Shown here: positions 1-64,000 of the stretch, one piece after another | Layout of the letters: each line of letters opens with the position of its first letter | Numbering within the stretch: position 1 is the first letter of the stretch | Assembly (NCBI GenBank): GCA_013180625.2 | Contig: SNVD02004742.1 | Location: 124,001-188,000, forward strand | Source: Boswellia sacra | Taxonomy: Eukaryota > Streptophyta > Magnoliopsida > Sapindales > Burseraceae | Direction: 5' to 3' | DNA: 64,000 nucleotides | Notes under the pieces: generated by a model | The model's database searches: none | What the model was told of the DNA's origin: nothing | The model's input: the letters and a program-made list of their open reading frames with translations, nothing else | Position numbers and translations under genes: made by a program

Positions 1-2529
1 GGCATTGTTTTCAGTTTTGTATGCTTGTTTATTTTTCTATCAGCAAGTTCCAGATATCTTAAAAAATTTGATGCTTTTCTGCCAAATAATTCTCAAAGCT
101 ACCAGCCTTCACCAACCCAACTCCACCCAGCAACCGGTCAAACCTTGGTTTCTTTATAAGTTATTGTTTATGGGGTATTTTTTTTTCTTACCTCGAGGCA
201 AGATAGTAGCAGTGAACCATAAACTATGCATTAAGATTGGAAACTTATAATTGCCTCCGCCAATACTATGTTGTTGCCATTATTGAAAACTAAAACAATG
301 AGAAATATCGGTTGTGACTAAGGCTACATTAAGATAGAGATATTGTTGCACGACTGAAATGTGACAAAATTAAGTTTTTATTTGGTCTTAAGGTTGGTAA
401 TATCTTTGAGGACGCCTGGACATTGCATTTTAAATGTTAGTGGTCCAGACATCTGATCTGTATCTAAGTACTGGTATCTATCATGACATGAAAAAAATCT
501 AATAGGATCAGATCAAGGACTATAGAAAATATGTCAAAAATAGTAGGAAACTAATCAAAATTGACAAGCTGCGCAGATTACGCGTAATTCAAATCAAAGT
601 TTGTGGTGTTCATCAGCATGTGCAGAAATGCAACTAATTTGCAATTATGGACAAGCTTGCTGCAGAATCCATATGCATTTTGAACCAGTATTATACCCTC
701 AAATAATGCAACAAGCAACATCATGGTAATTTTGTGTGTGTGTAAATTGTAATAGTTTTTTGTGAATGGATCCAAGAAACCAAAACTCCGACTCATCACA
801 GGTGATTCCATCGTGGAGGCACATACACAATAACAATAAAAGAACATGAAAATGTATGACTTAAAGGAGGCACTGTTATGGAGTGGAAAGTGGGGGGAAA
901 AGCATATCTTCACTTGGGAATAAACTAATGCCAAAAAAAAAAAAAATCAAGCCAGCATTCACAAGGCGACAAGGCCCAAAATTAGTTTCCTTACTCCTTG
1001 AAGTAGTGCCCCTTTTCAGAAATGAACTGGAATTGAATAGCTTAAAAGTTGAAAATTATAATGCATCAAACAAGATAAATCAAAGGTTACCAGGAAAATA
1101 TCCAAAACAAAAAAAATTATATAGAAAAGCAACTTTCAGAGCTCTTACCTAATATCAAAGAAGACAACTGTGAAGCCTTGGACTTGATTACAGCTACAAC
1201 CAAGGACTGTAATTGAACCAAAATTTAACTTGGAATTAAGTCATAAATAGCCAAACCAATCCAAAGAATCCGAATCCAAATCCTCAGAATCCACCGCACC
1301 ACCAAAAGAAAATATCCTCAAATCTCTCAGCAACCAAAATCTAAAAGCCTGTTGAGCATATGCAAAACAGGGCTGAAGCACATCAACATCAAGCTAGAAT
1401 ATATGCTTGCTTGCCCACCTGACACCATATAAAGAAAGCTTATAAGGTATGTAACATGTATGTGCCTTTGTGTGTGCAAGCGTTATGGAGAGAGATAGAG
1501 ACAGACACAAAGAAGAAAGAGAGAGAGAGAGGAGCATAATCAGACGTGGGACGCAAAACTTTAGTGACACAACAAATTGGTTCACTCATACGTGAATCCT
1601 ACACGAAACCCATTTGCACTTGCACACACACACAAAGCTATCATGACTTAAAAACTAAACTTCGACAGCCAAATGCAATTGCAATTGCAAAACGTTTTTA
1701 ACACATTGTATTGTATTATTGTTGTTAGGGTCAAGTATTTATAGTGGGTTCTTGCTCTTATTGCAATCTTAATTTTCATCAAACATATATAAAAGTTAAC
1801 TCTGCTAACAAGGGATAACCAATGAAGAACAAACTCAAGACCTTGTATTAAACAATGCTGATTTTGTTCATCAAACATGGGTCTAAAAAAACCAACCCAA
1901 TTAAACAAAAAATCAAACAATGCTGATTTTGTTCAAAGCAAATTAAACCAAAAATCAAGAAATTAATCAAAACAGAGGAAGAGATACAAACCTGAGTGAG
2001 AGTTCGTGTGACGACGGGACTCAAACTTAAATGGATGAGCAATCAGGCCTGGCAGAGCTTGGGAGGCGACGGGATGGCACAGCTGCAGACCGTGGTGGCG
2101 GGTCGTGTGACAATGACGAGGGTGCAGCGCTGCTGTGGATGCTTCAACTCGATCTTGATGACGGGACGGCACAGACGCATGCTTGACTCCAATCGATCGT
2201 GCTTCAGCTATGCGCAAAGTCGAGGGAAGGAAACGCACGCGGGTGTTTGACGGATTGAAGCAGAGTGTGAGATTGGATTGAAGCAAAGTCTAGAGATTTT
2301 AGTAGGAGGATGAGAGAGATGGGCGGAGAGGATAGGGAAGTAAAAAAAAATGAATTAAAACATTTGGATTTATATATGGAATGGGCTTTTTACTGCAGGC
2401 CTTAGGAAATGCAGTAAAAGCCCATCATTTTTACTGCGGGTATGTAGCATGCCGTAGAATTGGACCTTTTACCGCATTTTCTGAGGCCCGCGGTAAATAG
2501 TTGCAGTAAAAGCCTACTTTGTAGTAGTG
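1..2529 (-). mobile_element. CACTA-like DNA transposon, right part with terminal inverted repeat
   Basis: The end at 2529, read on the minus strand, starts CACTACTACAAAGTAGGC, which fits a CACTA-superfamily terminus. The last 150 bases (about 2385-2529) hold inverted copies of a GCAGTAAAAG / CTTTTACTGC motif, like the subterminal repeats that bind CACTA transposases. No matching left end was seen, so the element starts before the window. Its interior is AT-rich and has no convincing long ORF. A CAG/ boundary near 43 followed by about 90 bases of open frame could be a captured exon, but I do not recognise it. Short ORFs at 578-934, 883-1152 and 1963-2286 look like chance frames. The element interrupts a minus-strand family A LTR, whose remaining part follows at once. 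Confidence 0.65.
2385..2529 (-). repeat. CACTA terminal and subterminal repeat region
   Basis: Several copies of TTTTACTGC or TTTTACCGC occur in both orientations around 2389-2515, ending in the CACTA terminus at 2529. This clustering is typical of transposase-binding subterminal repeats. The remainder of 1-2384 shows only simple-sequence tracts, such as GA-rich DNA near 1490-1535 and a CA run near 1625-1635. Confidence 0.6.
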
Positions 2530-3943
2530 ACACTAAAAGATGTGCAAATATAATATGAATGATTTAAATAAATAACAAGATAATATTAACAAATATAAGT
2601 AAAGATGACAGACGGTACTACCGACCATTCAAATGTAAAACAAAACAAAAGGTGGTAAAACCATCCATGAAAATAAGATGTAAAACCTACTATAGCAAAT
2701 GAAAGAAAAAGTTCATAAGCAATAAATAGGATGCTTAAAACATACAAGTAAAAGGAATTAACATGATAATAATGAAAGATAAGGTTAGGGGATCCGACCT
2801 TGATATATCAAATAAGAATAGACAATCCAATTATAACTCAATTAGAATTCACACATCAAAGAGTTTCCAATCGGAAGGTATGTTATTTAAGCCCATTTTA
2901 GTTATATGAATCATATTTGTTTTGTTTCCAATATTTATACCACTTCTTGTAAAAGGGTTCAAGCATCCAATTTGCTAATCACCATATATCTAAAACAAAT
3001 CAAGGTTCCTAACTAGACTTGTGTCGGTAAGAAAGAACCATACGACATATAGAAAGGATCCAAGCATTTGACGTGCCAAGGATTGCCTACAATGGATCAA
3101 GACCTCCACTTTACGAGTGTTGCCATGATTGATTAGGGAAATAAATGTAAATCATATAAATTAAATAATAAAAGATAATGATTATTAAGCGCACATCAAA
3201 GGGTTAGAAAATCCTTATTCTCATATCAAGGGTTTCACCCTTTGACCTTAGTAAAAGAGAATTTAGCAAGAAATTAGGAAAGAAAGAAAACAAATTACGA
3301 GAAAAAGAAGATTTATTAATAACATTAAGAGAATAAAATGCAAGAGAAAAACAAAATAACAAGAGCTCCTAGCCAAAGCCAAGATGCCCTAATGGGTTAC
3401 AATGCACCTCTATTTATAGATACATTTGGGGACACAATTGTCAAATTACAAAGGGACAATTGTAAAATATCTTGTTGACAATTTGGATCATCACGTGTGC
3501 CGACTTTGACCACCGATTTCGGCATCGAATTATTTAGAATTTTGATGATAGGTCTCCATAAAATTTGTAGATATTTCTCTCCATATCAAGAGATATGGTC
3601 AAAATACGGAGTCATGGTCAGGCTAGGCTAAAACTACAGATGGGTTCACTTCAAGCCCATTTTTGGTCCACTAAAAGCCTGAATTTCATGATGCTTATGA
3701 AATACAATCTTCAAGATGAGTTAATCAACTTTCTCAAAAATGAAGATTTGTGCCATTCTGATCTTCAAATAGAAAGTTATGTCCATTTTATAAAACCTGT
3801 AAGAAAGACTGAAATTAAGATTAAGTTAATTCAAAAGATGTAAAGACTACAAATATGCTTAAGTTGAGGAATTTAATGATACTATTAATGCAATATTATG
3901 AATTAAGTTCTTATTACGCATACATATTTAAGTGTTTATTACA
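2530..3943 (-). mobile_element. Partial LTR of Athila-like family A, minus strand
   Basis: This is the reverse complement of the LTRs at 12573-13954, 22451-23929 and 28449-30001. It shares the TATA-containing CTATAAATAGAGG segment (here reversed near 3409-3421), the ACCGACACAAGTCTAGTTAGG block near 3010-3030, and the end ...AAGTGTTTATTACA at 3943, the LTR 5' boundary. The U5 end is missing because the CACTA element at 1-2529 is inserted in it. The short ORF at 3595-3843 lies in LTR sequence and is not a gene. Confidence 0.85.
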
Positions 3944-5232
3944 CCCCTAACTAGCTTATTGCTAGTCCCTAGCAATTAAAGCATTATTATTTAGTAGTGA
4001 TTTATAGAATTTTACATCCAAAGTGGCCTTTATTGTACTCTCCTTGATTCTATTCAAATAAACGAACTCTCCACTAATTTTTTTTCTTGTTTTTTTTTTG
4101 AAAAAGACTCAAGCACCCTTCAATCAAGATATCAACAAACCTTCTTTTTGTGCTTAGTCGACACATGACTATCGGGCTTTTTAGAAAGAAGCCATATCGG
4201 TTCTAATATTTGTTAAGGCTAACATCCTTAGACAAGGGGTATTTATTCACCATTACATATATATATATATTTATTTATATATTTTGAAACATTGCATCTT
4301 TAACTTATGTAGCGAGCCTTAGGCTAATGACTCCCAGACCAATTGGCCCTAGGGCATTAGGTGTTAAGACATCCCTACAAGACTCGGGTTGCTGATGCTT
4401 TATTTTTGCTTAGAAAATTATGGATAGTGCAATGTTCGGTCCCCTTAAGCTTTCTCCTTAATCCATGTAACGAGCTTTGGGCCAATAGCTCCCAAACCAG
4501 TTGGCCTTAGGATATTAGGTGTTGAGGCATCCCTCACGTTTAATTGCTTGAATTAAGGAGGCTATGAGACCAAAATTATCAACAATTGCTTTTTTTTTTT
4601 TTTTACCTTCCCTTTCCTTTTGTTGTTATCCTAAATAAAACAAAAGAACTCAAATATTACAACATTTTATTTTGCAACCGATAATCATGCATCAAGGTAT
4701 GTGTGTGTGTGAAGAAAGGTTCATGAATACTTGCTTAATGAGTACATGAGCAAAAAATTTATTAAATGATAAAGTTGTGAGAGTTCATAGATTTGAATAA
4801 TTCGAAGTGAAGTGAATAACACATCCTCGTTATAAAATTCAAAAATCAAAACTAAATAATATCAAGTTAGCTAAAATACGTATTCAAAAGTGCAAAAGCA
4901 AAACAACAAATTAGTTGGAATGGGCTTCAAGAGTTCAAAATGACCCTCTTTACTTTGCCATTCCTGACCCAAAATATGTCTCAAGGAGAATTGAACTCCT
5001 TACACTGCCACTCTGAATCTATTTACTAACTCATTTTTTTTAATTGCAAGAAGAAAATATAGGACAAACTAATATCTACTATCCTTTCCCCCTAACCAAA
5101 TGGAACATTGTCCTCAATTCTTAAATGTAGAGGGATAAAATATGTGAGACATTATTTGAAGCTTCAGTTATTCAAAAGAAATGACCTAAAAGACAAGTAA
5201 AATAAAATGCTACAAATAAAAGACAAGAAAAA

Positions 5233-5864
5233 TTAGACATGGAGCGTCAAATCCAATTTACACTTTTTGTTTTGTCCCTCTAACCAATTAGTTTGAGTTA
5301 TTGGTGGGTCAGGTTCATACTCAACTGCTTGTAATTTGTTAAGTAATTCATTAGCAGTAGTGGCAGAAACAAGGATTTGTCGCGTCGAATGTGGGATAAA
5401 ATTTTGTTCTGTAGCTGCATCAACAAAACGTATCAAAGGATCAAAAAATTTTTTAAAATTCAATTTGATGGAGATTCAGTTAGGCCCAAGAGGCAGTTTG
5501 AAAAATTCCTTCAAAAGTACCAAAACCACCTATTAGAGCAGGCAGCCAAATTAATAAGCATATATACCATGCGTTAATGCATAGAGGAGACTTGTAACTC
5601 CTGCCTAACTATGTTTCCAATGATGCTTTCTACAATTAAAGCACTTGGAATAACACCTAAAACTTGACTGCCTCCTATGAGTGTAGCTATTGACACGTAA
5701 CCTATTAACTCGAGGCTACCTCCCCCATAAACCAGATGAATCTTTCATTTAGGTACAAGCCTACCAAGATAATTTGCTACTTCTATAAACTCTTCACTTT
5801 TTTAAGGTTAAGATCCACAGAATACACATATCTTTTGGATTCGACGTTTTGAGGTTTTCTTCAT
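5233..5864 (-). pseudogene. LOG-like cytokinin-activating enzyme pseudogene (family A, minus-strand copy)
   Basis: This is a decayed copy of the LOG-like gene at 20453-21104. The start codon is kept at 5864 (M-K-K-T-S-K-R-R-I-Q). Stops appear shortly after, in the stretch matching the 'CGSRPGKSEEF' region, and the middle is shortened and disordered. The C-terminal quarter stays open (5233-5463) and reads as the LOG C-terminal helix region, with F-I-P-H-S-(T)R and ILVSAT. It lies in the same position relative to the LTR as in the other copies, so it belongs to the retrotransposon. It is not functional. Confidence 0.8.
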
Positions 5865-6180
5865 GTTTATGCAACTCTTTAACTATATGTGTGGAGTGAA
5901 GAACAAGAGATGTCATATTTATGGAGTACAAAAATGTATTCTAATAATGATATCTATATAGGTAGCTCGGTTGTTTGTTAAAAAAATTTGATAATAAACT
6001 ATAGAAATTTAAAAAAAATTGATAGAAATAAGACAACATAAATGCATAAGTCAATCGAGAGATATAAATTCAAAAAAGACAGCTTTAAGGTATAAAAATT
6101 AAAAAATGATAGCACACATGCATATGTACAGATAATTGTGAGTGTGGCTCACATCTTCCTCTGGTTTTACATCTAGAAAT
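5865..6180 (-). promoter_or_regulatory. Leader and putative internal promoter upstream of the LOG-like pseudogene (minus strand)
   Basis: It is collinear with 20138-20452 and 24398-24725. On the minus strand it keeps the ATATAGATATCAT segment, a TATA-like CCATAAATATG about 50-60 bases before the start codon, and the CATCTCTTGTTCTTCACTCC leader. Promoter function is inferred from position and conservation only. Confidence 0.35.
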
Positions 6181-6300
6181 GGCTTAAACACCTTCTATGA
6201 GAGTTTTCTTTTAAACTTGCAAACAAGGTCGTTTTGAGTTAGATTCCTGAGATTGTAATGTGCCTGCTTTTCTCGAAATTGTGTCTATAATTTCAAAATT

Positions 6301-6490
6301 CACTACAACAAAATAGATCTTTTGTGTCACTAATTTTATGTCAGTTTTTAAAAGAATGACACGTATAAAAACTCCAACCTCAATGACACGTATAAAAACT
6401 CCAACCTCAGTCAAACCCATATGTGTCACAGTATACAGAAGGTGGGTTAAGTTTTACGTCACAATTTTTTTAATTGTGACACATATTTGT
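6301..6490 (+). repeat. CACTA terminal/subterminal repeats with a 27-bp tandem duplication
   Basis: CACTACAACAAAATAGATC lies at the edge. The motif TGTGTCAC/GTGACACA recurs near 6323, 6424 and 6476. The 27-bp unit AATGACACGTATAAAAACTC... is present twice, at 6355-6381 and 6382-6408. Confidence 0.65.
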
Positions 6491-7389
6491 TAATATAAAA
6501 GGAAAAATTTTCTAAACCCTATGACCCATCCCCTTCGCCTCTTCTCTCAAAAGCCATCGCCTCTTTGCCTCTTCTCTGCAAGGATTTTGGCGCTCTCCCT
6601 CCTGTTGATGACTTGTAAGCCGCTAAGAGGCGCGTCGAGCCGATCGCTGCTAGCCATCTCAACTTAGCTCCCACCGACGCCAAGCACCCTGAGTCAAGAG
6701 CGTCGTCGTCGCCTGAAACCTTGAAGATCAGGTCTGAATCTCGAGAGCCGAGCTCCGATCCTCTGATCCACAAAGCGCCAACATCGCCAAGACCATTGAC
6801 GATGACAAATCTGGTGATGCTGACGTGGAAGCCGATGCCTTGGTGTCTCTGTCGACTGCAGGTGCGATCTTATTTCCTTTGCATATGGTGCAAATCTGGA
6901 ATTTTTATTTACAGATTGTCAATATTCATCAAGAACAGCAAAGAAAGTGGTAAAAAAGATAGTAGTATAAGTTGATGTTTAATTATAAATGATTAAACAG
7001 TCCTTTTACATGTGTTTGATGTTGTGTGTTGACGTTATACTCAATGGGCAGAGAATCTCCTCGTAAACATGTTAAATTAAAAGGCTATTCATAATACAAT
7101 CTGGATTTTGGAAATATTAATCTGCATCCAACTCTGTATTCATACTGGTCAATCAATTTTTAATTAGTTGGCAGGAGTAAAGACAAAAATTTGTACGCTT
7201 GGATTCCATTAACAAAATTGTTTCTCGATATATTAAATTGGATTGATGTAATTAAAGAATAGTAATTGGGCTAGGTGTAAGTATAATCTCTTTTATATTA
7301 GTGACAAAGGCTTGCATGTTAGATGCTGGTGAACAAAAGTGTGTGTGTTTTATTCTAAAATGATGTTATCATATCATTATCTTATAATA
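6491..7389. other. No recognisable gene; possible captured promoter/exon 1
   Basis: 6520-6870 is clearly richer in C and G than its surroundings. It could be a captured 5' UTR or first exon ending at the donor-like CAG/GTGCGATC near 6860. Opposite-strand frames at 6519-6773 and 6721-6975 are short, and neither resembles a known family. 6976-7389 is AT-rich, with nothing recognisable. Confidence 0.3.
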
Positions 7390-8661
7390 TTAGCAGGAAT
7401 CCCACCTTCTAGTACATTGCCTAATTGATCGAGAATGGTATAAATTCACATTGTTTACATGGTAAAGATCATTATGGAAGTTGTGATTGCATAGATTCTG
7501 GTGTTAGTGAGACTCTTTTAAACAGCAAAGTTGAAGCGGTAGTGTTCATTATGACTTGTCTTGAAATATGTTCGTCATTAGTGGTACTATATTCCTCCAT
7601 AATGCAACTTTCTCATTTCAAATTCATTCACAGATGGTTAACGAATATAATGAACTACTGGCCACCCAACTTGAGAACCAAAAATTAGTAAGTGCACACT
7701 TCCATTTTCCATAAATGAATTTAACGTTAGAGCTTATATTTGATCATGTGCTTGAGTTTGAATTTGACATAGCTGCGGCTTGGTCGACTAATATTTCTGT
7801 TTTCACTGTAATATTATGAGACTATGCTTCAAGAAATCAATGAAGAAACTGAAAATATGACTGCTGAAGCTATTAAGAAAGCCATCACCCAAAGACTGCA
7901 GAAGATGCAAGCCAAACTGGATAGATGTGTCAAAGAGAAAAAAATTCTTGATGATGTAAGTTAAGAGCAACTGATTTCCAAGGGCAAATCAAACAATACT
8001 AGCTAAATCCTCAATTTTGTTAACAATTAAAATTCACTGTTTTTGCATGCAGCTTAATGAAAATCTTTTGAAGAATCAGGAGAGAAAAAATTGGCATATT
8101 TGAGGTATTAGTGTTTTTCATATTACATACCTTTGGGAAGCCAGGTTACCAGCCTGTACCTGCCACCATAGATGATTTCTCCCTTAAGGTCTATGGCAGC
8201 TTAACTTCAGTCAAACTTAATTAACTCCTATCTCTTAAGTCTTACTTAAAGTAGCTCTCTACAACTTTAGATTATTGCTAAATATGTAAATTACTTCATG
8301 GATTAAGTTAGGCATCATTTCATTGCCTTGAGTTTGAAATTTTGCAGGGAGAAAAAGGCTTTGAGACTGAAGGATGATAAAATACAGGATCTGGAAGCAC
8401 AGGTGAGAAATAATTTTGTATCTTGTATATCAATCTCACCAAATGCCACATGTTTAGCATTCAGTTTGGTGCTTCTTTTGTATGTACTTGCAGCTTGCAG
8501 ATTTGATGGCATATCTTCAAGTAGAGAAGTCAGTGGAGCAATTATCAATATCAAATGAAATTAAGGATGGTAATGTCATGCCAATATCAAAGGAGTCTTC
8601 TACAAGTAATAGCGCCAAAGTGGGGAAGGGAAAGAAAACTAATAAGGAGAGAAGAGGTTGA
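7390..8661 (+). pseudogene. BRIZ2-like: BRIZ2/BRAP2-like E3 ligase gene fragment (3' exons)
   Basis: Several exons with plant-like introns read as the C-terminal coiled-coil half of a BRAP2 RING/ZnF-UBP protein (BRIZ type, a ubiquitin ligase subunit needed for germination in Arabidopsis). The exons are: one ending ...LLNSKVEA at 7538 (donor GT at 7539); 7634-7687 (VNEYNELLATQLENQ); about 7812-7955 (KMQAKLDRCVKEKK); 8053 to about 8103 (LNENLLKNQE, then out of frame to a stop); 8348-8402 (EKKALRLKDDKIQDLEAQ); and 8494-8661, ending in K-E-R-R-G-stop. The RING and zinc-finger exons are missing. The acceptor before 7812 is degraded and the 8053 exon is frameshifted, so this is a broken fragment. 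It lies just inside a CACTA terminus and before a UPF3 fragment, which suggests transposon capture. Confidence 0.8.
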
Positions 8662-9437
8662 AGATAAAAGGATAGATGGTCTCTCTCGTATGGGATCTAG
8701 GGGGTGCTCAGGTGTAGGATGTCCTATAATTTTCTTTTATCTCGGATTTGCAAGTTGGCTTACTGAAAGCTTTAACAATGGCCCAGTCACGCAACATCAA
8801 TATTGTCTGCTTTTAGCTTAGAACCTGAAATACTTCCAAATTTTACTCTTCGTCAAGTTTTATTCGTTGTACAAGAACTTCCAAGACTTAGCTCCCAGGG
8901 AAACTTTGCTTATAGATATAGTGGATACATCTTGTGCATGGCCAAGTATGCCGAAAGCCAACATTATACACTGTACAGATCAAGATTTTTATAGTAATAT
9001 AGACAGATTTCTTACTAAGCTTAGTTTGTAATGATGAAATTAGTGTGATCAGCTTTTTGGCTTGCTTTTATATGTACAACATCCCATACAATTTCGAAAT
9101 TCTCTTCCCTACTCTTGTCACTAATGAATCTAAGTCAAATTGAAGAGTAGGGGGAAACCACCCGTTTTTGGTTAATTGCCAAAATTGATGACTATTGAAA
9201 TTTCAGATATTTGCATATTGGTTTTTGGAGGGTTTGTGAATTTTTGTATGGGGTTTTGTGTGAATTACATCTCCCCCTATAATTGTGTTTATAGGTCTTT
9301 ACTCTTTCTCTTTATTTCTTTCTTCCCTTCTTTTTTTTTTTAATAATTATTTCCCAAGTAGAGCTTAATAGCTATATTGATTATATGCGGATTTTTATTT
9401 GCCATGTTTTTCGTTATCATATGAATACAAGTCTGTT
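8662..9437. other. BRIZ2-like 3' flank / spacer, no gene
   Basis: This is AT-rich sequence that probably starts with the 3' UTR of the captured gene. The frame at 8803-8994 has no recognisable family. The switch point from the BRIZ2-derived to the UPF3-derived segment cannot be located by eye. Confidence 0.3.
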
Positions 9438-11451
9438 GATGAACATCTAGATCCTGAGTATTTGGAGTTCCTTGAATTTATTGCGAAGCCTGTTTAGAAT
9501 CTTCCTAGTGCAGAGATACAATTGGAGAGAAGAGAAGCAGAACGAGCTATTTAGTGTGATATAGATCCTAGATATGCACATTAGCAATGTTATTGCAGTA
9601 TTTGAAAGAAAAAAGAAAAAAAATTTCTGGTACAATTAGAATTAGAATGCCATTTAGTGGAAGTTAATTGATATTTCTATGTCATTCTTTTTGTAGGTGT
9701 TGTAAAAGAAGCTCCTATAGTTACTACTTTGATGGATTTTGTACGACAGAAAAGGGCTGCAAAGGCTGGACCTCGGGTTTTTAACTACTCCATTTGAATA
9801 AGATACATATTTTCTATTATTTTAAGAAAATTTGAAAATAATTGACTTTTTCCATTCTATTTTATTATATTTAACAGTGTTAATTTACCACATTAAGATT
9901 ATTCTTTCCTTGTCTGTGCCTTTTGGTTGTCAACTAGTTTTTGTGTGGATACTTTTTTTGCCACCACCTTTATTCTTTCTCCCTCATCTCTCTCTCTCTC
10001 TTTTTTGGGAGTTTGCATTATTTAATGGAAAGTAGACTTTTTTTTTTCTTTCCTAAGAGCTGTTACATTTTTCTTTTAGTTTCACCAAGTATCGATTCTT
10101 AAAGGATAAAAAAGTCTGAATGAAGATGCCTTATTGCAATCTTGTATCGCTTTTTATATCTTGATTTAAATTCACAGGGAAATATGTTATATATAAGATT
10201 TAGTTACTAATTAAAACCTGCTGATTGATATCTTTTTTTGGTGGCAGAGATTATTTCTAATGGAAGAAGTCGAAGAGCTGCTGGATCATCAAGTGGAAGT
10301 CCCATTTCAGCTTCATCCAAACGAGTTCTGAAAAGAAAAGGACTTCTACCACAATGGTATTTATGTTACCTGATGTACTTCAGTTATGAAATCAAAGATG
10401 TGCGGTTGTGTTGATGTGCAATTTATATGTTTGTCTTACCATATTTTCATTAATAATTGATTACAAGGTGATGCTTTGGAATTCTTCACAGTATTGGTAA
10501 TTTTCCTGTCTGATGTACAATATGTTCTAAGGGACTCTGCAAAAAACTTAAGTGGCAAAGACAAGTCAAATTACATTCTGGTTTCTAAGCGAGATGATCA
10601 GCAGGTTGATAAGCCTATCTCTCCAGTGTTTGCAACAAGAAATGATGTACTAGAGGAAGAAAGTGGTATGGCCATGACACTTCAGAGGAATGAGTTTAAT
10701 TCTATTCCAAGCTTGTTCTTGGATTTTCTGTTCTAATGGACACAATTTATTTTATAAGTAAACAAATATTTTTTTTTATAATTAATTATCATGAGAAGAA
10801 AATGAAACTTAGTGCTTACAAAGTAACGTGTAAGAAACTGAAATGTAGTGCTTTAACACTCTCAAAGCTGACATACTTCATAAACAGCTTGTTTTTTTTT
10901 TTTTTGTATAAAAACACCAAAGCTTTATTACTCTTATAAGCAATAAGAACAAAACAGTCAAGGGTATATCCTTGAAACATTACATCCTAACTAATAATCA
11001 CAGCAGTTCTTTTTTGAAGTTTGAATACGTTTTTTCCCTTTAGTTTTGGTCAACTATTTGTCTTCATTGTCTGATTACTATAACCTTTTTGAACCTGTCT
11101 TTGGGGAGCTTGTATACTTAATTTTTTCCTTTTCAAATTGATATTTTTTTTTTCCTGGCCACTTATTGTGGATAGGTCAATACATGTTTTTGTCTGTACT
11201 TCTTGTTTTCTTCTATGTATTTTTGTTTGTTTGTGATATTTGGACTTCTGTCTTGCGATTTATCTTTAACACAAATGCTTTTTGTTGGAATTTTCTGAGT
11301 CGTGCTTCTTTGAATAACTTAGCGTGTGTGCCTGATTTTATTGTTAGTACTGTTAACCTTTAGTGATTGTATTTCAAGAGTTTCTGTTAATATCGATTTT
11401 GGGAAAAAGAAAGTCCTGCTTCTGAAGGGGAAAGAACAGGAAATTTCGCAA
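9438..11451 (+). pseudogene. UPF3-like: UPF3-like (nonsense-mediated decay factor) gene fragment
   Basis: Five exon-like blocks read in order as the middle of plant UPF3, the NMD adaptor that links exon-junction complexes to UPF2. They are: 9438 to about 9550 (DPEYLEFLEFIAKPV, a TAG stop, then NLPSAEIQLERREAER); 9697-9776 (KEAPIVTTLMDFVRQKRAAK); 10248-10356 (SRRAAGSSSGSPISASSKR, then frameshifted to T-S-T-T-M); 10521-10665 (YVLRDSAKNLSGKDKSNY and LVSKRDDQQ); and about 11400-11451 (KKKVLLLKGKEQEIS). Introns keep GT donors and mostly AG acceptors. The in-frame TAG in exon 1, the frameshift in exon 3 and the absence of the N-terminal UPF3 domain and the 3' end show a pseudogene. The introns mean it was copied from genomic DNA, not from mRNA. 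Confidence 0.8.
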
Positions 11452-12123
11452 GTGAGCATCTTCTTGCTTATATTCTCATATTTGCGACGGATGATTCTTT
11501 AAGTTACCATTATGTCATAGATGGTGCTTGGGGAAGTCCTGTTCTTGTTCTGTTGGCTATAAAATATCAAAGGGAGAGAGAGAGAGAGAGAGAGAAGTTG
11601 CAGATAAGTGAAGGGTCTGCTGGGAATTTTAACTTTGGACATTATGTGTAGTATTTGGCAGATTTTAAATTTGCTATTCTGATAATTTTTTTTTCTATTC
11701 ATTGTCAATTTGACTGTGGACTAGTGGGTATGGCCATGGGAATTAGAATTTTAACTCCATTTTTTAGCTCTGTTGTTATTTTTCAAGAACTTTGAACATT
11801 CATTTAACCTGCATCATCTTTCGACATTGACAAATTACATTACTTGTGCAATGCAATGATTTCTGGTCTTTCTTTCTTTTTTTTTTTTTCCAATTTTTGG
11901 ATTGTAAGAATTTTTAACTGACAAATTCACAAAGTATAAAGAATTTCTATTCTAGACATTAATTTCTTAGAGGAACTATTTAAACTCTCATATAAAAATT
12001 TCTTGTTTCTTTTCACTTGATAATTACCACTGAATACTTCAATGGCACAAAGTTCAACCTGTTGTCAGTCTTGATCTTTATGGGGTCATCCAGTTGCTAT
12101 CTAGAATGGTAATGTGCTATTAT
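11452..12123. other. Intron-like spacer after the UPF3 fragment
   Basis: T-rich, intron-like DNA follows the last UPF3 exon, with a GA microsatellite at about 11572-11595. No further UPF3 exon was recognised before the family C LTR starts. Confidence 0.4.
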
Positions 12124-12572
12124 TGTTTACCCAGGTATGGCAACTCAAGAGGGGGGATGAATTGGGTTTTTATTTATAAAAACGGATTTAGAAAACTTTT
12201 CTTGAAAGATCAAAATTATTTAACTTTTTCTTTGAGAATAAAGGTGAAGAAGATCAAAAAATGGAATGCAATCAAGAGAATAGCAATAAAGAACAATCAC
12301 AAGTGCAAGTAAATGTAAGAGTATAGGGAAAGAGAGATTGCAAACTCAATTTACGTGGTTTGGTAAACCTTGCCTACGTCCACGGACTCCTAGCTCCATG
12401 AGCTAGGCTTTCACTAAGTTGTAGAAATCTTTACAACTTGCTTGATGAACAACCTCACCAAAACTTTTTCCTTCAACCCTTGATAACACCACACCAAGAG
12501 TTCTTCTTGATGAACAACCTCACCAAGGCAACTTTCTTCAACTCTTGATAACACCACACTAAGAGTTCTTCT
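12124..12572 (+). mobile_element. Truncated LTR of family C
   Basis: It starts TGTTTACCCAGGTATGGCAA and follows the start of the solo LTR at 26333 almost base for base, through the GAGGGGGGATGAATTGGG block and two 65-bp repeats. It breaks off at 12572, where family A LTR1 starts. The missing portion (more than 1.2 kb of a 1.76-kb LTR) is not seen elsewhere in the window. Confidence 0.8.
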
Positions 12573-13954
12573 TGATGAACACTTAAATATGTATGTTTAA
12601 TAAAAGCTTAGTTCATCATATTGCATTAATAGTGTTATTAAATTCCTCAACTTAAGCATATTTGTAGTCTTTGCATCTTTGGAATTAACTTCCTCTTAAT
12701 TTTGGTTTTGTTATAGGTTCGGTAAAATGGGCATAACTCTCTATTTGTAGATCAGAATGGTGCAATTCTTAATATTTTGGAAAGATGATTCAATTGTCTA
12801 CAAGATTGCATTTCATAAGCATCATCAAATTCGGGCTCTTAGTGGACCAAAATTGGGCTTGAAGTGAACCCATCTACAGTCTCAGCCCAGTCTGACCAGG
12901 CCTCAGTATTTGGACCGTATCTCTCAAAATACGTATCCAAATTGTGCAAATCAATATGTTCTAGAAAGCTGAGAGAAATATCTACAACTTTCATGAAGAC
13001 ATGTGATTAAAATTCTCAACTTTCAATGTCAAAATTGATGGTCAAAGTCGGTCCCTAATGATCCCAATTGTCAACGATATTTACAACTAATATTTGACAA
13101 TTATGCCCTTGTAATTTGACAAGTTTGCCCCTGGATGTATCTATAAATAGAGGTGCCTTGTGACCCATTAGGGCATCTGGGCCTTGGCTGGAACATTTTG
13201 GCTTTGGCTAGGATCTTGTATTGTGTTTTGTGTGTTTATGTTATTAATGAATTTCCTTTTTCTTGCATTTTATTTCTTTCTATTATAATGTTCTTCTAAT
13301 TTCTCTTTTGCTAAGGTGAAAGGGTGAAACCCTTGATATGAGAATAAGGATTCTCTAACCCTCAATATGTGCTTAATAATCTTAATCTTATAATGTTTAT
13401 TCAATATGATTTATATTTAATTTCTTAATCAATCTTGACAGCACTTGTAAAGTGGAGGTCTTGATCCATTGTCGACAATCCTTGGCACATCAAATGCTTG
13501 GATCCTTTCTAGATGATGTATGGTTCTTCCTTACCGACACGAATCTAGTTAGGAACCTTGATTTGTTGTAGACATATGGTGATTGGCACATTGGATTCTT
13601 GAACCCATTTACAAGAAGTGGTATAAATATTGGTAATGAAACAAATATAATTCATATAACTAAAATGGGCTAATTATCCTTATTCGAAATATCAAGGGTG
13701 AATCCTCTAACCTTAGCTTTCATTATTATTGTGTTGATTTCTCTTGTGTGATTCTCATTTATTGTTTACAAACTTGTTCTTATTTATATTTATTGATATT
13801 ATCTTATCATCTCCTTGAATCATTCATATCGTATTTGCTTAGCTTATAATTTGTAGCGCTAAAATCTCTTTCCTCGTGGATTGACCCCGGTCTTACCGGT
13901 TTTATTACTTTGACACTCCTATACTTGGGAGACAATCCTTTTTCGGATGTGTCA
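12573..13954 (+). mobile_element. Family A Athila-like LTR1 (5' LTR)
   Basis: The boundaries are TGATGAACAC... and ...CGGATGTGTCA. It has a TATA box CTATAAATAGAGG at about 13141-13153. It matches LTR2 closely, differing mainly by a block of about 97 bases present only in LTR2 (about 23650-23765). The high similarity suggests a relatively young insertion. The 5 bases before it (CTTCT) do not match those after LTR3, so no TSD supports its left edge. Confidence 0.9.
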
Positions 13955-14044
13955 AGTTTTTGGGCCAGAGAAGGTAAAAATTGGCGTGCAAAATTGTAAG
14001 TATTCTCTTTTCTCATCTTAGATCTAAATTTTTTATTTTTTTGT
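13955..14044 (+). promoter_or_regulatory. Degenerate primer binding site region and leader
   Basis: Right after the LTR comes AAGTTTTTGGGCCAGAGAAGG. Athila-type elements normally have a TTTTTGGCGCC-type primer site here. This copy keeps the first part and then diverges, probably through a small internal deletion, so priming is likely lost. A T-rich leader follows up to the gag region. Confidence 0.5.
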
Positions 14045-15608
14045 GTGTTCATCTTTTCCTCTCTTTTCTTCTCTTTTTCTTGCATGAAAATTTGGTCACG
14101 AACATCTAGTGGTAGACTTGTTAGAAAAACATCATCTTCCTTAGAAAACATGGCCAACAATCATGAGGAAATATTCACGGATGAAGGGGACAACCGTTCG
14201 CAACAAAATGATCAAAACCAACGAAGAACCCTCAAAGACTACATGAATCCGGTCAGGACTAGTGCACCATCTTGTGTAGTTTCTCCTCCAGATTCAATCC
14301 ATTTCAATTTCAAACCAAGTTTTGTTCGACTTCTACCCACTTTTCATGGCCTTGACATGGAGAACCCATATTCACACTTGAAACTCTTTGAAGAGGTATG
14401 TAGCTCCTACACTGACCCAAATTGTAGCATAAACACCATTAGATTAAAGCTTTTTCCTTTTTCTTTAAAAGATAAAGCTAGAGCATGGCTACAAAATTTG
14501 AGGTCAAATTCCATCAGTTCATGGGATGAGATGAAACAACAATTTTTGGAAAAAATTTTTCCCACCCATAGAACAAATTCCCTTAAAAGACAAATTTCTG
14601 ATTTCTCTCGAAAACAAGGGGAAACCCTTTACCAATATTGGGATAGGTATAAGGAACTACTTAATACCTGTCCTTGCCATGGTTTTGAGACTTGGAGAGT
14701 AGTTACACACTTCTATGAAGGGTTAACAGCTCAAGATAGACAACTAGTGGAATTAATGTGTAATGGAGAATTTAAAGAAAAAGATCCTGAGGAAACACTT
14801 GACTTCCTAGATTCCTTAGCAGAAAAGGCACAAAATTGGGACACTGCTGGCACCTATGAGGTACCAAGCAAGGCCCAAACCTCGACATCCAATAGAGGTA
14901 TTTACAACCTTAGGGAAGACCATGACCTTCAAGCCAAATATGCATCCCTAGCTAGAAAAAGTTGAAGCTTTAGAAATGAAAAAGAGTGGTCAATTGAATT
15001 CTATTCAAGAAAATGTCTGTAATATTTGTGATGACAATGACAATTCTACTGATGATTGCCCAACTTTGCCTGCCTTTAGGGAATGTCTCCATGAGCAAGC
15101 CGATGCCTTGAACACTTTCAAAAGGCCAAATCACAATCCATATTCACAGACCTATAATCCTGGTTGGAGAAATCATCCAAATTTTAGTTGGAGAAATAAT
15201 AATCATGCACAATCTTCACAAGCCCCTTTTCAAACACAACAAAAATTTCAAAATTCTCATGATCATGCATATGCTCCTCCTCCTAGGAATGACCTTGAAG
15301 AAACATTGCATTCATTCATTACAAAGCAAGAGACTTTCCATAGTCAAACTGCTCAAACATTAGCCAATTTGTCAGAAATTCTTGCAAAATTTGCATCTAC
15401 ATTTAGCATCCAAGAGAAGGGAAACTTTCCTTCTCAAACATTGCAAAACCCCAAAGATCAATCTAACGCAAATGTAGGGAGTTCAAGTAACCATTATTTT
15501 GACCAAGCCAAGTCAGCCATGACCCTTCGCAATGGTAAGGTCATTGAAAAACACATTCCTGACCCTTGTGAGAAAGAAGAAGAATCGATCTCTAAAGCGC
15601 AGGAATAG
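14045..15608 (+). pseudogene. gag: Family A gag (capsid/nucleocapsid), frameshifted
   Basis: The open frame 14045-14965 reads as a retrotransposon gag. The likely start is the ATG at 14150, since the residues before it resemble leader. Conserved gag features include FKPSFVRLLPTFHG, the helix ending AWLQNLRSNSISSWDEM, and QGETLYQYWDRYKELLNTCP. A one-base expansion of an A run just before 14965 shifts the frame. The protein resumes at 14976-15608 with a zinc-knuckle-like CNICDDNDNSTDDCP and a low-complexity Asn/Gln region, then meets a TAG at 15606-15608. Gag packages the element RNA into virus-like particles. The shape fits the Athila clade. Confidence 0.85.
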
Positions 15609-16345
15609 GTTGCCAAACCAATACCTAGTGAAGAGGAAACCAAATCCTCATCTGTGCCTCCATTTCCTCAAGCATTAGCCACACAAAAGAAGCCAACTCA
15701 CAATTCTGCAATCTTTGAAATTTTCAAACAGGTAAAGGTCAACATTCCCTTGCTTGATGTGATCAAACAGGTACCTTCTTATGCAAAATTTTTTAAAGAC
15801 TTGTGCACTGTGAAAAGAAAACTAAATGTGAAAAAGAAGGCATTTCTAGCCGAGCAAGTAAGTGCTATTCTTCAAAACAATAATACAGTGAAATACAAGG
15901 ATCCAGGTTGTCCTACAATTTCATGTGTTATTGGAGAGCATAAAATTGAACAAGCTTTACTTGATCTTAGTGCTAGTGTGAATTTGCTTCCATATTCGGT
16001 TTTTCAGAAACTCAATTTAGGTGAGTTAAAACCGACTTCTGTGACTCTTTTGCTTGCTGATAGATCAATTAAAGTACCAAGAGAGTAGTAGAAGATGTGT
16101 TAGTTCAAGTCGATAAATTCATTTACCCAGTGGATTTTATTGTCTTGGACACACAACCAGTGGAAGTATGTAATTCAATTCTTGTCATTTTAGGGCGTCC
16201 ATTTCTAGCTACCTCTAATGCTTTGATTAATTGCAGGAATGGAGTCATGAAGCTATCATTTGGGAACATGACATTAGAACTTAATGTTTTTAATATGTGC
16301 AAACAACCAAATGAAGAAGAATATGAAGTTGATGAAGCAATGTAA
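15609..16345 (+). pseudogene. pro: Family A aspartic protease region, broken
   Basis: After the TAG at 15606 the frame stays open to 16088. It contains the Athila-type block before the protease (CTVKRKLNVKKKAFLAEQVS) and the active-site segment ALLDLSASVNLLPYSVFQ. Athila proteases usually have D-L-G-A-S at this point; here the glycine is serine, which should impair catalysis. A one-base deletion near 16083 creates tandem stops. The protease frame then resumes at 16097-16345 (FIVLDTQPVE, ILGRPFLATSNALINCRNG). Confidence 0.8.
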
Positions 16346-17400
16346 TTGAATCTATTGTGGACGTCGATCCAAACAGGGAGTTCTTGGCTGACCCTTTGGG
16401 AAACTTCTCTAGTAGAATTCATTAAATCAGCTGGAACTAGAGTCCTGATCTTTCTGATATATGGCTCTTTAATTGGATTGGTGCCCACAAGTTGATTGAA
16501 AAAGGCTCAAAATCAAGATTTGAAGAATTGGGGCAAATGAATGAAAGCAAGGAAGATGAAGCTCCCAAGCGAGAATTGAAGCCCTTACCTGAAGGACTGA
16601 AATATGCATATCTTGGGGAGAATCAGACATATCCGGTGGTAATTTCTTCATCCCTCACATGCAAGCAACAAGGTAAGTTGATAGAAGTGCTTAAAAGGCA
16701 TAAAAATGCAATTGGGTGGACTTTAGAAGATATAAAAGGCATTAACCCTTTAATTTGGACACATAGAATACATTTAGAGGAAAATGCCAAAACATCTCAA
16801 CAACCTCAAAGGAGATTAAATCCACAAATGAAAGAGGTCAGTAGGGCTGAAGTTCTCAAACTACTTGATGTGGGAATTATCTATCCTATTTCTGATAGTA
16901 AATGGGTAAGCACTACACAAGTAGTACCTAAAAAATCTGGCATTACAGTTGTTAAAAATGAAAAGGGGGAATCATTGCCAACTCGTGTCTCATATAGTTG
17001 GAGTATGTGCATTGATTATAGAAAATTAAATGCTGTCACTAGAAAAGACCATTTTCCTTTACCTTTCCTTGACCAAATTCTTGAAAGAGTAGCAGGACAC
17101 CCCCTTCTACTCTTTCTTGAAGATACTCAGGCTACTATCAAATCCCCATTGCACTTGAGAGACCAAGAAAAGACCAAATTCCACGTGCCCCTTTGGCACT
17201 TTGCATTTAGGAGATGCCCTTTTTGGATTTGTAATGCCCAGTCTCACTTTTCAAAGATGCATGTTAAGCATTTTCAGTGACATGGTTTGAGCATTGTTTT
17301 AGAATTTTTCACATGATGATTTAACTGTCTTTGGAAACTCTTTTGATAATTGTCTTGAAAACTTAGAAAAAGTCCTAAAAGTGTGTAGGAAAAGGTCTTA
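16346..17400 (+). pseudogene. pol (RT): Family A reverse transcriptase, broken
   Basis: 16492-17280 is one open frame that starts with the pol linker and enters RT, with VVPKKSGITVVKNEKGE and MCIDYRKLNAVTRKDHFPLP (about 17008-17067). Past about 17100 the frame carries several small indels, so the core reads as nonsense although scattered RT motifs are visible in neighbouring frames. The catalytic box near 17305-17335 reads [10 protein letters not shown], where a bulky residue and Met normally precede the two aspartates. Conserved RT thumb sequence resumes with [19 protein letters not shown] at about 17400. The copy cannot encode active RT. Confidence 0.85.
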
Positions 17401-18934
17401 TTTGAATTGGGAAAAATGTCATTATATGGTCACTTCGGGAATTGTCTTAGGTCATGTGGTGTCTTCTAAAGGAATTGAAGTGGACAAAGCAAAAGTGGAA
17501 TTAATTTCCCATTTACCTCCACCGAAAACAGTTAAAGAGGTCCGTTCATTCTTAGAGCATGCTGGATTTTATAGGAGGTTCATAAGAAATTTCAGTGCTA
17601 TATCTAAACCTCTTTGTAACCTCTTAATAAAATATACTTCCTTTGAATGGACTCAAGAATGTCAAAATGCCTTTGATACACTAATTGGACTTTTAACAAT
17701 TGCTCCAATTATGCAATCTCCTGATTGGTCCTTGCCTTTTGAATTGATGTGTGATGCAAGTGACTATGCCGTTGGTGCTGTCTTAGGACAAAGAAAAGAA
17801 GGTAAGCCTTATGTAATATACTATGCAAGTAGGACTTTAAACGATGCACAAATGAATGACACAACAACTGAGAAAGAACTACTTGCAGTAGTATTTGCAT
17901 TGGACAAATTTCGATCTTATTTAATTGGCTCTCCAACAATTGTTTACACTGATCATGCAGCTGTGAGATATTTAATGACTAAACAGGATGCAAAACCTAG
18001 ATTGATACGGTGGATCTTATTGCTCCAAGAATTCAACATCACAATAAAGGATAAGAAAGGAGCCGAAAATGTCGTTGCTGATCATCTTTCAAGACTAACG
18101 ACAGAGACATTAATTGAAACTTCACCTATCAATGATTCTTTTCATGATGAATTTTTATTTTCCGTTGCTACTGTACCTTGGTTTGCTAACATTGTAAATT
18201 TTCTTGCAACAGGGAAAATGCCACCTCATTGGAATGCTCAAGACAAAAGAAAATTTTTAACCGAGGTGAAAATTTTTTACTGGGATGATCCGTATCTTTT
18301 CAAATATTATCCGGATCAAATAATAAGAAGATGCATACCCGACAATGAGGTAAGTAGTGTCATTAACTTTTGTCATTCTGATGCATGTGGAGGACATTTT
18401 TCATCTAGAAAAACAGCTGCTAAAATCTTGCAATGTGGATTTTATTGGCCCACTTTATTTAAAGATGCACATGCATTTTGCAAAACGTGTGAAAATTGTC
18501 AAAAATTGGGATCCATTTTAAAAAGAAACATGATGCCTTTGAATCCCATTCTTCTTGTTGAAATCTTTGATTGTTGGGGTATTGATTTTATGGGACCCTT
18601 TCCACCGTCATTTGGTCTTGTGTACATCCTTGTTGCAGTGGACTATGTTTCAAAATGGGTCGAGGCAATTCCATGTCGAAACAATGATCACAACACAGTT
18701 GTCAAATTCTTGAAGGAGAATATCTTGAGTAGATTTGGAATTCCTCGAGCCATTATTAGTGATGGGGGTACACATTTTTGTAACAAACTATTTGAAACTT
18801 TAATGAAGAAATATGGAATAACCCATAAAATTTTTACACCTTATCAACCACAAACAAGTAGACAAGTTGAATTAGCTAATAAGGAGATAAAACAGATCTT
18901 AGAAAAAAAGGTTAACCCAAGTCGTAAAGATTGA
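17381..18934 (+). pseudogene. pol (RH-INT): Family A RT thumb, RNase H and integrase core
   Basis: This 517-codon frame contains the RT C-terminus ([19 protein letters not shown]), RNase H ([51 protein letters not shown]), the integrase zinc domain (H..H with CKTCENC) and the integrase core. The catalytic residues are visible as D in [11 protein letters not shown] in IISDGGTHF and E in QVELANKE. It ends at a single TGA (18932-18934) in the conserved stretch just before [13 protein letters not shown], where a tryptophan is expected; the frame continues beyond. Domain order RT-RH-INT places it in Ty3/gypsy. Confidence 0.9.
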
Positions 18935-19462
18935 TCTTTAAGACTTAATGATGCACTTTGGGCTTATCGAACTGCTTTTAAAACATCATTGGGAATGTCT
19001 CCTTATAGACTAGTTTATGGAAAACCTTGTCACTTGCCTGTGGAAATTGAGCATAAAGCTTATTGGGCCATTAAAACATTCAACATAAATTTGAATGATG
19101 CTTGCAAGTTACGTAAACTCCAACTGAGTGAACTTGAAGAAATCAGGAATGAGGCTTATGAAAATTCTAAAATCTACAAAGAAAAAATGAAGGTTTTTCA
19201 TGACAAATCCATTGTTAGAAAATATTTTGAACCTTCACAAAAATTTCTTTTGTATGATTCAAGATTGCATTTGTTTCCTGGTAAACTTCGGTCTCGTTGG
19301 ACTGGGCCTTTCATTGTAAAAAATGTTTTCCCTCATGGAGCAGTTGAAATTGAGAACCCAAAGAATGGTAATGTGTTTAAAGTTAATGGACAACGGTTAA
19401 AACCATTCTTTAAAAATTTTGCCCAAAACGAAGAGTCCATTGCTTTAATCGATCCTTTTTAA
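18935..19462 (+). pseudogene. pol (INT): Family A integrase C-terminal part
   Basis: It is in frame with the preceding block after one stop codon. It contains [20 protein letters not shown], the [19 protein letters not shown] stretch typical of Athila-like integrases, and a C-terminal SH3-like end ([20 protein letters not shown]). It ends naturally at 19462. No chromodomain is seen, as expected for the non-chromoviral Athila/Tat clade. Confidence 0.9.
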
Positions 19463-19588
19463 GGATTGATTTTTCCCGGTCAAGTGGCGGATACGGTACT
19501 CCGTGACGTTTAAAGTCGGTTTTTCAGTTCCCTAAAAACTGTTGCTCACCTTGCATCCATTTTCTTTTCTTCTCTCTCATTTTTTCAC
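19463..19588 (+). other. Spacer between integrase and the zinc-finger ORF
   Basis: A 126-base noncoding spacer ending in a pyrimidine-rich leader (TTCTTTTCTTCTCTCTC) just before the next ATG. No TATA box is obvious. Translation of the next ORF might depend on splicing, reinitiation or another transcript. Confidence 0.4.
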
Positions 19589-20137
19589 ATGGATACCATT
19601 CTCTCAAAATTGCACAAACATTTTCCCTCTCTTCCTCAAAATGATTTGCTTAAAATTTATAAAGCTCGTGCAGAAAGACTAAGGTTGTTGATGCGTAAGG
19701 GTATTCCTGCTGATTTAAGATGGTTAATTGAAGCCAAGGTTCGATTCTCTTGTGAGTTTTCAGATAATCTTGTTTCCCATATGCCAGGTTTGGGAAAAAG
19801 CTCTTATGCCAAAAAGCGAAGAGCGAAAAGATTACAAGTTTGTCCCAGATGTGCAAGATGGACTTGTAACCAGCGTTGCCGCTCCTTGGGATATTTGTCT
19901 AACAATCGAGAGGATAAACTACAGTTCATAAAGAATGGACTGAGTAAGGAGTCTTTGGATAATATCCGAGTGACTTTTGAGACGCATTCTTGTGGACTTG
20001 TACAACGTGAAATTTTTAATTTGTGGACACAATTCCGAGATGAGCAGGAACGCTATAGTCTTGGGAATCTGAGTCAAAACGACCCTCTTTGCCAGTTTAT
20101 AAGAAAACTGGATGGGAAGCATATACCCAACTCATAG
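19589..20137 (+). CDS. Basic zinc-finger protein resembling flexivirus nucleic-acid-binding proteins
   Basis: An intact 182-codon ORF starting MDTILSKLHK. Residues 30-52 form a helical stretch (RKGIPADLRWLIEAKV). A G-x-S-x-Y-A segment and a basic block, K75-KRRAKR, follow, and then a compact finger with Cys85, Cys88, Cys93 and Cys97 (CPRCARWTCNQRC). The order helix, G-x-S-x-YA, basic cluster, Cys finger is what I know from the nucleic-acid-binding proteins of carlaviruses and relatives (Pfam Viral_NABP), which bind nucleic acid and in some viruses suppress silencing. The 85-residue tail after the finger is longer than in those viruses and unrecognised. It sits where Athila elements often carry an env-like ORF. 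It has no stops in an element whose gag and pol are broken. Parts of the same ORF exist in two other copies (24205-24397 and 6180-6300). Homology is judged by eye and needs a profile search; an unrelated Cys4 protein is the alternative. Confidence 0.55.
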   Translation: MDTILSKLHKHFPSLPQNDLLKIYKARAERLRLLMRKGIPADLRWLIEAKVRFSCEFSDNLVSHMPGLGKSSYAKKRRAKRLQVCPRCARWTCNQRCRSLGYLSNNREDKLQFIKNGLSKESLDNIRVTFETHSCGLVQREIFNLWTQFRDEQERYSLGNLSQNDPLCQFIRKLDGKHIPNS

Positions 20138-20452
20138 AAGGTGTTTAAGCCGTTTCTGGACGTAAAACCAGAGGAAGATGTGAGCCAAAGTCACAACTAC
20201 CTGTACATATGCATGCGTGCCATCATTTTTGAATTTTAATACCTCATAGCTGTCATTTTTGAATTTGTATCTTTTGTTTGACTTATGGTGTCTTATTTCA
20301 TCATCTTTTGAATTTTTATGCATTATTGTCAAATTTTTCAAAAAACAACCGAGCTACCTAGATAGATATCATCATTAGCATACCTTTTTGCACTTCATAA
20401 ATACCACATCTCTTGTTCTCTTCTTCACACATAGTTAGGGAGTTGCATAGAC
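20138..20452 (+). promoter_or_regulatory. Conserved leader and putative internal promoter before the LOG-like gene
   Basis: A 315-base noncoding stretch that is well kept in all three family A internal regions. It contains GGACGTAAAA, a GTGAGCCAAAGTCAC near-palindrome (about 20179-20193), GATAGATATCATCATTAG, and a TATA-like CATAAATAC at 20396-20404, about 50 bases before the ATG. The equivalent TATA-like box is CTATAAATTG in the copy near 24670. A TATA box plus a short C/T-rich leader directly before an ORF suggests a second, internal promoter. This is inference from layout. Confidence 0.4.
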
Positions 20453-21104
20453 ATGGAGGGAACTTCAAAACGTCGAATCCAAAGGATATGTGTATTATGT
20501 GGATCCCGACCGGGTAAAAGTGAGGAGTTTATAGAAGTAGCAAATTACCTTGGTAGACTACTGGCTGAAAGAAAGATTCATGTGGTTTATGGGGGAGGTA
20601 GCCTCGGGTTAATGGGTTGCGTATCAACAGCTGCACATGTAGGAGGTAGTCAAGTGTTAGGAGTTATTCCTAAAGCTTTGGCTGTAGAAAGCATTGTTGG
20701 AAAAACGGTTGGGAAGGAGTTACAGGTCTCCTCTATGCATGAACGCATGGCACATATGCTCATCAATTCAGATGCCTTTATTGCTTTACCAGGTGGCTTT
20801 GGCACTCTTGAAGAAATTTTTCAAATTGCCTCTTGGGCCCAACTGAATCTCCATCAAAAACCCATAGGTTTGTTGAATGTTAAAAATTTCTTTGATCCTT
20901 TGATAAGTTTTGTTGATGCAGCTGTGGAACAAAAATTTTATCCCTCATTCAGCGAGAAAGATCCTTGTTTCTGCCACTTCTGCTGGTGAGTTACTTGACA
21001 AATTACAAGAAGTTGAGTATGAACCTGACCCAGCTAGTACTCAAATTAATTGGGCAGGAGGGCAAAACAAAAAGTGCAAATTGGATCTGAATCTCCGTTT
21101 ATAA
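20453..21104 (+). pseudogene. LOG-like: Intronless LOG-like cytokinin riboside 5'-monophosphate phosphoribohydrolase, one frameshift
   Basis: The frame starting MEGTSKRRIQ carries the LOG family hallmarks: CVLCGSRPGK (residues 13-22), YGGGSLGLMG (46-55), MHERMAHM with the catalytic-type Arg98, and LPGGFGTLEE (112-121) with Glu121, the PGGxGTxxE signature. LOG enzymes release free-base cytokinin from its nucleotide in the plant cytosol or nucleus. The Lys usually next to the Arg is Met here. An extra A in an A run near 20930-20936 shifts the frame, so 20453-20989 ends in an unrelated tail. The true C-terminus (IPHSARKILVSATSAGELL) continues in the next frame to 21104. Plant LOG genes normally have several introns; this copy has none, which indicates capture of cDNA. 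It follows a conserved leader and lies between pol and the 3' LTR. Two more copies occur in family A. Confidence 0.88.
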
Positions 21105-22436
21105 TTTTTTCTCTTGTCCTTTATTTTATTTTATTTTAGCATGTTATTTTATGAGTCTTTCAGGTCATCTCCCTTGAATAACAGAAGCTTCAGGTAATGT
21201 CTCTTATACTTTATCTCTCTACATTTAAACATTGAGGACAATGTTTCATTTGGTTGGGGGGAAGGATAGTAGACATAAGTGTGTCTTGAAATTTTATTTT
21301 TTTCATGCAAAAAAAAAAAAAAGCGAGTTAGTAATTAGATTTAGAGTGCGGTGTAAGGAGTTCAAATCCTCTTGAGACGCATTCTGGGTCAGGAATGGCA
21401 GAGTATGGAGGGCCAGTTTGAACTCTTGAAACCCATTCTAACCAATTTTTCATTTTATTTTGATCTTATGAACTCATTTTAGCTAACTTGATATTATTTA
21501 GACTTGATTTTTGAATTTTATAACAAGGAAGTCTTATTCATTTCACTTTGAATTATTCAAATCTATGAACTCTCACAACCTTATCATTTAAAAATTGTGT
21601 GCTTATGTACTCATTAAACAAGTATTCATGAACATTTCTTTGCACACACACACATACCTTGATGCATGATTGTGGGTGGCAAAATGAAATGTTGTAATAT
21701 TTAAGTTCTTTTGTTTTGTTTAGGATAACAACACAAAGGAAGGGGAAAGTTAAAAAAAAAAGTGAAAAAAAAGGAAAAAAAAAGAAGAAGAGAGCAATTG
21801 TGGATAAAGTTTGGTCTCGTAGCCTCCTTAATTCGAGCAATTAAGCCCGAGGGGTGCCACAACACCTAATACCCTAAGACCAACTGGTTTGGGAGCTATT
21901 GGCCCAAAGCTCGCTACATGGATTAAGGAGAAAGCTTAATGGGATTGAACATTGCACTATCCACAAGTTTCTAAGAAAAAATAAAGCATCGGAAACCCGA
22001 GTCGTTAAGCTCGTAGGGGTGTCTTAACACCTAATGCCTTAAGGCCAACTGGTCTGGGAGTCATTAGCCTAAGGCTCGCTACATGGGTTAAAGATGCATT
22101 CTTTCAAAAAAAAAACACATATATATATAAAATAAAAGAATGCCCCCTACCTAAAGTTGTTAGCCTTAACAAATATTAGAACCGATATGGCTTCTTTCTA
22201 ATAAGCCCATAGTCATGTGTTAACTGAGCACAAAAAGGAGGTTTATTGATATCTTGACTGAAGGGTACATGAGTCATAAATAATAATAATAATAATAATG
22301 ATAATAATAATAATTGGTTGAGAGTTTGTTTATTTGGATAAAATCAAGGAGAGTGCAATAATGACCACCTTGGATGAAAAATTCTATAAATCACTTCTAA
22401 ATAATAACGCTTTAATTGCTAGGGACTAGCAATAAG
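21105..22436 (+). other. Family A 3' noncoding region
   Basis: It contains the AACATTGAGGACAATGTTTC segment (about 21227) and the GGTTGGGGGGAAGG purine tract (about 21252) known from Athila-like elements, A-rich runs, two diverged direct repeat modules (21850-22095), and a TAA microsatellite at 22276-22314. It is collinear with 25377-28448 (minus the family C insertion) and, reversed, with 3944-5232. No ORF is supported. Confidence 0.75.
21850..22095 (+). repeat. Two diverged direct repeats near the 3' end of family A
   Basis: A module reading AACACCTAAT, ACCCTAAGACCAACTGGT, GGGAGC..ATTGGCCC, GCTCGCTACATGGATTAA occurs at about 21860-21930 and again, with about 20% change, at about 22028-22093. 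The spacing is roughly 165 bases. The pair is present in all three internal regions (about 26098-26330 plus, 4300-4560 minus). Function is unknown; it may be a packaging or RNA-structure element. Confidence 0.65.
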
Positions 22437-22450
22437 CTAGTTGGGGGGTG
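22437..22450 (+). promoter_or_regulatory. Polypurine tract of family A
   Basis: GCTAGTTGGGGGGTG lies directly before the TGATGAACAC start of LTR2, the normal place for plus-strand priming. The same tract precedes LTR3 (GGTTGGGGAGTG, 28437-28448). Confidence 0.8.
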
Positions 22451-23929
22451 TGATGAACACTTAATATGCATGTTTAATAAGAGTTTAGCTTCATCATATT
22501 GCATTAATAGTGTCATTAAATTCCTCAACTTAAGCATATTTGTAGCATTTGCATCTTTAGAATTAATTCCTCTTAATTTTGTTTTGTTACAGGTTCGGTA
22601 AAATGGGCATAACTCTCTATTTATAGATCAGAATGGTGCAATTCTTAATGTTTTGAAAAGCTGATTCAATTGTCTACAAGATTGCATCACAAGCATCATC
22701 AAATTCGGGCTCTTAGTGGACCAAAATTGGGCTTGAAGTGAACCCATCTACAGTCTCGGCCTAGTCTGACCAGGCCTCAGTATTTGGACCGTATCTCTCA
22801 AAATACGTATCCAAATTGTGCAAATCAATATGTTCTAGAAAGCTGAGAGAAATATCTACAACTTTCATGAAGACATGTGATTAAAATTCACAACATTTCG
22901 ATGTCAAAATTGATGGTCAAAGTCGGTGCCTAATGATCCCAATTGTCAAAGATATTTACAACTAATATTTGACAATTATGCCCTTGTAATTTGACAAGTT
23001 TGCCCCTGGATGTATCTATAAATAGAGGTGCCTTGTGACCCATTAGGGCATCTTGGCCTTGGCTGGAACATTTTGGCTTTGGCTAGGATCTTGTATTGTG
23101 TTTTGTGTGTTTATGTTATTAATGAATTTCCTTTTTCTTGCATTTTATTTTCTTTCTATTATAATGTTCTTCTAATTTCTCTTTTGCTAAGGTGAAAGGG
23201 TGAAACCCTTGATATGAGAATAAGGATTCTCTAACCCTTAATATGTGCTTAATAATCTTAATCTTATAATGTTTATTCAATATGATTTATATTTAATTTC
23301 TTAATCAATCTTGACACCACTCGTAAAGTGGAGGTCTTGATCCATTGTCGACAATCCTTGGCACATCAAATGCTTGGATCCTTTCTAGATGATGTATGGT
23401 TCTTCCTTACCGACACAAATCTAGTTAGGAACCTTGATTTGTTGTAGACATATGATGATTGGCACATTGGATGCTTGAACCCATTTACAAGAGTGGTATA
23501 AATGTTGGTAATGAAACAAATATAATTCATATAATTAAAATGGGCTAATTATCCTTATTTGAAATATCAAGGGCGGATCCCCTAACCTTAGCCTTCATTG
23601 TTATTGTGTTAATTCCTTTGTATTTTAATTATTCTATTGTTTATGAACTTTTTATTTTATTTACTATGGTAGGTTCTACCACCTTATGAAATTGTTCTTT
23701 AATTTAATTATTCTTTTTGTTTTATATTTGAATGGTCGGTAATACCACCTACCATCTTACATACTTGTTGATATTATCATGTCACCTCTTTGAATCATCC
23801 ATATCACATTTGTTTAGCTTATAATTTGTAACGCTTAAATCTCCTTCCTCATGGATCGACCTCGGTCTTACCGGGTTTATTACTTCGACACTCCTATACT
23901 TGGGAGACAATCCTTTTTCGGATGTGTCA
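22451..23929 (+). mobile_element. Family A LTR2 (shared middle LTR)
   Basis: It runs TGATGAACAC...GGATGTGTCA, 1479 bases, with a TATA box at about 23015-23027 (CTATAAATAGAGG). It serves as the 3' LTR of the first internal region and the 5' LTR of the second, shortened one. No TSD is seen at either side, as expected for a recombination product. Confidence 0.9.
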
Positions 23930-24204
23930 GTAGACTATGTTCAAAAAGATTTGAGGCAATTCCGTATCAGAAGAATGATCACAAAACAGTTATCAAATTC
24001 TTGAAAGAGAATATCTTGTGTAGATTTGGAATTCCTCAAGCCATTATTAGTGATGGGGGTACATATTTTTGTAACAAATCATTTGAAACTCTAACGAAGA
24101 AATATGGAATAACCAATAAAGTTTCTACACCTTATCATCCCCAAACAAGTGGACAAGTTGAATTAGCTAATAGGAAGATAAAACAAATCTTAGAATGGAT
24201 TGAT
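23930..24204 (+). pseudogene. pol (INT): Integrase core fragment (second internal region)
   Basis: It is fused straight to the end of LTR2. It begins inside the integrase core, just after the first catalytic Asp region, and contains the second catalytic Asp (IISDGGTYF) and the Glu (QVELANRK). It matches 18637-18900. It then jumps to sequence matching about 19940, so gag, most of pol and the zinc-finger N-terminus are deleted in this copy. Confidence 0.9.
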
Positions 24205-24397
24205 TAAGGGGTCTGTGGATAATATCCAAGTGACTTTTGCAACACATTCTTGTGAAATTGTGCAACGTGAAATTTAGAAATTATGGACACAATTTTGACA
24301 ATAGTAGGCACATTACAGTCTTAGGAATCTGACTAAAAAAGATGTTATTTGCCAGTTTATAAGAAAACTGGATGGGAAGCATATCCCCAACTCGTAG
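24205..24397 (+). pseudogene. C-terminal fragment of the zinc-finger ORF (second copy)
   Basis: It matches 19945-20137, the last 64 codons of the zinc-finger ORF, with stop codons inside. The finger itself is lost. The end is kept in the same frame (..DGKHIPNS, stop), so the boundary with the following leader is the same as in the full copy. Confidence 0.8.
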
Positions 24398-24725
24398 AAG
24401 GTGTTTAAGCCGTTTCTGGACGTAAAAATAGATAAAGATGTGAGCTACAATCACAACTACCTGTACATATGCATATGTGCTATCATTTTTGAATTTTTTT
24501 GCCTTATAGTTGTCATTTTTGAATTTACATCTTTCGGTTGACCTATGCATTTATGTTATCTTATTTCTATCATATTTTTTGAATTTTTATGCTTTATTGT
24601 CAAATTTTTCCAACAAACAGTCTAGCTACCTATATAGATATCATCATTAGAATATCTTTCTGCACTCTATAAATTGACATCTCTTGTTCTTTACTTCACA
24701 CATATAGTTAGAGAGTTGCATAGAC
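24398..24725 (+). promoter_or_regulatory. Leader and putative internal promoter (second copy)
   Basis: Collinear with 20138-20452. The TATA-like box reads CTCTATAAATTGAC at about 24665-24678, a better TATA than in the first copy. ACCTATATAGATATCATC and the CATCTCTTGTTCTTTACTTC leader are also kept. Confidence 0.4.
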
Positions 24726-25376
24726 AGGGAGGGAACCTTAAAATGTCGAATCCAAAAGATATGTATTTTCTTTGGATCTCAACCCAGAAAAAGTGAAGAG
24801 TTTGTAGCAGTAGCAAATTATCTTAACAGGCTATTAGCTGAAATAAAGATTCATGTGGTTTATAGGAGAGGTAGCCTCGGGCTAATGGGTTGTGTGTCAA
24901 CAACTGCACTCTTAGGAGGCAGTCAAGTTTTAGGTGTTATTCCTAAAGTTTTGGCTATAAAAAGTATCATTGGAAAAATAGTTGGGCAGGAGTTACAGGT
25001 CTCCTCTATGCATGAACGCATGGCATATATGCTTATCAATTCATATGCTTTTATTGCTTTACTAGGTGACTTTGGTACTCTCTAATGAATTTTTCAAATT
25101 GCCTCTTGGGCCCAACTGAATCTCCATCAAAAACCCATAGGTTTATTGAATGTTAAAAATTTCTTTGATCCTTTGATACGTTTTGTTGATGTAGCTGTAG
25201 AACAGAATTTTATCCTACGTTTGACGTGACAAACCCTTGTTTCTGCCACTACTACTAATGAATTACTTGATAAATTACAAGCAGTCGAGTAAGAACCTGA
25301 CCCAGTAATAACTCAAATTAATTGGTCAGGGGGACAAAATAAAAAGTGCAAATTGGATTTGACGCTCCGTTTGTAA
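24726..25376 (+). pseudogene. LOG-like: LOG-like pseudogene (second copy)
   Basis: Same position and length as the copy at 20453. The start codon is lost (AGG for ATG at 24726). An open stretch at 24855-25085 reads GSLGLMGCVSTTALLGGSQV and LQVSSMHERMAYMLINS. The PGG signature has decayed to L-L-G-D-F-G-T-L, followed by a stop. The C-terminus is present with further stops (CKLDLTLRL, stop at about 25374). It is non-functional and intronless. Confidence 0.85.
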
Positions 25377-26332
25377 TTTTTCTCGTCTTTTATTTTATTT
25401 GTAGCATTTTATTTTACATGTCTTTCAAGTCGTCTCTTTTGAATAATTGGAACTTCAGGTAATGTCTTCTATACTTTATCTCTGTACATTTAAACATTGA
25501 GGACAATGTTTCATTTGGTTAGGGGGGAAGAGTAATAGACACAAGTGTGTCTTATATTTTCTTCTTGCAAAAAAAAAAAAGGTAAGTTAGTAATTAGTTC
25601 AGAGTGCTGTGTAAGGAGTTCAAATCCATTTGAGACACATTCTAGGTTAGGAATGACAGAGTAAAGAGGGCCATTTTGAACTCTTGAAATCCAATTAATT
25701 AATCATTTTGTTTTGATTTTGCACTTTTGAAGACTCATTTTAGCTAACTTGATATTATTTAGTTTTTATTTTTGAATTCTATAACGAGGTTGTCTTATTC
25801 ACTTCACTTTGAATTATATGAACTCTCGTAACTTTGTCATTTAATAAATTGTTTGCTTATGTACTCATTAAGTAAGTATTCATGAACCTTTCTTCACACA
25901 CACACATACCTTGATGCATGATTGTGGGTTTCAAAATGAAATGTTATAATATTTGAGTTCTTTTGTTTTGTTTAGGATAACAACAAAAGGAGGGAAAAGT
26001 TAAAAAAGAAAAGTGAAAGCAAGAAAAAAAAAGCAATTATGGCTAAGTTTGGTCTCTTAGTCTCCTTAATTCGAGCAATTAAGCCTAACAGGTGCCTCAA
26101 CACCTAATACCCTAAGACCAACTGGTTTGGGAGCTATTGGCCCAAAGCTCATTACATGGATTAAGGAGAAAGCTTAAGAGGATTGAACATTGCACTATCC
26201 ATAAGTTTCTAAGCAAAAATAAAGCTTTGGCAACTCGAGTCATTAAGCTTGTAGGGGTGTCTTAAGACCTAATGCCCTAAGGCCAACTAGTCTGAGAGTC
26301 CTTAGCCTAAGGCTTGCTATATGGGTTAAAGA
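25377..26332 (+). other. Family A 3' noncoding region, second copy (first part)
   Basis: Collinear with 21105-22085, including the AACATTGAGGACAATGTTTC segment (about 25493) and both repeat modules. It is interrupted at 26333 by the family C solo LTR and continues at 28098. Confidence 0.8.
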
Positions 26333-26652
26333 TGTTGACCCAGGTATGGCAACCCAAGAGGGGGGGTGAATTGGGTTTTTATTTATAAAAACGGATTTAG
26401 AAAACTTTTCTTGAAAGATCAAAATTATTTAAATCTTTATTTAAGAACAAAGGTGAAGAAGATGAAAATAGAATGCAATCAAGAGAATGGCAATAAAGAA
26501 CAATCACAAGTGCAAGTAAATGTAAAGAGGATAGGGATAGAGAGAGTGCAAACTCGATGTACGTGGTTCGGCAAACCTTGCCTACGTCCACGGGCTCCTA
26601 GCTCCACGAGCTAAGCTTTCCACTAAGTTGTAGAAATCTTTACAACTTGCTT

Positions 26653-26870
26653 GATGAACAACCTCACCAAGACTTTTTCCTTCAACCCTTGATAACACCA
26701 CGCCAAGAGTTCTTCTTGATGAAAAACCTCACCAAGGCAACTTCCTTCAACTCTTGATAACACCACACCAAGAGTTCTTCTTGATGAACAACCTCGCCAA
26801 GGCAACTTTCTTCAACTCTTGATAACACCACACCAAGAGTTCTTCTCGATGAACAAACTCACCAAGGAAA
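26653..26870 (+). repeat. 65-bp tandem repeat inside the family C LTR
   Basis: The unit GATGAACAACCTCACCAAGG... begins at 26653, 26718, 26783 and 26848: three full copies at exactly 65-bp spacing and a partial fourth. The truncated LTR at 12124-12572 has the same unit at about 12448 and 12513. Confidence 0.9.
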
Positions 26871-27169
26871 GAGTTTTCTCAAGGATAACTTTTATCCTTT
26901 ACAAGAAGATCTCACTCTCACCACAATACAAGAACAAAGTAAATTTTTACAACAAAAGTACAACTCTCTTCAAAGAGTAGATAAAGAATATAAAAGCTCT
27001 CTAGACTTGATATTTCTCTTTTTTTTTTGCTTGATAAAATGCTTCCCTTGCACTACTTGAATGCATGGGAGAATGGCTCCTTTTATAGGCAAATGAGATG
27101 AACTTAATCAAGTGAAGACACCAACTCCAAATTTTCTGCCCACCATAAAAACCGTAATCTTGTCTGCCA

Positions 27170-27880
27170 TTTTTGTCAATGTTCCATTTGAAATTTGAAA
27201 ATCTGCAAAACATAAAAATTTTAACATTTGAATAAGCTTTCCAACACATCAAGAATCAAGTCATTTGGATATCTGTAGCTCAAGATATGGCCAAAACACC
27301 ATTCGGTGCTCATGTGACTTGATTTTTCTTTTTTGTGTCAGTCCACCAAATTGAATGATAATTCTGTCAGCCTTCTGTTTGAAATTTGAATTTATTCAAA
27401 ACATAAAAGATCTACATATTTGAATAAGATTTCCAAAACATTAAGAATCAAAGCATTTGGATATCTCTATCTTAAGATATGGCCAAAACACCATTCGGTG
27501 CTCATGTGAGTTGATTTTTCTTCTTTGTGTCAGTCCACCAAATTACATGTCAATTATGTCGGCCTTCTGTTTGAAATTTGAATTTTTTCAAAACATATGA
27601 AATGTTCTTCATTAAGTCATCTTTCTAATGCCGCAAGAATCAAGTCATTTTGATTTTTCTAGCTTAAGATATGTCCAAAGGAGTATTCGGTGCTCATGTC
27701 AGCTGCTTCCATTTATCTTTCAACTTACATTATGATTTGGACAACCTTGCACTTGAAATTTGAATTTCATTAAAACATATGAAATGTTATAAATTGAGTA
27801 AGCTTTCCAAAGGCTCAAGAATCACGTCATTTGGATATTTGTAGAGATATATATGACCAATTGATTGAACATTGCTCATG
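27170..27880 (+). repeat. About 191-bp diverged tandem repeat inside the family C LTR
   Basis: The blocks TTTGAAATTTGAA, AAGAATCAAGTCATTTGGAT and ATTCGGTGCTCATGT recur. The last one occurs at 27301, 27493 and 27684 (spacing 192 and 191), with a weaker fourth copy near 27870. Confidence 0.75.
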
Positions 27881-28097
27881 TGTCACATTCCTTGAGTCAA
27901 TCCTTGTTCTTAAACTTTGGTGCCTTTAACATGTAGTCTTCTCCTTAGCTTCAACACTTCATTTTAATAAGCCTCTTCTTAATTTTAAAATTATTTCAAT
28001 GATCTTACTCTTGCACATTAATAAACATGTTAGTAAATCTCAATTAATCAATGTGTATTGTTATCATCAAAATTATCATGTAGCCTTAGGGCTAACA

Positions 28098-28448
28098 AAA
28101 GATGCATTGTTTCAAAAAATATATATAACAATAAAAATAATAATCAATGAATGTCCCCTGCCTAAGGATGTTAGCTTTAACAAATATTAGAACTGATATG
28201 GCTTCTTTCTAAAAAGCCTGATAGTCATGTGTCGACTGATCACAAAAGGAAGGTTTGTTGATATCTTGAATGAGGGTATATGAGTCTTTTTAAAAAAAAG
28301 AAAAGAAAAAATTTGGTTGAAAGTTTGTTTATTTGGATAGAATCAAGAAGAGTGTAATAATGTCACCTTGGTTGTAAAATTCTATAAATCACTGCTAAAT
28401 AATAACGCTTTAATTGCTAAGGACTAGCAAGAAGCTGGTTGGGGAGTG
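28098..28448 (+). other. Family A 3' noncoding region, second copy (last part) and polypurine tract
   Basis: Continuation after the solo LTR; it matches 22100-22450 and ends in GGTTGGGGAGTG (polypurine tract). Confidence 0.8.
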
Positions 28449-30001
28449 CGATGAACACTTAAATATGTATGCTTAATAAGAGCTTAATTCATCATATTGC
28501 ATTAATAGTGTCATTAAATTCCTCAACTTAAGCATATTTGTAGTCTTTGCATCTTTTAAATTAGTTTTATCTTAATTTCAATTTTTATTTTAGGTTCGGT
28601 AAAATAGCCATAAATTTCTATTTATTTATCAGAATGGTGCAAATCTTAATTTTTTGAAAAGTTAATTAAATTACCTACAAGATCATATTGCACAAGCATC
28701 ATGAAATTCAGGCTCTTAGCAAGTAAAAAATGGGCTTGAAGTGAACCCATCTACAATTTTGGCCTAGTCTGACCATGCCTCCATATTTTGACCATATCTC
28801 TTGATATACGTATCCAAATCATATGAATTAATGTGGGACAAAGTTGAGAGAAATATCTACAACTTTAAAGAAGACATGTGATTAAAATTCTAAATAATTT
28901 GATGCCGAAATCGGTGGTCCATGTCGGTGCACATGATGATCCAAATTGTCAATAAGATATTTTACAATTGTCCCTTTGTAATTTGACGAGTTTTGCCTCT
29001 GAATGTATCTATAAATAAAGGTGCATTGTAGCCCATTAGAGCATCTTGGCTCTTGCTAGGATCTCTTAACATTGTGTTTTCTCTCTTGTGTTCTGTTCTT
29101 TTGATGTTATTAATAAATCATTTTCTTTTTGCAGTTTATTTTCTTTCTTGCTTAAAGTTTCACTAAATTCTCTCTTGCTAAGGTGAAAGGGTAAAACCCT
29201 TAGTATAAGAATAAGGATTTTCTAACCCTTGACATGTGCTTAATAATCATAATCTTGTGTTGTTTATTTTATATGATTTATATTTATTTTCTTAATCAAT
29301 CTTGACACCACTCGTAAAACGGAGTTATTGATCTATTGTAGACAATCCTTGGCACATTAAATGCTTGGATCCTTTCGAGATGCCGTATGGTTCTTCCTTA
29401 CCGACACAAGTCTAGTTAGGAACCTTGATCTGTTGTAGACATATGGTGATTGACACATTAGACACTTAAACCCATTTACAAGAAATGGTATAAATATTGA
29501 TAACGAAACAAATATAATTCATATAACTAAAATAAACTTAAATGACATACCTTTCTATTAGAACCTCCTTGATGTGTGGATTCCAATTGAGTTATAACTG
29601 GGTTGTCTATTCTTATTTGATATATCAAGGGCGGATCCCCTAACCTTAGCTTTCATCATTATTGCGTTAATTCCTTTTACTTGTGTATTTTAAGTATTTT
29701 TATTTATTGCTTATGAACTATTTCTTTCATTTGCTATGGTAGGTTTTACCTTCTATTTTCATGAATGGTTTTGCCACCTTTTGTTTTTATTTTACATTTG
29801 AATGGTTGGTAATACCGCCTGCCATCTTTACTTATATTTGTTGATATTATCTTGTCATTTCCTTGAATTATTCATACCATATTTCTCGTTCTATAGTTTG
29901 TACCGCTAAATCTCCTTCCTCATGGATCGACATCGATCTCATTAGGTTTATTATTTTGGCACTCCTATACTTGAGAGATAATCCTATTTTTGGATATGTC
30001 A
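28449..30001 (+). mobile_element. Family A LTR3 (terminal 3' LTR of the compound element)
   Basis: It starts CGATGAACACTT (the usual TG is CG) and ends TTGGATATGTCA. TATA box CTATAAATAAAGG at about 29010-29022. It is more diverged from LTR1 and LTR2 than those are from each other, so it belongs to an older insertion. Confidence 0.88.
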
Positions 30002-30284
30002 AGAATATACAACTTCTTTGTTTGAATATACCTCACATGTTTTAATGAAGATAAAAATGGAAATACATGCATAAAACGAACGACTTAAGTGGACTGTATA
30101 ATAACATGAGTTATTTTTTATTTGATATACCCTAATGAAGGCCGGATTTTGATTCAGGTAGGGCGAATGGCTTGTACCTAACTTCCTGAACCCATCTCTC
30201 AAAGGATGAGTGTAGTTTAGGTCCTAAAGTAAGGGATCAAATTGCCCCCATTAATTCCCAATTGAATAATTTGATGGCAACTCC
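30002..30284 (+). mobile_element. Tat-like LTR 3' end with primer-binding-like site (plus strand)
   Basis: From about 30096 the sequence matches, inverted, 54880-55070 (GGACTGTATAATA, GATATACCCTAAT, GTACCTAACTTCCTGAACCC, GGGATCAAATTGCCCCC). It is followed by TGGCAACTCCATTTG at 30275, resembling the TGGCGACTCC primer site of Tat/Ogre-type elements. No clear internal domain of this copy follows. Confidence 0.6.
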
Positions 30285-30359
30285 ATTTGTGCAGACATGT
30301 CAATGGCTCATTTATGTTCCTTTAAGTCTCAAAATAGGCTTTGACACAATGTCTTGGTC

Positions 30360-30714
30360 GCAAATGCTCTAGCAGGATGAAAGCCTCATTCACAGTAACA
30401 AATCTCCTTAAAAAGGATTTCGAATCCCCCTAGCCATCAAAATTTGCAAACTCAGGCATTTTGAATTTTGCCACGAGGTAGCACCCTACCATCAGCTGCA
30501 TATCTTCCAAATCTCCCAGTCCTTCAACCCTCTTTTTCTTAACTAAAGCTTATAGCTTTTCCATATCCTTGGCTAATTTCCCTATAGCCAATTTCTCCTC
30601 TTTAGCCTTCTCATTTTCTTCCTTATCGAAGAACTATCATCATGGTGATGACCATTATTATTACTACTGCTATTTTCTTCATTGTTTCCACTCCCACTAT
30701 TCATTTTGTGATTG
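30360..30714 (-). pseudogene. gag: Tat-like gag fragment
   Basis: Read on the minus strand this gives an Asn/Ser/His-rich start (about 30714), a charged helix (KEENEKAKEEKLAIGKLAKD), and then KFKMPEFANFDG, stop, GDSKSFLRRFV. The KFK-x-PEF-x-x-(F/Y)-DG motif is typical of Tat/Ogre-type gag. At least two in-frame stops and one frameshift are present. The fragment ends before the core of gag. Confidence 0.65.
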
Positions 30715-31961
30715 TTATGCCGAGACCCGATCCGTGCAGATTCTCATCATTGACATATGGGTTCACGAATGTGTTCCCATTAGCTTCTTCATGAAGGTAG
30801 TCAAAGTCTTATTCATAGTAGCAATCATCTATGCCAAACTGTCCATCCTCTGTCGCATGTTTTGCATATCCTTATTTACCCTCTGAAGCTTACCCCCATG
30901 ACACTCCATAATGTCAAACCTTTGTAGTTTGCCTTCTCTTCTTACCTACACTACAATGGCTGCCAGGCAAATTTGTTAGCGTGATGAATGTATACGTGTG
31001 TGCATGAATGCAATGCATGCTTATACATTCACACAACACAGAAGCAGATATATCAGTACAACCTCCCAACCTTGTTTCACCCACACAGTAAGTCTCCTTC
31101 TTTCCTATGATTTTTGGCCTTGATCCTATAAAGTCAGCAGGGGATATAAGATTGAATTAAGAACTCTCTCTACTCCTAGATAGGATCAACATGGCATCTT
31201 TATTGCCAAATGCTCTCATAGATAGAGTTTTCAAAGGTCTGTCGTGAAACCTCCATGAGCAATTGCCTAGTCATTCACTCTGTTTAATCGAAATCCCGAG
31301 ACATTCGCATTTTTGTAATGGTACACAGATGTCACACAACCAAGATCAACTATCATTCATTAAGCAAAACAAATGTCTAACAGAGTTTGACATCACGCAA
31401 GCCTTTTCTGCACAATCGTATAAACAAAATGGGGCCATGCTTGATCCATCATGACAATGGCCCAATAACAATCAACATCAAATTGTCATTGGATCATAGT
31501 TAATTAATTGGTGCATTAAGGAATTGCCATCCACTGTTTATACATGGCGTATGCAGCTTGCAAAAGGGATAGATTACTATCACTAGGTTCCTCTGGTTTC
31601 AAAAGTTGCATTCATGTCCAACCGAAGATTCTGGTGATCGTACATGATAATTACTGAGTTGGCTATATAGGCATTAGGCCAATTAGGTTCCTTGGTCTAG
31701 GCTCCTCTAAGCGAGAGATGCCCCTTATGCCAGTATCTTGTTATCTTGCCTAAACAGTACATGCTTAAAGGTGGTGACACCGATATGAGTCGTCCAAAGC
31801 TCGATTAGAACACAAGGACTACCCACACCGATGCCATGCAGCTGAGAAAGGTTAATTTTGTGCTTTGTGTGCGAAGATGTAGTGATGCAAAGATAATAAT
31901 CAACAAAAGAAAACCTAAAGCATCAGCTTTCCCAATCAGAATCAACTCTTCTCAAGATGAA
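30715..31961 (-). other. Leader of a minus-strand Tat-like element, no gene
   Basis: Sequence between the primer-site-like element at 31962-31979 and the gag fragment. It holds short frames (30569-30886, 31263-31454 on the plus strand) without recognisable content. Tat elements often have a long leader here, consistent with this length. Confidence 0.45.
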
Positions 31962-31979
31962 TCCCCAGTGGAGTTGCCA
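31962..31979 (-). promoter_or_regulatory. Primer-binding-site-like sequence of a Tat-type element
   Basis: On the minus strand TGGCAACTCCACTGGGGA, close to the TGGCGACTCCGCTGGGGA-type site known for Tat/Ogre elements. It marks the inner edge of a minus-strand 5' LTR that starts at about 31980. Confidence 0.65.
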
Positions 31980-32228
31980 CGATGGGTGGGGGGTTCCTTT
32001 TTCCACTGGCAGGCCCTATCTCGAGCCATGGAGGCTCGGCTAGCTTTGCCAATAGAGTTATCTTGGGAGTCACCACCCAGGCACTCTAACGTGGGACAAA
32101 GTCTTTTAGTGATGGTAACTTGATCCCTTGCTTCTAGACCTAAACTACCTTCATCCTTCAGGGAAAGTTTTGGGAAGATAGGTACCGATCTTCGATCTAC
32201 CCGAACAAAGTCCAGCCTCCACTAGGGT
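31980..32228 (-). mobile_element. Minus-strand Tat-like LTR, U5 part, interrupted by hAT
   Basis: Contains (reversed) the block AACCCTAGTGGAGGC, GGTACCTATCTTCCC, AAGCAAGGGATCAAG, also seen at 53958-54070. It is interrupted at 32229 by the hAT element and resumes at 36024. Confidence 0.6.
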
Positions 32229-33101
32229 TAGGGGTGGCGATTCATGTTCGCGGGTCGTGTTCGTGTCGTGTCGAGCTGTGACATGATAAAGATTGAACAC
32301 AAACACGACCAATTTATTATTCGTGTCACTAAGACTCAACACGAACACGACACGATTATTAAACAGGTACTACGACACAACATGCTAACACGAATAATAA
32401 ACGGGTCGTATTCATGTTAGACACGAACACAACCCATCTAACACGATTAAGACACGTTTACATGATTGACACGACTCGATTGACACAATTATGACTCGTT
32501 AACATGATTATGACATGTTATACATTTACAACACGGTTATGACAATATTATACACTAAAACATATTTTTAAATGAAAAAGATATAACAAAACATACAAAA
32601 TTATCCATAAATCTCAAATAACTTTAACAATTCATACAAACTTCAAATGCATTATAAGTACCATAAGAAAACAACTTTAACAATTCAAATACAACAAAAT
32701 TAATAAAAATAAAGTCCAGCAAATCTCAAATAAACATGCATCACATTCCTAAATTATGGATGACTTAGAACAAGTTCATCAAAAACAAACAAACAAATAC
32801 TATAAAGTTATGGTCATCCATCACAAATCACAAGTAAGTACATCATAAACAAACATAAAAGAGTTCTTCAACTCTTATCCATCTCCTCTTCAACTCTTAA
32901 GCAACCTACAAAAAGAGAAATCATACTCATGAAAAAATCAGATTATAGAATTATATAAGACATATAAATTAATCAAGAAAGTTTACAATTTGTTCATGAT
33001 CTCATAAACCATAACAATGAAAACTACAATATACTTCAATTACCAAATCAGATTTCACATGTAAATGAATCATGCACTTACACAGTTAAAACCTTCATGT
33101 C

Positions 33102-35046
33102 ATGGAAGAACTACCAGTCGATTCTCCAGCTTGTTGGTTGATACTCAAGTTCATTCCATCTTCAGTCAACTCATCTATCTTTAAACTTCCAATTTCTATA
33201 AAATCCAATCATTTATAGAATGAATAAAAAAGCATTTATAAACATACAAAAACAAATTATAGAGGAAGAAAATAAAAATAAATTGTCAAAAGAGTTACCT
33301 TGTTGTCCAAACAACCAAACTCTAGTGCAAATTAAAACCTCTACTGTATCGGGCGTAAGTGCACTTCTAAATTGATCAAGAACTCGTCCACCAACACTAA
33401 AAGCTGACTCGGATGCAACCGTAGATACTGGAATGCTTAAAATATTACGAGCCATACAAGCAAGTTCAGGATAACGAAACTCATTTCCTTTCCAAAAAAG
33501 AAGAATATCCATATTGGCTGACAATTCTGTCCTTGGTTCATCCAAATATAACTCCAATTATGACTTTTGATTTGAAATTATTTGTCTAAAATTGTCAGCT
33601 TGATCAAATTCTTATACATATCATAAGAAATAAGAATTAGTAATAAAATGAACAAGTAAATAACACAAATATTACACAAATAAATAGATTTGGATGAAAA
33701 GTTTAGTGTTTTTTACCTTTAATAAAACAGCTTCTATAGCTTTCCGAGCAGTCATGTCTTGACTAATCATATCATCAGGATTTCTGGATGAAGAAGGTAC
33801 ACTAGAAGTTGAATTTTTTTTGTACTCATTGTACAAAGAAAACATCTTCTCTCTAACTTTAGACAACTTAATCTCAAAATCATCCCCTTAAAATTTTCTA
33901 TATGCAAACTCCACAAATTGCATTTTGTATCTTGGATCCAAGACAACTGCTATAGCCAAAATAATGCAATAATTTGACTAATACTTCTCAAACTTAGATA
34001 ACATGCGCTTAGCCATATCCTTCAAGCAGTCATATTCACTCTCAAAGTGTTGCTTCAAAGTCAAATGAGCCACAAACACTTAAGGAAAGTACAAGTTTGA
34101 AGTTGGGTACTTTGAGCTAGAAAATATACATGTAGTCTCTTAAAATACAAATATGCAAGAAATCTCCTTTGGATAATAGTGCTTTCTTAATATTTAATTG
34201 AGATCTTAGATTCTCAACACAAGTATCATTAGATGAAGCATTATCCAAAGTGATTGAAAATATCTTTTTTTCAATGCCCCACTCACTTAGCAGCTTGCAT
34301 ATTTTATCAGGCAAATTAACACCAGAATGTGGAGGTAGCAAAGCACAAAAGTTTAACACCCTCTTTTGTAGAACCCAATTTTTATCAAGAAAAGGAGCAG
34401 TAAGGCACAAATAACCATCCGTAGTTATGGAAGTCCACAAATCAGAGGTCAAACTAATTCTACCAGGTGCTTCATCTAACATGGCTTTTATTCTTGCCCT
34501 TTCCCTATTATATATCTTTAACATATCAGCCTTTGGAGTGTTTCTAGAAATGGGAGTCACCTCATCATTCAAATATGTGAAAAGCCTCCTAATGCCAGTA
34601 TACTCAACAAATTGAAATGGCAAATCATGCATAATAAGTGTAGCAGACAATATTTCACGAAAGACAACAGGATCAAATTTAGGACTACGCATTCCCAAAT
34701 TGCCATCAGTTTGGTTTATCATGTACTGACCTATATCACGGGAATTTCTTCTCGGGCAAGACTCCAAATGTCGTTTCAAATTACCCGTTCCATTCCTTGA
34801 TTCAGAAATATAAATCGCTGCACATAATTTGCATTTGGATCTTTGCTTCTTATCTGGATACCCTTCCCTTGGTAGTATATCAAAAAACTTCCACAATTCT
34901 GAGGTTAACTTTCTTTTTCGTGTCCCACTTTGAATCATGACTTGTCGTGTAGTGCCTTCAGACTCACTACCCATATTGAATATGTCATCCTCACTTGGCA
35001 AATTAGTTCCCATTTGAGTTGCTGAATTTGTTTCTAAAGAATCCAT
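33102..35046 (-). pseudogene. hAT transposase (BED finger, DAYSLEEPER/RICESLEEPER type), broken
   Basis: The likely start is the ATG at 35046 (MDSLETNSATQMG). The first frame, to 34117, has a BED zinc finger (KCKLCAAIYISE...NLKRHLESC), then the transposase core with SLTSDLWTSITTDGY and ITLDNASSNDT, which hold two of the expected acidic residues. Just after residue 330 of the open frame it jumps to unrelated residues, so a block of the core is deleted. Downstream pieces (34110-33672) contain stop codons. The hAT C-terminal dimerisation region is at 33213-33557 (SIPVSTVASESAFSVGGRV, followed by VEVLICTRVWLF). A last small exon at 33102-33196 ends in a stop. Splice-like GTAA sites separate the last pieces. 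It is not functional. Confidence 0.9.
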
Positions 35047-35345
35047 TTTGAAGGAAAAAAAAATTTCATGCAATATATATTGAGCAAAGCAAAGCATAGG
35101 CTGGAGGGTGTGGTCACTGGAGGGGGAGGACTGGATGGTGGATCTATGGTGTTGAAGCCGTGACAATTGGCGGCAGTGAGGATAGCAGATGCCTGGCGGT
35201 GGTGAGGACTGAGGAGAGAAGGGTTGCGTTACTTTGATTTTTATCAGATTAGGTTTCCTTCCCCCTTTCCAATTGAAAACTGAAAAAAAGACAAAATTAG
35301 GGGCCTTTAGTGAAATTTAGATACATCCCAAAAAATTTTCACGCC

Positions 35346-35712
35346 TTCGAGTGTCGGATTTAATGTTGTCAATTGTCGGATTATGTCGAGTGTCGGATTT
35401 TCATTATGTCGAGTGTCGGATTTTCATGCTATCGAGTGTCAGCTTTCATGCCTTCGAGTGTCAGATTTAATGTTTTCAAGTGTTGTATTATGTCGATTGT
35501 CGGATTTTATACTGTTGAGTGTTAGATTTCATACCGTCAAGTGTCGGCTTTCATGCCTTCGAGTGTCAGATTTAATGTTGTCAAGTGTCGGATTATGTCG
35601 AGTGTCGAATTTTCATTATGTCCAGTGTCAGATTTTCATGCTGTCGAGTGTCGGCTTTCATGCCTTCGAGTGTCAGATTTAATGTTGTCAAGTGTCGGAT
35701 TTTCATTATGTA
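35346..35712 (+). repeat. Subterminal minisatellite of the hAT element
   Basis: Tandem, slightly variable copies of GTCGAGTGTCGGATTTTCAT and the related CTTCGAGTGTCAGATTTAAT, about 20-25 bases each, roughly 15 in number. A longer-order repeat of about 150 bases is also visible. The ORFs here (35383-35682, 35541-35786) are translations of the repeat, not genes. Confidence 0.85.
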
Positions 35713-36023
35713 TTCGTGTTATTTGTGTTACTTGTGTCATAATCATGTTCGTGTCAATATTCGTGTTAATCATGTTATCGTGTTAATCGTGTATAATATG
35801 TATTCGTGTTATTCGTGTCATAATCATGTTCGTGTCATAATCGTGTCGTGTCAGAATCGTGTTCGCGTGTTGAAGACTCTTAACCCGAACACGACACGAT
35901 TATTAAACGGGTTGACATCTTTGACACGAACACGAATATGCCAAAACCCAAACCCGCTTAAACCCATGTCATATCAAGTCGTGTTCACGTGTCGTATCGA
36001 AAATTGCCACCCCTAACTAGGGT

Positions 36024-38459
36024 CCATCGAGGCTATGATTTTCGATTAGTGATTATTGTCTATTTAGATCCTAACTTGTTTTAAATGCATACACCAAATT
36101 TTATCTTTTAATACATGTGAGGTGATTCAACCATGAGTAAGAAACGAAAAATTAAATGTACTATCAATCAAACATGTAAAATGACGTGGTCATAATTGCA
36201 TCTCCTTCCCTAATGAGATAAAGTAAGTTTAACGATAACAGAAATTAAAACACTCCGAATTGCACAAATGTGCCATGAACTATAAAAGAGGATCTACCAT
36301 TGAAAAATGAGTCTTTTGCCAATCAATGTGAATCCACCCGCCTCTCAACCACCCTTGTGACCGCATCCATATCTCAACACTTCAACAATAAATCTCACAA
36401 CCAAGTCTATCCCAACCGAGTCCTACACCAAGCAATGTGGCTCTATCCGCAACAATGTCACAACTTTACCCTTCCGAACCTCCACTAATGCGAGCCTATT
36501 TACCGTTGAACACTTCCAATCATTTCACTTGACACAAACTAGCGACATGAGCAATGAGCACCTCACCAATAATGTAAGGCCACTTGTCACTCACTTGCTC
36601 GCACTTCTACCAATCTCCTCAAGGCATCATCAACAACATAATAATATTTAAAGTATCAACATCAATGGCCATCATCAAAATAAGAAACAAATCATGAATA
36701 ACTTAACTAAACATGCAAGCACTTTTCTATCCTACTTCACTAGCATGCATCACTAGCTCGTTAATCATCACAAGTCACATAATTAATATAGAAAACATGG
36801 CATAATAAACAAACACATGAAAACAACCCACTTTCCATCCATATGCAACATTTTAATGTAAGCGAAAATGATCTTAAACCCACACACTTGCTTATACTAA
36901 CTACGAGCATCATTTCCCATGTGCAAATCGAATTAAATAGTCATGGAATAATAAACCAAAAGTGGATAACCTCCTACCTAGATGATATCATGCATGGAAG
37001 CTTCTCAAAACAAAAGGAGAACACATGCATAGCACCAAAGAAATGAAGTGGCTTTAAACCTAACATGCATTCTAACCACAACTTATGAACACCACCAAAA
37101 ACTTGCAAAATTCATAATAGAACATCAAAGTTCGTAATAAATATAAAAGTGGCATAAAAAGTGTCCATAAAGTCATATTTTGACTAGAAAGTATCAAAAT
37201 TAGGCATATAGACCCATATTACTAAGACCATACTCAAAAAGTACGTAAAAGTGCATGGAAATCACATATATTAAGTAGAACGCATGGTAAAGCATAAAGA
37301 CATAAAGAAATACATGAAAAAATAAAGAAGCTGTGCATATAATCATGAAAAGAGATGTGACAATGTAGTCATTGCCTTGCGGCTTACCAAGTCATCAAAA
37401 ATGAAGCTCAAGTGTAAAAAACACGAAGAAAAAAGGCTCAAAAGCTCACACAAATGTCAAAATGAGTAGGGAATAGTGTGCAGAGGCTGTGAGAGTCGAA
37501 GAAATATAATGCATACACTCCCAAGTTAGCTGCCAACCCATTTTTCCTCGAAAAATGGGTTTGTTTATAGACTATATCAAAGTGGCATACACCAGTTGAA
37601 CTAGCAAACACTAGTACAAACTGAAGCACGTTAGTACAAACTGGCACATGGTAGTATGTATAAGCGCATGCTAGTTCAAATGGCATGTAGCCCTAGGCAA
37701 AGGAAATCTAGTTTTGGTTTCCTCTAGCATCAGTCCTAAGCTTCGGTTTTGGATGTTTTCGCACACCAAACTCAGTTGTGACTTTGATTCTTTAGTTTAT
37801 AATCATTAGGCTTCAAAACCATAAGTGACTATCCAGTGCTTACAAATGGACACGACGCTTACCCATTAAATCTTAAAACATGATCAGATGAAACCCAAAA
37901 ATTGCTGTAGCTTTAAGAAAAAGGATATCTAATCTAACCTGTTTAAGGTATCTTAACCTGAAGAGAACGCTAGGCTCTAGCAAACACTATTATGCATCTT
38001 TAACCAGCTTCAATTTAGCTTGGAGGATCTCTAAACTTGCTTCGTTCATGATAGAGTAGTGAAAGGAGAAAGAAGGGGGTGATGAGATTTATAAGGGAAG
38101 AAGATACTGAAAATGATTTAAAATTCGATATTGGATCCTTTATAGGCAGACGGTTATACGAGTGGGCACACGCCTATACGCCAAATAGGTGCCACACCTA
38201 TAGCATGTAGAATTGAAATGTTCATTTTGGTTTATCTTTTGGCATAATTGTTCAAAGCAAACTCATTCCATGATAATTTCTTAACATGGAAAAGGAAGAA
38301 AAAATGAATAAAGTTCATTTATCATCAAAAAAAAAAAAATATGCAGAATACCAAACTGGGGTCAAGGTGCCCCAATCCAAGTTCAAAAGCATATGGCTAT
38401 ACAAAAATGAACAAAAGTGTAAAAAAAATGAACATAAAAGGAGAAAAATAACTCCTCGT
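36024..38459. other. Noncoding Tat-like remnant, right of the hAT element
   Basis: Continues the LTR interrupted by hAT; the LTR boundary was not found. 37590-37700 contains four short repeats of a TAGTACAAACTGGCACATG-like motif. 38050-38200 resembles the region upstream of PMD exon 1 in the array (GAAGGGGGTGATGAG..TATAAGG, then GGGCACACGCCTATACG and ATAGGTGCCACACCTAT). Frames at 36300-36488, 36843-37046 and 37438-37686 are not convincing genes. Confidence 0.4.
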
Positions 38460-41200
38460 CGCCACCACCGCGCTCCTCATCAGTCTTCTCCTCCTCATCA
38501 AAGCTATCAAATCACTACTTCTCTCTTACTTCTCATCCCCGCCCTCACCATCAACATCATCACCCTCACCCTCAATATCATCATCCTCACCCTCAATATC
38601 ATCATCCTCATCACCAACATCCTAGCCCTCCTCCTCCTCAACTGGGTGATCACCGTCTTGACCCACCTTTGGCTCCTGTACTTGCTCCTCTCTAGCGTCC
38701 TCCTCTTCGGCATCCTTATCAAAAGACTCTTCCCAAGCCACCCCTAAGTTATGCTCCAGCTCTTGGATAGTCAAGCGGTTGTTTCGAAAGGTTGCCTAAC
38801 CCTAAACAATGGGAGAAATCAGAAAAATATTCATTCGTGCATACATGTAACCACATAAGTGCTTTTTTGTTTATTGATGCTGTAGGGACAACTAGCAAAT
38901 ATGTTCCTTCGTTGTATAGTAAAACCAGTCCAATAGATTGACTATGACCCAAGGAACCTGAAAAATAAAACAAAATCAGAATTGTTTACGAGAAAGCCTA
39001 AAAAATCATAAAGGATACCAAAGAAAGGAAAACTTACATGAGTCGCAACCATAGGAAGAAGAGTGGCTATCATGGACTCATCTACTGGCAGCTCTACTCT
39101 CCAGATGATCCTACGTCCCCGTACAGCAATACAAAGCTGTCGAGGATAGAATAGTAGTCTCCGAGAATAACCCCCAAAGCCCTAGAAGTAGAAAAAAGAC
39201 TCACACTACAAGCAGTATTAGTCTTAGCCCTCTTACAGCCTCGACCGAAAGACTCAACCACATCAGAACTAAGAACTTATCCACCAGCACCCCTACCACT
39301 ACCAGCATCTCGCCTTATGCCTTGACAAACACCTCTACAACCACCAGCATCATCTGCTAATACAACAATCGCCTTATTGATCACATTGTAATCACAAAAT
39401 GGGTAGGAAGAAGAGAAGCATGGGCCCAATCAGCGTAAGACTACTGTATGGCAAAGAAGCCCACCCGATTAAGAGGAATCTCGATAATGTAATCCTCTCA
39501 GATAGGATCAGTAGCCAACCAAGGCATGTTAATCATTAGGCTAGGAGGAGAGAGGGGAATGGGACCCCTGACCCGATCACTCACATGATCACCTAGGAAC
39601 CACATGGCACACTCCAGGCCAATCATTAAGAGGTAGGTCTGGAGGAGAGGATACGCAACCCTCATGACAAGACTCTAATACATTCGACTCCCCTACTAGT
39701 ATCGGTGCACTTGTAAAGATTACAAATAAGCAATTAAGTATATGGGAAAATGGAAAACAATGAGAAACCAACTTAATTTTTTCCCCTTACATTGTCCCAA
39801 ATAAGACGATGGGTGTAGGTGTGGAAGTTATGGATGTTATAAGAGTCATCATGCTTATAACATCCCTGAGACCAGCCAACAACTCACAGAAAGGACTTGG
39901 TCCTATTTTAAGGACCAAGAGATGGTAAATGCCTGAGCTCGTATGCCTAAATCTACAATAGGAACAAAAGAAATGAGAATAGAAATCAAGAGACAAAAAA
40001 AGGGAAATGTAAGTAGAAACAACATACCTCAACTATTGAGCGAAACCTCTAACCATCTCATTATCTTGATAGTCCCAATCCAGGTAAAAGTACAAATGAG
40101 CAAGGCAGCCTAGCCCTAATCAAAGGTGCTCACCATGTCCAGCCTTCAACACCGGAAGGAGATAAGCCTCTATGTAGTTGGAGGTGTTGGCAAAAGCATT
40201 GTCGACAATAAGAAAAAGATGAAGTTGCAGGCAAACTGCTCCTCCTTCTCGGATGTAGCAATGGTCTTATCATTGTGATGCTATTGCTAGTACTTCATCA
40301 GCCGCTCATAGGAAATGGCATGGGTACCCTTCATCACCACCTCAAGACCCAGAAGCTCCGTAATTCTGTCGTCACACGAGGAGTTGTCTTTACGCAACAA
40401 TCAAAAGGAATATGGTCCCCTAGCAAGGAAAGTCTAGGATAGTAATAGCATCATGTGGGGATATGGTCATCTCACCAAAGTTGAGTTGAAAGAATGGGCA
40501 GTATCCATCCACCTTTTGACAAGAGCGAAGAGCGCACAACAATCAGTATGTATCCTCTACACCGATAGGCAACTCAAAAATGCGGAGAATCCACATTGGT
40601 CTATATGCCGATTCACATTAGCATTATGGGTATGGCTATACCAACCGCAAGCCTTAGCAAGGGAACCCTCACATTTGTGGGCACAGTCAGCCTACAAAAA
40701 AAAATGGTGTGAAAGATGAGTAAGAATGTCATGAAGAAGTACAAATCAAGAAAAACTAGAAAAAAATGACAAAAATAACATAGAATAGGCACGCGCCTAT
40801 AGCGAATAGGCGCACACCTAGAGCATCCTGGCGCATGTCCATTCATAATAGGTGCATGCCTAGTCCAGCTAAAGGCGCATGCCTACATGCCTAGACCAGC
40901 TAAAGGCGCATGCCTAAAGCTGTCTAGAAGTAGGAAACAAGCAGAATAGGCGTCACGCCAACTAGAGTATGTGCACACCTATGCTAGTCATCCTTTACCT
41001 CCAGATAGAATAGGTGCACACCTGTTAATCCAATTGTTGCAGAAAATCAAAATTTGCAAAAAATACACAAGAAATAGCAAAAGATCGTTTAAAACAAAGA
41101 GAAGGACAAAACGACTTACAAAGAGGAAAGGTGCTTGTCTCAGTTTCCCAAGATTGGGAGGTCCCAATTCGTTCGAAGCCTCCTCAATGTTGCTTTCCAT
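38460..41200 (-). pseudogene. Plant mobile domain (PMD) gene of a Tat-like element, antisense, broken
   Basis: Exon 1 (41120-41200) starts MESNIEEASNELGPPNLGKL. The intron 41119-40692 has a GTAAGT donor and a T-rich TTTTTTTTTGTAG acceptor. Exon 2 reads ADCAHKCEGS and then the PMD-like stretch ALVKRWMDTAHSF; after a one-base shift it reads FGEMTISPHDAITIL, matching the FGE-M-T-(I/V)-T motif of PMD proteins. Later pieces include LGCLAHLYLDLDYQD (about 40090) and, after a second intron-like stretch, GIYHLLVLKIGPSPFCELL (about 39900). The C-terminal tail is strongly acidic (38490-38740, repeated DDDIEGE). Stops and frameshifts are numerous. PMD proteins are known both as host silencing factors (MAIN family) and as passengers in transposons. 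An antisense ORF between pol and the 3' LTR is a known feature of Tat elements. Here pol is gone and the 5' part of the gene lies in the tandem array. Confidence 0.7.
40700..41110. repeat. Cluster of imperfect palindromes (TAGGCGCATGCCTA type) in PMD intron 1
   Basis: At least eight sites of the type TAGGC-N4-GCCTA or TAGGTGCACACCT occur here, e.g. ATAGGCACGCGCCTAT (about 40786), AATAGGCGCACACCTAG, AGGCGCATGCCTA (two or three copies) and GGTGCACACCTG (about 41013). The cluster is repeated in every array unit (near 43230-43470, 45680-45920, 49100-49340, 50345-50585). Related sites lie at 38140-38200 and 53425-53500. Confidence 0.8.
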
Positions 41201-41559
41201 TCCGACCTTACTGGCAGCAAATCGATGACGACGTGCTTATTCTCCAGAGGTAGGCGGTTAGCTAGGTGTTAATCAACGTCTATTTGTAAGAGATGGGAGA
41301 TTTGAGTTAAGAGAAAAAAGGGGGTTAGGGCGTATAAGCTTTTTGCGCTAATTAGAAGAAAAGGGAAAATGGTGATTTGAATATCCCGCTAAATAGACAC
41401 ACGCCTATACAAGGAAAAGGCGTACGACTACATTGAGAAGGTGCACCCTTACTCCTCACAGGTATTTGAAAAATTTTCTTTTGCCTCCTAAAGTTTAACA
41501 AAGTGTTGCTTTGACCTTTTTGCAAGAAAGTCGTACCACAATCCAAGATGACATTAAAG

Positions 41560-42420
41560 TCCCTTCAGATTTCAAAAGTCACACTAATACCTCAACTTAG
41601 GAAACGATCCTTGGTTTTCAAAAAACATGTGTGATCGGACCGACCCCTACAACAATATCTAAGTCCCCAAAAAATCCATCAATCAAGAATTCCTTCCCTA
41701 AGTGGAATCAAAGATTCAAAAATCCATATAAATTCCAAATTATCCCTAGTAGAGTCCAATCTAATTTCTTCCTAAAGCGAAATCCATATCCAATTCATCC
41801 TTAGTTGAACCAAAAAGTCAAAAAACTTTGATCCCAATCCCGAAACAAATACCAGGCCAAATCTCATCCCTAGTGGAGCCTCAATACCTGAAAATTGCTA
41901 CTCCTAAGCATCAAACTTAGCCACACTGAGTAGAAATTCAGTCTCTTCCCCCAGTATAATCAAAAGTGGACTTTAACGCCTTCCCCAGTGAAGTTAAATC
42001 CCATTTTCAGAACCTCAAAATCAAAATTCAATTTCTTCTTTTATGGAACTCAGATCCCCAAATTAAAAAATGAATTCTTCCCTAGTGGAGTTCAAATTCA
42101 GTTTCGTCCTTAGTAGGGCATAGGTCCTATTCCCATAAACTAATCTTCCCCAATGGAAACAAAACTCAAATTTGGTCTCCCCAAGTGAAGTTAAAAGCTT
42201 AATTTCAATCTCATAAACCGTGCAGATGAAGATTCAGACTCATTCCCAATGGAACTTAAAAATCTCAAAATCAAAACTCAGCCTTTCCCTAGTGGAATCC
42301 AAAACTTCAAAACCAAAACTAATTTTCCCTGATAGAACCTAGAAATTTTAAATCACAATTCAAGGTTCTTCCCCAGTGGAGTTCCAAATCCAAATTATAG
42401 AGACTCATTCAATCAACAAG
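41560..42420 (+). repeat. Short interspersed CCCTAGTGGAGTT-like repeats (in each array unit)
   Basis: A motif of the form TTCCC(T/C)AGTGGA(G/A)(T/C)(T/C)CAAA recurs about every 40-60 bases, roughly 12-15 times per unit, with drift (e.g. 41865, 41985, 42076, 42285, 42372). It resembles the reverse complement of the Tat primer binding site. The following stretch, about 42440-42650, has a second family of repeats around GCCAAGACTTTGATCAG. No ORF. Confidence 0.7.
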
Positions 42421-42783
42421 ACAACCAAGGTCCCATAATTTTCCAACACTATGATAAGCCGCCAAGGCTTCAGTTAGACCACCAACGTCCAATCAATTGC
42501 CAAGACTTTGATCAGCTGTCGAGGCTTTAGTCAAACCATTAAGGTCTAATAAGTCGCCAAGACTCTATTAGTTGCCAAGACTTAGATCAGTTGTCAAGGC
42601 TTTAATCAGACTATTGATGTCCAATCAGTCACCAAGACTCTAATCAACCATCATGGCTCAAAGAGAAAATAAGTCTTCAAGTTGCAAAGTGTGCAAAGAA
42701 GGGGGTTTGGGCATCTAGCCTAGAGAAGGTTAAAAAAAAGGGTAAGAATTACTTTGTTGATTTTTGTGTTTCCACAAACCCTT

Positions 42784-43105
42784 CCAAAGTAGGGAGCAAA
42801 TTGTAGGCATTAAAATTTTTGCCTATGATTTGAGTCCCGACGACGAGCCGTGGTACCATTGTCAAAGATATTTGTCTCTCAGCCAAAGTTTATAAACTTC
42901 CAGAAAACCATCTAAAAAAACCAAAAAATAACCAAAAAACCAAAAAGGCGGGGAAAATGACAAGAAGAGGCCAGGTAGGTGCCAGAATCGGTAAAATAGG
43001 TTCACACTTGAGTAACCTAAAGAAGCCCATGGTGGAAGTTTCCAGACGCTGAAAACCACCCAAAAACCCTAAAAGCTACCTAGAGTAGGCGTGGCTCCTA
43101 GACAA
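42784..43105 (+). mobile_element. Polypurine tract and truncated Tat-like LTR in array unit 1
   Basis: CCAAAGTAGGGAGCAAAT is followed by TGTAGGCATTAAAATTTTTG, the LTR start, at 42802. Only 304 bases of LTR are kept before the CAAGG junction to the next unit. The same module recurs at about 45250-45554, 48663-48967, 49926-50218 and 52363-52666. Confidence 0.8.
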
Positions 43106-43568
43106 CAAGGGAACCCTCACATTTGTGTGTACAGTCAGCCTACAAAAAAAAAAGGTGTGAAAGATGTGTAAGAATGTCATGAAGAAGTACAAATCAAGAA
43201 AAACTAGAAAAAAATGACAAAAATAACATAGAATAGGCACACGCCTATAGCGAATAGGCGCACACCTAGAGCATCCTGGCGCATGTCCATTCATAATAGG
43301 TGCATGCCTAGTCCAGCTAAAGGCGCATGCCTACATGCCTAGACCAGCTAAAGGCGCATGCCTAAAGCTGTCTAGAAGTAGGAAACAAGCAGAATAGGCG
43401 TCACGCCTACTAGAGTATGTGCACACCTATGCTAGTCATCCTTTACCTCCAGATAGAATAGGTGCACACCTGTTAATCCAATTGTTGCAGAAAATCAAAA
43501 TTTGCAAAAAATACACAAGAAATAGCAAAAGATCGTTTAAAACAAAGAGAAGGACAAAACGACTTACC

Positions 43569-43649
43569 AAAGAGGAAAGGTGCTTGTCTCAGTTTCCCAA
43601 GATTGGGAGGTCCCAATTCGTTCGAAGCCTCCTCAATGTTGCTTTCCAT
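43569..43649 (-). pseudogene. PMD exon 1 copy, array unit 2
   Basis: Same exon as at 41120-41200 (MESNIEEASNEL...), with the donor G/GTAAGT kept. It is followed on the minus strand by intron 1 and the first bases of exon 2, which then run into LTR sequence. It could at most give a short chimeric transcript. Confidence 0.7.
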
Positions 43650-46017
43650 TCCGACCTTACTGGCAGCAAATCGATGACGACGTGCTTATTCTCCAGAGGT
43701 AGGCGGTTAGCTAGGTGTTAATCAACATCTATTTGTAATAGATGGGAGATTTGAGTTAAGAGAAAAAAGGGGGTTAGGGCGTATAAGCTTTTTGCGCTAA
43801 TTAGAAGAAAAGGGAAAATGGTGATTTGAATATCCCGCTAAATAGACACACGCCTATACAAGGAAAAGGCGTACGACTACATTGAGAAGGTGCACCCTTA
43901 CTCCTCACAGGTATTTGAAAAATTTTCTTTTGCCTCCTAAAGTTTAACAAAGTGTTGCTTTGACCTTTTTGCAAGAAAGTCGTACCACAATCCAAGATGA
44001 CATTAAAGTCCCTTCAGATTTCAAAAGTCACACTAATACCTCAACTTAGGAAACGATCCTTGGTTTTCAAAAAACATGTGTGATCGGACCGACCCCTACA
44101 ACAATATCTAAGTCCCCAAAAAATCCATCAATCAAGAATTCCTTCCCTAAGTGGAATCAAAGATTCAAAAATCCATATAAATTCCAAATTATCCCTAGTA
44201 GAGTCCAATCTAATTTCTTCCTAAAGCGAAATCCATATCCAATTCATCCTTAGTTGAACCAAAAAGTCAAAAAACTTTGATCCCAATCCCGAAACAAATA
44301 CCAGGCCAAATCTCATCCCTAGTGGAGCCTCAATACCTGAAAATTGCTACTCCTAAGCATCAAACTTAGCCACACTGAGTAGAAATTCAGTCTCTTCCCC
44401 CAGTATAATCAAAAGTGGACTTTAACGCCTTCCCCAGTGAAGTTAAATCCCATTTTCAGAACCTCAAAATCAAAATTCAATTTCTTCCTTTGTGGAACTC
44501 AGATCCCCAAATTAAAAAATGAATTCTTCCCTAGTGGAGTTCAAATTCAGTTTCGTCCTTAGTAGGGCATAGGTCCTATTCCCATAAACTAATCTTCCCC
44601 AATGGAAACAAAACTCAAATTTGGTCTCCCCAAGTGAAGTTAAAAGCTTAATTTCAATCTCATAAACCGTGCAGATCAAGATTCAGACTCATTCCCAATG
44701 GAACTTAAAAATCTCAAAATCAAAACTCAGCCTTTCCCTAGTGGAATCCAAAACTTCAAAACCAAAACTAATTTTCCCTGATAGAACCTAGAAATTTTAA
44801 ATCACAATTCAAGGTTCTTCCCCAGTGGAGTTCCAAATCCAAATTATAGAGACTCATTCAATCAACAAGACAACCAAGGTCCCATAATTTTCGAACACTA
44901 TGATAAGCCGCCAAGGCTTCAGTTAGACCACCAACGTCCAATCAATTGCCAAGACTTTGATCAGCTGTCGAGGCTTTAGTCAAACCATTAAGGTCCAATA
45001 AGTCGCCAAGACTCTATTAGTTGCCAAGACTTAGATCAGTTGTCAAGGCTTTAATCAGACTATTGATGTCCAATCAGTCACCAAGACTCCAATCAACCAT
45101 CATGGCTCAAAGAGAAAATAAGTCTTCAAGTTGCAAAGTGTGCAAAGAAGGGGGTTTGGGCATCTAGCCTAGAGAAGGTTAAAAAAAAGGGTAAGAATTA
45201 CTTTGTTGATTTTTGTGTTCCCACAAACCCTTCCAAAGTAGGGAGCAAATTGTAGGCATTAAAATTTTTGCCTATGATTTGAGTCCCGACGACGAGCCGT
45301 GGTACCATTGTCAAAGATATTTGTCTCTCAGCCAAAGTTTATAAACTTCCAGAAAACCATCTAAAAAAACCAAAAAATAACCAAAAAACCAAAAAAGCGG
45401 GGAAAATGACAAGAAGAGGCCAGGTAGGTGCCAGAATGGGTAAAATAGGATCACACTTGAGTAACCTAAAGAAGCCCATGGTGGAAGTTTCCAGACGCTG
45501 AAAACCACCCAAAAACCCTAAAAGCTACCTAGAGTAGGCGTGGCTCCTACACAACAAGGGAACCCTCACATTTGTGTGTACAGTCAGCCTACAAAAAAAA
45601 AAGGTGTGAAAGATGAGTAAGAATGTCATGAAGAAGTACAAATCAAGAAAAACTAGAAAAAAATGACAAAAATAACATAGAATAGGCACACGCCTATAGC
45701 GAATAGGCGCACACCTAGAGCATCCTGGCGCATGTCCATTCATAATAGGTGCATGCCTAGTCCAGCTAAAGGCGCATGCCTACATGCCTAGACCAGCTAA
45801 AGGCGCATGCCTAAAGCTGTCTAGAAGTAGGAAACAAGCAGAATAGGCGTCACGCCTACTAGAGTATGTGCACACCTATGCTAGTCATCCTTTACCTCCA
45901 GATAGAATAGGTGCACACCTGTTAATCCAATTGTTGCAGAAAATCAAAATTTGCAAAAAATACACAAGAAATAGCAAAAGATCGTTTAAAACAAAGAGAA
46001 GGACAAAACGACTTACC

Positions 46018-46098
46018 AAAGAGGAAAGGTGCTTGTCTCAGTTTCCCAAGATTGGGAGGTCCCAATTCGTTCGAAGCCTCCTCAATGTTGCTTTCCAT
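46018..46098 (-). pseudogene. PMD exon 1 copy, array unit 3
   Basis: Copy of PMD exon 1 with its donor intact. Unit 3 also carries a second, partial exon 1 with start codon at 47061, created by the 963-bp internal duplication. That one loses its last residues and splice donor at the GGTCC junction (47021-47025). Confidence 0.7.
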
Positions 46099-47983
46099 TC
46101 CGACCTTACTGGCAGCAAATCGATGACGACGTGCTTATTCTCCAGAGGTAGGCGGTTAGCTAGGTGTTAATCAACGTCTATTTGTAAGAGATGGGAGATT
46201 TGAGTTAAGAGAAAAAAGGGGGTTAGGGCGTATAAGCTTTTTGCGCTAATTAGAAGAAAAGGGAAAATGGTGATTTGAATATCCCGCTAAATAGACACAC
46301 GCCTATACAAGGAAAAGGCGTACGACTACATTGAGAAGGTGCACCCTTACTCCTCACAGGTATTTGAAAAATTTTCTTTTGCCTCCTAAAGTTTAACAAA
46401 GTGTTGCTTTGACCTTTTTGCAAGAAAGTCGTACCACAATCCAAGATGACATTAAAGTCCCTTCAGATTTCAAAAGTCACACTAATACCTCAACTTAGGA
46501 AACGATCCTTGGTTTTCAAAAAACATGTGTGATCGGACCGACCCCTACAACAATATCTAAGTCCCCAAAAAATCCATCAATCAAGAATTCCTTCCCTAAG
46601 TGGAATCAAAGATTCAAAAATCCATATAAATTCCAAATTATCCCTAGTAGAGTCCAATCTAATTTCTTCCTAAAGCGAAATCCATATCCAATTCATCCTT
46701 AGTTGAACCAAAAAGTCAAAAAACTTTGATCCCAATCCCGAAACAAATACCAGGCCAAATCTCATCCCTAGTGGAGCCTCAATACCTGAAAATTGCTACT
46801 CCTAAGCATCAAACTTAGCCACACTGAGTAGAAATTCAGTCTCTTCCCCCAGTATAATCAAAAGTGGACTTTAACGCCTTCCCCAGTGAAGTTAAATCCC
46901 ATTTTCAGAACCTCAAAATCAAAATTCAATTTCTTCCTTTGTGAAACTCAGATCCCCAAATTAAAAAATGAATTCTTCCCTAGTGGAGTTCAAATTCAGT
47001 TTCGTCCTTAGTAGGGCATAGGTCCCAATTCGTTCAAAGCCTCCTCAATGTTGCTTTCCATTCCGACCTTACTGGCAGCAAATCGATGACGACGTGCTTA
47101 TTCTCCAGAGGTAGGCGGTTAGCTAGGTGTTAATCAACGTCTATTTGTAAGAGATGTGAGATTTGAGTTAAGAGAAAAAAGGGGGTTAGGGCGTATAAGC
47201 TTTTTGCGCTAATTAGAAGAAAAGGGAAAATGGTGATTTGAATATCCCGCTAAATAGACACACGCCTATACAAGGAAAAGGCGTACGACTACATTGAGAA
47301 GGTGCACCCTTACTCCTCACAGGTATTTGAAAAATTTTCTTTTGCCTCCTAAAGTTTAACAAAGTGTTGCTTTGACCTTTTTGCAAGAAAGTCGTACCAC
47401 AATCCAAGATGACATTAAAGTCCCTTCAGATTTCAAAAGTCACACTAATACCTCAACTTAGGAAACGATCCTTGGTTTTCAAAAAACATGTGTGATCGGA
47501 CCGACCCCTACAACAATATCTAAGTCCCCAAAAAATCCATCAATCAAGAATTCCTTCCCTAAGTGGAATCAAAGATTCAAAAATCCATATAAATTCCAAA
47601 TTATCCCTAGTAGAGTCCAATCTAATTTCTTCCTAAAGCGAAATCCATATCCAATTCATCCTTAGTTGAACCAAAAAGTCAAAAAACTTTGATCCCAATC
47701 CCGAAACAAATACCAGGCCAAATCTCATCCCTAGTGGAGCCTCAATACCTGAAAATTGCTACTCCTTAAGCATCAAACTTAGCCACACTGAGTAGAAATT
47801 CAGTCTCTTCCCCCAGTATAATCAAAAGTGGACTTTAACGCCTTCCCCAGTGAAGTTAAATCCCATTTTCAGAACCTCAAAATCAAAATTCAATTTCTTC
47901 CTTTGTGGAACTCAGATCCCCAAATTAAAAAATGAATTCTTCCCTAGTGGAGTTCAAATTCAGTTTCGTCCTTAGTAGGGCAT
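46058..47983 (+). repeat. 963-bp internal tandem duplication in array unit 3
   Basis: The segment beginning GGTCCCAATTCGTTC at 46058 starts again at 47021. The junction joins ...GGGCATAGGTCC to CAATTCGTT.... GGTCC is present at both parental breakpoints, so the duplication has a 5-bp microhomology. The second copy has a few own differences (GTTCAAAGC for GTTCGAAGC, GATGTGAG for GATGGGAG). Confidence 0.9.
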
Positions 47984-48967
47984 AGGTCCTATTCCCATAA
48001 ACTAATCTTCCCAAATGGAAACAAAACTCAAATTTGGTCTCCCCAAGTGAAGTTAACAGCTTAATTTCAATCTTATCAACAGTGCAGATCAAGATTCAGA
48101 CTCATTCCCAATGGAACTTAAAAATCTCAAAATCAAAACTCAGCCTTTCCCTAGTGGAACCCAAAACTTCAAAACCAAAACTAATTTTCCCTGATAGAAC
48201 CTAGAAATTTTAAATCACAATTCAAGGTTCTTCCCCAGTGGAGTTCCAAATCCAAATTATAGAGACTCATTCAATCAACAAGACAACCAAGGTCCCATAA
48301 TTTTCCAACGCTATGATAAGCCGCCAAGGCTTCAGTTAGACCACCAACGTCCAATCAATTGCCAAGACTTTGATCAGCAGTCGAGGCTTTAGTCAAACCA
48401 TTAAGGTCCAATAAGTCACCAAGACTCTATTAGTTGCCAAGACTTCGATCAGTTGTCAAGGCTTCAATCAGACTATTGATGTCCAATCAGTCACCAAGAC
48501 TCCAATCAACCATCATGGCTCAAAGAGAAAATAAGTCTTCAAGTTGCAAAGTGTGCAAAGAAGGGGGTTTGGGCATCTAGGCTAGAGAAGGTTAAAAAAA
48601 AAGGTAAGAATTACTTTGTTGATTTTTATGTTCCCACAAACCCTTCCAAAGTAGGGAGCAAATTGTAGGCATTAAAATTTTTGCCTGTGATTTGAGTCCC
48701 GACGACGAGTCGTGGTACCATTGTCAAAGATATTTGTCTCTCAGCCAAAGTTTATAAACTTCCAGAAAACCATCTAAAAAAACCAAAAAATAACCAAAAA
48801 ATCAAAAAGGCGGGGAAAATGACGAGAAGAGGCCAGGTAGGCGCCAGAATGGGTAAAATAGGTTCACACTTGAGCAACCTAAAGACGCCCATGGTGGAAG
48901 TTTCCAGGCGCTGAAAACCAACCAAAAACCCTAAAAGCCACCTAGAGTAGGCGTGGCTCCGACACAA

Positions 48968-50218
48968 CAAGGGAACCCTCACATTTGTGGGTACAGTCAG
49001 CCTACAAAAAAAAAAAAATGGTGTGAAAGATGAGTAAGAATGTCATGAAGAAGTACAAATCAAGAAAAACTAGAAAAAAATGACAAAAATAACATAGAAT
49101 AGGCACACACCTATAGCGAATAGGCGCACACCTAGAGCATCCTGGCGCATGTCCATTCATAATAGGTGCATGCCTAGTCCAGCTAAAGGCGCATGCCTAC
49201 ATGCCTAGACCAGCTAAAGGCGCATGCCTAAAGCTATCTAGAAGTAGGAAACAAGCAAAATAGGCGTCACGCCTACTAGAGTATGTGCACACCTATGCTA
49301 GTCATCCTTTACCTCCAGATAGAATAGGTGCACACCTGTTAATCCAATTGTTGCAGAAAATCAAAATTTGCAAAAAATACACAAGAAATAGCAAAAGATC
49401 GTTTAAAACAAAGAGAAGGACAAAACGACTTACCAAAGAGGAAAGGTGCTTGTCTCAGTTTCCCAAGATTGGGAGGTCCCAATTCGTTCGAAGCCTCCTC
49501 AATGTTGCTTTCCATTCCGACCTTACTGGCAGCAAATCGATGACGACGTGCTTATTCTCCAGAGGTAGGTGGTTAGCTAGGTGTTAATCAACGTCCATTT
49601 GTAAGAGATGGGAGATTTGAGTTAAGAGAAAAAAGGGGGTTAGGGCGTATAAGCTTTTTGCGCTAATTAGAAGAAAAGGGAAAATGGTGATTTGAATATC
49701 CCGCTAAATAGACACACGCCTATACAAGGAAAAGGCGTACGACTACATTGAGAAGGCGCACCCTTACTCCTCACAGGTATTTGAAAAATTTTCTTTTGCC
49801 TCCTAAAGTTTAACAAAGTGTTGCTTTGACCTTTTTGCAAGAAAGTCGTACCACAATCCGAAAAGGTAAGAATTACTTTGTTGATTTTTGTGTTCCCACA
49901 AACCCTTCCAAAGTAGGGAGCAAATTGTAGGCATTAAAATTTTTGCCTATGATTTGAGTCCCGACGACGAGCCATGGTACCATTGTCAAAGATATTTGTC
50001 TCTCAGCCAAAGTTTATAAACTTCCAGAAAACCATCTAAAAAAACCAAAAAACCAAAGAGGCTGGGAAAATGACAAGAACAGGCCAGGTAGGCGCCAGAA
50101 TGGGTAAAATAGGTTCACACTTGAGCAACCTAAAGACGCCCATGGTGGAAGTTTCCAGACGCTGAAAACCACCCAAAAACCCTAAAAGCCACCTAGAGTA
50201 GGCGTGGCTCCTACACAA
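48968..50218 (+). repeat. Array unit 4 with a deletion of about 1.2 kb
   Basis: Sequence follows other units up to ACCACAATCC (49859), then continues at AAAAGGTAAGAATTAC. This deletes both short-repeat regions but keeps PMD exon 1 (start codon 49515), the polypurine tract and the LTR start. The join shows no long homology. Confidence 0.9.
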
Positions 50219-50680
50219 CAAGGGAACCCTCACATTTGTGGGTACAGTCAGCCTACAAAAAAAATGGTGTGAAAGATGAGTAAGAATGTCATAAAGAAGT
50301 ACAAATCAAGAAAAACTAGAAAAAAATGACAAAAATAACATAGAATAGGCACACGCCTATAGCGAATAGGCGCACACCTAAAGCATCCTGGCGCATGTCC
50401 ATTCATAATAGGTGCATGCCTAGTCCAGCTAAAAGCGCATGCCTACATGCCTAGATCAGCTAAAGGCGCATGCCTAAAGCTGTCTAGAAGTAGGAAACAA
50501 GCAGAATAGGCGTCACGCCTACAAGAGTATGTGCACACCTATGCTAGTCATCCTTTACCTCCAGATAGAATAGGTGCACACTTGTTAATCCTATTGTTGC
50601 AGAAAATCAAAATTTACGAAAAATACACAAGAAATAGCAAAAGATGGTTTAAAACAAAGAGAAGGACAAAACGACTTACC

Positions 50681-50761
50681 AAAGAGGAAAGGTGCTTGTC
50701 TCAGTTTCCCAAGATTGGGAGGTCCCAATTCGTTCGAAGCCTCCTCAATGTTGCTTTCCAT
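50681..50761 (-). pseudogene. PMD exon 1 copy, array unit 5
   Basis: Same exon and donor as in the other units. Unit 5 has the most private substitutions, for example in intron 1 (AGCTAAAAGCGCATGCC) and upstream. Confidence 0.7.
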
Positions 50762-52344
50762 TCCGACCTTACTGGCAGCAAATCGATGACGACGTGCTTA
50801 TTCTCCAGAGGTAGGCGGTTAGCTAGGTGTTAATCAACGTCCATTTGTAAGAGATGGGAGATTTGAGTTAAGAGAAAAAAGGCGGTTAGGGCGTATAAGC
50901 TTTTTGCACTAAGTAGAAGAAAAGGGAAAATGGTGATTTGAATATCCCGCTAAATAGACACACGCCTATACAAGGAAAAGGCGTACGACTACATTGAGAA
51001 GGTGCACCCTTACTCCTCACAGGTATTTGAAAAATTTTCTTTTGCCTCCTAAAGTTTAACAAAGTGTTGCTTTGACCTTTTTGCAAGAAAGTCATACCAC
51101 AATCCAAGATGACATTAAAGTCCCTTCAGATTTCAAAAGTCACACTAATACCTCAACTTAGGAAACGATCCTTGGTTCTCAAAAAACATGTGTGATCGGA
51201 CTGACCCCTACAAAAATATCTAAGTCCCCAAAAAATCCATCAATCAAGAATTCCTTCCCTATGTGGAATCAAAGATTCAAAAATCCATATAAATTCCAAA
51301 TTATCCTTAGTAGAGTCCAATCTAATTTCTTCCTAAAGCAAAATCCATATCCAATTCATCCTTAGTTGAACCAAAAAGTCAAAAAACTTTTATCCCAATC
51401 CCGAAACAAATACCAGTCCAAATCTCATCCCTAGTGGAGCCTCAATACCTGAAAATTACTACTCCAAAGCATCAAACTTAGCCACACCGAGCAGAAATTC
51501 AGTCTCTTCCCCCAGTATAATCAAAAGTGGACTTTAACGCCTTCCCCAATGAAGTTAAATCCCATTTTCAGAACCTCAAAATCAAAATTCAATTTCTTCC
51601 TTTGTGGAACTCAGATCCCCAAATTAAAAAATGAATTCTTCCCTAGTGGAGTTCAAATTCAGTTTCGTCCTTACTAGGGCATAGGTCCTATTCCCATAAA
51701 CTAATCTTCCCCAATGAAAACAAAACTCAAATTTGGTCTCCCCAAGTGAAGTTAAAAGCTTAATTTCAATCTCATCAACAGTGCAGATCAAAATTCAGAC
51801 TCATTCCCAATGGAACTTAAAAATCTCAAAATCGAAACTCAACCTTTCCCTAGTGGAATCCAAAACTTCAAAACCAAAACTAATTTTCCCTGATAGAACC
51901 TAGAAATTTTAAATCACAATTCAAGGTTCTTCCCTAGTGGAGTTCCAAATCCAAATTATAGAGACTCATTCAATCAACAAGACAACCAAGGTCCTATAAT
52001 TTTCCAACACTATGATAAGCCTCCAAGGCTTCAGTTAGACCACCAACGTCCAATCAATTGCCAAGACTTTGATCAGCTGTCGGGGCTTTAGTCAAACCAT
52101 TAAGGTCTAATAAGTCGCCAAGACTCTATTAGTTGCCAAGACTTCGATCAGTTGTCAAGGCTTCAATCAGATTATTGATGTCCAATCAGTCACCAAGACT
52201 CCAATCAGCCATCATGGCTCAAAGAGAAAATAAGTCTTCAAGTTGCAAAGTGTGCAAAGAAGGGGGTTTGGGCATCTAGCCTAGAGAAGGTTTAAAAAAA
52301 AGGTAAGAATTACTTTGCTGATTTTTGTGTTCCCATAAACCCTT

Positions 52345-52362
52345 CCAAAGTAGGGAGCAAAT
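52345..52362 (+). promoter_or_regulatory. Polypurine tract of the Tat-like element
   Basis: CCAAAGTAGGGAGCAAAT lies directly before the LTR start TGTAGGC at 52363. Confidence 0.7.
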
Positions 52363-54105
52363 TGTAGGCATTAAAATTTTTGCCTATGATTTGAGTCCCG
52401 ACGACGAGCTGTGGTACCATTGTCAAAGATATTTGTCTCTCAGCCAAAGTTTATAAACTTCCAGAAAACCATCTAAAAAAACCAAAAAATAACCAAAAAA
52501 CCAAAAAGGCGGGGAAAATGACAAGAAGAGGCCAGGTAGGTGCCAGAATGGGTAAAATATGTTCACACTTGAGCAACCTAAAGACGCCCATGGTGGAAGT
52601 TTCCAGACGCTGAAAACCACCCAAAAACCCTAAAAGCCACCTAGAGTAGGCATGGCTCCTACACAACAAGGCGCATCCTTGTATGTTGAGTAGGCGCACA
52701 CCTACTCTCAGGATCCCACATTGAAAAAATATGCCTCTTGTACTACTACAGTTTAGCTATATAAACATTTATTGTTTTTAGTATCAAGCATGGAAGACAT
52801 ACGAGGAATTGGTGGAGTAAACTCAAAATTAATTCCTAAAAACTTTGTCTAAGGTTTTCTCTACTAAAACCTTGACAAATTAGTTTTCTTCAAGTTCAAG
52901 CTCTGCAAGTGAGGTAATTATCCTTGAAAAGGGTACAAAATTGAGGGCCTAGTTCTTAATTCTTTTCTTAGTTTTCTTAAATGTTTTATTAGTAACATGT
53001 TTAGGTTATTTGTCAAGTGAAGAAGCATGTTTAGGAGTAATGTTTAGTTTGGTTTTAATTATTTTTATGGCCATGTTTAGTTAAGTAATTAGTTAATCAA
53101 TTGCTTTATTTAGTTAGTTGACCAATTAGTTAATTATTTAGTTAGCTTGTTAGTTAAGTATCATTAGATTAGGATTAGTTAAGCAATGAATGCTAAGTTC
53201 ATTCGTACATGCTTAAGTAATTATGGCTATGCCATGTTAGAGATTAGTGTCTTGATTATGTATGAATGTTAAAGAGTTGAAATGATGAATGGGTGCTCAT
53301 GGTGTTATGATGTCATACATTTTTAATTAAATTATCTTGTTAGAAATATGTTTTAAGAGTCTCATCTTGTTAGATCATAATTGAAACTGATTAGGTGTTC
53401 AACATATGAAAACCTATTTTAGGCCATGAATAGGTGTGCGCCTATTCTTGATTTAGCAAAGGCGCGCTCCTCTTTCAAAAGTAGGCACATGCCTATTTAT
53501 CCTATTTATGGTTCAGAATGCAAAATTCACTTTTCTTATAAATTCTTTGAATGATATTTCTTATGGTCAGTTACCTTATTTACTTCTATTAATTAATCAC
53601 TTTTTCCATGATTATTTACTCCTATGTGACATGAACTAGTCTTTAAATGCTTTGAATGATATTTCTTATGGTCAGTTATCTTATTTGCATGGATTATGAA
53701 GTGTTAATTGAATCTCTCTTATAACTCTCATTATACATCATTTAATTTTATGCAATATTTGGACAAATCATTGTAATCCCATCCCTCAAATCCCCATGTT
53801 TGAAAGGCAATTGTAACTCTATTCTCCTCCACTCTTTCTATGCATGGATATAAACTGCCGCACCCACATGTTATTAAAAAGAAAACTTGATTGTGTGTAA
53901 AAATGAATCTAGGATCAAGATTGATAGAATTGATGATCTAGAAAATCTCAACCTAATAAACCCTAGTGGAGGCCGACCTTTGTCTGGGTGGACCGAAAGT
54001 CCATACCTAACTTCCTGAACCCAGCTCTGAAGGGGTGACGAGTAGTTAGGTTTAGCAGCAAGGGATCTGCTACTGTCACTCACATTTTTCCTACGGTTAA
54101 TTACA
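52363..54105 (+). mobile_element. Complete Tat-like LTR closing the array
   Basis: Runs from TGTAGGCATT to GGTTAATTACA (1743 bases; ends TGTA..TACA). The first 304 bases equal the LTR piece in each array unit; after the CAAGG at 52667 it continues with unique LTR sequence. A TATA box, AGCTATATAAAC, lies at about 52755-52766. TAGGTGTGCGCCTA and related palindromes lie at 53429-53500, and short ORFs here are not genes. At 54110 follows TGGCGACTCCATTTC, a Tat-type primer site, so this LTR has a polypurine tract on one side and a primer site on the other, as after recombination between neighbouring elements. Confidence 0.8.
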
Positions 54106-54430
54106 TAAATGGCGACTCCATTTCGATTCTCTAGACCCTACCTTCATAGCTTGGCCTGATAACCCTCTGAGTCTCCTTATGGAGCTCAGAAAAGTAGTGC
54201 CAAGGTCACCATGACTTTGGCGAGATGGAAGCCCATCCACATACTCCTAACTATGCATTGTTGTCTTAAGGCAAGTGAACCACATCCCCATTCACAAGAG
54301 AGTACTGCATATCTTCAAGATGAGGCTGGGCGTGACTCTGTAGAGTTGGCTCTAAATGGATGGCTTCCTCCTGCAGTGAAATATGACATGTTACAATACA
54401 TTAAACAAAAAGATTATGAACTTAGCATCT
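54106..54430 (+). other. Tat-like primer site and leader, no recognised gene
   Basis: TGGCGACTCC at 54110-54119, then leader-like sequence. The frame 54211-54432 (73 codons) has no family I recognise. Confidence 0.5.
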
Positions 54431-54716
54431 AATATATTAAAGTTTCAAGGGACCTTGAGATCCTCAACATCCAGTCCATGCTTATCTCTTAGCTCTTGGA
54501 CCTCCTTTTGCAACTCTCAGACCTCTTTTCGCAGCTTATAGACCTCCTCATGCAATGTCTGAATCTCCTTAGCTTATTTAGCATGCTCCTCCCGAAGCAC
54601 TTTTAGAAGATTTGCAAGAGTAGCAGCTAACTTTGCACGTTGGGCAACAAACTCAGCCCGAATAGCATCCAACAAACCTATTGGGATAGTAAAATTAGAA
54701 GTGCCCTGCATGGAAC
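54431..54716 (-). pseudogene. Coiled-coil protein fragment
   Basis: The minus strand reads TSNFTIPIGLLDAIRAEFVA, then QRAKLAATLANLLKVLREEH, and heptad-rich pieces around EVYKLRKEV and ELQKEVQELRDKHGLDVEDL, broken by two stops. This is a coiled coil of unknown origin, perhaps the C-terminal part of a Tat-associated antisense ORF. A specific function cannot be given. Confidence 0.45.
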
Positions 54717-54879
54717 ACAAGACTGATTAGTCCAAAAAATAAACAAAAGATGTTACTTATAACTGTGAATAGGGCATTCATTCAGTCAGAGCGTTTGTGA
54801 CCATGATACTGTGTTAGAGCCTCTTTCAAGACTTAAGAAAACACAAATGAGCCATAGGCACATCTAAAGAACGGAGTTG

Positions 54880-55375
54880 TAATCCAATTATTGAATTGGG
54901 AATGAATGAGGGCAATCCAATCCCTCGCTTTAGGGCCTAAACTACCCTTATCTCTCAAAAATGGATTCAAGAAGTTAGGTACGAGCCACTTACCGCGCTC
55001 GAATCTAAATCCGACCTCTATTAGGATATACCAAATAAGAATAGCTTAAGCTATTATACAGTCCATTTATGTTGTTTGTTTCATGCACACAAGGTTCGCT
55101 TTATCTTCATTAAGCACGTAGGGTGATTTTCCATAAATACAATTTGTATATTCATACAAAGAAAGAGGGAGAATAATTGAATTACATTCCTTTTGAAACA
55201 TGGGGGATAAGGGATAGAATTAAATTTTTTCTTCAACAAATAAAGTAAGTTCTACTTTTAAACACTTTAAAATATCCATTCATTCCTAGTATATTTATAT
55301 AATTCAAATATCAAATATAAACAATCAATTTGAGACTCAATAAATAGTAAATTCCTCACCACCATATGTGAGTCT
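54880..55375 (-). mobile_element. Tat-like LTR 3' end, minus strand
   Basis: Inverted counterpart of 30096-30282 (GGACTGTATAATA, TATCCTAATAGAGGTCGG, GTACCTAACTTCTTGAATCC, GCGAGGGATTGGATTGCCC, read on the minus strand). It is cut at 55376 by the family B element. No coding content. Confidence 0.6.
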
Positions 55376-56745
55376 TGATAGGTACTTAATTATACATAAT
55401 TTTATATCCATTTCTCTATACGTCTTTGCTATATTACTTTCTATTTTTATGTTTTTGTGTTGTTTTGATGATTGTAGGAGTTTTGAAAGCATTTTCACTA
55501 AAGTGGAGCAAAGCCAATAATCCCACCTCTATTGGACCAATAACTTCTCAAGAATTTACTACACTAATTTACACTAAACTACATATCATGCAATATATGG
55601 TTCAAGAGCCCCAAAACTCTGGTTTCTAAAAAAATTTACGGTTCATCAATCGGACTTGTATATGAGAAATTATATGTAATTCAGTACAAAAATAGCAAAT
55701 CTGTAAATATGAGTAGCGAGAAGCTTTGAAATTGGACAGTTTGGCCCCTGAAGCTGACAGTTTGAAATTTTGTAATTTCTTGGATCTCTCCCCACTCAGG
55801 AGAAGCAATCTCTTCCCCTCTAGAAAATCCTCTCCCCTCTTCTGACGGTCAGAGTGACTGTTCGCGGTAGCTGAAAACTCGAGTCCATCGATTAGGCTCT
55901 AACAGTCTAGTTTTTCTTTCTCTCTTTTTAATTATGTTTAGTTTTATGCTTGTTATTGTATTTATTTCCATTATGTCTAGCTAAAGTATTTTCTGGTTAA
56001 GGGTGAATTCGAAACCCTAGACATGTTTTATGTAAATTAATTATTCAAATAATTATTATTAAATTCTCTAATTGAAGTTGTTTATGTTCTTTGGTAATTA
56101 AAGGTTATGATTAATTCTTATTCTATTATGGTGAATAACTAATTAGGACTTGAATGTTATCATTGTTAGGCTAGAAATCTTGATATGTAATTATCTTCAA
56201 TTTCTAATCATTAGTAACAAAATTGTGGTCGGATATTACAATCGGAGAATATAACCTAAGTTAAATAATCTAAGCTTATGTGCTTATTGCTTAGATCAAC
56301 CTATCTTTCATACCGTAATGCATCCATCAAATTAATTTGGAGAGCTTGTTCTAGGTTGTTCAATGGATATGATTAAATTAAGAGCTTATTTTATTTAATG
56401 ATAAAGTAAGGAAAGATTGGGATAACAGAGCATGTTGTTATCCACATTTAATAATTTCAATGTTTTAATTGAATGATAATTCTATAATTAATTTGTAATT
56501 GCATGTCTAATAGTGGAGAATGAACCTTTGACCAATTTATTTTTATTGCATTTTATTATTTTATTTAATTTAATGTATCGTTATTTATTTTTTTGCAATT
56601 TCATTTCCTTGATTAATCACACAAAACCTGCCTTTAATTTAATTGTTGTAATAAATTTAATTAGAATTAATCATCGTGGAAACGATATCTTACTTATTAC
56701 TTTATTACTTTTGCGACTAATTTACTTACTAGTTTTGAACAATCA
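55376..56745 (+). mobile_element. Family B Athila-like 5' LTR
   Basis: Runs TGATAGGTACTTAATTATAC...TTTGAACAATCA (1370 bases). It matches the split 3' LTR at 62065-62287 plus 63589-63945. Compared with that LTR, a block of about 40 bases holding the TATA box (TTTATAAATACGAG at 63785-63798) is missing near 55770-55785. Frames inside (55426-55629, 56513-56773) are not genes. Confidence 0.9.
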
Positions 56746-56775
56746 AGTTTTTGACGCCGTTATCGGAGATTGATT
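56746..56775 (+). promoter_or_regulatory. Primer binding site, family B
   Basis: AGTTTTTGACGCCGTTATCGG directly after the LTR end is a slightly mutated version of the TGGCGCCGTTGCCGG-type Athila primer site. Confidence 0.75.
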
Positions 56776-58787
56776 TTCTAATTGATTTGTTTTATTTATT
56801 TCTTGTTTTATTTAATTTTATTTTGTATTGTGTTTTGTGTTTTGTGTTTTTGTTTGTTGTGTTTTTATTTTCTTTTTATTGTTTCATAATTGTTCAATTA
56901 GTGTGTTTAGTTTATATTTCTGTTTAATTTGTGTATTGTTTGATTTGTTAGCGCATCTAATTGTTATTTTGGTTCGATATTCGTGTGTGCCAATTTTTCC
57001 TATCCCCCCTTTTTACTTATAATTTATTTATTTATTTATATATATTAAAAAAAGAAGTTGAAAAAAAAAACTCCCCTCCTGGTTTTCTTTTATTAGTGTA
57101 GTTATTATATTTACTTAAAATTTTTTTTATTGTTATTAGATTTCAGAATTTAAAAAAATTAAAAAAAAAATTATGCAGGATTTGAAATGGCGGCCAGCAA
57201 GCTCCTCCCTTCTCCGCCACGTCCAACCTTCCCCTCTCCAGTTGTGAATCTCCCCCACCATTAACTCCTCCTCACTTCATCGCACTAACCACCTCCATCT
57301 CCTCCGTTTTCGATCACCGATTTCCGGTCAGCCCGCCATCTTCATCAACTCTTCGCCACCCGATTAACCAAAGACCAGCCCACCTCCACCGTGAACGATC
57401 TGCCTCTCCCTCACTCGATCAACCTCCTTCACCCAACAACCATTCTCACTTCTCTGATCTTTTCCAATCAAGAACACCACATCGATCTGCCATCCTCCAC
57501 CTCCCAAGCAACCAAACTACACCCTCACACCGTGAACCTTTCTCCCCTAGCTACGACACCGTGAAACACCTTTCTCCGCCACCACTCCTCCCGATTTGCC
57601 TCTCCCTCTCTCGCTCAATCTCCACCAGCCTCCACCGATCTGAACCGAGAGCATCACAAGCTCCACCTCTCGGCTTCTCCTCCTCCTCACTTTCTGGCCC
57701 CTTTTTATCATTTTTTTTCTTCTGATTTGCACCACCCAAATTCCTTCTCCAGTAATTGATTTTTTTTTAAAACAAAAGCAGTTGATTTATTAATATTTGT
57801 GTAATTGTTGGTGGAAATCGGATAGAAATTAGAATTTGTTGTGTAATCGTGACTATTGAGGTTTGAAGTGAAGTATTGAAAATTGATTCTCCTTTTTGTG
57901 ATTAATTAGTGAAGATTGAGATAATGAATGTGAGATTGACTAGATTTGGATTGTCCTGGAGTTGGAATTAAGATTTGTTAGGTATTTGAAGTGTGTTACA
58001 ATGATTGTAAATTTGAGCTTGGTTGGGATTGAATTGAAGTTGAAAGTGTAGAGAATATTGACTAGTAATGAAAATTTGTTGAAAGTTTGGTGAGATCATT
58101 GAAGATTTGGAATGATCTACAGATTTTTATCTTATTTTTTATGATATCAGAGTTGGTACAAAAGGATTCTCGGAGGAACCGTGTGGAAATTTTCCAAGAG
58201 GGGTGTATGTGCAAAATTTCTAAGCTGGATAATTCTGCCGGGAGCTATCGGCCGCAAACAATTGCATTCGCTTTGTTGACATCAAGTTTTGAATGAAATT
58301 GTTAGTATGCTGGTATTCCGGAATTTTACTTGATTTATATTTTTGTGGCATTGCTTGTTTATCTCTATTTTATTTTGAATTTATTTTCTTTTTACTTAAA
58401 TTCTTAGTAGTTGTTTTTGAGTGATTGCATATTAATTGTAGATGTTAGTTTGTTTTGTTTTATTTTTCTATGGATAGATTTGCCATATATTTTATTTTCT
58501 TTTCTTTTAAGTTTCTTTTAAATTTTTATTATTATTTCTTCAATTCTTGGGATAGTAAAATTTTGTTAGATCTATTTTTTGTTTTAATTTTTACTTGTGT
58601 TCAGGCATTTAAGTCCAATAAATTGTTGGACCAATGATTCAAGCGAATTAAGGGATGCATTGAATTTTCAAATTTCAAACCAAGTGAGTCGTTCACAGTT
58701 TTTCCACCTTCACCACCAGAATTTGATTGTGCTCAACACACTTCCCTCCCATCCTCCAATTGTTTTGTCAAATTTGAACCAAAAGAG
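56776..58787 (+). other. Family B leader with a C-rich island
   Basis: About 2 kb of leader. 57180-57735 is strikingly C-rich (Pro/Ser/Thr-like codons in several frames) in otherwise very AT-rich DNA. It begins after an AG (TTATGCAG) and contains ATGGCGGCCAGCAAGCTCC at 57188, so it may be a captured 5' exon or UTR of a host gene. No frame is open for long. The remainder is AT-rich, with a frame at 58087-58296 of no known family. Confidence 0.5.
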
Positions 58788-60199
58788 ATGACGGCACAAA
58801 AGAATAAGACTCTTAGGGAGTTAGCAACTCCAGATCTTGATCAACCATTGATATGCTTTGAATATCCTAACTCTGAGGTGCCTTTTAAACTTAAACCTGG
58901 ATTTATTCGTCTCTTACCCATATTTTGTGATTTTGTAAGAGATGATCCCAATATGCACCTTAGGGAATTTCATGTGGTGTGTTCGTGTATGAATCTGATA
59001 GGTGTTTCTGATGTGCAAATTAAGTTGAGAGCTTTCCCATTTTCCTTAATATAATCGGCAAAGGAATGGTTCTACTATCTACCACCAGATACTATCACCA
59101 CATGGAATGAGATGGAGAAACTCTTCTTGGAGAGGTACTTTCTTGCTTCTAAGGTTGCAAGCATTAGAAAAGAGATTTGTGGTATTCAACAATACAATGG
59201 AGTCACTTTATGAGTATCGAGAGCGATTTATAAGGATACGTGCTAGCTGCCCTAATCATCAATTTAGTTATCAACTCCTCATCCAATTCTTTTATAAGGG
59301 TTCACACGAATGGAGAGAAGCATGATTGATGTTGCTAGTGGAGGAGCACTATTTGATAAGACAACTGAAGCTACAAGGAACCTAATTGCAAAGATGGCAG
59401 TTAACTCCTATCAATTCAATAGCCATTATGAGCCACCACCACCAGGGAAACTGAATGAGGTAAGTACATTTAACATTGAATAACAAATTACTCAACTCAC
59501 TTCTCTTGTGAAACAAATGGTTGTAGGAAATATGCAGCATTCATATGTATATGGAATATGTTCAACTATGGAGCATCCAACTGACATGTGCCCAACTTTG
59601 CATGAAGGAGATTTGGAATGTGATTATGCTATGAATGGGATACTAGGACAACCAAGGTAACAACCTCTCTAAGCCCAATCACAACTAGATTCACAAATTT
59701 CAGGTACGTCTCTTGAAAACATTGTTAAAGCACTTACTCCTAACACAATGCAAGTTCAACAAGAATTTCAGGTACGTCTCTTGAAAACATTGTTAAAGCA
59801 CTTGCTCCTAACACAATGCAAGTTCAACAAGAAACTAGGGCAAGTTTTCAGAAGTTAGAGAATCAATTGGGCCAATTGGTTGCTGCAATGAGCAAATTAA
59901 AAGCTCAAGGCTTGGGAAAATTGACTTCTCAAATGATGATCAACCCAAAAGAGAATTCTAGTGTAATAACATTGAGAAGTGAAAAACAATTGGAGACTCC
60001 ATCGAAGGAGTCAAAAGCTGATAAGGAAAGTGTTGAAAAGCAATCAACTTATGAAGAGAGTGATATCATTTGCACCATGAACAACACATCATCTTCCATG
60101 GTAAGTCTTAAAATTTTTTCTTTTTCTTATCTTCTTCTCCATATTTTCCAATTGAATCTGCAAAGTCAAAGAAGGCGAAGCAGGAAAAGAAAGAGTTAG
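58788..60199 (+). pseudogene. gag: Family B gag, broken
   Basis: Starts MTAQKNKTLRELATPDLDQP. Gag features: FKLKPGFIRLLPIFCDFVRD, VQIKLRAFPFSL (stop at 59052), WFYYLPPDTITTWNEMEKLF, a frameshift near 59145, and then ASIRKEICGIQQYNGVTLYE. A decayed zinc knuckle follows (GICSTMEHPTDMCPTLHE, about 59560-59605), where the first Cys of the usual motif is Tyr. Then comes a helix (FQKLENQLGQLVAAMSKLK, 59850-59905). A 68-bp tandem duplication at 59696-59831 shifts the frame again. Gag of this form is typical of Athila. No pol follows. Confidence 0.85.
59696..59831 (+). repeat. 68-bp tandem duplication in family B gag
   Basis: The unit AATTTCAGGTACGTCTCTTG... occurs at 59696-59763 and 59764-59831 with one difference (ACTTACTCC / ACTTGCTCC). 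68 is not a multiple of three, so it breaks the gag frame. Confidence 0.9.
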
Positions 60200-62064
60200 A
60201 GACTTTTTACAAGATTGAGGTGAAAGAGAATATGGAGTGGAAACCTATTGTGATTTCTTCCATTCTCACAATTAAGCAACAAAGAGAAAAGTTGCCTTAA
60301 TGGCATTTTTTTTTTTTACCATGGTAAATCACTCTATGTTTGCAGAGATTTTTAGTGTGACTCCCATTTTTCAAGATTAGGTGGCACTTTTCTTTTTCAT
60401 ATTTTCCATTTTCATTTTTACTAACTAATTCGTATTCTTTTTTGTTTCTATTGTGTGAGTTTTAATGGCTTTGTATCTTGTTTTGTTTCTTGTGTTCGAA
60501 CAATGGTATATAGGCTGCAAACCTTATGTTTGCGGACTTCTGGTCCTAAGGATTGTTGAAATAGACAACCATGACTTAGGTTTAACAACGCCATGTACCT
60601 TTGGTCTCTTATGTTTTGTGGGCCAATGATAAGTCAATGATTGAATTGAGAATAACTCTTAGAAAATGATAAATAATGGATATATCTTTGTGCTTAAAAT
60701 GCTTGTTGGTTTTTGCTTTGCTTTTCATTCCTTGAACATCATTGAGCACGTGGCCATAATCAAAGAATTATTTGTTTAATTAGAGAAGGTTTATGTTATT
60801 TAAATGTTTCATAAGGTTTTAATGAATTCTAGAATTTGTTTGATTATCACTTCAGGTGAAATCCTAGACTACACAACATTAAGGAAATGAGTTAGGCTAT
60901 CTTTGAATCGTTTGAGCCTTTTCTATCCAACCTTTGAATGAAATTAATCCTTAGTTACCCCTTTAAGCTTATTTAAGCCTTTTTCTTTGTCAACTAACTA
61001 AAATATTTCCCGACCTAAATGAATTTTTTCAAATAGTTTGTCCCTCATCCATGAGCATGTAGATCATTCAAGAGTACAATTTGAGTTATGCTATGGTTTT
61101 GGGAAGTTCAAGGAAGTTGAGTGGTGTAGTAAGTAATGAAAGTGACTTCTTTGTTTAACCTAAAAAAGAAAGAACCTCTATCATGTACTTACACATTCAG
61201 GACAATGTTTTGTTTAAGAGTGGGGGAGAGGTGGTCGAAATTTCCAAAAAAAAAAAGAATAATAATGAAAAAAATTGAGAAAAAGAAAATAAAGAAGAAG
61301 AAGAAGATATCTATGCCTTTAAGTGTACGAAAAAAGAATGAAACAACTAAGTGTGGGGATGTCGTTTCTTTTGTTTTATAAAAATAAAAAGATAAAGTGT
61401 TGTAAATAAGCTTGGGGGAGTTGCTGGGTATACCGTACAAAATTTATGTTATGGGGTTGAGTTTTGCACAATCTTGAATGATTTGTATGTTTTTGGGTGT
61501 TTTAAGCTAAAATATTGTCCTTCATCATACCTTCATCCTTTTCAAACGTTACAAGCTTAATAAAGTTCTATTTGATCCTTAATGTTGTGTTTGTCTACAT
61601 TAGTGGAGAGTGATTTGAAAAGCAAGCCTATAGAGTTCACTGTGTGCTTTTTTTCATTATCAAATGTGATTCGCTTGTATGCATAAACTCATCCGCGTTA
61701 CAAGTGATTAAGTCAGAATGGCTATACACACACACACACAATCGAGGAATTGAGGTAAAGTGAAAATTGTTTTGAAAGATGAAATTCATGATCAAGTGTA
61801 TAATTTTGAAATTTTCCTTGAGTTGTAATTAAATGCAATGTCTGAGGCCTATTTGAAAGTTAAGCTATATCACTATTTTTGTTGTGTCTTGTGATTTGTT
61901 GTCCCTTTCCTTTCTTTGAGTCTAAGGTTATTCAGTCTAAGTATGGGGGATTTGAATTTTCTTGTTCATCATGTTTTTGTGTTCGTGTTTCTATTTAAGT
62001 TTAGCTTTGCTTTTGTATCATTTAAGTTTGCTTGAAGACAAGCAAAGGGAAATGTGGGAGAATT
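60200..62064 (+). other. Family B 3' internal region; pol absent
   Basis: A short pol-linker-like remnant (ENMEWKPIVISSILTIKQQR) ends at 60297. After it I find no protease, RT, RNase H or integrase. There is only noncoding DNA with the Athila-like AGGACAATGTTTTGTTTAAG and GTGGGGGAGAGG purine tract (about 61200-61230), a CA repeat at 61725-61741, and GCAAAGGGAAATGTGGGAG (polypurine tract, 62042-62060) just before the 3' LTR. Frames at 61136-61381 and 61189-61440 are low-complexity shadows. Confidence 0.8.
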
Positions 62065-62287
62065 TGATAGGTACTTAATTATACATTATTTTGTATTAAT
62101 TTCTCTATACTTTTTTGATGTAATCCTTGGTATTTTTATGTTTTTGTGTCGTTTTGATGATTGTAAGAGTTTTTAAAGCATTTTCACTAAAGTGGAGCAA
62201 AGCTAGTAATTCCACCTCTATTGGGCCAATAACTTCTCAAGAATTTACTGAACTAATTTACAGCAAACCACATATCATGTGATACAC
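62065..62287 (+). mobile_element. Family B 3' LTR, left part
   Basis: TGATAGGTACTTAATTATAC... matches 55376-55600. It is split at 62288 by a family A solo LTR and continues at 63589. Confidence 0.9.
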
Positions 62288-63588
62288 TGACACATCCGAA
62301 AAAGGATTATCTCTCAAGTATAGGAGTGTCGAAGTAATAAACCCGGTGAGACCGGGGTCGATCCACGAGGAAAGGGATTTTAGCGCTCAAACTATAAGGT
62401 AAGCAAATATAATATGAATAATCAAGATGATATTGACAAAAGGTGGTTAAACCATCCATGAAAATAGGAGGTAAAACCTTCCATAGCAAATAAAAGAGCA
62501 ATTTCAATAAATAAGAATAATTAAAGTACAAAAGTAAGAGGAATTAACACAATAATAATGAAAGTTAAGGTTAGGGGATCCACCTTTGATATATCAAATA
62601 AGGATAAGTAGCCCGTTTTAGTTATATGAATTATATTTGTTTCGTTATCAATATTTATACCACGTCTTGTAAATGGGTTCAAGCATCTAATGTGTCAGTC
62701 ACCATATGTCTACAATAGATCAAGACCTCCACTTTACGAGTGGTGATTGATTAAGAAAATAAATATAAATAATATAAAATAAATAACACAAGACTATGTT
62801 TGTTAAGCACATGTCAAGGGTTAGAAACTCCTTATTCTCATATCAAGGGTTTCACCCTTTCACCTTAGCAAAAGAGAATTTTAGCAAGACATTATAAAAG
62901 AAAGAAAACAAATTGCAAAAAGAAGATTTATTAATAACATAAAAATACAAGAGAGAAAAACACAATAACAAGTGATACTAGCCAAGGCCAAGATGCCCTA
63001 ATGGGTCACAAGACACCTCTATTTACAGATACATTCAGGGACAAACTTGTCAAATTAAAAAAGAACATTTGTCAAATATTTTGTTGACAATTAGAGTAAT
63101 TAGGTGAACCAACTTTGACCACCACTTTTGACATTGAATTATTGAGAATTTTGGTTACATGTCTCCATGAAAGTTGTAGATATTTCTCTCAGCTTTCTAG
63201 AACATCTTAATTCATACGATTTGGATACGTATTTTGAGAGATATGGTCAAAATATTGAGGCATGGTCAGGCTGGGCTGAAACTATAGCTAGGTTCACTTC
63301 AAGCCCATTTTTGGTCCACTAAGAGCCCGAATTTGATGATACTTATGAAATACAATCTTGTAGATAATTTAATAAGCTTTTTAAAACATTATGATTTGCA
63401 CCATTCTGATCTATAAATAGAAATTTATGCCCATTTTACCGAACCTCTATCAAAATTGAAATTAAGAGAAAGTTAATTCAAAAGATGTAAAGACTACAAA
63501 TATGCTTAAGTTGAGGAATTTAATGATACTATTAATGCAATATGATGAATTAAGTTCTTATTAAGCATACATATTTAAGTGTTCATCA
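62288..63588 (-). mobile_element. Solo LTR of family A, minus strand, with target duplication
   Basis: Runs TGACACATCCG...AAGTGTTCATCA (1301 bases), the reverse complement of the family A LTRs, flanked by a perfect 5-bp duplication, TACAC (62283-62287 and 63589-63593). The TATA box is changed (reversed, CTATTTACAGATAC near 63021). No internal sequence is present. The frame 62307-62531 is LTR sequence, not a gene. Confidence 0.95.
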
Positions 63589-63945
63589 TACACCATTAGA
63601 AAGCCCCGAAATTTTAGTTTCTAAAAAAATATTACTTGTTCATGAATCAGACTTGTATATGAGAAGTTATATGTAATTTAGTACAAGAAAGGCAAATATG
63701 TAAATATGAGTAGCAGGAAGCTTTGAAATTGGACAGTTTGGCCCCTGAAGCTAAAGTTTAAAATTTAATAATTTCACCCCTGCTTTATAAATACGAGAAA
63801 AACTTCATTTTCTTGTATCTCTCCCCATTCAGGAGATGCTAGAAAATCCTATCCCCTCTTGTGACAGTCAAAGTGACTGTTTGCGGCAGTCGAAAACTCG
63901 ACTCCATCGATTAGGCTCTGACAGAGTCTAGCTTTCTTTTTCTCT
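63589..63945 (+). mobile_element. Family B 3' LTR, right part
   Basis: Resumes with TACACCATTAGAAAGCCCC and follows 55590-55925. It contains the TATA box TTTATAAATACGAG (63785-63798) that the 5' LTR lacks. It is cut at 63946 by a CACTA element. Confidence 0.88.
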
Positions 63946-64000
63946 CACTACAACAAAAAAGCGTTTTTGTGTCGGCCGAAAACTGACACATATCAGAATA
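63946..64000 (+). mobile_element. CACTA-like element 3, left terminus
   Basis: CACTACAACAAAAAAGCG followed by TTTTGTGTCGGCC and AACTGACACA, a terminus of the same type as at 6301 (CACTACAACAAAATAG.., TTTTGTGTCAC). The rest lies outside the window. Confidence 0.75.

Follow-up and report, generated by a model that had tools for sequence, protein, structure and literature searches.

A plant-type LOG gene and a virus-like ORF are conserved together in an Athila-type retrotransposon family of Boswellia sacra

An abundant Athila-type Ty3/gypsy retrotransposon family in Boswellia sacra carries an intronless, plant-type LONELY GUY (LOG) gene as a standing accessory gene, on the sense strand between the integrase and the 3′ LTR. 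An upstream open reading frame (ORF) of the flexivirus nucleic-acid-binding type accompanies it in the copies checked, and comparison of the element subfamilies shows that both ORFs bear signs of purifying selection. Since selection protects both, it is suggested that the element uses the LOG and the virus-like gene on its host. The novelty lies in this two-gene module, not in the capture of LOG. The window referred to below is the whole stretch of DNA that was analysed, 64,000 nucleotides in length.

Structure and lineage of the element in the window

The element copy studied in the window, together with the remnants of two further copies, comprised the following features (window positions):

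12573..13954, +, 5′ LTR, TGATGAAC...TGTGTCA, aligned to the 3′ LTR with both ends read
13955..13990, +, primer-binding-site region, damaged in this copy (L009 has TGGCGCCGTTGCCGGGGA, L011 nearly so)
14000..14965, +, gag ORF (PF03732)
14952..17280, +, rest of gag and protease/RT region in broken frames, assigned by position, without Pfam match
17303..18934, +, RNase H and integrase core (PF17917, PF17921, PF00665)
18935..19462, +, C-terminal part of integrase, frame unchanged past one stop, assigned by position, without Pfam match
19589..20137, +, extra ORF 1, virus-like, 182 aa (PF05515, PF01623), with a basic region and a Cys cluster
20412..20437, +, pyrimidine-rich stretch ending in AG directly 5′ of the LOG ATG, putative splice acceptor (weak inference)
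20453..20989, +, extra ORF 2, LOG, by sequence a type-I cytokinin riboside 5′-monophosphate phosphoribohydrolase, 178 aa
20990..21104, +, remaining usual LOG C-terminus in another frame, with KLDLNLRL (EAR-like) tail
22441..22450, +, polypurine-tract-like TTGGGGGGTG
22451..23929, +, 3′ LTR
24194..24394, +, extra ORF 1 remnant, second copy
24726..25376, +, LOG pseudogene, second copy
5233..5864, −, LOG pseudogene, third copy
6192..6299, −, extra ORF 1 remnant, third copy

An earlier reading of this DNA from its letters (the sequence-only reading) had placed an intronless LOG gene between pol and the 3′ LTR. This arrangement was borne out, with the LOG lying uninterrupted between the integrase (17303–19462) and the 3′ LTR (22451–23929). 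The virus-like ORF just upstream of LOG, at 19589–20137, was absent from that reading.

Gag, RNase H followed by integrase, and TG...CA LTRs were all present, identifying a Ty3/gypsy element by features that are common to the group and not specific to Athila. The primer-binding site TGGCGCCGTTGCCGGGGA, which we take to be the Athila-type site matching plant tRNA-Asp, was exact in L009, one base shorter in L011 and damaged in the window copy, these being the copies in which the end of the 5′ LTR was recognised. The Athila ORF-1 domain PF03078 gave no match among the 8 and 7 window ORFs scanned. This domain occurs in 16% of Athila elements (PMC6317226), so it is not required for membership. With PF03078 not found, the label 'Athila-type' comes from the primer site and not from an RT tree; judged by that site, the LOG carrier would be an Athila-type Ty3/gypsy element.

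The two LTRs of the window copy differed by a K2P distance of 0.055 over 1376 aligned columns, which corresponds to about 2–4 million years at rates of 1.3e-8 and 7e-9. With its gag-pol frames broken and its primer-binding site damaged, the copy looks dead. No target-site duplication was found at the window copy, the flanks having no matching 5 bases. At 12573–30001, three LTRs follow one another head to tail, along with a full internal region and a truncated one; as the flanking 5 bases do not match, this stretch is probably a rearranged compound element.

Identity and state of the LOG ORF

The ORF at 20453–20989 contained YGGGSLGLMG (residues 46–55), MHER with Arg98, and LPGGFGTLEE (residues 112–121); PGGxGTxxE, the catalytic Arg and GGGS..G are signature motifs of LOG enzymes. 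It matched Pfam PF03641 (E 8.8e-35, 120.2 bits against a cut-off of 27) and NCBIfam TIGR00730 (E 5.4e-46, 156.6 bits against a cut-off of 96.35), and the best solved structures were Arabidopsis At2g37210 (E 2.3e-53), then At5g11950. Matches of this strength exceed what chance would produce, and the LOG signatures that had been read from the letters were thus confirmed. Because the subfamily cut-off of TIGR00730 was exceeded, the ORF was called LOG by sequence, that is, a type-I LOG with predicted enzyme activity. The equivalog NF058542 (CtkRMPhLog) gave 106.9 bits, below its cut-off of 300 bits, with the shortened 178-aa frame alone as query. Foldseek, which also weighs sequence, returned plant and bacterial LOGs as the top matches (E 6.9e-14, rmsd 6.1) of a low-confidence LOG model (pLDDT 54). 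Across five aligned element copies the signatures were invariant, with one change immediately after GGGSL in L028.

The gene had been taken to extend over 20453–21104. LOG-like sequence does run throughout this interval, but not in a single frame: the window LOG leaves the usual C-terminal frame after about residue 162, and beyond 20989 the C-terminus continues in another frame to 21104. The same shortened end occurred at three other loci, L002 and L003 (178 aa) and L004 (177 aa), and seven further places aligned through residue 178 among the 150 scored matches of the genome LOG search. Being common to several copies, the shortened LOG may be an inherited variant and not the decay of a single copy. 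The two degraded LOG copies pointed out earlier were both found, the one at 24726–25376 (+) having lost its start codon and gained four in-frame stops, the other at 5864–5233 (−) being disrupted by stops and a frame change.

LOG is a family-wide gene

The genome searched comprised 638.6 Mb in 7431 contigs. For LOG, the best 150 of 14137 loose candidates were scored, all with E below 5e-99, and 135 of these 150 had no inner stops (counted by hand from the table). For the upstream ORF, the best 150 of 13735 candidates were scored, 125 of them without inner stops (also a hand count), and for integrase the best 80 of 20814. Intactness is overstated by these counts because the scored copies are the best-scoring ones, and scoring only the best 150 or 80 among thousands of candidates provides no estimate of family copy number.

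Twenty LOG copies were sampled as every fifth row in the first 100 of the 150, one near a contig end being replaced. The upstream ORF was seen in 18 of them, with just its last 27 residues in L011, L021 and L022; the two copies without it, L018 and L027, both run out at the edge of a contig. Of the 20, 16 had a LOG ORF of 209 aa or more, and in 14 its length was exactly 216 aa. When the 20 best copies were picked by the upstream ORF (one being the window copy), all had LOG downstream, at least 209 aa long in nine and exactly 216 aa in seven. Integrase was used to choose 10 copies within rows 1–39 of the 80 scored; nine had LOG at the predicted place, and the tenth stretch (L087) falls on another repeat. 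Whether chosen by upstream ORF or by integrase, nearly all copies carried LOG, in agreement with the earlier proposal that the gene had spread with the element.

A second subfamily was represented by 14 of the 20 loci of one LOG search, the other six being host genes. Its identity to the window copy was 71% for LOG (L065) and 70–73% for the upstream ORF. Among the 14, the LOG ORF reached 209 aa or more only in L065, where it has 216 aa, and this copy lacked the RT core and integrase. In the upstream flanks of L065 (L072) and L055 (L084), the upstream ORF came after an apparent protease and RT start, and neither of these two flanks matched integrase before that ORF. Given the missing integrase match, the second subfamily may be non-autonomous, although LOG is still open in L065.

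The upstream ORF resembles flexivirus proteins

The window upstream ORF scored above the curated cut-offs of two viral families, Viral_NABP PF05515 (32.9 bits, cut-off 23) and Carla_C4 PF01623 (28.9 bits, cut-off 20.9). Both families were above cut-off in five of five copies scanned, in which the PF05515 matches covered 53–88 residues and reached at most 40.4 bits beyond the window. None of nine controls (eight shuffles and one reversal) matched either family. A search of the genome with PF05515 gave a best stretch of 47.7 bits (E 5.2e-10), and none of 14 control genomes matched. On C617, C759, C5966 and C6249, a PF05515 match lay about 1.2 kb before a same-strand LOG C-terminus; this pairing was made by eye and unsystematically, and other PF05515 places may lack LOG.

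The typical core of the ORF, YAKKRRAKRLQVC..C..W.CN..CRS, consists of a basic stretch and a four-Cys cluster, with Cys 85, 93 and 97 in 10 of 10 rows and Cys 88 in nine. The AlphaFold model (pLDDT 47) was too poor for a fold search. The ORF is termed virus-like, and not a virus gene, since it sits in an LTR retrotransposon and not at the 3′ end of a flexivirus RNA. Viral cysteine-rich proteins are reported to suppress silencing and to determine pathogenicity, and that of chrysanthemum virus B to be a transcription factor that causes hyperplasia (PMC12172455). Among the top-ranked results from open-licence papers, no report of such a viral-type protein in a retrotransposon was found.

Both ORFs show signs of purifying selection

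For LOG, 25 first-subfamily rows (23 distinct places, L034 repeating L014 and L036 repeating L016) were compared with L065, giving dS of 1.0–1.3. In 24 of the 25 rows dN was 0.22–0.27 and dN/dS 0.16–0.24; L038, with its out-of-frame C-terminus, gave 0.39 and 0.30. A dN/dS of about 0.2 at a dS of about 1.1 between subfamilies, a deep comparison that leans on L065 as the one intact second-subfamily copy, indicates purifying selection on LOG and fits the earlier view of the gene as a lasting part of the element. Pairs inside the first subfamily (300, repeated places included) gave a ratio of means of 0.34. The upstream ORF, compared from residues 49–60 to 182, the C-terminal two thirds, gave dN/dS of 0.11–0.20 in all 15 pairs between 5 and 3 copies. 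When one pair per ORF was read in the two wrong frames as a control, the ratios were 0.95–1.74. As decay after insertion raises such ratios, constraint in active lineages is probably at least as strong.

Introns, trees and the origin of LOG

Four host LOG genes (C1714, C3518, C3764 and C5605) were split at at least five places where the element LOG is continuous, in line with the earlier statement that plant LOG genes have introns. The splits, approximate because taken from tblastn pieces, fell after GGRHV(I/L)G, MPREV, IALPG and (D/R)KPV and before the last exon, with exon 1 seen in C3764 alone. One host LOG gene was present on two contigs (C5605 and C5975; L063 and L064), as haplotypes or a recent duplicate.

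In the larger of two trees, element and plant rows grouped together (100/99), apart from 12 bacterial LOGs (11 loci and 5zbj); within this group, five element rows formed one clade (100/99), and the six plant rows formed a second (98/97). The smaller tree, with seven element rows, again joined these in one clade (100/99), but its sole bacterial row fell between plants and element, so the choice of outgroup matters; el2_L056 and el_L010, present there, were left out of the larger tree. The stem of the element clade measured 0.77 changes per site in the smaller tree and 0.55 in the larger. The LOG of L014 was 48% identical to a Pseudomonas LOG and 48–52% to plant LOGs, and the 11 bacterial loci were 36–45% identical.

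One element clade beside the plant clade points to a single capture of a plant-type LOG, either old or fast-evolving. The donor was not among the sampled plants, the element LOG lying outside their clade (98/97). Independent host origins of the LOG copies are disfavoured by the single element clade. The phylogeny, with its one clade at 100/99, the presence of LOG across the family and the intron comparison together support what the sequence-only reading had proposed, a single captured LOG mRNA that spread with the element.

C-terminal tail and a candidate splice acceptor

An LDL(N/T)L tail was found in 60 of 65 rows, a few places being counted twice. Typical LOG ends were NKKCKLDLNLRL in the first subfamily and NKRRKLDLTLHL in the second. 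Four of the five misses were frame-broken, and the fifth (L017) had a Leu changed to Trp. The tail is out of frame in the window copy, and several copies share the shortened end without it. Host LOG tails, DISR (two), DIAR and VVIDT, were without LxLxL. Between L014 and L065, silent differences occurred at three of the four tail Leu codons. A random protein end would carry LxLxL in about 0.4% of cases, by rough estimate. LxLxL is the EAR motif that binds TOPLESS (PMC10942257). Since it is kept across subfamilies, the tail is worth a test, but no more.

A stretch ending in AG preceded the LOG ATG in 13 of 13 copies viewed (CACACATAG, or TTACACAAG in the second subfamily). It follows a pyrimidine-rich tract, weaker in the second subfamily, whose pyrimidine richness is equalled by 2.3% of the element's 33-base stretches. 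A splice acceptor before the LOG ATG is possible on these grounds.

Relation to known systems

Two Athila-like elements similar to LOGL4 were reportedly described by Steinbauerova et al. in 2011, and most extra ORFs of plant Ty3/gypsy elements in that survey are said to resemble no known gene. The element LOG shares its fold and catalytic motifs with plant LOGs such as Arabidopsis At2g37210 and At5g11950 (48–55% identity), but it is intronless, borne by a mobile element and divergent at its C-terminus, which mostly ends in KLDLNLRL or KLDLTLHL. Alvarado-Marchena et al. 2022 (PMC9289625) describe a YgdH/LOG domain in LTR elements from two Citrus species and, without their filter, from poplar too, a result in line with Steinbauerova et al. 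2011, which they cite. LOG had thus been reported in Ty3/gypsy elements of plants before, and the capture described in the sequence-only reading is not new. The available part of the Citrus and Populus report gives the LOG domain only (PMC9289625), whereas the companion virus-like ORF, selection, introns and origin, and the tail are treated here. The constancy of LOG, its constraint, its single origin, its tail and its virus-like partner are apparently new, as far as the literature was searched.

The upstream ORF is like the carlavirus and allexivirus cysteine-rich proteins (PF01623, PF05515) in its basic stretch followed by a Cys cluster and in its profile scores above cut-off. It differs in residing in a retrotransposon, in its length of 182 aa and in a C-terminal part that lies outside the profile matches of the window copy. 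Phalaenopsis offers a parallel: Ty3/gypsy elements there hold, as a fixed accessory gene of the lineage, an ORF for an AlkB-type RNA demethylase that was active in vitro (PMC9289625); the enzyme is a different one, and activity was demonstrated there while the LOG here is known from its sequence. With EAR repressors such as RABBIT EARS (PMC10942257), the element LOG shares the LxLxL motif, but it is no DNA-binding repressor, and TOPLESS binding is putative.

A possible role of the two-gene module and alternative explanations

We consider it probable that the two genes form an accessory module that acts on the host cell, through cytokinin release on the one side and nucleic-acid binding or interference with silencing on the other; we infer activity and benefit to the element from the conservation of the genes. 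LOG would have been gained once, long ago, when reverse transcription switched to the spliced mRNA of a plant LOG as template, and its product would still convert cytokinin riboside 5′-monophosphates to free cytokinin. Both extra ORFs might be expressed from spliced or subgenomic element RNA, and their products would act together in trans on the cell expressing the element. Cytokinin could hold cells in a dividing or meristematic state, so that new insertions can reach the germ line. Like its viral relatives, the basic zinc-finger-like protein would bind nucleic acid and either weaken silencing or alter transcription in the host. Binding to TOPLESS may come in addition, through the LDLNLRL tail. 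A more specific version, which we regard as doubtful though worth stating, is a virus-like host-manipulation module: the nucleic-acid-binding protein would interfere with silencing or with the transcription of the host, and the LOG with its EAR-like tail would keep cells dividing or bring about TOPLESS repression, so enlarging the population of cells that pass on copies, with genes having passed between flexiviruses and retrotransposons.

It is very unlikely that LOG and the upstream ORF are captured passengers, neutral and hitchhiking on a successful element. The window copies are broken or shortened and in 13 of 14 second-subfamily loci no LOG ORF reaches 209 aa, as a passenger would allow; yet dN/dS is about 0.2 at dS near or above 1, against wrong-frame ratios of about 1 or more, both subfamilies share the 216-aa length of LOG, and that exact length recurs in 7 of the 20 copies that were selected through the upstream ORF instead of LOG. 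The pairwise dN/dS ratios disfavour neutrality. LOG might instead be kept for something other than cytokinin, acting for example on other nucleotide 5′-monophosphates or immune nucleotides, or serving through its EAR-like tail as a non-enzymatic nuclear scaffold. The new C-terminal tail would suit this, as would the length of the stem that leads to the element clade (0.77 and 0.55 changes per site), but PGGxGTxEE and Arg98 are invariant in the five-row alignment, and the motifs are also kept in a six-row alignment except for one Leu beside the Glu pair; we consider such a role unlikely.

The origin of each gene is open to a different reading as well. If LOG had come from a bacterium or another non-plant source, its missing introns would say nothing about an mRNA. 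The near-equal identity of the L014 LOG to Pseudomonas and plant LOGs and its position outside the six sampled plant LOGs are compatible with such a source, whereas the element and plant clade (100/99) excludes all 12 bacterial LOGs and the 11 bacterial loci are no more than 45% identical. The tree with 12 bacterial rows thus disfavours a bacterial origin, and we hold any non-plant source to be highly improbable. For the upstream ORF, convergence on a basic stretch and a Cys cluster, without homology to the viral proteins, is somewhat less remote but still rather unlikely. The core is indeed basic and Cys-rich, the reversed control matched another Cys-rich family at 5.6e-4 (under that family's cut-off), and the viral contigs scanned contained no relative of LOG or of the upstream ORF. 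Against this, the two viral families exceed their curated cut-offs in every copy scanned, PF05515 over 53 residues or more, and the genome matches extend down to E 5.2e-10.

If the module works as proposed, a retrotransposon would be steering a plant hormone, as gall-forming bacteria do, and the virus-like ORF would connect accessory proteins of RNA viruses to LTR elements. With two extra ORFs that have recognisable relatives and measurable constraint, the function of such ORFs becomes testable.

Other repeats in the window

Another repeat is inserted into the second copy at 26334–28098, with AAAGATG on both flanks, and a piece 93% identical to it (12124–12572) adjoins the 5′ LTR of the first copy. 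A piece at 62288–63594 (−) resembles the LTR of the LOG-carrying family. Positions 40700–52700 are occupied by a tandem array with a unit of about 2449 bp, some spacings being shorter (963 and 1246).
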